From: a virus
Strand: one strand, 5' to 3'
IMG/VR virus record: IMGVR_UViG_3300045107_000152
Location: 1-33,374 of that record
DNA: 33,374 bases
Below, in pieces: positions 1 to 33,374 of the stretch. The notes under the pieces were generated by a model that saw only the letters and a list, made by a program, of their open reading frames with translations, did no database searches and was not told the origin of the DNA. The first letter of the stretch is position 1; every line of letters begins with the position of its first letter. Both the position numbers and the translations under genes were made by a program.

Positions 1-2
1 TC

Positions 3-1823
3 CTGGTCTGTGACATCGGTTGGGTATCCCATCGGACATTTATCTCCGCTTCTCCGCTGCCTTCATTTTCCATTGAAGCGGAAACTATACCACATCCGAA
101 TACCAGTTTCCGGATAGGCTCTAAGAAAGACCTTGGAGAAAAAAAGCTCAATCTAGATGATGACTACATCAAATTTATACGGTTTGGACAGTGGCGGATT
201 GAGAAAAGCGGTGGTGGAATTCTAGCTCTGATTACGAATAACAGCTATATCGAGGGCATAACTCATAGACAGATGCGTCGCTCACTGTTGCAAACTTTTT
301 CCGACATATATGTTCTAGATCTGCGCGGAAGTAGCAAGAAACAGGACCGTACCCCCGATGGGCTTCCTGATGAGAACGTATTTGATATACAACAAGGCGT
401 AAGTATTGCACTATACGTGAAGCGGCCTGGGAAAAGTGGACCAGCAAAAATTCATCACGCTGAATTATCGGGAAAGCGAGAATTGAAGTATGAGTGGTTA
501 GGCCAAAACAATATCGGCACAACGGATTGGCAATTACTCAAAGATGTCGATAAAACATCTTGCCTAGGATCATTCTACTTCTTTGCGCCAAAAGCATTCA
601 ATAACATAGAAGAATACTGCGTTGGCGAGAGTGTCAAAAGCATTTTCCTCAACTCTGGAGCTGGCATCAAAACTGAGCGAGATCGATTGAGTATTTGTTG
701 GAACAGAGAGGAAATAGCAGAACATGTTTCCGATTTCAGACAACTCAACGATAGTGCATTGCGGGAAAAATATGGATTATATGAAGATAGCCGGGACTGG
801 ACAATAACAGGCGCTCAACAAGATGTACGTTTGAACCAAGGCAGCGAACTTTTCGCGCCAATTCTCTATCGGCACTTTGATCAGCGAGTGACGTGGTATA
901 GTGGTCGAACTCGCGGGTTCATAGGTACTCCGGGATACCCCACGATGCAGCATCTACTTGCAGGACCCAATATCGCGTTAATCACATTACGCCAGACACG
1001 AAGAGATGAAAGTGGAACCTTCTTTGTTGGTCAAGGTCTGATCAACAAAGACGCAGTATCGATTTTCGACATCGCGTCAGTATTTCCTCTCTACCTATAT
1101 CCAGCCACAGAACCCACGAAACGGAGCAAACAAGTATCGATGTTTGAGGATGGATTAGGCGCGGGTCAAGGTGGACGTCATCCCAATCTTGGCTCAATGT
1201 TCATTTCCACCGTAGAACAGCGCCTCAGCCTTCACTTCGTCTCTGACGGCCGTGGCGATCTCATCACGACAGTCGGCCCCGAAGATATCTTCCACTACAC
1301 GTACGCGGTGTTCCACAGCCCCACATATCGCACGCGCTATGCTGAGTTTTTGAAAATTGACTTCCCGCGCTTGCCTATCACCAGCGACGTAGCGCTGTTC
1401 ACCGCGCTGGCCAGCAAGGGTGCCGAACTGGTCGACCTTCACCTGCTCAGACTTCCCGGTCAAGGTGGTGTCGGCGGCAATGGCGGTGCCGCTGTCCTGG
1501 CGACCCCCGGCAAGCAGGGCGTGACGTTCCCAAAGCCAGGGAGTAGCGTTGTCGACAAGGTCGTATATATCGCGCCACACGGGCTAGACAAGGGGCGCGT
1601 GGTCATTAACAACGACCAATACTTCGAAGGTGTCGAGCCCGAGACCTGGGACATGCAGATTGGCGGGTATCAGCCGCTCGAGAAGTGGCTGAAGGATCGG
1701 AGAGGTCGCACACTGAGCTTCGAAGATATTCAGCACTACTTGCGGGTGATCATCTCGCTTCGTGAGACACGGCGTATCATGGGCGAGATTGATGAGATCA
1801 TTCCCGGCTGGCCGCTGGCATGA
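3..1823 (+). CDS. Type ISP restriction-modification enzyme, C-terminal part (5' end outside window)
   Basis: The frame is open from the window edge, so this is the last 606 or so residues of a larger protein. Type ISP enzymes combine a nuclease/helicase, an N6-adenine methyltransferase and a target-recognition domain in one chain. Seen here: the tail of the methyltransferase region (EKKLNLDDDYIKFIRF, then ALITNNSYIEG), followed by the C-terminal specificity region with GTPGYPTMQHLLAG, SVFPLYLYP, EDIFHYTYAVFHSPTYR and RYAEFLKIDFPRLP, a block order typical of this family. The catalytic NPPY motif and the helicase lie upstream and are not visible. The first half is clearly more AT-rich than the part after about 1190. 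The stop is 17 bases from the stop of the convergent phage gene. It may be host DNA or phage cargo; the family call is firm. Confidence 0.88.
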   Translation: MVCDIGWVSHRTFISASPLPSFSIEAETIPHPNTSFRIGSKKDLGEKKLNLDDDYIKFIRFGQWRIEKSGGGILALITNNSYIEGITHRQMRRSLLQTFSDIYVLDLRGSSKKQDRTPDGLPDENVFDIQQGVSIALYVKRPGKSGPAKIHHAELSGKRELKYEWLGQNNIGTTDWQLLKDVDKTSCLGSFYFFAPKAFNNIEEYCVGESVKSIFLNSGAGIKTERDRLSICWNREEIAEHVSDFRQLNDSALREKYGLYEDSRDWTITGAQQDVRLNQGSELFAPILYRHFDQRVTWYSGRTRGFIGTPGYPTMQHLLAGPNIALITLRQTRRDESGTFFVGQGLINKDAVSIFDIASVFPLYLYPATEPTKRSKQVSMFEDGLGAGQGGRHPNLGSMFISTVEQRLSLHFVSDGRGDLITTVGPEDIFHYTYAVFHSPTYRTRYAEFLKIDFPRLPITSDVALFTALASKGAELVDLHLLRLPGQGGVGGNGGAAVLATPGKQGVTFPKPGSSVVDKVVYIAPHGLDKGRVVINNDQYFEGVEPETWDMQIGGYQPLEKWLKDRRGRTLSFEDIQHYLRVIISLRETRRIMGEIDEIIPGWPLA

Positions 1824-1840
1824 GGCTCATTGGCACTCTC

Positions 1841-2251
1841 TCACGCCCCCACAATCAGCCCGGCTAGCCACTTCAGCAGCAGCGGCACAACGATGCCGAC
1901 AACGGGCGACGCCACCACAGCCAGCCAGGCGTAGCGCTTGGCGCGCTTATCACTCTCAGCTGCAAGAGCACGTTGGACGCGCTCGGCCTGCTCAGCGGCA
2001 TCCTGCAACGTGTCCACTTGCTGCTCGAGCGTGGCGATGCGCAGATCGGCGTCGGCTAGGCGCGACTTCAGATCGCGGATATCGCGCGATTGCTCAAGCG
2101 ACACGTCACGCATCTGGTCCAGCTTGGCGCTCATTTTGGACACCTCGGCCAGCGTGGCGCGCGACACCTCGCTCTCGCGTAGGCTGTGCGCTTCAAGCCT
2201 CGTGGCGAGCGTGATCAACAGGTCGTGATCGGATTGCTGCATGTCGGCCAT
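1841..2251 (-). CDS. Coiled-coil protein with C-terminal membrane segment, possible holin or lysis accessory
   Basis: A 136-residue protein at the end of the virion block, after the fibre gene. Residues about 10-105 form a long heptad-like charged helix rich in L, R, E and D. A basic break (DKRAKRY) follows, then one or two hydrophobic segments (AWLAVVASPVVGIVVPLLLK and WLAGLIVGA) at the C-terminus. This is the shape of small phage membrane proteins of the XhlA/holin kind, and the position after the tail genes fits a lysis role, but no family signature is certain. The start is the first ATG and lies 14 bases after the fibre stop. A tail-anchored chaperone or host-interaction protein is also possible. 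Confidence 0.7.
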   Translation of the reverse strand: MADMQQSDHDLLITLATRLEAHSLRESEVSRATLAEVSKMSAKLDQMRDVSLEQSRDIRDLKSRLADADLRIATLEQQVDTLQDAAEQAERVQRALAAESDKRAKRYAWLAVVASPVVGIVVPLLLKWLAGLIVGA

Positions 2252-2265
2252 AGATACTCCAGCGA

Positions 2266-3495
2266 CTATTTCACAGGTGCATTCTTAATTATCGCCACCT
2301 CCGCAGCAAGCTCTTGAATTGCCTTCACCAGCACCGGAATGAGTTCGGTGTACGCGATGCCAAGCATGCCGCCTTCTACGGTGTTGACTAATTCAGGGAA
2401 GATGGGTTGCAACTCCTGAGCGACAAAGCCGTGCTCGTTGGTCTTCTCAACGTCAGTTCGATCGTAGATGCGCGGTTGAATTTGGAGTAGTTCGGCTAGA
2501 CCCTTGGCTTCATTTTTGACGTTCTTCTTGACAGCCTTATCCGAAGTCACCGTCCAAGCTACAATCACCTGTGTGGAGCCGGCACCACCATCGTTGCGTA
2601 TCAACATCAGGTTTGATGGCGTGGAATTCTGCACCAATAAGGCTTGGTTGCTGCTGCTCGTATTCGCCCCTCGGGCGACCAGCCTTGCGGTTGATGGCTG
2701 GGTAAGCAGACCAAAGCCACTGTTCCCCAATGCGGCAAAGCCGACGCTGTTGTAGCACTTAACCATAGTGCCGTCATCCATATAGATGCCGCCACCATGT
2801 ACTTGGTGATACCACCCAGCCCCGCTTGTGTTGGAGCGAAACCACCCATTGGCGTAGTGTTCTTGGAACGTGGGCGAACTGCTGGTAAGCACCGCCTGGT
2901 TGAGATAGGCCGACAACCAGTTGCTTCCTGTGCCCCAGTAGATGTCACCGGAGAAAACGCCGTTTCCAATGACATGGAGTGGATAGGACGGGGCGGTACC
3001 GATCCCGACATTGCCGCTTGAGTCAACCCACACGCGCTGCGTTGAGTTCGTCCAGATCGAGAATCCTCCGCTGGCTGACGTGTTGAACACCTCTAGCCAG
3101 TTTCGGCGCGCAGTGATGGCAAAGGTCGAGCCGATATGCTGAACAAAGCTTTTGAGTGCGCCAGTTTCGGCAAACCCGACATATCCGTAGTTGGCTGTGT
3201 TCGTCCAATTGACAGCGATGGTCGGCTGTGCCTTCTTGACCTCAAGATCGAACGCAGGAACGGTCGTCCCGATGCCAAGCCGGTTGTTCGTGTCATCCCA
3301 AAACAGGTTCGCGTTGTCCTGCGCCAACAGCCCGCTGGTGCCCGCGAATAACACTGAGCCGGCAGTGAGCGCCGTGAAGTACGGCAAGCCGGTTGTGCGG
3401 TCGATCTTGATGGTGTCCAGCGCCGACAGGTCGGCTACCCGCTGCTTCAGCTCGTTCAGCTGCGTAATGATGGTTCGGTCGTAGAGGTCACTCAT
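2266..3495 (-). CDS. Tail fibre/spike with C-terminal S74 intramolecular chaperone
   Basis: A 409-residue fibre protein. The N-terminus has a short helical region (LNELKQRVADLSALDTIKI) likely to trimerise. The middle is Gly/Ser/Asn-rich beta structure with a phrase common in such fibres (NRLGIGTTVPAFDLEVKKA). The last 92 residues form a peptidase S74 (endosialidase-type) chaperone: TSDKAVKKNV, NEHGFVAQELQPIFPELV and AYTELIPVLVKAIQEL. In this family the chaperone folds the trimer and cuts itself off before a conserved Ser, here probably Ser318 in TSDKA. The start ATG overlaps the stop of the preceding hub gene as ATGA, so the two are translationally coupled. The fibre probably binds the host receptor. 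Confidence 0.9.
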   Translation of the reverse strand: MSDLYDRTIITQLNELKQRVADLSALDTIKIDRTTGLPYFTALTAGSVLFAGTSGLLAQDNANLFWDDTNNRLGIGTTVPAFDLEVKKAQPTIAVNWTNTANYGYVGFAETGALKSFVQHIGSTFAITARRNWLEVFNTSASGGFSIWTNSTQRVWVDSSGNVGIGTAPSYPLHVIGNGVFSGDIYWGTGSNWLSAYLNQAVLTSSSPTFQEHYANGWFRSNTSGAGWYHQVHGGGIYMDDGTMVKCYNSVGFAALGNSGFGLLTQPSTARLVARGANTSSSNQALLVQNSTPSNLMLIRNDGGAGSTQVIVAWTVTSDKAVKKNVKNEAKGLAELLQIQPRIYDRTDVEKTNEHGFVAQELQPIFPELVNTVEGGMLGIAYTELIPVLVKAIQELAAEVAIIKNAPVK

Positions 3496-4583
3496 AGGTC
3501 GCGCATCTCCACGTCGATTATCTCTTTGGCATCTGAGCTATCGAAACTCACACTGACGGCGTACACCTGCTGCGTGACGCTCACGGTCTTGTAGGTAGCC
3601 TTCACCAGGTCGCCCAGAAAGTAATGCAGCCCATACAGGGTTGAGGGCGTCTGCAGCACCTTGTAGTTGAATTGATTGCGCGCCATCGCCCGATCAAGTG
3701 CTTCATCGCCCCGCGCGTTCAGCTTGGCGGTCGTGTCGTCATTCCGGCCGTCGACAAACAGTTCGATGTCGTTTGCGGCGCTGTAAGCCGGGCCGGTGCG
3801 TGTCACGACCGCCCGGTTCGCCGCTTGGTCCTGTCCGCCAACCACCGCCACCGTTTTTTCGGTTGTTCGCAGGTAGCGGTACATCGGCTGGTCCATGTTG
3901 CCGTACTCGAGCGCGAACGTGACCGTGGATGAGCGGTCGGTGCCAAGCTGCCCGCTGTAGAAGCGGAACTCCCAGGTTTGCGCACCAGTCTTCACGAGGT
4001 CAAAGTCGCCGCCCGCGATATTCACGATAGCCTGCAGCTGTTCCAACAGGTTCTTGTAGGCGCAGGACCAGCTGATGGTGTTTCCGCCCGCAGCGTCGGC
4101 TTGTACGCTGATTCCGGTGATGGCGCCGTTGCGTAGCCGGCTGTTGCCGGTGGTAGCGCTGGACGTGGCGTTATAGGTCACCAGGGTCTTCATCACCGTC
4201 TCGGCACTGGCGTTCACGAACTCAGATCGGTTCGCGGTGCCGGCGTAGTACAGCACATTACGCCGCCCCAACCAGCTCATCTGGCCAGGACAGAACGCCT
4301 TGAAGCGCTCCAGCTTGTCGGTGCCACGCCACTGCTCTGTACCGCGGTACAGGCCATAGAAATCGATGTACCAGGAGATGCCATGAGCCACATCGCGTCG
4401 ATATACCTCGATCTGGCCGTCAAGCTCAAGCAAGCTGATCGCCGCATGGTTGCCGTCGAGCACGAACTGGCACAGTCCCGGCGCGTCCACCTGCTTGGTG
4501 TAGCCCAACGACAAGAAGTCGGTCACGTCGGCGACCTTCACTCCAGCGGCAGTTTTGATGACGATGCGATACTGCGGTGCCAC
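3492..4583 (-). CDS. Siphovirus Gp37-like tail hub / tail-associated protein
   Basis: A 363-residue protein resembling the ReqiPepy6 Gp37-like group, which sits at the tail tip below the distal tail protein. Seen: an N-terminal beta-rich region (PQYRIVIKTAAGVKVADV, QFVLDGNHAAISLLELDGQI) like the first hub domain of phage baseplates, a middle with VQADAAGGNTISWSCAYKNL, and a C-terminal part with HYFLGDLVKATYKTVSVTQQ. The start is GTG at 4583, preceded by AGGAG, which overlaps the stop of the upstream gene; the first ATG lies well inside conserved sequence. No peptidase or lysozyme domain is evident. Family assignment rests on overall pattern and position. Confidence 0.75.
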   Translation of the reverse strand: MAPQYRIVIKTAAGVKVADVTDFLSLGYTKQVDAPGLCQFVLDGNHAAISLLELDGQIEVYRRDVAHGISWYIDFYGLYRGTEQWRGTDKLERFKAFCPGQMSWLGRRNVLYYAGTANRSEFVNASAETVMKTLVTYNATSSATTGNSRLRNGAITGISVQADAAGGNTISWSCAYKNLLEQLQAIVNIAGGDFDLVKTGAQTWEFRFYSGQLGTDRSSTVTFALEYGNMDQPMYRYLRTTEKTVAVVGGQDQAANRAVVTRTGPAYSAANDIELFVDGRNDDTTAKLNARGDEALDRAMARNQFNYKVLQTPSTLYGLHYFLGDLVKATYKTVSVTQQVYAVSVSFDSSDAKEIIDVEMRDL

Positions 4584-4593
4584 TCAGGCGCTC

Positions 4594-5610
4594 CTACTCT
4601 GGCCCGATCGCAAGCCAGGCGACCGGCTTGGTGCCACTGATTGCCACATTCGCGTACATCGAGATGTCGCAGCCCGATGTGGTGATGTTGAAGGCATCCG
4701 GATTGAGATCCTGGTCGGTCAGGTTCGAGACAATCACGATTGGCTTGGCGCTGAAGGCGACCGGGAAAGTGATGGTGGTCGAGACCGAGGTATTGCTGGA
4801 GAAAGTCAGGTTGACCACGCCAGCTTGCATTCGCACGGCTGTAGGAGTCTGAGTCGTCGTGCCTGCCGTGTTCCAGTCAGTCGCGCTGCCACCCTGGCGC
4901 CGGTAAAACTGCGGCACGCGGTTGCCGACCTGGGTGTCATCCACCGCATCGGTGCCGATCTTAACGTTCGTGACGCTGGCATCGGCGAGCTTGCCGGTCG
5001 TTACGTTCGCGTCGGCGATTTTTGCCGTGGTCACGTTCGCATCAGCCAGCTTGATAGTCGTGACATTGGAGTCGGCAATCTTGGTGGTAGTTACCGCGCC
5101 ATCGTCAATGTTCGCCGTCGCCACACGCTGAGCCATATGGACATAGGCGCGGGCGTCGGTGACGGTAATCACACCACCTGTGGTAATCGTGAAGGTTGCC
5201 AGCCGGATCTCCCACTGAGTCGATGTGCTTTGAGTCAGGCTTGGCGTGCTGTTGACGCCATCCGTGTTCCGCACCGCAACCAGGCGCACGGTCTGGGCCG
5301 TCCAGTCGAGGCGCAGGATGACGTGCCCGCCTGTGGTACCGACAACCGGTGTGCTCACGGTGAGGTTTACACTCGCCGTGTTCTGATAGAACTTGCCGTA
5401 CACAAACGCCGCCCCTGTGTTCACTGCTAGTGGTGACGCGGTGCCGGTGACCGCAAGCTCGTTATCGACGCCCTTGCAGACGCCCTGGCTGGCCTCGCCA
5501 CCGCCCAGGAATGCCTTGCGCCAAATCTCAGACCATTCCAAAGCGGTGTAGCCGCCCGACGTACCGTCGCCGGTTGCGTTGTTCGTCCAGGGGAATGACT
5601 TCTCGGCCAT
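4594..5610 (-). CDS. Minor tail/fibre protein with decapeptide repeats
   Basis: A 338-residue structural protein starting at ATG 5610 (MAEKSFPWTNN), with a strong ribosome site (AAGGAG) eight bases upstream. The N-terminal 130 residues resemble phage appendage proteins built around a jelly-roll (GDGTSGGYTALEWSEIWRKA, VNTGAAFVYGKFYQN). The middle holds five to six copies of a ten-residue repeat of the form I/L-A-D-A-N-V-T-T-x-K, likely a trimeric beta-helix stalk. The C-terminal 100 residues (VNLTFSSNTSVSTTITFPVA) resemble the H-type tip domain of fibres. It lies between the distal tail protein and the hub, so it is part of the tail tip or a side fibre. A longer upstream reading would overlap the distal tail gene and is not supported. 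Confidence 0.8.
   Translation of the reverse strand: MAEKSFPWTNNATGDGTSGGYTALEWSEIWRKAFLGGGEASQGVCKGVDNELAVTGTASPLAVNTGAAFVYGKFYQNTASVNLTVSTPVVGTTGGHVILRLDWTAQTVRLVAVRNTDGVNSTPSLTQSTSTQWEIRLATFTITTGGVITVTDARAYVHMAQRVATANIDDGAVTTTKIADSNVTTIKLADANVTTAKIADANVTTGKLADASVTNVKIGTDAVDDTQVGNRVPQFYRRQGGSATDWNTAGTTTQTPTAVRMQAGVVNLTFSSNTSVSTTITFPVAFSAKPIVIVSNLTDQDLNPDAFNITTSGCDISMYANVAISGTKPVAWLAIGPE
4940..5127 (-). repeat. In-gene tandem repeats, about 30 bp, encoding the fibre decapeptide
   Basis: Within the fibre gene at 4594-5610, about 30-base units are repeated and encode variants of LADANVTTAK (TTKIADSNV, IKLADANV, AKIADANV, GKLADASV). The DNA copies have diverged at third positions, so the repeat is old or kept by protein-level selection rather than recently expanded. 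Confidence 0.8.
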
Positions 5611-5621
5611 GTGAAAACTCC

Positions 5622-6506
5622 TTAGATTCCGACGTACCGGTTGTAGTAGCGCAAGTACACCTGCGTTGTGGCATTGGCGCTGGTGCCGGTCACCTGAATA
5701 TCGTTGTTGCCACCCGCGACATCGGGCGCGGCTTCGAGGCTGAAGGTCGCAAGGTCGCTGTCGTTCGTCAGGTCGGCAATCTTGTTCGTTCCAGCGGCGT
5801 TCGTGACCGTCTTGTAGCCGTAGCGGCAATCGATGGTGTAGCTATCGCCTGCGCTGATTGTGATGCCGGTGAAGTCCAACTTGTCGCCGGTCGTGAGGTT
5901 GGAGATGATAGGGTTGGTGATTGGCCCGGCGATCACGATGACTGGATACTCGCGCCACGTGCCGTCGTAGGTGATCGTGCGGGTCTGATTGACCGTCGAA
6001 CCGCCAAACGAAACTGGAAAACTGAGTGGATACGAGAACGCGCCCGCGCCGGCCCCGACTCCGAAGGTAGTGGCAATCTGTGTCGGGTCATAAAACGTCG
6101 GGTCGGCCGCACGGAATTGCACCACCAGCTTCTGTGCGAAGCCCTCGCGCTCGGTTGAGGCGAAGTTGGGTCCATCTATGACCACACAGTCGATCTGCCG
6201 CACGTCGCCGTTGTCGAGCGTCCACTTCAACTGCATCTTGGTCGCTGAAGGCCGCAGAAAGCGCAGCAGAGCCTTGCGGGCGTCGTAGTGCGCGCTGAGT
6301 GATGCCGGAATGATCTGGAATGACTCACGAAACACGCGCGGGTCAAGGCGCACGTCCACGTCGGTATCGCCATGCTGCAGCGGACCTTGCTCCGTGATGC
6401 GGCGGGATGGAGTGTTGCCGACTCCATCCTCACCAATCCAGTACACGTAGGTGCCGTCGTTCAGACTGTAGGTCGTCCCGCCGACGATTGCGTCCAGTGT
6501 TGCCAT
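5622..6506 (-). CDS. Distal tail protein (Dit-like)
   Basis: A 294-residue protein directly after the tape measure gene, where siphoviruses encode the ring that joins tail tube to tip. Seen: an N-terminal beta domain with GTTYSLNDGTYVYWIGEDGV, an internal piece with RESFQIIPASLSAHYDARKA and LRFLRPSATKMQLKWTLDNG typical of the phage tail family protein group, and a C-terminal half with VFQFRAADPTFYDPTQ-like text (written here VVQFRAADPTFYDP) followed by a beta sandwich (RTITYDGTWREYPVIVIAG). The phrase ADPTFYDP is characteristic of Dit-type proteins. The gene starts four bases from the tape measure stop, with only a weak ribosome site, so coupling is likely. Confidence 0.85.
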   Translation of the reverse strand: MATLDAIVGGTTYSLNDGTYVYWIGEDGVGNTPSRRITEQGPLQHGDTDVDVRLDPRVFRESFQIIPASLSAHYDARKALLRFLRPSATKMQLKWTLDNGDVRQIDCVVIDGPNFASTEREGFAQKLVVQFRAADPTFYDPTQIATTFGVGAGAGAFSYPLSFPVSFGGSTVNQTRTITYDGTWREYPVIVIAGPITNPIISNLTTGDKLDFTGITISAGDSYTIDCRYGYKTVTNAAGTNKIADLTNDSDLATFSLEAAPDVAGGNNDIQVTGTSANATTQVYLRYYNRYVGI

Positions 6507-6509
6507 GCG

Positions 6510-8744
6510 TTACCCCGTGAGCATTTGGAGATAGCGGATGTCGTCGCGCAAGCTGCGCTCGTCCTGATGGCCATAGTTCGCAGTCAGGTGGTAGTGGTTG
6601 GTCGTGCCGCCCGCCATGCGTGCCGACTGCGCAGCTGTGTAGACCTGTGCGCCACGATTGAGGTTGACCAGCTCGGGTCCGCGCTCCCCAACCCAGGCCA
6701 TGCCGCCCGGCGCAAAGGTGGTGCCCGATGCATAGCCCGGCGTGCCGCCACCCCCGCCACCAAAGCTCGGCATCGATGGGATGCTGCGGATGGCGGACGC
6801 CAGCTTGTTCAGCCAGGCGATCGCGCTCTCAACCACCCCGCCGATGCCCGAAATGGCGCTGCTAACCGCCCGTGCCGCGCTGGACAGTGTGTCCATAACC
6901 GGTGCGGCGGTGGACGTGATGAAGCTGCTCACCGTTTCTAAGGCCGGCTTCAGCGTGTTGCTCCACAGGTGGCTAACCGTTTGGGTCTGGTCACCCAACG
7001 CCGACAAGCCCTTCAGCCGCAGCGCGTTGATGCTTGGCACCAGCCAGCCTTCAAGGAAGCTCCACACCGCCTTCAGTGCCGGGCTCAGCTTCTCGTTCCA
7101 GACCTTCACCAGCAGTTCCACAGCGACCTGGAACAGCGCCAGATGCACGTTCGCAATCGCGGTGAACAGCGGGATAATGTAGGTGTTGAGGAAGCTCCAC
7201 ACCGCGTTGAATGCCGGCTTGAGGCTATTGTTCCAGAGGTCCGCTACGCCCTGCGTCGCCGCATTGAAGGTAGTGAACGTGTTCGTCGCGATCTCAACAA
7301 TGATCGGAATGAGCACCGTTGAGATGAAGGACCACACCGCAGTCAAGGCAGGCAGCAGCACGGTGTTCCAAAAGGTCGAGACGGTTGCAATGGCGATTGG
7401 GAGGTTGACTTCTAACCACTCGCGCACCTGGTCAAAGATCGGCTGGCCGGTCGTGGTCCAAAAGTCGGTCAAGGTCGTGCGGATGCCACCCCAGTCGTTA
7501 TCCCAAGCGGCGCGCAGCACCGCCGCCGCCACGCCAATCGCAGCCAGCGGAATGAGCACGGGCGCCAGCGCAACCACGGTCGCCGTCGCTGCCGCCACCG
7601 CGCTGCCGGCCCACGCGATGAACGCGGGCACGACAACCGTCAGCAGCACTGTGACTAGGCCAGTCAAAATTGGCTGCAGGTTGGCGCTGATGAAATCCAC
7701 CACAGTCGCGAGGGCCGGCTGGACGTTCGTGGTCCAGATACCTGCCAATGTGAGGGCGATAGCCGAGACTGTCGCGATCGTCGGCTGAAGGTTGGTCCAG
7801 CCCTGCATGAGCGCGGGAATGGCCGTGTTCGCGATGAAGTCCATCGCCACACCGACTCCGTTGGCCAGCGCAGCTGCAAACTCGTTGACTGCAGCCTGCG
7901 TCTCAGGCTTGCTCAGGAACTCGACCACAACCGCCAGCTTATCCTTCAGCACCTCGAAAATCGGCTGGCCGATCGTGCGGAGCGTGCCGGCGATCCAGTC
8001 CTGCAGGTTGCTCAGCATACCGTTGAAGGTGCTGGATTGGGCGTCCATGAGCCCGCCGTACTTTCGCTTCATCAGGGTCAGCACGGTGTTCATGGCCTGC
8101 GGCAGCGGAGAGGTCAGCTGACCGGACTTACTGAAGCTCAGGCCGAGCTTGGTCAGCTCGTCGCGGCTGGTGATACCCAGCTCTTGCATACGCGCGATAG
8201 CCTCACCCGTAGCACCGGATGAGAACTTGCCGATCAGCAGCGACATTTCCTTGAAGTCCTGCCCCGTGCCGCTCGCCACGTCGCCCGCGATCGTGCGGAT
8301 CTGCTCGCCGGTATAGCCGAACTTCTTGGCGGCTTCCAGGCTGTGCAGGCCAAAGCCCTGCAGCACGATGTCGGCGTCGACCACTTGGGGCAGCTCGAAC
8401 GGGGTCTTGGCACCAAAGTCGGCCAGCTCAGCCATGCGCTGCTTGGCGGCGGTCGCCGAGCCCAGCATGGTTGTGAAGCGGGTGTTGTAGTCCTCGAATG
8501 CGGCATTGCCGCCAATCATACCGTCTTTTAGCGCGCCAAACGAACCGGTGACCGCCCCGATCGCCTTCGTGATGATGCCACCCGTGGCGAATGCGAAGGC
8601 ATCGCGGAAGAAGCCGCCGACGCCTTTGGAGGATCGGTCGGCGGCATCGCCCATGCCGGTGATGCTCTTGGTCACCTTGTCGGCAATCGCAGAGGCGTCA
8701 TCTTTGCCCTGAATGGTGATGGAGATGGTGTAGTTGCTGGACAT
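6510..8744 (-). CDS. Tail tape measure protein
   Basis: At 744 residues this is the longest gene of the virion block. Tape measure proteins set tail length and are ejected with the DNA. Seen: an N-terminal region with DASAIADKVTKSITGMGDAA and EDYNTRFTTMLGSATAAKQR, typical of the family core, then long hydrophobic helices (LVTVLLTVVVPAFIAWAGSA and a stretch of Ala/Val). At least four repeats of about 55 residues follow, of the form F/L-W-N-x-x-L-x-P-A-L-x-x-V-W-S-F. A Gly-rich linker (SFGGGGGGTPGYASG) leads to a C-terminal tail ending in DIRYLQMLTG. At about 0.15 nm per residue this predicts a tail near 110 nm. The preceding genes are the frameshifted chaperones, as in lambda-like phages. Confidence 0.93.
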   Translation of the reverse strand: MSSNYTISITIQGKDDASAIADKVTKSITGMGDAADRSSKGVGGFFRDAFAFATGGIITKAIGAVTGSFGALKDGMIGGNAAFEDYNTRFTTMLGSATAAKQRMAELADFGAKTPFELPQVVDADIVLQGFGLHSLEAAKKFGYTGEQIRTIAGDVASGTGQDFKEMSLLIGKFSSGATGEAIARMQELGITSRDELTKLGLSFSKSGQLTSPLPQAMNTVLTLMKRKYGGLMDAQSSTFNGMLSNLQDWIAGTLRTIGQPIFEVLKDKLAVVVEFLSKPETQAAVNEFAAALANGVGVAMDFIANTAIPALMQGWTNLQPTIATVSAIALTLAGIWTTNVQPALATVVDFISANLQPILTGLVTVLLTVVVPAFIAWAGSAVAAATATVVALAPVLIPLAAIGVAAAVLRAAWDNDWGGIRTTLTDFWTTTGQPIFDQVREWLEVNLPIAIATVSTFWNTVLLPALTAVWSFISTVLIPIIVEIATNTFTTFNAATQGVADLWNNSLKPAFNAVWSFLNTYIIPLFTAIANVHLALFQVAVELLVKVWNEKLSPALKAVWSFLEGWLVPSINALRLKGLSALGDQTQTVSHLWSNTLKPALETVSSFITSTAAPVMDTLSSAARAVSSAISGIGGVVESAIAWLNKLASAIRSIPSMPSFGGGGGGTPGYASGTTFAPGGMAWVGERGPELVNLNRGAQVYTAAQSARMAGGTTNHYHLTANYGHQDERSLRDDIRYLQMLTG

Positions 8745-8747
8745 TGG

Positions 8748-8936
8748 CTACTCTGTGGGTTGCTCTGGTAGATTGCGGTGGTAGGAGCGCCAGCGGGCAA
8801 GCCATTTGAGGGTGGTTCGTTCAGCCAGCTCAAAGGGTATGTGCAGCGTTTCTGCGAGTACGATCACCTCAAGCCAGGAGGGCGGGTTCTTGCCACCGTA
8901 CTGCAGGGCGGCAATCACCCGCTCCTCCTCCTCTAG
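8748..8936 (-). CDS. Tail assembly chaperone extension, reached by -1 frameshift (gpGT-like)
   Basis: This frame has no good start of its own near the junction. It is read as the C-terminal 62 residues of a fusion: the short chaperone up to 8936, then a -1 shift that re-reads that base and continues LEEEERVIAALQYGG to the stop at 8748, giving about 143 residues. An independent open frame extends upstream to 9065, but its text there is Arg/Gly-rich and looks like shadow coding of the short form. The extension is predicted to be helical (WLEVIVLAETLHIPFELAER). In lambda the matching T domain recruits tail tube subunits while G binds the tape measure. The gene ends three bases before the tape measure start. 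Confidence 0.83.
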   Translation of the reverse strand, partial: LEEEERVIAALQYGGKNPPSWLEVIVLAETLHIPFELAERTTLKWLARWRSYHRNLPEQPTE

Positions 8937-9178
8937 TTTGGGAGCTCTGCCGCCTCCATTAGAGCGTTCCCAACCCCTTCGGCCAGCAACTTGATTTTGC
9001 GCAGCGGCATCTTCAGTAGTTTGGCCTCGGCCGCGGCATCCATGCCGGCGTGTGCCTTGAGCCAAGTGATGATGTTCTTTGCGCCCTTGGCGTCCTCAAG
9101 CTCGATCTGATCGCCGATGGTGATCTCAGCCGGGTCAATAAGTCCGATTTGGACGTCGTCAATCTTGATATCGATCAT
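8933..9178 (-). CDS. Tail assembly chaperone, short form (gpG-like)
   Basis: An 81-residue acidic protein between the tail tube and tape measure genes (MIDIKIDDVQIGLIDPAEIT at the start). In siphoviruses this position encodes a chaperone that coats the tape measure during tail assembly. The start ATG at 9178 has AGGAG eight bases upstream. The last codons are CTC CCA AAC followed at once by TAG. This places the classical slippery heptamer CCCAAAC directly before the stop, so part of the ribosomes should shift by -1 and make the longer form. Sequence similarity alone would not identify it; position, size and the slip site do. Confidence 0.85.
   Translation of the reverse strand: MIDIKIDDVQIGLIDPAEITIGDQIELEDAKGAKNIITWLKAHAGMDAAAEAKLLKMPLRKIKLLAEGVGNALMEAAELPN
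8936..8942 (-). other. Programmed -1 ribosomal frameshift site CCCAAAC
   Basis: On the minus strand the zero-frame codons are CCA AAC, preceded by C, so the heptamer fits the X XXY YYZ rule exactly. The stop TAG follows directly. The -1 frame stays open through GAGGAGGAGGAG, a purine-rich run just downstream. Position between tail tube and tape measure genes matches the known frameshift of siphovirus tail chaperones. Confidence 0.87.
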
Positions 9179-9219
9179 CAGTCACTCCTAGCTGTGTACA
9201 GTTTGTGGAAAATTGTGGA

Positions 9220-10242
9220 CTACACGAGCGCCGACAGCTCGTTCACGACAATGAACTCGCCACTCGTCGCCGCCGTCTCGTCGTACTTGCAGGTAAACTC
9301 GCCCGTGCAGAGCGTGGCGCCGTCCTTGCCCTCCAGAGCGCTGAATTTGTCCCACTTGATCGGCAGGTTGGCGATGACCGTCTCTTTGGAGTAGGTCGTA
9401 CCGGGCGTGGTCACCGCGGCGCCTTCCAGCTTGATCTGCAACAGCCGCGGCGTCTCGGAGCGCCACTTCGACTTCTCGCCGCTCGCACCATCGACCGCAG
9501 CGTCGTGTAGGAATGTCACCTTGCCAGTGATCTCGGGGTCGGCGCTCAAGATGGTCGTGAAGTACAGCTGACCATCCATCGTAAACTGCGGCTTCAGACC
9601 GGTCTTGACCTTGATCTCGTAGCCGATGATCTGGCTGGCGACCTGGGTTGTGCCGAACGTGCCGCTCACGTCATCGATGTACAGCTTGCCGGCGCTGGTC
9701 ATCAGTTCGTGAACGGTCGGCAGCGTCAGGCTTCCGGTAAACGAGCTTGCCGCGGCCTGGCGCCCCATAATGACGCCGTCCATCATGCTGGCCTCACGCA
9801 CGGCACCCTTCAGGCTCCACTCGGAGCAGAAACCGTACTCCATCAGCTCGGCTTCGTGGTCGTCACCACCACGGAACGAGTAGGTCTTGCCGGTCATGCT
9901 GTTCGTGGAGGTGGTCGGAACAGTGCCGGTGTAGATGAAGTCGGTGCCGACACCATCCGCCACACCTGTAGCGCTACACCAGCCGCTCATGACCAGCAGG
10001 TAGACGAACTGCTGCGCAGTCAGCTCCGTGCTGGCCAGCTTGATGCCCGCCATAATCTCGGGGATGTAGCTCCGGTTCGTGCCGCCGAGAATGCCGACCA
10101 TCTCCTCAACGTACTTGACCAGGCGCTGGTCCTCAATGAATGAGCCCGCGCCCCGCCAAACGGACGTGGCCGCGACCGATGTACCTGGTGTGGTCTCCCT
10201 GCCAAGCTGGAGCTTGCCCAGCCCAAAACGTCCCTGTGCCAT
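9220..10242 (-). CDS. Major tail tube protein
   Basis: A 340-residue protein located between the tail terminator and tail chaperone genes, the usual place of the tail tube subunit. Seen: an N-terminal arm (AQGRFGLGKLQLGRETTPGT) of a kind common in tail tube proteins of this class, and beta-rich text throughout with WSLKGAVREASMMDG and GKVTFLHDAAVDGASGEK. The C-terminus has LQIKLEGAAVTTP and TCKYDETAATSGEFIVVNEL, a pattern seen in long siphovirus tube proteins. Start ATG at 10242 has AAGGAG upstream. The next gene starts 41 bases downstream, a gap that may allow separate high expression. Confidence 0.83.
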   Translation of the reverse strand: MAQGRFGLGKLQLGRETTPGTSVAATSVWRGAGSFIEDQRLVKYVEEMVGILGGTNRSYIPEIMAGIKLASTELTAQQFVYLLVMSGWCSATGVADGVGTDFIYTGTVPTTSTNSMTGKTYSFRGGDDHEAELMEYGFCSEWSLKGAVREASMMDGVIMGRQAAASSFTGSLTLPTVHELMTSAGKLYIDDVSGTFGTTQVASQIIGYEIKVKTGLKPQFTMDGQLYFTTILSADPEITGKVTFLHDAAVDGASGEKSKWRSETPRLLQIKLEGAAVTTPGTTYSKETVIANLPIKWDKFSALEGKDGATLCTGEFTCKYDETAATSGEFIVVNELSALV

Positions 10243-10254
10243 AGCCTGAACTCC

Positions 10255-10698
10255 TTAGTCGTGATAGACCGTTATCTCGAGTGGGATGGTTTCAAAGCGG
10301 TACTGCTCACCGCCGATCGTCGCATTACCAGCCTCAGAGCGACCGTCATAGCCGATGTCGGCCCAGTCCGTCGTGACCAGGTTTGCGGCGATGGTTTCAT
10401 CAACCACCGCCTCGACAGCGTCGAGCTTGTCTTCGGCATCGCTCTCAGTCCAGCTCGTGCCGTCGCTGTAGAGGGTGAAGGTGGTGACGGTGATATGGAA
10501 CAACGACTTGCGGCGCGTTGACATGGATTCCATCGTGCGCTCGCTGCCCATGCTCATCAGCACCACCACGGGAGACTGGCCCTGAAAATCGGCCACCGGG
10601 TAGCCGTAGAAGGCTTGCGCGGGCTTGCCGGTGCCGACCAGAGCCGTGTTCAACAGGCTAGCCAGGGCATCACGAACGGTTTGGCGGCTGTAGCTCAT
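10255..10698 (-). CDS. Tail terminator / tail completion protein
   Basis: A 147-residue protein. Start: YSRQTVRDALASLLNTALVG, then VVVLMSMGSERTMESMSTRR and a C-terminal strand (EQYRFETIPLEITVYHD). The layout of an N-terminal helix that orders subunits plus a beta sheet ending in a long strand, and the place before the tail tube gene, match tail terminators (lambda gpU and related proteins), which cap the tail tube and dock it to the head. The stop of the previous gene (TAA) is immediately followed by this ATG. Assignment is by position and pattern. Confidence 0.72.
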   Translation of the reverse strand: MSYSRQTVRDALASLLNTALVGTGKPAQAFYGYPVADFQGQSPVVVLMSMGSERTMESMSTRRKSLFHITVTTFTLYSDGTSWTESDAEDKLDAVEAVVDETIAANLVTTDWADIGYDGRSEAGNATIGGEQYRFETIPLEITVYHD

Positions 10699-11067
10699 TT
10701 AGTTCTCGATACTGTTCACAAGAGCGTCGAAGACGCGTTGCTCGATCGATGTGCCGCGCTGGTTGGTAACCTGCGCGTAAAAATCGACACCCCGCCGGGC
10801 CACGATCGGGCCATACACGTACGGTCGGGCGCCTGTCGGGCTGGTCGCAGCCGGGTCAATCCCGATCGTCACTGCGCCAGCCGCCTCAAAGACCGTCTGC
10901 GCGCGGGCAAGCGTGCCGCTGCGGCGTGGCACGATGGCGGCAGCATACGTAGCACCCTCTTCTGCCGCCTCACGCGCGCCCTGGTCTACTGCGCCACCGT
11001 TGCCTACAGCCCGCTGTAGGCGCTCAATCGCGGCGAACACCTCGCTCAGCCCCTTCACGTCGCTCAC
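10699..11067 (-). CDS. HK97 gp10-like tail/neck component
   Basis: A 122-residue protein. Seen: SDVKGLSEVFAAIERLQRAV, then a basic, Ala-rich middle (EEGATYAAAIVPRRSGTLAR) and VYGPIVARRGVDFYAQVTNQ. The piece A-P-R-x-T/S-G-T-L followed by a Tyr/Gly segment is the signature of the HK97 gp10 family, small proteins between head closure and tail terminator that help attach the tail. Its ATG overlaps the stop of the preceding gene as ATGA. Confidence 0.78.
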   Translation of the reverse strand: MSDVKGLSEVFAAIERLQRAVGNGGAVDQGAREAAEEGATYAAAIVPRRSGTLARAQTVFEAAGAVTIGIDPAATSPTGARPYVYGPIVARRGVDFYAQVTNQRGTSIEQRVFDALVNSIEN

Positions 11068-11405
11068 GGCTTCACCTTTTCAACCAGCAGATGCCGAAAC
11101 GTCGTGCCGCGCCATGTCCAGTCTTCGCACACCTTGATCGGGTACTCAGTGGTGCTGACCACTAAGATGTCCCCAACCACAATGTCGACGGTACCATCGG
11201 CGTTCTCCACGAACGTCTCCAGAATGATGTTCGGGCTGTCGAGCATCAGGCGCTGGCGCACCTCAGCATCGATTGGGTCAAGCGGGGTACACGTCAGACT
11301 GGCGATATGCGTTGCTGGTGTGCCGCGCTTGCCGCCGCTGATGGCCGGGTTCCGCTTCGTCGATGCGGTGACCACCGCCATATGCGCAAAGCTGCTAGAG
11401 CCCAT
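11064..11405 (-). CDS. Head closure / head-tail joining protein
   Basis: A 113-residue protein upstream of the gp10-like gene. It is beta-rich (NIILETFVENADGTVDIVVG, DILVVSTTEYPIKVCEDWTW), in line with the small barrel of head closure proteins of the SPP1 gp16 type that seal the portal and adapt it to the tail. The middle pieces SLTCTPLDPIDAEVRQRLML and DWTWRGTTFRHLLVEKV are consistent with this. The first ATG at 11405 overlaps the previous gene by 11 bases; an internal ATG at 11381 (MAVVTAS) is an alternative start. Confidence 0.68.
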   Translation of the reverse strand: MGSSSFAHMAVVTASTKRNPAISGGKRGTPATHIASLTCTPLDPIDAEVRQRLMLDSPNIILETFVENADGTVDIVVGDILVVSTTEYPIKVCEDWTWRGTTFRHLLVEKVKP

Positions 11406-12276
11406 CGTCGTCCTTCACCTGAATGAGTGGGTACTTGCCGATCGAGCCGTTGTCGTACACCTCGTACGGCCACATATCGTCGCGCTTGAGACGCCCCTGC
11501 CGCACCTGCCGGCTGTTCGTGACCGTGGTCTCGAGGAGCTTCGTGAGTGCCGTCGCGATCTGCGATAGCCGCTCTGTACGCTGGCCGACCGTGATGTCGG
11601 CCATCAGGGTATAGGCGCGGTGTAGCTGCTGCAGCATCTCGCGCTCAATCGACGCGATAAGCGTGTCGATCATGCTGGTGCCGAAGTAGCGCACATCCGG
11701 CTGGGCAGTCACCGGGTCAATCGCCTGTGCTTGCCGTAGGCCAGCGTCGACCGCGTACGTGTAGGTGCCCTCAGTCAGCGCGCCGCTAGCTGTCGTGGTG
11801 TAGCCCTGGTCAGTAGCTAGCGCACCCAACCGCGTGTGAACGCGCGTCGCCAGCGCAGCGCGGGTCATCGGCACGAAGTACAGCCACAGGTCGTCGACCT
11901 TAACTGCCACGGCCACCGCGTTTATGGTGATGGTGTACTCGACACCGGGCGCCAAGCCCACCGTGAAAGTCTGCTCAGTCCACGCACCAGCTGCACCGGC
12001 CAGGTCAAACGAGGTGACTGCGTTGCCCAACTGCGTGATGACCACCGTCGCCTGCCCAGCAGTCAAGGTTGTGGCCGGCTTGACGGCGATGTGCAGTGTG
12101 TACTGGCGAGCCTCTGGCACGTTGAACGACTGCGCAATCGAGCCGCCAACCGAGATGCTGGCCATGCCGAAATGCTCATCGCCGTCTGAGGAGAGGTACA
12201 CCGCGTTGGTCGCTGTCCAGTCGCTCAGGTCTGTGTAGAAGCGACCATTGTTGAAGTAGGTGCGCTCGGTCGCCAT
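11395..12276 (-). CDS. Head-tail connector fused to an N-terminal lectin/CBM-like domain
   Basis: A 293-residue two-part protein. Residues about 1-135 look like a jelly-roll of the carbohydrate-binding kind: an opening FNNGRFYTDLSDWTATNA, a core SIAQSFNVPEARQYTLHIAV, and a closing VAVKVDDLWLYFVPM, which is the usual end of such domains. Residues 140-293 are helical (LATRVHTRLGALATDQGYTT, IASIEREMLQQLHRAYTLMA) and in the right place for a portal adaptor. The start ATG at 12276 shares bases with the methyltransferase stop (TGATG); a GTG at 12288 is less likely. A sugar-binding domain on a connector is unusual, and it lies next to two enzymes that could modify glycans. Both domain calls are inference from pattern. 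Confidence 0.6.
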   Translation of the reverse strand: MATERTYFNNGRFYTDLSDWTATNAVYLSSDGDEHFGMASISVGGSIAQSFNVPEARQYTLHIAVKPATTLTAGQATVVITQLGNAVTSFDLAGAAGAWTEQTFTVGLAPGVEYTITINAVAVAVKVDDLWLYFVPMTRAALATRVHTRLGALATDQGYTTTASGALTEGTYTYAVDAGLRQAQAIDPVTAQPDVRYFGTSMIDTLIASIEREMLQQLHRAYTLMADITVGQRTERLSQIATALTKLLETTVTNSRQVRQGRLKRDDMWPYEVYDNGSIGKYPLIQVKDDDGL

Positions 12277-12776
12277 CACTTGCCCCACACAGCGGTGGCG
12301 TAGATGTCGCCACGCTCGTCGTGATACTCAATCTCTACCTGACGCCAGCCCTTCAGCAGCTCGCGCATCATGTCGGGCGTCACGTTCTGGTACTGCTCAC
12401 CGCGCAGATCGTCGCTGTGCCCATCGCAGCGGTGCGGCACACGAGGTGGTGCGGCGGCGGTGATGAAGATACGACCGCCCTTGCGCAGTGCGCGCTTGGC
12501 ACAATCGATGACGTCTTGCGGGGTGAACGTGTGCTCGAGCGATTCGGTGGTGACCACCATATCCCACAGCTTGCCGCCGTCGAACTCGGCACAGTCAGCA
12601 GTTATGTCGACACCCTCACCCGGCCAGCGGTCAAGGCCAGCGTACACGGCCGCACTCGCAAACAGCGGCCGAACACTGCCGTTGACGTAGTGGCTGCCGA
12701 GCTCGAGTACGCGCAGGCCGGCCGGCGAAAAGCGCTCAGCTTGCTGTTGGATGTAGGCGTAGGCTTCAGTGTGCAT
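12276..12776 (-). CDS. Class I SAM-dependent methyltransferase
   Basis: A 166-residue protein with a Rossmann methyltransferase core. Motif I appears as LRVLELGSHYVNGS, followed by an acidic residue after strand 2 (YAGLDRWPGEGVDITAD) and motif IV in KLWDMVVTTESLEHTF. Motif VI is ALRKGGRIFITAAAPP. The pair VTTESLEH plus a His-Arg-rich loop is common in methyltransferases acting on small molecules or sugars in glycan clusters. The start at 12776 (MHTEAYAYIQQQ) has GAGG eight bases upstream and lies two bases after the stop of the glycosyltransferase; a longer start would overlap that gene. It is inserted, with its neighbour, between capsid and connector genes, so it may modify virion proteins or their sugars. 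Confidence 0.8.
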   Translation of the reverse strand: MHTEAYAYIQQQAERFSPAGLRVLELGSHYVNGSVRPLFASAAVYAGLDRWPGEGVDITADCAEFDGGKLWDMVVTTESLEHTFTPQDVIDCAKRALRKGGRIFITAAAPPRVPHRCDGHSDDLRGEQYQNVTPDMMRELLKGWRQVEIEYHDERGDIYATAVWGK

Positions 12777-12778
12777 TG

Positions 12779-13471
12779 TTATCCTCTGCCAGGCCAGCGA
12801 TCGAACGTCTCGCGAACGATGACCGTGTGCGGGCCACCTGCGTTGGTGTCTTTGGTGCCCCAATTGGCTAGCCAGGCGTGGGTGCCGGTCATGCTGGGCA
12901 CCACGCCGATCGTGAAGCCGTTGGTCCTGGCGTCATTCATGAAGTGAAGGTCGAACCCGCCGTACGTGTACGGCTTATCGGTGACCACCTTGCGCCGCAT
13001 CTCGGAACCGCCGAACCGAACGTACTCCACCTGGTTTTCCGTGTGGAACCACGGCCGGGCGTTGGCGTCGAACACCTTGCGGCTGATGAGCGTTGAACCC
13101 AGCCCGCACCACATTGCCGTACCCGCGTCATCAACATAGACACAGTGATAGGTGGTTGGCCAGCCGACTGGGTAATCCAAGAACGCGATGTCATGGCCAG
13201 CGGCGATGACCGCGAACAGGGCGTCCAGCGCACCGGGCGGCAGCAGATTGTCTTCTTCGATCGATAGGATGTAGTCGGCACCGGTCGCATAGGCGGCTTC
13301 GAACGCGATGTTCTGCGCTTCTGGCGCTGGCTTATCGTGCGTAAGGTGCCAGCCGCAGAATGAGCCGCCAAGCTCGGCGACGATCGCCATCACGCTCTCA
13401 ACCGTGCGACTGTGCAGCAGTCCGCGCGATGGCGTGACGATGGCCGTGGTTGGGTAGACGGTGGTTGCCAC
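12779..13471 (-). CDS. GT-A-fold glycosyltransferase-like protein
   Basis: A 230-residue protein with the layout of family 2-type glycosyltransferases: an opening strand (YPTTAIVTPSRGLLHSRTVE), a nucleotide-binding region with NIAFEAAYATGADYILSIEE, and EEDN at the place of the metal-binding acidic motif (SIEEDNLLPPGALDALFAVI). An acceptor side follows with GLGSTLISRKVFDANARPWF and GGFDLHFMNDARTNGF. Similar short proteins lie in phage structural blocks and may glycosylate the virion. The start is GTG at 13471 with AGGAAG upstream. Expression is likely coupled to the capsid gene 61 bases upstream, which implies high levels. Confidence 0.72.
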   Translation of the reverse strand: MATTVYPTTAIVTPSRGLLHSRTVESVMAIVAELGGSFCGWHLTHDKPAPEAQNIAFEAAYATGADYILSIEEDNLLPPGALDALFAVIAAGHDIAFLDYPVGWPTTYHCVYVDDAGTAMWCGLGSTLISRKVFDANARPWFHTENQVEYVRFGGSEMRRKVVTDKPYTYGGFDLHFMNDARTNGFTIGVVPSMTGTHAWLANWGTKDTNAGGPHTVIVRETFDRWPGRG

Positions 13472-13532
13472 AATCGACTTCCTGTGCCGGGCTAGGCGCC
13501 GGCCGAAACCAATGCCTAGCCCGGCTGGATTG

Positions 13533-14438
13533 CTACGACAGCACCTTGGTCGCCTTGGCGTCGCGCAGCACCTTGACGCCGTAGAGAACGTCCAGGGTCA
13601 CCTGCACACCGAGGTAGCTCGGGTTGTAGGCGTACAGCACGCGAATGACCAGGCCACTCTGCGGGTCGCGCAGCGTGGTGCCCGACGCACCGCTGCCGGC
13701 CGGGGGCTCAGGCAGGCCGCGCATCGCCAGAATGAACGCGTCGTTGTTGAAAGCCAGGTTCTTCGTGCTGTCGGGCGTGCCAGTCACGACCGGCACCAGC
13801 TGGCTCATGTAGACGTCGAAACCGTACAGCCGCCCGATGCTGCCCTCCTTCACTGCCTGACTCTGTGAGTAGGCGAAGTAGGTCTGAGCGTTCGAATCGC
13901 CCAGCAGCGCGATCTCGTCCTTGCTGGACACGACCAGGTTGCGGTTGCTCTGCGGCGCCTTGTTGTCGTTCAGGGTCTTGCGGGCGCTGCGCACGGTCGA
14001 CAGCGCAATGTCGGTGCCGGTCGTGCCGACCGACGCGGTGACGTTGGCGTACAGCGCCAGCAGGTCGGTCTCGATCGCCTCAGCGATGGCCGGAACCGAC
14101 GCCTGCAGGTAGCGATTCATGATGTCCTGGTTGGCCTGCGCGCGGGCCACATCCTCGATGATGAAGCTGACTTCCTTGTGCTTGTTCAGCGTCACCTGAA
14201 CCTCGCTGCCGCCAGACGGCGTCTGCAGGGTCACGGTGCTGTCCGCGGCCTTGTCGTTGGCGGTGAACGTGCCGGGGTACGGGATGTGCAGAATGTCGCC
14301 AGTCTGAAAGCTCGCGACGTCGGTATCCTTCGCGACGAGCTTGGCCATCACGATGTTCGCGCGCAGCACCTCGAGGGCACTGTTGGCCCAGATCTCGGGA
14401 ATGAAGTTGGCTGCGGTGGTTGCGGTAATGTTCGCCAT
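13533..14438 (-). CDS. Major capsid protein (HK97-fold, P22-coat-type family)
   Basis: A 301-residue protein directly after the scaffold gene. Seen: an N-terminal NFIPEIWANSALEVLRANIV and AKDTDVASFQTGDILHIPYP, then a spine-helix region (EDVARAQANQDIMNRYLQAS, VPAIAEAIETDLLALYAN). The axial domain has KAPQSNRNLVVSSKDEIALL, and IGRLYGFDVYMSQLVPVV is a very typical capsid phrase. The end has LGVQVTLDVLYGVKVLRDAK. Order and motifs fit capsid subunits of this family. The start ATG at 14438 has AGGAG ten bases upstream. No separate decoration protein is seen nearby. Confidence 0.93.
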   Translation of the reverse strand: MANITATTAANFIPEIWANSALEVLRANIVMAKLVAKDTDVASFQTGDILHIPYPGTFTANDKAADSTVTLQTPSGGSEVQVTLNKHKEVSFIIEDVARAQANQDIMNRYLQASVPAIAEAIETDLLALYANVTASVGTTGTDIALSTVRSARKTLNDNKAPQSNRNLVVSSKDEIALLGDSNAQTYFAYSQSQAVKEGSIGRLYGFDVYMSQLVPVVTGTPDSTKNLAFNNDAFILAMRGLPEPPAGSGASGTTLRDPQSGLVIRVLYAYNPSYLGVQVTLDVLYGVKVLRDAKATKVLS

Positions 14439-14472
14439 GGGAACGTACTCCTACGATGTTGTGGTGCGCCGA

Positions 14473-15078
14473 CTATTCGTCGACGATACGGCCTTCCGCC
14501 TGAGCCTTCAGGATGTCGGCCTTATGCTTCTGGAAAAAGACCGGGTCGCGCAGCTGGCTGCGCGTGAACGTGACGGGCGGTTTGCCATCCGACGTGCCGC
14601 CATTGGTGGCACTGATCGCCGGGGCTTTGGCGAGATACGGGAACTTGTTGAGCAGGGCGCGCATCTGCTTCTCAATCAGCTTGGGCGCGTCCGCATCACT
14701 CACGTCAAGCTCATCGGTCTTGAGCAGCGCCGTAACAAGCTCGGCATCTAGCCCGACCTTGCCCGCTGCCGCATCAACCATCCGGCCGACTTCGAACTTG
14801 CGCTGGCTTGCCAGCAACACCTCGTGAGCCTGCTTGAGGTCGGCGTTCTCTTTGGTCAGCCGCTCCAAATCGCTCAGCTTGGCGAGTTCGGTCTGCTTCT
14901 GGGCTTGCTCAAGCTCCTGTGCGCGCTTCCGATAGGTGGCATTCTCGCGTCGGAGCTTGGCCACGTACTCGGCATCAAAGCTCTTGGTTTCCGTACCAGC
15001 ATCCTCAGTCGTTATGTCCGACTCGACCACCTGGGTCTGGTCGGCGGGCGCCTGGCCCTGAACATCTTCGGTTGTCAT
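14473..15078 (-). CDS. Capsid scaffolding protein
   Basis: A 201-residue acidic, helical protein between portal and capsid genes. Residues about 35-100 form a coiled coil (FDAEYVAKLRRENATYRKRA, LSDLERLTKENADLKQAHEV). The C-terminal part has PPVTFTRSQLRDPVFFQKHK, a phrase seen at the ends of phage scaffolds, where a basic tail contacts the coat. I chose ATG 15078 because GGAGG lies nine bases upstream; a GTG at 15096 would add six residues but contains that ribosome site. Scaffolds help the shell assemble and are then removed; no protease is seen in the block. Confidence 0.87.
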   Translation of the reverse strand: MTTEDVQGQAPADQTQVVESDITTEDAGTETKSFDAEYVAKLRRENATYRKRAQELEQAQKQTELAKLSDLERLTKENADLKQAHEVLLASQRKFEVGRMVDAAAGKVGLDAELVTALLKTDELDVSDADAPKLIEKQMRALLNKFPYLAKAPAISATNGGTSDGKPPVTFTRSQLRDPVFFQKHKADILKAQAEGRIVDE

Positions 15079-15101
15079 TACAGTCACGTCCTCCACTAGG
15101 T

Positions 15102-16493
15102 TTATTCCTGTCCAGCGGACACCTGGTCTGCTGGGTTTTGGCTCACTGGTGCAATCGGCGGTGGCGGTGGTGCCGGCTCAAGCGCCTTCTTCTGGCGCTC
15201 TAGGTCAGGGTCGTACCCCAGCTTCTCAAGGATCGTGTCGTCAGAGACGCCGAAGCCCTTGTCGAGCTGCAATGCCTGCCGCTCCACCAGCGGGTCGCTC
15301 GGCAGCACTTCCGGCCAGTGAATCTCCGTCTCGATATCCGGCCCAAAGCCCCCAAGCTCAAGCAGGTGCGCGTTCAACTCCACCAGCATGTCGCCGTACA
15401 GCTGGCGCTTCGTCTCGGTCTTTTCCAACAACGGCTGGTACAGGATCTCAAGCGCCACCCCCGAGAGCTGGCCGACGTTGTCGACCTTGCCGGTTGCCAC
15501 TTCGGGGATGCGGGTTAGTTCGTGGATGGCTTCACGGAGCTTGTTGTAGAAGTCGAGACTGGCATTGATGTCGCCCTGAGCTTCAAGGTTCTGCAGTGTT
15601 GAGCCATCGGGCAGTGCCACGATGTCGTTCACCCCAAGATACACATCGGCGGGGTCAAAGCCCGTGCCCCACGTCTTTGGGTGAGCGTGATACCGGATGA
15701 TCTTGGACAGGTTGCTCAGCACAAAGTTGGCGGTGTGGTTGATCGACAGCACGTCGTCTTCGAGGTCGCTGATGCCCCAAAACTCGTTCGGCGCCGGGAG
15801 GTTCTGGCAATGCACAATCGGTGGCCATGCGTACGGCCACTTGGTTGTGGCGGTTGTGGTCCAGTCGTCCTCACTGCCATCAGGGTCGTTGCGCTGATCG
15901 GTGACTGTCCAGCTATCTGGTGCGTTAGCGGCACTCACTCGCTCGACAATCTGGCGAACGTTGACCATCTTGCGCGTGTATGGGTCACGCGCCGCATACG
16001 TGATGGTGAAGCGGATGACTTTCTCGAGATCTTCGACGTCCCAATCAACGTCGACGGTCGATGGATCGAGCACCACGATCCGCGGATACGGCATCGCTGG
16101 CACGATCTTGACGAATGGATGGCCGAAGATTCCGCCATTCAGCGCGATGGCCTGTAGCCGCGCCTGCTTCTTGTTTGCCCGCCACGCCGCATTCAGCCAC
16201 AGCTCGGCATCGTCTTCCACCTGGTCGGGCGCGTCACCCTCAACATCCGGTGGCGTATCGCCGGGCTTGGCGATCTCGAACTCAATACCACGGCCGAACA
16301 GGAACGAGACGCCCTTGTCGACGATGACGCGACTGAAGTTGACCTTCGTGTTGTCATCGGGCTCACCGACCTTGACCTTCAGCGGGTTCGGTAGGTAGCC
16401 CTCATAGGCACGATGGGCGCGCTGAAAGCGGAGCAGCCGCTTGTAGCGATCGTCCGCGGACATGTCGGTGAGATGGTTCGCGACAATTCCCAT
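15102..16493 (-). CDS. Portal protein (SPP1 gp6-like)
   Basis: A 463-residue protein after the large terminase. Portals form the dodecameric ring through which DNA enters and leaves the head. Seen: an N-terminal YKRLLRFQRAHRAYEGYLPN, then NFSRVIVDKGVSFLFGRGIE, which is a hallmark of the SPP1-type portal family, LNAAWRANKKQARLQAIALN, and VYLGVNDIVALPDGSTLQNL. The stem/clip region has REAIHELTRIPEVATGKVDN and GVALEILYQPLLEKTETKRQ. The C-terminus is Pro-rich. The start is two bases after the large terminase stop. SPP1-type portals usually go with headful packaging. Confidence 0.92.
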   Translation of the reverse strand: MGIVANHLTDMSADDRYKRLLRFQRAHRAYEGYLPNPLKVKVGEPDDNTKVNFSRVIVDKGVSFLFGRGIEFEIAKPGDTPPDVEGDAPDQVEDDAELWLNAAWRANKKQARLQAIALNGGIFGHPFVKIVPAMPYPRIVVLDPSTVDVDWDVEDLEKVIRFTITYAARDPYTRKMVNVRQIVERVSAANAPDSWTVTDQRNDPDGSEDDWTTTATTKWPYAWPPIVHCQNLPAPNEFWGISDLEDDVLSINHTANFVLSNLSKIIRYHAHPKTWGTGFDPADVYLGVNDIVALPDGSTLQNLEAQGDINASLDFYNKLREAIHELTRIPEVATGKVDNVGQLSGVALEILYQPLLEKTETKRQLYGDMLVELNAHLLELGGFGPDIETEIHWPEVLPSDPLVERQALQLDKGFGVSDDTILEKLGYDPDLERQKKALEPAPPPPPIAPVSQNPADQVSAGQE

Positions 16494-16495
16494 GC

Positions 16496-17791
16496 TTATT
16501 TCCAGGGGCTGCTCACGGCGCGCGGCTTCGGGTTTGGCCTGAACAGCCAGCCGCCGATGTAGCGCAGCGCGTCCAGTCGGTGAAACGTGCTCTTATCCTT
16601 GATCTCTTTGGTCGGATTGCCGTCATCGTCCAGCTTGCGGCTGTAATATTCGATTTCGGCGATGGTATCCAGGCAATCCTCAAATACCATCAGCTGCTGG
16701 CTCTTGAGGCCGCCGTATAGGCGATCGATGCCGACTTCGACCAGCTTCTGGTCTGGCTCCCTGATCGGCAGGCCCGCTGCGCGAAACTCCGATCGCCACT
16801 GGCCTTCACTGGCCGCACCGCCGACTGCGGTCGGTACACCTGGTTCGCCGTCAAGCAAGTCGGTAGCGTGCTGCTTGCTGGTCTTGCCGCCCGCCAGATA
16901 CTCGCGATAGAGGTAGCAGCGGCTGTTGCCAGGGTCTTGCGCCAAGAACACCGCCGCGGTATGGACACCTCCAAAGTCGACGCCGACGAACCGCCGCCAC
17001 TCTTTTGGGATAGCGAACCGCGGCACTTTGTGCGTGTCCGTGAAGCAGTCGAAGATTGCGCCGGCCGGTCGTGACACCTGACCGAGGTAGAACATCCTGA
17101 ATTTCCAGTCGGGCAGCGTGCGCTTGGCGCGCTCCATCTCTGCCTGTGGAAAGCTCGGGTTCATGGAGCTGGCGAAGTTGACCAGCTCAATCTCGGCACT
17201 GCCGGGCGCCTTGTCGACAATCTCGCTGCGCAGCCACTGGTTGTCTGGGTACGGCGTCGTGCAGACCAGCACACGACCCTGGTTGATAGCGACGCGGCGC
17301 TGAATGGCTTCCCAGCTGCCGCGCTTGAAGGCGGCTTGCCCAGCTTCGTCGCACACCACACCTTTGTAGGTGGCCGACTCGAGCGAGTCTGGGTTGGCCG
17401 CATATCCGAAGTACACGGCCGTGGGCCGATCGGGCACCGCGCCAAACGTGCGGTACGCGCCCTCAGCGGAGAACACGAACCGCTGAACCGGCGTTGCTCG
17501 GTAGCTGCCCAGCTGCAGCACATCCTCGAAAAATCGCCTGAACTCAGGCAGCGCCTTGAGCTCGAGCAACTTGAACGTCGGCGCCACAAACCCGTAGTCG
17601 CCTGGTCCCCGTTCGCGGATCTCTTTCCACAGCCACAGCGGCGCGAAACTGGTCTTGCCCGACTGTGTGCCAGCCACGATGGCGACGATGCGCTTCGTCG
17701 ACTGCCATGCTTGCCACTGGCCAGCGTGAAGGTGCAGGTTGAGCGAGCCATCAGCAGCCCGGCTGTACAGGTCCATGCGTGCCCCAGACAT
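16496..17791 (-). CDS. terL: Terminase large subunit
   Basis: A 431-residue packaging motor and nuclease. The ATPase half has Walker A IVAGTQSGKTSFAP (about residues 38-51), Walker B YKGVVCDEAGQAAF, and the coupling motif VLVCTTPYPDNQW. The nuclease half starts with FVGVDFGGVHTAAVFL, where Asp is the first metal ligand, and continues to FHRLDALRYIGGWLF, which holds the last acidic ligand. Length and motif order match large terminases of siphoviruses. The start MSGARMDLYS has GAGG close upstream. A gap of 91 bases separates it from the small subunit gene. Confidence 0.95.
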   Translation of the reverse strand: MSGARMDLYSRAADGSLNLHLHAGQWQAWQSTKRIVAIVAGTQSGKTSFAPLWLWKEIRERGPGDYGFVAPTFKLLELKALPEFRRFFEDVLQLGSYRATPVQRFVFSAEGAYRTFGAVPDRPTAVYFGYAANPDSLESATYKGVVCDEAGQAAFKRGSWEAIQRRVAINQGRVLVCTTPYPDNQWLRSEIVDKAPGSAEIELVNFASSMNPSFPQAEMERAKRTLPDWKFRMFYLGQVSRPAGAIFDCFTDTHKVPRFAIPKEWRRFVGVDFGGVHTAAVFLAQDPGNSRCYLYREYLAGGKTSKQHATDLLDGEPGVPTAVGGAASEGQWRSEFRAAGLPIREPDQKLVEVGIDRLYGGLKSQQLMVFEDCLDTIAEIEYYSRKLDDDGNPTKEIKDKSTFHRLDALRYIGGWLFRPNPKPRAVSSPWK

Positions 17792-17882
17792 GCCTCACGG
17801 CCCGCACCCGACACGTAGATGCCCCCGTGGCTATCGTCGCTCTACGGCCGTTCTGTGGCGTTACAGAGCCATGACAGATGTG

Positions 17883-18281
17883 TCACTCGACGCTGTCGTC
17901 TTTCGGAGTGCCGGGCGGGATGACGTTGATGATCATCGGCGGCAGTGGGTGGTTCGGGTCGCCGCCAACCTCGACTTTGGACTTGGTGCCAAAGTCCTCG
18001 GGGTGCCGGTGCTCGAGTATCCACGCCCGCGCACGCCAGTCCTGTGCCGTGTTGATGTACTCAAGGTTTGCCGCCGCGCCGTCAGCCTCAGCTTTGCGTA
18101 CCGCTGCGGAAAATGCGACAAAGCGCTCGTCACCTTCATCGCCGGCCTTCAGCCACTCGCGCAAGGTGTCGTGCGCAATACCCGCCGACATGGCCGCGAG
18201 ACGATACGTCAAACCCTTGCGCACCGCCTCAATGATGGTCTCTTCAACTGTCGGCGTTCGTTTGGTTGGCCTGCCGGTCAT
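17883..18281 (-). CDS. Terminase small subunit
   Basis: A 132-residue protein upstream of the large terminase. The N-terminal half has a helix-turn-helix suited to DNA binding (TVEETIIEAVRKGLTYRLAA, MSAGIAHDTLREWLKAGD), and a helical oligomerisation part follows (FSAAVRKAEADGAAANLEYI, WRARAWILEHRHPEDFG). The phrase AILEHRxPEDFG is typical of small terminases; here it is written WILEHRHPEDFG. The C-terminus is Pro-rich. I chose ATG 18281 (MTGRPTKRTP), as such proteins often start near GRPTK; an ATG at 18320 is the alternative. It recognises the packaging site, which may lie in or just upstream of this gene. Confidence 0.9.
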   Translation of the reverse strand: MTGRPTKRTPTVEETIIEAVRKGLTYRLAAMSAGIAHDTLREWLKAGDEGDERFVAFSAAVRKAEADGAAANLEYINTAQDWRARAWILEHRHPEDFGTKSKVEVGGDPNHPLPPMIINVIPPGTPKDDSVE

Positions 18282-18444
18282 TGTCGTTCTTTGGCGGGTC
18301 GATTTCGTCCAGCAGAGCAAGCTGGCCTTGAAGGAAGGCCGACTCGGCGCGCGTGCGGGTCACAATGTCTTGCGCTTCGTTGTGCGCTTGTGCCAGCTCT
18401 GCGAGCCGAGATTGGATCTGCTGCCGCTTCTCGAAGAAGTTCAT
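18244..18444 (-). CDS. Small coiled-coil protein, first gene of the virion operon
   Basis: A 66-residue, strongly helical charged protein (NFFEKRQQIQSRLAELAQAH, then TRAESAFLQGQLALLDEIDP) ending in a Asn/Asp-rich tail. It overlaps the small terminase start by 38 bases in another frame, so the two are probably coupled. Its family is not recognised. Small coiled-coil proteins at the head of packaging operons are common and mostly uncharacterised; a helper of terminase assembly or a regulator is possible. Codon use is like its neighbours. Confidence 0.65.
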   Translation of the reverse strand: MNFFEKRQQIQSRLAELAQAHNEAQDIVTRTRAESAFLQGQLALLDEIDPPKNDNDRQANQTNADS

Positions 18445-18530
18445 CGTTGTTCTGCTATGTCGTTCGTGTGAGCGCGCCAGCGGCTGTGGCCGGGCGGCGG
18501 CGAGGCATCCACGCGCTCGTGTGGGGGCCG

Positions 18531-18576
18531 ACCGCGGCTGGCGGGACTGGGTGAGTGCAGCGAGGCCAGCCGCGGT
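18531..18576. repeat. 12-bp perfect inverted repeat upstream of the packaging genes
   Basis: ACCGCGGCTGGC at 18531-18542 is matched by its complement at 18565-18576 across a 22-base spacer. The segment 18445-18660 has no convincing gene, is GC-rich and sits just before the small terminase operon. A smaller hairpin (ACCCCT/AGGGGT, 18594-18614, around ATATATA) follows. Possible roles: a packaging site, a leader structure for late mRNA, or a terminator for plus-strand transcription. No U-tract follows on either strand. Confidence 0.7.
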
Positions 18577-18660
18577 TTGAGGTGGGAGAGGAAACCCCTA
18601 CATATATAAGGGGTCCGAGCTGTCCCCACTTGGTGAATGAGAGCGGGCCGTTACGTCAAG

Positions 18661-18988
18661 TGACAACCCGAGTGACAACCTGAGTGGTAGTATGGAGAGT
18701 TTTGGCTTCACGAAGCCATAATGACAACCCGTGACAACCCAATGACGACTTGGTGACGACTAAAAAACATGACTTTTGGGCTTCACGAAGCCATAATGAC
18801 AAGTAGTGACAACCAAAAGGGGTATTTATATATATATAGAATTCCCATCCTATCGTCGGTAAAATAAAAATTTCTAATGCGTATATTTCCGGTTTGGTTG
18901 TCACTACTTGTCATTATGGCTTTGGTATGCGAAAAAACAGACTTTTTTGGTTGTCACCAACTTGTCATTAGGTTGTCACGGGTTGTCA
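18661..18988. repeat. Repeat array A: phased TGACAACC sites converging on an AT-rich core
   Basis: Eight sites in one direction lie at 18661, 18673, 18722, 18732, 18743, 18754, 18796 and 18807 (TGACAACC, with TGACGACT and TGACAAGT variants). Six in the opposite direction (GGTTGTCA or ACTTGTCA) start at 18896, 18906, 18949, 18960, 18971 and 18981. Within groups the spacing is 10-12 bp, about one helical turn. All left sites point right and all right sites point left, towards an AT-rich core at 18818-18892. The last right-hand sites run into the 3' end of the next gene. This is the layout of a plasmid-type origin or centromere. The short minus-strand open frame across it looks like chance. Confidence 0.85.
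18788..18922. repeat. 30-bp perfect inverted repeat around a 75-bp AT-rich core
   Basis: The left arm, 18788-18817, and right arm, 18893-18922, are exact reverse complements over 30 bases. Each arm carries two sites of array A. The core contains TATTTATATATATATAG and AAAATAAAAATTT. The left side also holds two copies of the hairpin GGCTTCACGAAGCC (18704-18717 and 18779-18792) as part of a 27-bp direct repeat. Confidence 0.88.
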
Positions 18989-19275
18989 TTTTTACGATGA
19001 CACCCCCGCCACGCCTCGATCGCCGCTGCTCGCACGCTCGTGTACTCACCAGCTTGCATACGCTCCAGAATATCGGGCCGGTCTCGCGCGATGCGCGCGG
19101 TGAGGTAGGTGGCGTTCGTACTGCCACGCTCAATCAAGGTGTTATCAACACCTTGATACTCATCGCTCTTACGGTCCCCACCATGCTCGCCCAGTTCAGC
19201 GGGCTGTTGCGCCCGCTGCTGGACGCTGATGCGCTCGTTCACTGCGGCCTCAAGCGCATCTCTAACTACCGCCAT
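18976..19275 (-). CDS. Small conserved hypothetical protein (GGDRKSD / RDRPDILERMQAGE type)
   Basis: A 99-residue basic and acidic mixed protein. The phrases EHGGDRKSDEYQGVDNTL, GSTNATYLTARIARDRPDIL and ERMQAGEYTSVRAAAIEAWR recall a widespread small family seen in cyanobacterial, proteobacterial and Chloroflexota mobile DNA, where it often sits beside replication or partition genes; its function is not established. The last segment resembles the helix pairs of ParB-like DNA-binding proteins, but this is weak. The gene's 3' end overlaps two sites of array A, so its product could be the protein that reads that array. It is transcribed away from the plus-strand gene at 19519. No clear ribosome site precedes the ATG. 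Confidence 0.68.
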   Translation of the reverse strand: MAVVRDALEAAVNERISVQQRAQQPAELGEHGGDRKSDEYQGVDNTLIERGSTNATYLTARIARDRPDILERMQAGEYTSVRAAAIEAWRGCHRKNDNP

Positions 19276-19407
19276 AAGTACATAAACCCTTTACATCACA
19301 AGTCGTGGATGAGGCTATAGTCTTATCGTTTGAGGAGAGGTGTAAATGAGATATGTGTCACAACGTCACTAGGCATGACAGTGATGCAAAGTGCCATATA
19401 TGTCATG

Positions 19408-19436
19408 TTGACGCGACGCATCCGGCGTGTTAGACT
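19408..19436 (+). promoter_or_regulatory. Sigma-70-type promoter for the zinc-ribbon gene
   Basis: TTGACG at 19408-19413 and TAGACT at 19431-19436 are separated by exactly 17 bases. They lie about 80 bases before the start at 19519. The segment 19276-19407 holds no gene except a possible eight-codon reading frame after GAGGAG at 19332 (ATG 19346). Confidence 0.7.
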
Positions 19437-19518
19437 GTTGGGCAATACGAGCACATTCCACGCCTTGATTGATCGACATCGTAACCCGTTTTGAGCTCTA
19501 CGGCAATCAGGAACGTCA

Positions 19519-20001
19519 ATGTCTCGTATGGAATGCCTCTACTGTAGCCGCCAGTTCGCAGCCTCTGCGCTGCGCACCTTCACCTGCCCAGCCTGCTGGC
19601 GCCGTCACGAGGTGGAGTTCGGCGTTGACTGGCACCAGGCCGACTGGCACCAGGCGCTGCTACCAGCCGCCCGGCTCATGGCGAGCGACGGTGGCGTGAC
19701 CGGGCTGACGGACCATGAGCGCGAGGTCGTGCATCTAGTCGACGCTAAGCACGCCGATCGTGAGCAGGCTCTGGACGTGCCGCTGCGCGTGGCGCGACGC
19801 CGTCCGCCGATCGAGACCACGCACCGGGCCGTCTATCAGGCTGTGCGTAACCTGTACGTCGAACACCATCTTGGTGCGCGGCGTATTTTTGCTGCCCTAC
19901 AAGCCCAGCACATCACGCCAGCTGTAACCCTTAGAACGGTCAAGCGATACCTAGCACGGATCAAGCGCGAGTGCGGTCTGAGGCATCAGAAAGCAGCGTA
20001 G
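19519..20001 (+). CDS. Zinc-ribbon and helix-turn-helix protein, function unknown
   Basis: A 160-residue protein. The N-terminus has two CxxC pairs (CLYCSRQF and CPACWRR, about 20 residues apart), a likely zinc ribbon. The C-terminal half is helical, with RAVYQAVRNLYVEHHLGARR and ITPAVTLRTVKRYLARIKRE resembling a DNA-binding helix-turn-helix of replication or transposition regulators. Start ATG 19519 has AGGAA upstream and the promoter at 19408. It stands alone between repeat arrays A and B and points towards array B. It is a candidate replication initiator or transcription factor for the region, but no named family is recognised. Confidence 0.7.
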   Translation: MSRMECLYCSRQFAASALRTFTCPACWRRHEVEFGVDWHQADWHQALLPAARLMASDGGVTGLTDHEREVVHLVDAKHADREQALDVPLRVARRRPPIETTHRAVYQAVRNLYVEHHLGARRIFAALQAQHITPAVTLRTVKRYLARIKRECGLRHQKAA

Positions 20002-20035
20002 GTGGCGAGACAGACAGCTGCCACCCTCTAAAAAA

Positions 20036-20527
20036 GTTACACCCTGTACGAAGGGTGTAACAGGGTGTAACGGAAGGTGTAACAGTGTTTTTATTGATTA
20101 GAAAGAGATATATCTATAAATGTTACACCTGTTACACCTTTTCTGCATATCTATAGAGATCGCGTGAGTCAAAAAATATTTTCCGTCTACCCCCCCCCGG
20201 CCAAAGGTTGATGATCGAAATATATTTTTTCGTCGTATATATTTTTCGATCGATTCAGGGTGTAACGTGTAACATGAACGGATATTACAGCATCGCAAAG
20301 CCATAAAATCGTGTTACGGCAATGTTACACCCCAGCCAAAGGTGTAACAAAACAATTGTGCTGAACTTAGCACTTTTCGCATCAGTACGCCAAATAGGAA
20401 ATTGGTTGCCGGGGCCAAGGCTGGCCAAGTGGCGGAAAATTAGGTGGATATTCCGATTTTAGGAGCGGTGCAGAGAGCAGCCCAAAGAACGATATGCTGT
20501 CCTAGCGCGGTAAAACGATGTTACACC
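20036..20527. repeat. Repeat array B: GGTGTAAC / GTTACACC sites, probable origin or control region
   Basis: Forward copies start at 20054, 20064, 20076, 20259, 20266 (variant) and 20341; reverse copies at 20036, 20122, 20131, 20324 and 20520. Neighbouring copies are 7-12 bp apart. AT-rich blocks lie between them (20088-20120 and 20219-20250), and a run of nine to ten C sits at 20191. The whole stretch 20002-20667 holds no gene. It is directly upstream of a small winged-helix gene and the replication protein, as expected for an iteron origin. Confidence 0.85.
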
Positions 20528-20595
20528 CTCTGCACTATGACATATCTGCACATGAAATTGACTGAATATGCACAGCGAAAAGTCGCGCTTTTCAC

Positions 20596-20624
20596 TTGCG
20601 CGGATATCCGCTGAATGATATAAT
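20596..20624 (+). promoter_or_regulatory. Promoter of the replication operon with CI-type operator palindrome
   Basis: TTGCGC (20596-20601) and TATAAT (20619-20624) are 17 bases apart. The spacer contains the palindrome GCGGATATCCGC (20600-20611). The whole 29-base element matches the promoter at 25099-25127 at 26 positions, including the core CGGATATCCG. A repressor bound there would block polymerase. The next gene starts at 20668. Confidence 0.85.
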
Positions 20625-20667
20625 GAGCACATTAGCGAAACCTAGACACGACAAGGACCTTAACAAA

Positions 20668-20859
20668 ATGGAAACAATGCACGAGCGGTACTGGACTACC
20701 GAGGAGGTTGCCAAACTGCTGCGGGTCAGCAAAGTAGCTGTCCGCAACTGGGTGCGGCAAGGGAAGCTGCCGGGTGTGCGGATCGGCCGGCCATGGATGA
20801 TTGCCGACAGCGCATTAAAGGAGGTGCTTAGCCAGAAGGCGGGCAAGCCACAGGAGTAG
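20668..20859 (+). CDS. Small MerR/AlpA/Xis-type winged-helix DNA-binding protein (B)
   Basis: A 63-residue protein consisting almost only of one winged helix: YWTTEEVAKLLRVSKVAVRN, WVRQGKLPGVRIGRPWMIAD. This domain class covers excisionases, AlpA and plasmid helix-turn-helix proteins that bind side by side along DNA. Start ATG 20668 has AAGGA ten bases upstream; earlier ATGs fall before the transcription start of the promoter at 20596. It is the first gene of the replication operon and lies next to array B. It probably binds that array, acting in origin control or partition. Its recognition region (RNWVRQGKL) is close to that of the protein at 30800 (QNWIRTGKL). Confidence 0.88.
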   Translation: METMHERYWTTEEVAKLLRVSKVAVRNWVRQGKLPGVRIGRPWMIADSALKEVLSQKAGKPQE

Positions 20860-20876
20860 AGACAAGAAAGCACAAA

Positions 20877-20897
20877 ACGACTGCTTCTAACAGTCGT
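20877..20897 (+). other. Hairpin between the winged-helix gene and the replication gene
   Basis: ACGACTG and CAGTCGT form a perfect seven-base stem with a seven-base loop. A second small stem (AATAC/GTATT, 20906-20919) follows. No U-tract is present, so this is more likely an mRNA stability or attenuation element than a full terminator. It lies in the 156 bases between the two genes. Confidence 0.55.
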
Positions 20898-21015
20898 CTC
20901 GTGTGAATACTGGTGTATTCGGCTCTCAATCCAAAGTATGCCAGATATGTCACTCTTTGTCAATACTCCGTTTTCAATCTTTCAGCACTACAATCAAGAA
21001 AACGGAGATCCCTAT

Positions 21016-23649
21016 ATGTTCATCGATACCAGCGCCTACACTGGCGCATTGGACATGACTACCTCAAATCCGGCCACAGACGACATGGTCGTCGACACGA
21101 GTGGCACCGACATGGTCGTCGACTCAAACACCGACACCAGTGTCGCCAAGAACCCGAACGTCAATGAGTATGAGCAGGAGCGCATCATCATCGGCAAGGC
21201 GTCGCTCATTCAGCGCCACTACGACCATCTCAAGACATCGGGCATCTCAGACGAAATCATCGGTGAGCGCGGCTACACCTCGGTCTTCAGCTACAAAAAC
21301 TGGGAAGACCTCAAAGCGGGCAAACTTGCGTCGGGACAGCACAAATTCCCCGGCATCGCGTTCCCGAACTATGGCTTGGGCCAAGAGACCAACACGGTTT
21401 GGGTGTTGAGGCCAGACAACCCGCGAAAGCCAAAAGGCAGCGACCGCTCTATCAAGTACGAGTGGCCAACGGGTGTGCCAACCAATATCGACATGCTACC
21501 GCGCTTTTTCGAGCTGCTACGCGACCCCACCATCCCGATCATCATCACAGAGGGCACAAAAAAAGGCGACTCGATCGCCACGCACTTCACGGGCAAGCAC
21601 CTGGCAGTGCCCCTGGCTCTCAACGGCGTCTGGGGCTGGATTACGAAGGACAAGAAGTTCGACGGCAAGCTGATTAACTCGGAAATCTACCAGATCAACC
21701 TCGAAAACCGAAAGGTCCGCCTGGCATTCGACAGCGACGTGGTGGCCAAGCCGAGCGTTCGGAAGGCGCTGTCGGACCTGGCTGGCATCCTCCATGGGCG
21801 GCGCGCTGTCATTGAGTACTACGCCTTGCCCGACAAGGGCGACGGCAAAGCCGGCATAGACGATCTGCTGGCGGTGGACATGACGCCAGCAGAGCTTGAC
21901 GCCTACTTGCAACCGTGGATCGGGACAATCAAGCGCCAGCCGACCAAGATCACGATGTTCGATGGTAAGAGCATGGACTTACCGGCTGGCTACTCGCTCG
22001 ACAATGGCGTGCTGAGCAAGGTGAGCGATGGTGGTTTGGGCGAGGTGCGACGCGACATCTACCATGGCAACATCGCCCCGATCGGCACTGCAGAAGATCT
22101 GGCGACGAAGGAGCAGCACTTGACCGTCGCGTTCACCAATGCCCGCGGCGTCCGGCCAAACAAGGTCACCGCGCCACACTTTGAGCTCGCGACCAAGGCA
22201 GGTGTGATCAAGTACCTGGCCGCGGCTGGGGCGTCGATACATGAGACCAACGCCAGAGAGGTCGCGGCCTATCTGATTGAGACCACCGGCTTGAACGTAG
22301 ACACACTGCCGCATACCTGCCACTCGAGCAAGCTGGGCCTAGTCGACGACTCGATCGTGTTGCCCGATCGCACGGTGTGCCGCGACGCCGACAAACCGCC
22401 GATTGCCTACGCGGGCCACGTCCCAGCTCACCCAGCCGGCAGCGATCGGCTGTATGTCGACATGCTGCGGCGCATTCTGGTTGAGCACTGGAACGTGCCA
22501 TCGCTGTGGCTGATGCTGGCGTTCAGCTTAGCGTCGCCGATCATCGCGCGAATGAGGCCGATGCGCAATCCGGTACTGTACGTGAGCGGCCCAAGCGGCG
22601 GCGGCAAAACGACCGGCGTCAAGTTCTGCCTGGGGGCGTGGGCGGCGCCAAATGGAGCGCCGTTTGTGGTTCAAGCGACCGCACGTACAACCGCTGCTGG
22701 CTACTATCAGAATCTGGTACACCTGAACGGTCTGCCGGTGCTGTTTGACGAAGCTCACCAGGGCAAACCCGAGGTGCTGCAGGCAGTCGGCTACGGCTTT
22801 GCGAACAGCGAAAGCTATGCTAAAGGCGGGCGTGACGGCACACCGGCCGGCTCAGAGAAGCTGCGCGGCACGCTGGTTCTTGCTGGCGAGGCGCGACTCG
22901 AATGGCAGAACGCCGGTAGCACCAATCGCGTGCTGTGGATTGATCACGGCAAATACCCGTTTCTGGGCGCCGGCCCCGAGAGCGCGCTGGGCGCCAAGCG
23001 AGCGCAGATGCTCGAGAATGCCTACCTCAATGGCGCTGGTGTGCTCGGCCCGATGGTGGCCGAGTACATCTGGCCACGCTGGGATGAGTTCAAGGGCGAT
23101 GTGGCTCAGTTGCGCAAGGAAATAATCGAAGACGACGACAGCATGTCCAAGATCAGTGCCTGGACAGAGACGCTGGCGATTGCGCAGCAGACGCTGAACT
23201 ACATGTTCGACATGCTGAACTTCGACATGCCGGAAGTGAGCGAGCTACTGAATGAGCTGCCGAGTCAGGCGCTGGCGATGCTGACCGAAGGGCGCAAGGA
23301 GCAAGACCCGGTTGAGATGGCGTGGGAGAAGCTGCAGACGCTGCTGACCTATGGCGAGCTCGAGACGCGCAATGGCTGGGTGTCTCGGGTGTATCAGCAG
23401 CAAACGATTGCTCAGCGCCACGAAATCGGCGAAAACGCATGGCGCGTCCCGACCAACACCAAGGCATTTGACGAGATCGTGGGCAAGTCGGCGGTACAAA
23501 TGTACGGCCAGAAGTGGCTCGAACAGGGCCGCGTCCAGCGAAACAGCAAAGACGGCAGCGCGACGTTCACGTGCCGAGTTAATGGGGCACTGGTCAAGGC
23601 GCTGTATGTGCCGATCGATACGTCCAGTGACGAAGACGACTTAGGATAG
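21016..23649 (+). CDS. Replication protein: TOPRIM-like DUF3854 domain plus DUF927-type helicase ATPase
   Basis: An 877-residue protein from ATG 21016 (MFIDTSAYTG), chosen because ACGGAG lies eight bases upstream; an ATG at 20938 would add 26 residues without a ribosome site. The N-terminal part (to about residue 310) matches DUF3854: ISDEIIGERGYTS early on, then IPIIITEGTKKGDSIA and KVRLAFDSDVV, the Glu and DxD of a TOPRIM fold as in primases. The C-terminal part has Walker A LYVSGPSGGGKTTGVKF (near residue 520) and Walker B LPVLFDEAHQGKPE, as in DUF927 helicases. Such primase/helicase chains replicate plasmids and integrative elements. No separate DnaB-like helicase or polymerase is seen, so the host replisome is presumably used. 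Confidence 0.87.
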   Translation: MFIDTSAYTGALDMTTSNPATDDMVVDTSGTDMVVDSNTDTSVAKNPNVNEYEQERIIIGKASLIQRHYDHLKTSGISDEIIGERGYTSVFSYKNWEDLKAGKLASGQHKFPGIAFPNYGLGQETNTVWVLRPDNPRKPKGSDRSIKYEWPTGVPTNIDMLPRFFELLRDPTIPIIITEGTKKGDSIATHFTGKHLAVPLALNGVWGWITKDKKFDGKLINSEIYQINLENRKVRLAFDSDVVAKPSVRKALSDLAGILHGRRAVIEYYALPDKGDGKAGIDDLLAVDMTPAELDAYLQPWIGTIKRQPTKITMFDGKSMDLPAGYSLDNGVLSKVSDGGLGEVRRDIYHGNIAPIGTAEDLATKEQHLTVAFTNARGVRPNKVTAPHFELATKAGVIKYLAAAGASIHETNAREVAAYLIETTGLNVDTLPHTCHSSKLGLVDDSIVLPDRTVCRDADKPPIAYAGHVPAHPAGSDRLYVDMLRRILVEHWNVPSLWLMLAFSLASPIIARMRPMRNPVLYVSGPSGGGKTTGVKFCLGAWAAPNGAPFVVQATARTTAAGYYQNLVHLNGLPVLFDEAHQGKPEVLQAVGYGFANSESYAKGGRDGTPAGSEKLRGTLVLAGEARLEWQNAGSTNRVLWIDHGKYPFLGAGPESALGAKRAQMLENAYLNGAGVLGPMVAEYIWPRWDEFKGDVAQLRKEIIEDDDSMSKISAWTETLAIAQQTLNYMFDMLNFDMPEVSELLNELPSQALAMLTEGRKEQDPVEMAWEKLQTLLTYGELETRNGWVSRVYQQQTIAQRHEIGENAWRVPTNTKAFDEIVGKSAVQMYGQKWLEQGRVQRNSKDGSATFTCRVNGALVKALYVPIDTSSDEDDLG

Positions 23650-23662
23650 GGAGGGACACCCC

Positions 23663-24475
23663 GTGGTCACGAGCACCACCATCACACCCAACCACGGCAA
23701 AATCGAGCTTGGAGCGGCGCCACGTGCAATCGCACTGGCGCCCACCCCCACGCCGCTACGACTATCGCGGTGGCTGTACTGCAGCGACATTCACTCGCCA
23801 TTGCACAGCGAGCTGTGGATTGAGCGTCTAGCCCGAGTCGGCATGGCGCTCGAGGTGGACGACCTAATCATCGGTGGCGACCTGTGCGACTTCGACAGCT
23901 TGTCGGCTCACCCCGCCGATCTGCCGCAGACCGACCTGAATCAGTCGATCGAGGTGACCGGACAGGTGCTGCGCTACCTCAAAAGCGCGTTCAGGACCAT
24001 CTACCTGCTGCCCGGCAATCACGACCGCCGACTGGCCAAGAAGCTCGACAAGCATCTGAGCTTCACGTACCTCGTGAAGATGTTCGTCGGCGACACACCG
24101 GGCTTTGTGGCCACCGACGCCGACTTCTACCTGATCGATAGTGAGTACGCCGGGCGCGCGGGATGGTCAGTCGGCCACCCGCGCTTTTTTTCGAGCTACC
24201 CGACCAAGGGGCTCGACCAGGTGGCACTGCAACGCCAGCGGCACGTCATCGGCGCGCACTCGCACACACTGGGCGCCAGCAAAATCGGGCCGTACTGGTG
24301 CATCTCACCCGGCCACATGATGCGGCCCGACTTGACGCCGTACCTCACCCGCTCGGCTGGCCTCAGCAAGCACGCCGATCAGTCGGCCGGCTTCGTGCTG
24401 GTGGAGCATGAGCCCGCCGCCGATGTCGTGACGTTGTTCGCCGATGGTCTCACGAGGTGGCGCGATTATGTCTAA
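23663..24475 (+). CDS. Calcineurin-like metallophosphoesterase
   Basis: A 270-residue protein with the full metal-binding set of the family: YCSDIHSP (D-x-H), IIGGDLCDFDSL (GD), LLPGNHDRRL (GNHD) and GAHSHTLGA (GHxH-type). The end has CISPGHMMRPDLTPYL. Members cleave phosphodiesters or phosphomonoesters; in phages and mobile elements some act on nucleic acid ends. The start is GTG 23663 after GGGAGGG, 13 bases from the replication protein stop, so it is cotranscribed and its role is probably tied to replication or repair. The N-terminal 30 residues before the domain are Thr/Pro-rich and variable. Confidence 0.87.
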   Translation: MVTSTTITPNHGKIELGAAPRAIALAPTPTPLRLSRWLYCSDIHSPLHSELWIERLARVGMALEVDDLIIGGDLCDFDSLSAHPADLPQTDLNQSIEVTGQVLRYLKSAFRTIYLLPGNHDRRLAKKLDKHLSFTYLVKMFVGDTPGFVATDADFYLIDSEYAGRAGWSVGHPRFFSSYPTKGLDQVALQRQRHVIGAHSHTLGASKIGPYWCISPGHMMRPDLTPYLTRSAGLSKHADQSAGFVLVEHEPAADVVTLFADGLTRWRDYV

Positions 24476-24482
24476 ATTGGGG

Positions 24483-24511
24483 TTGACGTATCGGCAGGGA
24501 CGTACTACACT
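24483..24511 (+). promoter_or_regulatory. Sigma-70-type promoter for the 48-residue gene
   Basis: TTGACG (24483-24488) and TACACT (24506-24511) are exactly 17 bases apart, 53 bases before the ATG at 24565. No CGGATATCCG palindrome is present, so it is probably outside CI control. Confidence 0.75.
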
Positions 24512-24564
24512 TAGGGTGCTTTTTGACATACCACCGCTACATAGCACTCCAAGGAGCACGACTC

Positions 24565-24711
24565 ATGGAAAAATCACCTGCCGACATGTCGGCAAATACG
24601 GAGCTGGTAGAGCGGCTGCAGCAAGTGATTACCACCGAAATCGCGGCGATCGTGGCGCGAATCGAGGTGGACTTAGCGCCGCTGGCGGCGCAAGCTGAGA
24701 AGGCTGCGTAG
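24565..24711 (+). CDS. Small acidic helical protein in its own transcription unit
   Basis: A 48-residue protein, MEKSPADMSANTELVERL at the start, then ITTEIAAIVARIEVDLAPLA. It is predicted as one or two amphipathic helices, acidic, without Cys. No family is recognised. ATG 24565 has AAGGAGC at good spacing. It has its own promoter upstream and a strong terminator downstream, which is the layout of a 'moron': a gene added to a prophage and expressed independently of the lytic program. Anti-repressor, superinfection or anti-defence functions are common for such genes, but nothing in the sequence selects one. Confidence 0.78.
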   Translation: MEKSPADMSANTELVERLQQVITTEIAAIVARIEVDLAPLAAQAEKAA

Positions 24712-24744
24712 GCACTTTTACAACGGCACAGCCGAGACCAACGC

Positions 24745-24789
24745 AAGAGACCGAGCACCCGATCGATGGTGCTCAGGTCTCTTTTTTTA
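24745..24789 (+). terminator. Strong intrinsic terminator
   Basis: A 15-bp stem (left arm 24745-24759, right arm 24768-24783, one bulged A) with an eight-base loop is followed by a run of seven T. It ends plus-strand transcription between the 48-residue gene and the converging repressor. Its right arm also encodes the last codons of the repressor. Confidence 0.93.
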
Positions 24790-25054
24790 TCTCGTCTTCA
24801 AATGCGATGAGTTCGCGCGGGTGAACCCCGAGTGCGGCGGCAATGTCTTCGAGGGTCTTGAGGTGTACAGACTCGAGCGGCGGACCACCTTTTGAGGCAG
24901 TCGCGCTATTGCGCCAGAACCGCTGTAGGGTGGTAAGGCCGACATCAGCCTTCCGGCCAAGCTCGGCCATGTTGAGATCGCGAGCTTCAGCAAGCTCGCG
25001 AACTCGGAACCGCAACCTAGTCTGTTCTTTTGGATTTTTCCGCACTGCACCCAT
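24773..25054 (-). CDS. CI-like repressor (helix-turn-helix)
   Basis: A 93-residue XRE/Cro-CI-type DNA-binding protein. Helix-turn-helix: LRFRVRELAEARDLNMAELG, RKADVGLTTLQRFWRN, with the helical end LKTLEDIAAALGVHPRELIA. There is no C-terminal peptidase domain, so it is unlikely to be cleaved by RecA like lambda CI. The start at 25054 (MGAVRKNPKE) is chosen because the promoter at 25063-25091 would start RNA at or next to this ATG; upstream ATGs lie inside or before that promoter. It is divergent from the cro-like gene, the typical lysogeny switch, and probably binds CGGATATCCG at both copies. Confidence 0.85.
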   Translation of the reverse strand: MGAVRKNPKEQTRLRFRVRELAEARDLNMAELGRKADVGLTTLQRFWRNSATASKGGPPLESVHLKTLEDIAAALGVHPRELIAFEDEIKKET

Positions 25055-25062
25055 ATACGGCG

Positions 25063-25091
25063 ATTGTAACACACAACAGCATACTGTTGAA
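25063..25091 (-). promoter_or_regulatory. Repressor promoter, giving a leaderless mRNA, with near-palindromic site in its spacer
   Basis: On the minus strand TTCAAC (25091-25086) and TACAAT (25068-25063) are 17 bases apart. RNA would start about 25056-25054, at the ATG. The spacer holds AACAGCATACTGTT (25075-25088), a palindrome except at one base pair, a candidate operator different from CGGATATCCG. Confidence 0.77.
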
Positions 25092-25098
25092 AATCTAC

Positions 25099-25127
25099 TT
25101 GCACGGATATCCGAGGAATGATATAAT
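25099..25127 (+). promoter_or_regulatory. Promoter of the cro/transfer operon with CI-type operator
   Basis: TTGCAC (25099-25104), a 17-base spacer, and TATAAT (25122-25127). The palindrome CGGATATCCG occupies 25104-25113. The element matches the promoter at 20596-20624 at 26 of 29 positions. It is eight bases from the -35 of the opposing repressor promoter, so a protein bound there could control both. Confidence 0.87.
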
Positions 25128-25161
25128 ACACACAACGGCACATGAACAACTAGGAGCACCG

Positions 25162-25380
25162 ATGAAACTCAAAATCCAAGCGGTTGCGGCACCGCGCGGC
25201 ATCACGATCGCCGAACTCAGCCGCGAAACCAAGATCACGCTCGGCACGATCAGGCGCTATTGGTACAGCAGCAGCACAGGGCTCGAGCGCGACGCCGGCA
25301 CACTTGGCGACATTCACCTACCGTACCTGCAGCGCATCGCCGACTACCTGAACATCAAGCCAATCGACCTTATCGAATGA
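25162..25380 (+). CDS. Cro-like small helix-turn-helix regulator
   Basis: A 72-residue XRE-type protein (KIQAVAAPRGITIAELSRET, KITLGTIRRYWYSSSTG, then LQRIADYLNIKPIDLIE). It shares the same fold and a similar ending with the divergent repressor. Start ATG 25162 has AGGAG seven bases upstream. As the first gene rightward of the switch it takes the position of cro. It probably represses the repressor promoter and its own operon, acting on the operators at 25075-25113. Confidence 0.85.
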   Translation: MKLKIQAVAAPRGITIAELSRETKITLGTIRRYWYSSSTGLERDAGTLGDIHLPYLQRIADYLNIKPIDLIE

Positions 25381-25389
25381 GGCACCCCA

Positions 25390-25539
25390 ATGCGCAGACT
25401 CATCGCACTCTACCACTACCACCAGCTACGCGAGCTGATGACCGCCCGCCGCCAGGAGTTCTTCGCCTGGAGCGAGTACATGGACTACGACTACGACCGC
25501 AACGAATGGGTTGCCAAGAGAGGAGCCCGCCCATGCTGA
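25390..25539 (+). CDS. Small basic/aromatic protein of unknown function
   Basis: A 49-residue protein: MRRLIALYHYHQLRELMTAR, then RRQEFFAWSEYMDYDYDRNE. It follows the cro-like gene by nine bases, with TGAGG upstream. It overlaps the next gene by seven bases (ATGCTGA), so it is translated as part of the operon. It is rich in Tyr, Arg and Glu and probably helical. No family is recognised. The tight spacing on both sides is the main support that it is real. Confidence 0.62.
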   Translation: MRRLIALYHYHQLRELMTARRQEFFAWSEYMDYDYDRNEWVAKRGARPC

Positions 25540-26201
25540 CTGCGAATGACTTTACGAAGCCGGCCACCGCTGGCCAGTCGGCTGTTCAGCCACAGGTGAT
25601 CTACCTGCAGGCACCGCCCCGTATGGGCGGCAGTATGGTGGTGACTGTGGTTCTGCTGGGCGTCATCGGCGTGCTAGGCTACGCGCTGCTCCATGGCGGC
25701 ATCACGATCGTGCCCGACACGACGCCAGCCGCGGTGATGAACGCGAGCGGCGGCACGATCAAGGTGCCGGTCTCAATGCCCGCTGCGCCAGCCCCCACGG
25801 CCGCTGCCATCACGGCCAACCAGCAAGCCCCCGCCGTACCGACTGCCGCCGCCCAAATTGCCGAGCAAGCGCCCGCCGCCGCGAACACCCTACCGACCGC
25901 CGCCGTGACGGTAGCGACTGTGCCAGCCGCTGTGGTGGTCAAGCCCGACCTGAGCAAGCCGCTGCGGTACGCGGCCGGTTCGGATATGCGGCCCACGGCA
26001 CTGCCAACGGACGCGCCGCCGCCGACACCACTCACGGCCGGTACGGACTGGTGGGCCAGTGCCGATGGCAAGTGCGTGTTCGCCGTGCGGAGCGGCACGA
26101 CCTACGAGCTGTGCCAGAACGACGCGTACACAGACAATGAGGCGAAGTCGGTCGGCGCCTACCTTCACGACGGCCTACTGCCGGGCACCGAGGTGCGGTG
26201 A
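25533..26201 (+). CDS. Single-pass membrane protein with Ala/Pro-rich stalk and small C-terminal domain
   Basis: A 222-residue protein from ATG 25533 with GAGGAG upstream. Residues about 33-55 form a transmembrane segment (MVVTVVLLGVIGVLGYALLH). An Ala/Pro/Thr-rich, unstructured stalk of about 100 residues follows, then a C-terminal domain of about 60 residues with two Cys (WWASADGKCVFAVRSG, TTYELCQNDAYTDNE) that could form a disulfide outside the cell. The N-terminal 30 residues lack a positive run that would fix topology. Its stop overlaps the next start (TGATG). It fits a surface or envelope-spanning part of the membrane complex encoded by this operon. No named family is recognised. Confidence 0.75.
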   Translation: MLTANDFTKPATAGQSAVQPQVIYLQAPPRMGGSMVVTVVLLGVIGVLGYALLHGGITIVPDTTPAAVMNASGGTIKVPVSMPAAPAPTAAAITANQQAPAVPTAAAQIAEQAPAAANTLPTAAVTVATVPAAVVVKPDLSKPLRYAAGSDMRPTALPTDAPPPTPLTAGTDWWASADGKCVFAVRSGTTYELCQNDAYTDNEAKSVGAYLHDGLLPGTEVR

Positions 26202-26803
26202 TGACACTGCTACGCCAGAAAGTGAGTGTCTTGGTCGCTGGCGTAGCGGTTGTCGGCGCGCTGGTGACCACCGGCCGGCTCACACTCCCGGTGCTGGCGA
26301 TGCCCGATCGCATCCACGCGGCTGGCTACACGATCACACTCGGCAAGCCGACACCAGCACCGGTCGCCAACCCGGCAGCAGCACCAGCACCAGCGGTTAT
26401 CGGCAGCGATGAGCGCCAGCGATGGGCAGTCGACTTACTGGCGCGACTGGGCAACACAGCGCCGACTGCCGAGACGGTCAAGTTCGTGGTTGCCTGGTCG
26501 ATTGCTGAGGACGCGTGCCTCACTGGCTGCGGCTACAGCAGCGCATTCGAGCGCCACAACCCGCTCAATACGACCCAAACCGGCTACGGTGAGTACATGA
26601 CCATCAACGGCGATGGCGTGAAGGCGTATCCCGATCGCGACAGCGGACTCGCCGCTACTGTCCAGACCTTGACCAACGGCTACTACCCGCACATCGTAGC
26701 TGGCCTGCAGAGCAACCAACCCGACATGGCCCTGAACTACGCCGAGCTTGGCGTGTGGGGCACGGGCGGCGCGAACGTCGACACAATCTACCACGGCAAC
26801 TAA
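26201..26803 (+). CDS. Membrane-anchored lysozyme/transglycosylase-like peptidoglycan hydrolase
   Basis: A 200-residue protein. Residues about 6-30 are a signal anchor (VSVLVAGVAVVGALVTTG). A Pro/Ala linker follows, then a lysozyme-like domain: FVVAWSIAEDACL (likely catalytic Glu in IAED), SSAFERHNPLNTTQTGYGEY, and YPDRDSGLAATVQTLTNGYY, which is the usual core of such hydrolases. The phrase NPLNTT after the catalytic Glu is typical. It is coupled to the preceding gene (TGATG) and followed by a membrane protein and the ATPase. In that setting it may open the wall for a transfer complex; it could instead be the phage endolysin, as no other lysin is visible in the window. Confidence 0.8.
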   Translation: MTLLRQKVSVLVAGVAVVGALVTTGRLTLPVLAMPDRIHAAGYTITLGKPTPAPVANPAAAPAPAVIGSDERQRWAVDLLARLGNTAPTAETVKFVVAWSIAEDACLTGCGYSSAFERHNPLNTTQTGYGEYMTINGDGVKAYPDRDSGLAATVQTLTNGYYPHIVAGLQSNQPDMALNYAELGVWGTGGANVDTIYHGN

Positions 26804-26825
26804 CGGAGACGAGAGGAGAACCCCG

Positions 26826-27353
26826 ATGGCAGTTACAGCACAGAACCTACCCAGCAAGCTCGACTTTGAGCTGCTGTTCTGGACCACCATGGCCGCGGTT
26901 GCCGAAATCGCAATCGCCAGCGCGATCTGGCTCAGCGGCGCCTGGTTCACGGCCGTGTTCGTCGCCGACATGCTGGCGTTGTTCGGCCGCACATTCGACA
27001 TCTCGACCTGGCAGCATTGGATTTGGATACCGTTGCTCGTGAGCGCGATTGAGCTGCCGATCGTGAAGCTCTGGTCAAAGATGCCCGTGATGGCACGCGC
27101 GGTCGGTATCCTGGTGGTGATTTTCGACTTTGGCAGCACCTGCTACGGCATCGCGAAGACGGTCGGCGGTGTCGAGGTCAAGCTGTTTGGCGGGGTTCGC
27201 GTACCAACCGCCGATCGGAGCATCTGGCCAACCGCGATCGGTGTGTGCGGCAGTGCCATCGTCACCTTCGGTCCTGAGCACGCGATTTTCGAAGGTGTCC
27301 AGCAGCTGTGGAACGTCGTCAAGGCGGTCAAGAACGCCTGGGGAGGCCGCTAA
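26826..27353 (+). CDS. Polytopic membrane protein
   Basis: A 175-residue protein with about four hydrophobic segments: LLFWTTMAAVAEIAIASAIW, WFTAVFVADMLALFG, WIWIPLLVSAIELPIVKLW and AVGILVVIFDFGSTCYGI, and a moderately hydrophobic stretch near the end. Start ATG 26826 has GAGGAG upstream. Its stop overlaps the next start as TAATG, which links it to the ATPase. A membrane partner of the ATPase is the simplest reading; a holin is an alternative because a hydrolase gene precedes it. No named family is recognised. Confidence 0.78.
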   Translation: MAVTAQNLPSKLDFELLFWTTMAAVAEIAIASAIWLSGAWFTAVFVADMLALFGRTFDISTWQHWIWIPLLVSAIELPIVKLWSKMPVMARAVGILVVIFDFGSTCYGIAKTVGGVEVKLFGGVRVPTADRSIWPTAIGVCGSAIVTFGPEHAIFEGVQQLWNVVKAVKNAWGGR

Positions 27354-28576
27354 TGGACCTGTTCACCCTTTTCAGCAACCCAGTGGTCCAGATGGTGTTG
27401 ATCGTCGCGGCCTTGGTGCTCGGCCTGAGCACGAAGCACCGCTGGGAGCGATACGTGCCACGCGGCCCCAAGATCTCGCATGAGAACTTCTACAAGCAAG
27501 TGCCCGCCACACCAGCGCCACGGCCGACAGCGCCAGCAGCAGCGCCCGCGCCACGGCCTATGACCAACCAGCCGATTGGCTGGTCAAGCCCGGTCTGGCA
27601 ACTCAACACTCCAACCGTGCAGACAGTCAAGCTAAGCACGATCGCCAGCAGCGACAACGTTCTGGTGGTCGGCCAAAAGGGCGCGGGCAAGACCACGTTG
27701 CTGCGCAAGATCATCGCCGCGCGTGCCACGGAGACACTGATCGCGCTGGACCCACACGGCGCACCAGGCAAGTGGCCATGCGGCACAGTCGGCGCCGGCC
27801 GCGACTATGAAGCCATCGGCGATGCCCTTCTCCATATTGAGCACGACATGGACGATCGCTTCAAGCAGCTGGCGCGTGGCGAGGTGGTTGAGGGGCAGTT
27901 CCTGCGCCGATCGGTGGTAACCGACGAGTACCGCAGCATCGCCGACAAGCTGAACGGCAAAAATGGCGCGGTCGACGCGGGCAACCTCATGCTCAATCGT
28001 ATCTCTGAGGGGCGCAAGGTCGGCGAGTGCGCGCTAGTCGCGTGCCACAACGACACGGGTGAGGCGCTGGGCATCACCGGCAACACAGATATGAAGACGT
28101 GCTTCGACTGGATTGTGTACATGGGTGGCTTGGTCGACTCGCGCCGCACCGACAAGTGCCCGGCCGACGTGAAGGCGGCGGCACTGAAGCTCGAGCGGCC
28201 GGCCGTGGCGTGGCTGACTGAGAAGAACCAGTGGTTCGTCCTTGACGACGATCTGGCCATGCCGCTGGCCAGCGAACCGCTCGAACTACTCGAACCACTC
28301 GAACTGGTTCGGCCGCAGGGTGCTGTTTTGAGTGGTTCGAACCAGTTCGCGACCCAGTACGACCGAACCGGTTCGGCTGGTTCGCCGCATCAGGACGCGG
28401 TACGCGGTGGTTCGGAGTTGAAGTCGGTCAACTCGCGCTACGAACTGGTACGCGAACTGGTACGGGCTGGCATGAGCGGCAACAAGATCAACGAGGTGCT
28501 TGGTGGCACCCGTAACGACAATCTCGCAATGGTTCGGCAAGCCAAGCAGGAGCTCGGCTTGGGTGACACAGTCTAG
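27353..28576 (+). CDS. Membrane-anchored FtsK/HerA-type ATPase with C-terminal helix-turn-helix
   Basis: A 407-residue protein starting at ATG 27353, which overlaps the previous stop. Residues about 5-24 form a transmembrane segment (LFSNPVVQMVLIVAALVLGL). A Pro/Ala linker leads to a P-loop ATPase: Walker A VVGQKGAGKTTLLRKI (near residue 105), a conserved ETLIALDPHGAPGKW, Walker B LRRSVVTDEYRSIADK, and ECALVACHND. The C-terminal 50 residues look like a small winged helix (YELVRELVRAGMSGNKINEV), as in FtsK gamma and TraB domains that read short DNA repeats. Before it the DNA is rich in GGTTCG repeats. The family pumps DNA through membranes. Neighbouring membrane and hydrolase genes fit a DNA transfer complex; no relaxase is seen. 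Confidence 0.82.
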   Translation: MDLFTLFSNPVVQMVLIVAALVLGLSTKHRWERYVPRGPKISHENFYKQVPATPAPRPTAPAAAPAPRPMTNQPIGWSSPVWQLNTPTVQTVKLSTIASSDNVLVVGQKGAGKTTLLRKIIAARATETLIALDPHGAPGKWPCGTVGAGRDYEAIGDALLHIEHDMDDRFKQLARGEVVEGQFLRRSVVTDEYRSIADKLNGKNGAVDAGNLMLNRISEGRKVGECALVACHNDTGEALGITGNTDMKTCFDWIVYMGGLVDSRRTDKCPADVKAAALKLERPAVAWLTEKNQWFVLDDDLAMPLASEPLELLEPLELVRPQGAVLSGSNQFATQYDRTGSAGSPHQDAVRGGSELKSVNSRYELVRELVRAGMSGNKINEVLGGTRNDNLAMVRQAKQELGLGDTV

Positions 28577-28594
28577 CAGAGAGGAGCCCCTACG

Positions 28595-29161
28595 ATGGCA
28601 CTTTCACTCACCGTCAAACCCTTCATCGCAGCGCCCGATCTGTCGTGGTGGCAGCGCATCAATAAGGTCTGGTGGTTACAGCGTATCCCTATGGCGCTGC
28701 TGGCGCTGCCGAGCGCCTACGGCGTCGGCGCATTCGCCAGTGAGCACCTGCCGTGGCCGTTCAACTGGTTCGCTGGCGCGGCGTTCGAGAGTGCCTACAT
28801 CGGCGCCATCGCGCTGGCCGATCAGCAGAGCGACGTGAAGGACCAGGTAACCACGCTGCTGTGGTTTCTGGTCAATCTGTTCGCCGTCGTGTGCAGCGCG
28901 CTGTCGAGCGTGCTGTTCTTCGCAGGCGGACACTACAGCGACATCACACCAGAAGCCGTTACGCACGGCGTACCGCTGGCCGTGCTGGGCTTCTTCTACG
29001 GCTTGCTGCTCCATCGCATGGCCAGCAAAGCCGCTCAGGCGGTCGCTGAGGCCGGCACAGAGGTGGAGTGCCCGAACTGCCACCGCATGCTGGTGGTCAA
29101 GGCGGGCGGCAATCCGGCCGCGACACTGAACGGCCACAAGACACACTGCAAAATGCCGTAG
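28595..29161 (+). CDS. Polytopic membrane protein with C-terminal zinc-finger-like motif
   Basis: A 188-residue protein with about four hydrophobic segments (WLQRIPMALLALPSAYGVGA, FAGAAFESAYIGAIALA, TLLWFLVNLFAVVCSALSSV, VPLAVLGFFYGLLL). A soluble end follows with CPNCHRML and later HKTHC, a likely zinc-binding CxxC...HxxxC. Start ATG 28595 has GAGGAG upstream, 18 bases after the ATPase stop. The pairing of a membrane part with a nucleic-acid-type finger suggests it tethers DNA or the ATPase at the membrane. It is the last gene of the operon, ahead of array C. Confidence 0.77.
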   Translation: MALSLTVKPFIAAPDLSWWQRINKVWWLQRIPMALLALPSAYGVGAFASEHLPWPFNWFAGAAFESAYIGAIALADQQSDVKDQVTTLLWFLVNLFAVVCSALSSVLFFAGGHYSDITPEAVTHGVPLAVLGFFYGLLLHRMASKAAQAVAEAGTEVECPNCHRMLVVKAGGNPAATLNGHKTHCKMP

Positions 29162-29181
29162 CGCATCAGGACGAGCTGGAG

Positions 29182-29280
29182 AGGGTCTGGTCAGGGTCTC
29201 ATGAGGGTCTGCCCAGACCCTGACCAGGGTCTCACGAGGGTCTGGTTAGGGTCTCACGAGGATCTGGTTAGGGTCTCACA
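29182..29280. repeat. Repeat array C: nine exact 11-bp units, AGGGTCT plus four bases
   Basis: Units start at 29182, 29193, 29204, 29215, 29226, 29237, 29248, 29259 and 29270, every 11 bases without exception. Seven read AGGGTCT, the fourth is its reverse complement AGACCCT, and the eighth is AGGATCT. The four-base tails partly alternate CACG and GGTT, giving a 22-bp super-repeat. The array fills the gap between the transfer operon and the excisionase-like gene. Candidate roles: excisionase filament and att-arm region, or loading site for the ATPase. Confidence 0.93.
29189..29225. repeat. 11-bp inverted repeat inside array C
   Basis: GGTCAGGGTCT (29189-29199) and AGACCCTGACC (29215-29225) are exact complements with a 15-base loop. 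An inner alternative hairpin GGGTCTG/CAGACCC (29205-29220) competes. They result from the inverted fourth unit and may act as a transcription pause or binding centre. Confidence 0.75.
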
Positions 29281-29307
29281 AGCCAGTCTACATCAAAGGA
29301 ACACCGC

Positions 29308-29628
29308 ATGGAGCAACTGCTGTTCACGATCGAAGAGGTCTGCAAGATACTCAACTACGGCAAGACCAAGGTACGCGAGCTCATACACGACGGCAAGCTC
29401 AAGACCGTCGAGCGCGGCAAGGGCTTGCGCGTCACGTTGTTCTCAATCGAATCATACGCACGAGGAGATGGCGCGTGCCACGAAAAAAGAAGCCAACCGA
29501 AAAGCCAAAAGGGCACTGGTTTAACGCGAAAACGGGGCGGCACCACTGGCGGATCGAAGTCGACGGCAAACGGTACGAAGTCAGCAGTAAAGACGAAGCT
29601 CGGGCCAAAGCTCGATTTGAAACTCTGA
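29308..29628 (+). CDS. Excisionase-like winged-helix protein (C), long overlap with integrase
   Basis: A 106-residue frame. Residues 1-52 are a clear winged helix of the excisionase class: LFTIEEVCKILNYGKTKVRE, LIHDGKLKTVERGKG, then VTLFSIESYA. After about residue 55 it is a basic Lys/Gly/Thr/Ser-rich tail that lies over the integrase N-terminus in another frame (overlap 154 bases). Start ATG 29308 has AAAGGAAC upstream. It is immediately upstream of the integrase and downstream of array C, so it is the best recombination directionality factor candidate. Whether the tail is under selection cannot be seen; the domain alone would be functional. Confidence 0.82.
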   Translation: MEQLLFTIEEVCKILNYGKTKVRELIHDGKLKTVERGKGLRVTLFSIESYARGDGACHEKRSQPKSQKGTGLTRKRGGTTGGSKSTANGTKSAVKTKLGPKLDLKL

Positions 29629-30749
29629 AGCAGAAACTGGCGGATCGACTGCCGGTCGGCAGCGCGGTCGAGACGCTTAGCGAGCTTGCCGAACGGTGGC
29701 TAACGACTGTGGTAGTGAACGACACCGACAAGCTAACCACGCTGGGAAACTATCGGATGCGGCTCTACACCTACGTGTTGCCGACGCTTGGCGACTATCC
29801 GGTCGACGTCGATGTGTTGACTCTGCGTGTTGGCCGCGCATGGCTGAACGCCGCAGTCGAACACGTTCGCCCCCAAACCGGCAAGCCCTGGTCGCGTGCC
29901 GTGATTGGTCAAGCGCTGAGCCTCATCCAGCGAGTGCTCGATCTTGCGGTCGAAGAAAAAACGATCACGTACAACCCGTTCGCCTCTCTCAAACCCCCGC
30001 GCGTGAAGACCGTGCGGCACGACGAAGACGGCGAATTGCGAATAGGAGTAGGAAGACCGATGAACGACCAACAGATTGAGCAGTTCTTGGGTTTGATTAC
30101 CGAGCGCGGCGAATGGCTTGAAGCGCTGTTCTATCTCGCCGTGTACACGGGTATGCGGCGTGGCGAGCTGCTGGGCCTGCGTTGGCAGGACTACGATTCC
30201 GGCGCCAGAACCATTCGAGTTCGGCAGCAGATCACCATGCTCGCCTCCGCTAAACACCTCTCCGAACCCAAAAATGCCGCGGCCTGGCGAACCATACCGC
30301 TGCCCGATGACCTTGTCGATTTGATCGATTTTCATCGCGAGCGCTGGCTGGAGTCACGCAATCGCTATCGCGAGCGCTGGCCGGCTGACAACGACCTCAT
30401 GTTCTGCTACGAGTCAACGGGAACCCCGATGGACCCTGCGAACTTGCAGCGTACGTTTCGCCGCATTCTGGAATTGCTCACGAAGCGCCACGGCGAGGTG
30501 GCGGGCTTTGGTCGATACAAGACGGTGACTGATGCCAGCGGAAAGCCGCGACAGAGGTTTGTCGGCAGGTTTCGCATTCACGATCTGCGGCACAGCGCAA
30601 ACCAGCGCCTCAAGGACGCTGGTGTCGGCGCAAAAACCCGTGCCGCGATACTGGGACATGGCAGCATAGTCGTGAACGAGATCACCTACACACATGTCAA
30701 CGAAGCCGACAAGCGCGCTGCGATTGAGCGCGTCGCTCGGAAGAAGTGA
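29475..30749 (+). CDS. int: Tyrosine site-specific integrase
   Basis: A 424-residue phage-type integrase. The N-terminal arm-binding region is basic (PRKKKPTEKPKGHWFNAK), followed by the SAM-like core-binding domain (TLSELAERWLTTVVVNDTDK). The catalytic domain shows all expected residues: Arg in YTGMRRGELLGLRW (about 228), Lys in SEPKNAAAWRTIPL, HxxR in FRIHDLRHSANQ (about 369-372), His in ILGHGSI and nucleophile Tyr in EITYTHVNEAD. The start is GTG 29475, seven bases after GAGGAG, inside the excisionase-like frame. It integrates the element at a site that is not visible here. Confidence 0.95.
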   Translation: MPRKKKPTEKPKGHWFNAKTGRHHWRIEVDGKRYEVSSKDEARAKARFETLKQKLADRLPVGSAVETLSELAERWLTTVVVNDTDKLTTLGNYRMRLYTYVLPTLGDYPVDVDVLTLRVGRAWLNAAVEHVRPQTGKPWSRAVIGQALSLIQRVLDLAVEEKTITYNPFASLKPPRVKTVRHDEDGELRIGVGRPMNDQQIEQFLGLITERGEWLEALFYLAVYTGMRRGELLGLRWQDYDSGARTIRVRQQITMLASAKHLSEPKNAAAWRTIPLPDDLVDLIDFHRERWLESRNRYRERWPADNDLMFCYESTGTPMDPANLQRTFRRILELLTKRHGEVAGFGRYKTVTDASGKPRQRFVGRFRIHDLRHSANQRLKDAGVGAKTRAAILGHGSIVVNEITYTHVNEADKRAAIERVARKK

Positions 30750-30759
30750 GGAGCGCAGG

Positions 30760-30789
30760 ACAGCCGGTCGGTACGTACCGGCCGGCTGT
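30760..30789. terminator. 30-base palindromic terminator between convergent genes
   Basis: ACAGCCGG and CCGGCTGT frame a nearly perfect 30-base palindrome with TACGTA at its centre; the one mismatch is a G-U pair in plus-strand RNA. It is followed by TTTGCTT. It lies between the integrase stop and the stop of the convergent winged-helix gene, so it may end both transcripts, more efficiently on the plus strand. Confidence 0.8.
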
Positions 30790-30799
30790 TTGCTTGGCG

Positions 30800-31003
30800 C
30801 TAGGGGCGATCGGGGCTTGACGCTTGCTTGCTCTCGGCAACCATCTTCTCGACTGCCGAGCTGGGGATACGTCGCGACCGGCCGAGCTTAATCGACTCGA
30901 GCTTGCCGGTGCGAATCCAGTTCTGGATGGTCTGGCGCGTCACCTTGAAGTGCGCGGCCAGCTCCTCAATGGTGAAGAATTTCTCGTCCAAGGTACACCT
31001 CAT
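30800..31003 (-). CDS. Excisionase/MerR-type winged-helix protein (D)
   Basis: A 67-residue protein consisting of one winged helix: KFFTIEELAAHFKVTRQTIQ, NWIRTGKLESIKLGRSRRIP, plus a short helical tail. It is convergent with the integrase and divergent from the last operon. The start at 31003 is the first ATG after an in-frame stop; RNA from the promoter at 31027-31055 would have a leader of only about 17 bases and no clear ribosome site. The divergent promoters carry repeated TGTAAA sites, its probable target. It may be a second directionality factor or an operon regulator. Its recognition region is very like that of the protein at 20668. Confidence 0.86.
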   Translation of the reverse strand: MRCTLDEKFFTIEELAAHFKVTRQTIQNWIRTGKLESIKLGRSRRIPSSAVEKMVAESKQASSPDRP

Positions 31004-31026
31004 TCATCGGGTTCATCACTACTGCA

Positions 31027-31055
31027 ATTTTACATATATTTACATTATTTGTCAA
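31027..31055 (-). promoter_or_regulatory. Promoter of winged-helix gene D, with phased TGTAAA sites
   Basis: On the minus strand TTGACA (31055-31050) and TAAAAT (31032-31027) are 17 bases apart. TGTAAA lies inside and at the -10, 10 bases apart. It matches the opposing promoter at 31094-31122 at 23 of 29 positions, so one regulator could bind both. Confidence 0.87.
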
Positions 31056-31093
31056 ATTCTACACATTGAAGTAAACCAGTGTAAAATTGGCTA

Positions 31094-31122
31094 TTGACAA
31101 CTGGTGTAAACTGATGTAAAAT
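31094..31122 (+). promoter_or_regulatory. Promoter of the last accessory operon, with phased TGTAAA sites
   Basis: TTGACA (31094-31099) and TAAAAT (31117-31122), spacer 17. TGTAAA occurs at 31105 and 31115, and related copies (AGTAAA, TGTAAA) at 31070 and 31080. The perfect -35 and spacing predict a strong promoter unless repressed. Confidence 0.88.
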
Positions 31123-31142
31123 AATGTCAAGTCAAATAGAAA

Positions 31143-31173
31143 GCGCCGCAAGTGCTACGAACACTCACGGCGC
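31143..31173 (+). other. Leader hairpin before the first gene of the accessory operon
   Basis: GCGCCG (31143-31148) pairs with CGGCGC (31168-31173), and inside it AGTG pairs with CACT around a seven-base loop. It is the first of four hairpins, one before each gene of this operon. Its loop differs from the other three. Confidence 0.65.
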
Positions 31174-31198
31174 GCAAGCACAAGGGAGGCACCCCCCA

Positions 31199-31441
31199 AT
31201 GCTCACGAGCGATTTTACCACAAACGGGACCGAGGAGACCATCGCCGAGCGGGCCTGCGAGCTATTCTGCGGCACCTTCGGGCTCAGCTGGAACGACAGC
31301 ATCAAGGCTGCGCGCTACGAGGACGTCCACGGCCTATTCCAGACCCAGCGCGTGCTGAACCTGCTCTACAGCAACGGCAACGATTGGGACCGCGCGCTGG
31401 ACGCCATCACGAAGATCGACAACCACCGCATGGCCGCGTAG
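31199..31441 (+). CDS. Small hypothetical protein with UBA-like helical pattern
   Basis: An 80-residue protein from ATG 31199 (MLTSDFTTNGTEETIAERAC), with GGGAGG ten bases upstream; the transcription start from the promoter at 31094 rules out the earlier ATG at 31124. The C-terminal half (YEDVHGLFQTQRVLNLLYSN, DWDRALDAITKIDNHRM) has the look of a small three-helix domain. No named family is recognised. Cysteines are Cys20 and Cys24 region only, so no zinc site. It is the first gene of a four-gene accessory operon probably under control of the winged-helix protein D. Confidence 0.72.
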   Translation: MLTSDFTTNGTEETIAERACELFCGTFGLSWNDSIKAARYEDVHGLFQTQRVLNLLYSNGNDWDRALDAITKIDNHRMAA

Positions 31442-31456
31442 AACGGCTGCTCGACT

Positions 31457-31482
31457 GGCGCGGTGTTGCTGGGCGCCGCGCC
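31457..31482 (+). other. Intergenic hairpin, conserved-loop type, copy 1
   Basis: Stem GGCGCGG/CCGCGCC (31457-31463 and 31476-31482) with the 12-base loop TGTTGCTGGGCG. The loop matches copy 2 (32148-32159) at 11 of 12 bases while the stems differ but stay paired. It lies about 38 bases before the next start. Confidence 0.78.
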
Positions 31483-31520
31483 GACTGACTTCACTCAACA
31501 TAACCCGAAAGAGAGAACTG

Positions 31521-32120
31521 ATGAATACGCTAGAACCAGCCACCGAGTCGCCGTTTTGGCGCGGCGAGGCCGTCTTTTACATGCCGACTAGCTTCAGGAT
31601 GCTGGCGCCGCCGCCGCAGATCTCGGCAATCGTGTTGGACCCGCGGTCGCGTCACACGACGCTGGTGATGTTCGACGACAAGCACGAAGTACACGTGTCG
31701 ACGCGGAATTTGGCCTACCGGGCGCACTGCCCGCACTGCTACCGGCCAGCCGTGGTCGACTTCGATCGACGGCGCCGGCCGCACACTGTGTGCCCGAGGT
31801 GCGCCCGCAAGGCGCTCAACCAGCCGCTGCCCGACGAAGCCGTTATGTTCATACACCCCGCCCGATACTGGCACCTGCCGATGATTATGAGCCGTGCGGT
31901 CGCGAACCCGACATGGACGTATCGGCAGTGCGCTTGGGACGCCGACCGCACCCGAAGTCAGGCGGTGCTGGCGATGCTCAATCGCATCGGCTTGCCTGGC
32001 CCACAGCGGCGCGAGACGTGGCACATGAACGACCGGCTGCGGTTCGCCGCAATCATCGACGATGAGAGACTGTTCGTCCAAACCTACCTGAGTATCGTAC
32101 CGCTGCAGGCCGCGGCATAA
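31521..32120 (+). CDS. Zinc-ribbon protein, function unknown
   Basis: A 199-residue protein. A central zinc ribbon has CPHCYRPAVVDFD and CPRCARKAL, about 20 residues apart. The N-terminal 70 residues are beta-rich (ISAIVLDPRSRHTTLVMFDD); the C-terminal 100 are helical with many Arg and Trp (HLPMIMSRAVANPTWTYRQC). Start ATG 31521 has GAGAGA upstream. No named family is recognised. A ribbon of this kind suggests nucleic acid or protein binding. It is the second gene of the accessory operon; operons placed like this beside an integrase often carry host-takeover or defence-related genes, but nothing here proves it. Confidence 0.75.
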   Translation: MNTLEPATESPFWRGEAVFYMPTSFRMLAPPPQISAIVLDPRSRHTTLVMFDDKHEVHVSTRNLAYRAHCPHCYRPAVVDFDRRRRPHTVCPRCARKALNQPLPDEAVMFIHPARYWHLPMIMSRAVANPTWTYRQCAWDADRTRSQAVLAMLNRIGLPGPQRRETWHMNDRLRFAAIIDDERLFVQTYLSIVPLQAAA

Positions 32121-32138
32121 GACATCACAACCCAACCA

Positions 32139-32168
32139 GGCAGGCGATGATGCTGGGCGTCGCCTGCC
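32139..32168 (+). other. Intergenic hairpin, conserved-loop type, copy 2
   Basis: Stem GGCAGGCGA/TCGCCTGCC (32139-32147 and 32160-32168) with the 12-base loop TGATGCTGGGCG. Nine perfect pairs; lies 25 bases before the next start. Confidence 0.8.
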
Positions 32169-32192
32169 ACCATCTTAGAAAGGCACAGCCCA

Positions 32193-32384
32193 ATGGCCAC
32201 CATCATCGAAACACTCGACGGCCACACGTTCACGCTCGACGACCAGGGGCAGTTGACCATCGATCGCGTCAAGCTCTCGCTCACGGCCACGCTCGCACTG
32301 CGGTTGTACATGCTCAGGAATGACGTCGACAACCGATTGAACCGCCGCGAAATTGAACACGAAACCCAGCGCCGCGCCGCATAA
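32193..32384 (+). CDS. Small hypothetical protein
   Basis: A 63-residue protein: ATIIETLDGHTFTLDDQGQL, then a basic helix (VKLSLTATLALRLYMLRN) and an Arg-rich end (NRLNRREIEHETQRRAA). Beta-hairpin plus helix is the likely shape. GAAAGG lies upstream of ATG 32193. No family is recognised. It is flanked on both sides by the conserved-loop hairpins and spaced like its neighbours, which supports it as a real gene. Confidence 0.7.
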   Translation: MATIIETLDGHTFTLDDQGQLTIDRVKLSLTATLALRLYMLRNDVDNRLNRREIEHETQRRAA

Positions 32385-32401
32385 TCGGCGTGAATCAATA
32401 G

Positions 32402-32425
32402 GGCGCCAGCGATTGTGCTGGCGCC
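32402..32425 (+). other. Intergenic hairpin, conserved-loop type, copy 3
   Basis: Stem GGCGCCAGC/GCTGGCGCC (32402-32410 and 32417-32425) with loop GATTGT. The segment GCGATTGTGCTGGCGCC resembles copies 1 and 2, but TGCTGG here forms part of the stem. Lies 32 bases before the next start. Confidence 0.75.
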
Positions 32426-32457
32426 AGAACCTACCACGTGAAGGGAACAAACCACTC

Positions 32458-32859
32458 ATGATGAAGCTCGATGACACGACCAAATTGGCCATGGCCATCC
32501 ACGACGAACTGCGCCGCCGCGATTTGCCCGAGAACGCCGTGGAGATCGCGTTCATGGTGTATTTCGAGTTCCACCTGTGGCCGCTGGTCAACCTGCGTGA
32601 CGAAAAACACGACGTCTTGGGTCGCTACGTGAGCCCACTGACCGACGCCATCACGCTCACTGCCGAGAAGGCGCTGAGCCTCTTGCCGGTCGACGAGCTG
32701 GCGCGGGCGCGGGTGCTGATCGACATGTGGGATGTGCCCGACTACGACCCTGATGTTCCCGAGATGATCGCAGCCACGGAGCGACTGCGCCTCGCCACCG
32801 CTGAGCTACCGTTCTTCAACGCACTGGCGGCTTCAGGCCCGCCACGGTACGGATTTTAG
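32458..32859 (+). CDS. Hypothetical acidic helical protein
   Basis: A 133-residue protein from ATG 32458 (MMKLDDTTKLAMAIHDELRR); AAGGGAA is the ribosome site, and an ATG three bases further on is equally possible. The text is acidic and helical (AITLTAEKALSLLPVDELAR, MIAATERLRLATAELPFF) with VPDYDPDVP in a loop. There are no Cys, no membrane segment and no recognised family. It is the last gene of the accessory operon, ahead of the terminator at 32908. The longer frame from 32353 would include the intergenic hairpin and is rejected. Confidence 0.75.
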   Translation: MMKLDDTTKLAMAIHDELRRRDLPENAVEIAFMVYFEFHLWPLVNLRDEKHDVLGRYVSPLTDAITLTAEKALSLLPVDELARARVLIDMWDVPDYDPDVPEMIAATERLRLATAELPFFNALAASGPPRYGF

Positions 32860-32907
32860 TTGTTCCTAAGCCCCGTATAAAACCCCGTACAACTGGCCAC
32901 CAAGCAC

Positions 32908-32932
32908 AAGCCCTAGCGTAATGCTAGGGCTT
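32908..32932 (+). terminator. Intrinsic terminator of the accessory operon
   Basis: AAGCCCTAGC (32908-32917) pairs perfectly with GCTAGGGCTT (32923-32932) around the loop GTAAT; TTTGTGTT runs from the stem end. It lies 48 bases after the last stop. The stem is nearly symmetric with AA/TT ends, so it can also work in the opposite direction. Confidence 0.9.
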
Positions 32933-33374
32933 TGTGTTGCGGTATTTCTCGCTCTACGATCGACGTGGTATTTGTTTCATTACAAAATGCCAGCGGTACA
33001 GGTATGTTGCCCGTACAACTTACGCGCTGGGGGTCCGGGGGCGGCTTCGCCAGCCCCAAACATCTCGCTTTTGGCTAGTATCCAGCACATTCATCCCGGA
33101 TAACAGCCTCAAGCGAGTAGCTAGGCGGGCGGCCGCGTGCGCCGCGCGTGCGCCGCGCTACTTATACATTCGTGAGAATAAGCTGCCAAGGATGACTCGT
33201 CGCGATACTGTGCCCCAGTAATACCAAATTCGGCTAAATGCTTATGTTTTGGTGGGGGGTGTGGGGGCGGCAAAGCCACCCCCACGAATCTCGTTTGTGT
33301 TGCGGGGGGGGGGGGGGGGGGGGGGCCCCCCCCCACAAACAACATGTTATGAAGCGCTGTGGAGAATTCGAGCG
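32933..33374. other. Gene-free end region with repeated GC hairpins
   Basis: No convincing gene. Two related hairpin elements lie at 33037-33057 (GGGGGCGGC...GCCAGCCCC) and 33261-33285 (GTGGGGGCGGC...GCCACCCCCAC), each followed by ATCTCG and T-rich bases. An 11-bp GC-rich unit (GCGTGCGCCGC) is repeated twice at 33135-33156. At 33304-33334 there is a run of 22 G followed by nine C. Short frames here are Pro- or Gly-rich by base composition only. Confidence 0.7.

Follow-up and report, generated by a model that had tools for sequence, protein, structure and literature searches.

A phased repeat array and a membrane-anchored FtsK/HerA-type ATPase operon form a candidate DNA-movement module in a temperate siphovirus of Chloroflexota

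In a temperate siphovirus of Chloroflexota bacteria, a compact operon of membrane proteins and a membrane-anchored FtsK/HerA-type ATPase occupies the early region and is followed directly by a phased array of short repeats. We propose, with a probability of roughly two in five, that this operon is a DNA-movement module of the type found in integrative elements, most likely one that pushes copies of the element into neighbouring cells. The window, by which we mean the whole 33,374-nt stretch analysed (positions 1 to 33,374 of IMG/VR record IMGVR_UViG_3300045107_000152), contains the following features.

2266–17791, minus strand: virion block with fibre, tail proteins, tape measure, scaffold, portal and large terminase (PHROG matches)
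13533–14438, minus strand: capsid gene inside the virion block (PHROG matches)
20938–23649, plus strand: DUF3854-DUF927 primase/helicase (Pfam 3.2e-14 and 2.2e-13; phrog_8841, 8.6e-32)
23663–24475, plus strand: metallophosphoesterase, common to Kouleothrix and G027 (phrog_221, 3.8e-16; cluster C19)
24773–25066, minus strand: divergent cI-like HTH repressor (phrog_8, transcriptional regulator, 7.3e-6)
25162–25380, plus strand: Cro-like regulator, head of the operon (Pfam HTH_26, 4.6e-8, 33.6 bits, cut-off 22)
25390–25539, plus strand: 49-aa ORF (coding score; 7-nt overlap with the next gene)
25533–26201, plus strand: single-pass membrane protein, 222 aa, with an Ala/Pro-rich stalk (TM at about residue 35; N-terminus 33% over 69 aa against the syntenic Kouleothrix gene)
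26201–26803, plus strand: membrane-anchored putative peptidoglycan hydrolase, 200 aa, one domain (N-terminal TM; likeness to a Kouleothrix protein)
26826–27353, plus strand: polytopic membrane protein, 175 aa, about 3 TM, directly 5' of the ATPase gene (31% identity to the syntenic Kouleothrix gene)
27353–28576, plus strand: membrane-anchored FtsK/HerA-type ATPase, 407 aa, with an HTH-like C-terminal end (38% identity end to end with Kouleothrix; family profile)
28595–29161, plus strand: membrane protein with TMs and a C-terminal zinc motif, 188 aa, Spd-like candidate (cluster C7; invariant CxxC)
29182–29276, no strand: phased array of nine sites at exact 11-bp spacing, core AGGGTCT (lag-22 score, shuffle test)
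29308–29628, plus strand: excisionase-like HTH_17 protein (Pfam HTH_17, 1.9e-9; PHROG excisionase matches)
29475–30749, plus strand: tyrosine integrase (phrog_1, 3.6e-57; PF00589, 5.6e-20, domain at 30060–30704)

The contig derives from a tailed, temperate Chloroflexota virus, with integrase, repressor switch, capsid, portal, terminase, tape measure and tail all present, and the complete siphovirus virion block lies on the same contig as the membrane/ATPase operon. An earlier note on this DNA had placed int/xis, a primase/helicase and a full virion block on one genome, and each of these is now matched by Pfam or PHROG, xis being the excisionase-like HTH gene. Chimerism is unlikely, because codon usage is alike across operon, virion and replication genes (RSCU r = 0.95) and related ATPases stand together with virion genes on two further virus contigs.

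The note's tightly overlapped membrane/ATPase operon behind a cro-like gene likewise holds: the ORFs are genuine and closely packed, neighbouring genes either overlapping or standing 9 to 22 nt apart, with one-base overlaps of the 222-aa gene with the hydrolase gene (at 26201) and of the polytopic gene with the ATPase gene (at 27353). A Kouleothrix contig carries all five membrane/motor genes in unchanged order. The last of them encodes the C-terminal motif CPNC...LNGHKTHC, and its cluster, C7, has further members in Kouleothrix, G027, L160, L162 and L177.

Judging from its sequence, the ATPase belongs to the FtsK/HerA superfamily. It is anchored by an N-terminal hydrophobic helix and carries a Walker A motif, GQKGAGKT, at residues 107–114 and a Walker B motif, VVTDE. 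Its family profile matches EccC (7.6e-20) and FtsK (4.8e-17) over both motifs, as well as HerA, TrwB and a DNA translocase coupling protein. The assignment, already made in the earlier note, is therefore clear by family profile, and PF01580 is the Pfam family matched by most members (15 of 24), but the virus protein on its own scores 18.2 bits, below the cut-off of 24. The motor is small (407 aa, one TM) and its conserved C-terminal end reads AGxSxxxI...GGxR, with HTH families matched by two of the 24 members. AlphaFold2 models of the ATPase (two input sequences) and of the hydrolase reached a pLDDT of about 40, too poor for use.

As for the anchored peptidoglycan hydrolase of the earlier note (26201–26803), the N-terminal TM anchor is present, but we infer the enzymatic identity from likeness to a relative: the protein matched nothing in Pfam, PHROG or PDB, and the relative is a Kouleothrix protein composed of a TM, a first domain with 42% identity to the virus protein and a second domain, NlpC/P60. 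The PDB matches of this relative include hydrolases of Tn916-type elements. Copies were recognised only in this virus and in Kouleothrix and were absent from the other modules examined, and searches for relatives in phages and plasmids found none.

The array directly 3' of the operon had been overlooked in the earlier note. Seven of its sites are direct and exact, one is inverted and one has a mismatch, and its lag-22 score of 40.1 compares with a shuffle maximum of 11.0. In Kouleothrix, G027 and six prophages, too, the module has an 11/22-bp array on its 3' side. The AGGGTC core is common to this virus, Kouleothrix and G027, the three which have the CxxC...GHxxxC finger, and the core of the prophage clade arrays differs from it. 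Six related virus contigs that lack the ATPase had no array of comparable strength. By analogy, the array resembles clt and may be a direct-repeat site of that kind.

Two further ideas about the array were put aside. AGGGTCT triples at 11-bp spacing occur on 14 other IMG/VR contigs (6 for a control heptamer), none with the ATPase seen on the stretch examined, and the bare motif is therefore not diagnostic of the module everywhere. A role as Int/Xis arm sites is disfavoured, as no integrase or excisionase gene was seen adjoining the arrays of G027 and Kouleothrix.

Related ATPases were present in 28 of 400 sampled Chloroflexota genomes (about 7%), usually with a neighbour of 2–4 TM, which in many relatives lies 5' of the ATPase gene. 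Single-protein scans of virus contigs with the virus ATPase and primase found no relatives. Nine IMG/VR matches to the ATPase alignment were also considered, of which eight were rejected as unanchored P-loop proteins with a weak or absent family profile match, the ninth being a copy of G029; a DUF2637 protein of G029 had no plasmid or phage match. Seven prophage copies lie 17–32 kb from TerL. The ATPase tree mixes virion-bearing with TerL-less elements (5 changes), more than one change not being forced.

A minimal setting of the module is a 10.8-kb integrative element of G159 with a serine integrase, delimited by exact empty sites in four relatives. Its genes include integrase, primase-helicase, ATPase and zinc membrane protein, the last two being its only recognised envelope genes. 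No virion genes were detected in this element, and the 5.26-Mb genome that carries it gave no phrog_2 TerL match; the element also had no significant array. The search for the operon in virion-free elements, proposed in the earlier note, was thus answered in part, by the ATPase and zinc membrane protein but not by the hydrolase.

The module is like the TraB/clt/Spd systems of Streptomyces plasmids and actinomycete ICEs (pSAM2, pIJ101, pSVH1) in its single FtsK-superfamily motor with an N-terminal membrane segment and a C-terminal, DNA-binding-like end, in its small membrane partners of diverse kinds, one of which has a nucleic-acid-type domain, in the short direct repeats beside it and in the company of an integrase, primase-type replication genes and repressor control. 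Of the TraB-type features, the virus ATPase shows the FtsK/HerA motor core and membrane anchoring. In the TraB precedent, clt has 8-bp repeats and the membrane protein SpdB2 binds both dsDNA and TraB (PMC4170104; PMC5365140). In contrast, the present array has an 11-bp unit, the motor is smaller, with 1–2 TM and no sequence closeness to TraB beyond the P-loop core, two members have an anchored hydrolase, full virions are encoded in the genomes and the host phylum is Chloroflexota. AICEs are recognised by a tyrosine or serine integrase, a RepSA, RepAM (PF12307) or Prim-Pol (PF09250) protein, a Tra protein above the PF01580 cut-off and the lack of virion genes (PMC3218068). The integrase is found here (PF00589, 5.6e-20), but the primase matches DUF3854 and DUF927 only, the ATPase lies below the cut-off and virion genes are present. 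What stands of the actinomycete-ICE-like layout seen in the earlier note is therefore the FtsK/HerA motor, the integrase and the clt-like array, and not the Rep type or the PF01580 score.

Other systems share single traits with the module. The TdtA/ICETh1 transjugation system of Thermus also has a HerA/FtsK-type ATPase of an integrative element at the cytoplasmic membrane, but the NurA-like nuclease and Tth111II of the TdtA operon, in which a DNA-binding domain was not detected (PMC5365140), were not seen in the present modules. In R1 parMRC and R388 stb, phased iterons stand by a motor-type gene and partition and transfer are intertwined, but ParM and StbB are actin-like or ParA-like ATPases, unlike the membrane-anchored, FtsK-type motor found here. 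The Kouleothrix hydrolase is like the two-domain, anchored NlpC/P60 cell-wall hydrolases of the Tn916 family, whereas the virus copy has no NlpC/P60 and a first domain of no recognised family.

In the mechanism that we propose, the element would be excised and replicated after induction, and the zinc membrane protein, the HTH of the ATPase or both would bind the array and tether the double-stranded circle to the membrane. An ATPase ring would then assemble and pump dsDNA, while the anchored hydrolase would make a local opening in the wall and a pore would be lined or positioned by the small membrane proteins. The most likely use would be delivery of a copy, in the TraB/clt/Spd manner, to a cell in contact or close by, as a second route beside virions. 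Filamentous growth is common among Chloroflexota. We consider it less likely than not that this phage lineage is both a virus and a TraB-like conjugative element, with a dsDNA circle loaded at the 11-bp array and pumped through a membrane pore into adjacent cells. Points against transfer are the ParM- and ParB-like neighbours of related modules, the small motor, the restriction of the hydrolase to two members and the lack of a significant array in G159.

FtsK clears DNA from the closing septum, and a module of this kind could serve maintenance, tethering or segregating the excised, replicating prophage or clearing the septum, with the array as centromere and no transfer between cells. This account, which we hold unlikely but the main rival, would cover a good part of the same observations, since genes resembling ParM and ParB adjoin related modules: a five-species prophage group has a ParM-like actin gene and, in the ParR position, a small gene, and G029 has a ParB-like 672-aa gene upstream. 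The 11-bp iterons have the format of the R1 parC centromere (PMC4949242), and in R388 stb the functions of partition and transfer are seen to overlap (PMC3098194). However, no ParM-like neighbour was found at the module in this virus, the Kouleothrix contig or G027, and where ParM is present the array follows the ATPase module instead of adjoining parM. An anchored wall hydrolase has no clear role in partition, for which an integrated prophage has no need.

The early position directly after cro, the membrane location and the DNA motor fold would also suit an infection-stage device, either a pump pulling in incoming phage DNA or a complex excluding other phages, but the 10.8-kb element keeps the ATPase and zinc membrane protein and, with no virion genes detected, would inject no DNA from a capsid of its own, which makes such a device improbable. 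Lysis or packaging is unlikely as the main role of the module, and neither outcome, which would have spoken against the earlier note, was found in relatives for the ATPase and its membrane partner; the relatives with virion genes have their own TerL and, in the one checked, a separate endolysin. The order of TM, hydrolase-like and polytopic genes recalls a lysis cassette with a signal-anchor endolysin and a holin, and a lytic role of the virus hydrolase is conceivable, because no other endolysin was identified on the contig, which is incomplete. A cassette of this kind is nonetheless a poor prospect, given that the operon is early and not late, that the related G151 prophage, the sole relative checked, has a capsid and a separate amidase-type endolysin beside its virion genes, that this hydrolase is not recognisable in most modules, and that ATPase, zinc membrane protein and array fit lysis poorly. 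Least probable of all is a factor for packaging or intracellular replication, to which a distant match of the ATPase to a terminase-labelled family (phrog_2666, 2.4e-4) and the guess that a phage FtsK-like protein helps replication (PMC11536984; PMC13299392) would point; the virus has its own large terminase, portal and primase/helicase, the ATPase has a membrane anchor and membrane partners, and it is present in the element with no detected virion genes.

If the module does transfer DNA, viruses and conjugative elements would share one chassis throughout a phylum, and TraB-type dsDNA conjugation would not be confined to actinomycetes. Even if it serves partition only, it would amount to a maintenance system based on a membrane motor and equipped with a repeat site of its own, present both in prophages and in integrative elements in which virion genes were not detected. 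With the array and the minimal 10.8-kb element, the question comes within direct experimental reach.

The operon belongs to an IMG/VR virus whose record is linear and 33,374 bases long. Gene-calling and translation confirmed the list of genes that the earlier note had given for it, and these genes are joined by small overlaps or by gaps of 9 to 22 nt. The same window carries the genes of a virion and, directly 3' of the operon, an array of short repeats:

2266-17791, minus strand: complete siphovirus virion block (fibre, tail proteins, tape measure, major capsid protein, scaffold, portal, large terminase)
17883-18281: small-terminase-like gene, weak match
29182-29276, no strand: phased array of nine sites at exact 11-bp spacing (seven direct AGGGTCT, one inverted, one AGGATCT)

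The plus strand encodes a primase/helicase matching DUF3854 and DUF927, a metallophosphoesterase and a switch of cI/cro type; it also carries the operon, a tyrosine integrase gene and an excisionase-like gene. Codon usage is common to the operon, virion and replication genes (RSCU r = 0.95). The major capsid protein was matched at 1.8e-58. Because the hosts named for its relatives at 67-74% identity all belong to the Anaerolineae (Anaerolineales, Levilinea, Anaerolineaceae), with one further relative in Kouleothrix (38% identity), the virus most probably infects a member of the Chloroflexota, a phylum in which many bacteria form filaments.

Other features of the window were recorded alongside. 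Positions 273-1823 (plus strand) encode only the specificity part, normally C-terminal, of a restriction-modification enzyme of type ISP (PF18135, 5.8e-77); the rest of the enzyme is absent, and the fragment is possibly cargo for defence or flanking host DNA at the end of the contig. Upstream of the primase, 18659-18990 and 20027-20530 contain GTGACAACC repeats inside an imperfect inverted repeat of 109 nt, together with numerous GGTGTAAC iterons in both orientations, a likely replication origin or control region. The run of 22 G close to the right end (33304-33325) is probably an assembly or sequencing artefact. A coiled-coil protein with a C-terminal transmembrane segment, encoded where the tail genes end (1841-2251, minus strand), is a candidate late lysis-associated protein; a standard endolysin may be missing simply because the contig may lack its ends.

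Database models alone left most operon parts unnamed: the ATPase gave sub-threshold matches only, including PF01580 at 18.2 bits (cut-off 24 bits), and the hydrolase domain had no match in database searches. A profile of 24 ATPase members matched EccC (7.6e-20) and FtsK (4.8e-17), as well as HerA, TrwB and a DNA translocase coupling protein. In these matches the regions around Walker A and Walker B are collinear. The commonest Pfam match among the members was PF01580 (15/24), followed by AAA models and DUF87/HerA (11). At the level of sequence profiles, these matches settle the FtsK/HerA-type identity proposed earlier, which concerns the type of the motor and not its task. FtsK-family proteins are on record in a few phages, with no function established, and we found no description of this module in Chloroflexota in the open-access literature.

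Of 400 Chloroflexota genomes, 28 gave matches to a four-ATPase profile, the weakest being long P-loop proteins that may belong to other families. The closest match was a 12-kb contig of Kouleothrix aurantiaca, too short to tell whether its element has virion genes, with all five membrane and motor genes of the operon, ordered as in the window; identity is 38% for the full-length ATPase, 42% for the hydrolase domain and 31% for the polytopic protein, and the other two proteins gave positive though weak matches. The Kouleothrix hydrolase has an extra NlpC/P60 domain, which in the PDB matches, among others, hydrolases from Tn916-type elements. Across loci, the gene directly 5' of the ATPase frequently encodes a protein with 2-4 transmembrane segments and the 3' gene a membrane protein, several of these having an HTH-like end or a zinc motif. 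Related membrane ATPases are also encoded by G027 and G029, two IMG/VR contigs whose capsids are related; in G029 a ParB-like gene (672 aa) and a DUF2637 membrane protein precede the ATPase and a serine recombinase follows. At locus L154 of genome G111 (5396-7421), an orphan ATPase and two membrane partners lie amid ordinary chromosomal genes (epimerase, tRNA methyltransferase), with no integrase seen nearby, and a small cyanobacterial plasmid, that of Tolypothrix (L001, 20.7 kb), combines a distant ATPase relative with an integrase.

The ATPase occurs both with and without virion genes. TerL lies 17-32 kb from it on single contigs of G151, G322, G119 and G084 (TerL broken) and on three contigs of G143. 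The prophages of these five Chloroflexota genomes (L168-L172) form a syntenic family with a ParM-like actin, Replic_Relax and a membrane ATPase. Terminase, portal and capsid genes were recognised in G151, as was an amidase-type endolysin, and the early genes there run integrase, DUF3987 helicase, Toprim primase, ParM-like actin, small gene, membrane protein, ATPase, membrane protein, Replic_Relax. In the Chloroflexota genome G159 (5.26-Mb contig) no phrog_2 TerL was found, and when roughly 60 kb were compared with PHROG, the 25 families listed, of 51 in all, included no head or tail family, the ATPase's own weak terminase-labelled match being set aside. Four relatives have the empty site, with position 2590 of locus L160 joined directly to about 13,423, which delimits an element of 10.8 kb encoding a Toprim primase, a helicase, a zinc membrane protein, the ATPase and a serine integrase. 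By hydrophobicity scan, its only envelope genes are those of the ATPase and the zinc membrane protein; of the operon that the earlier note proposed to seek in virion-free elements, this pair was recovered and the whole was not.

The array of the window scored 40.1 at lag 22, against a shuffle maximum of 11.0. Kouleothrix has an AGGGTCT array at the equivalent position, G027 has AGGGTC sites right 3' of the first membrane gene downstream of the ATPase, the L168-L172 prophages have units of TTCANATCG type and a further locus, L179, has the unit ACGGTAGTGAA. These arrays have lag 11 or 22 and lie 0.1 to 1.1 kb downstream of the ATPase; 1 of 60 shuffles reached the score of the L168 array and none those of the others. 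Six related virus contigs with no detected ATPase had no comparable 11-bp array. The array is not universal, since G159 and several other ATPase loci had no significant one. The G027 ATPase is not the nearest relative of the window ATPase, yet both loci have the AGGGTC core, and among the zinc membrane proteins compared, that of G027 is most similar to the one in the window (38% identity, CPxC...LNGHKxHC), which hints that the array may be read by the zinc membrane protein and not by the ATPase alone. The bare AGGGTCT motif is not diagnostic of the module. In five low-GC virus contigs (L215, L216, L221, L224, L226), AGGGTCT/AGACCCT recurs at 11-bp spacing as iterons inside a coding sequence, that of a gene whose 245-aa product may be a replication protein.

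The type of motor, its membrane partners, the array and the distribution of the module resemble the TraB/clt/Spd logic, in which short repeats are recognised by a single FtsK-type protein and SpdB2, a dsDNA-binding membrane protein, interacts with it (PMC4170104, PMC5365140, PMC3218068). The same four features are also consistent with a partition system that uses 11-bp iterons (PMC4949242), and the ParM-like or ParB-like neighbours favour partition in the relatives that have them; as the role of the module, partition is the main alternative, which we hold less likely than spread between cells. Taking spread and partition together, we consider that the module probably moves dsDNA of the element itself at the membrane (probability about 0.7). 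That it serves cell-to-cell spread of the element is a tentative proposal, drawn by analogy, to which we give somewhat less than an even chance. In the window and in Kouleothrix, the anchored putative hydrolase, whose activity we infer, tips the reading towards passage through the cell wall.
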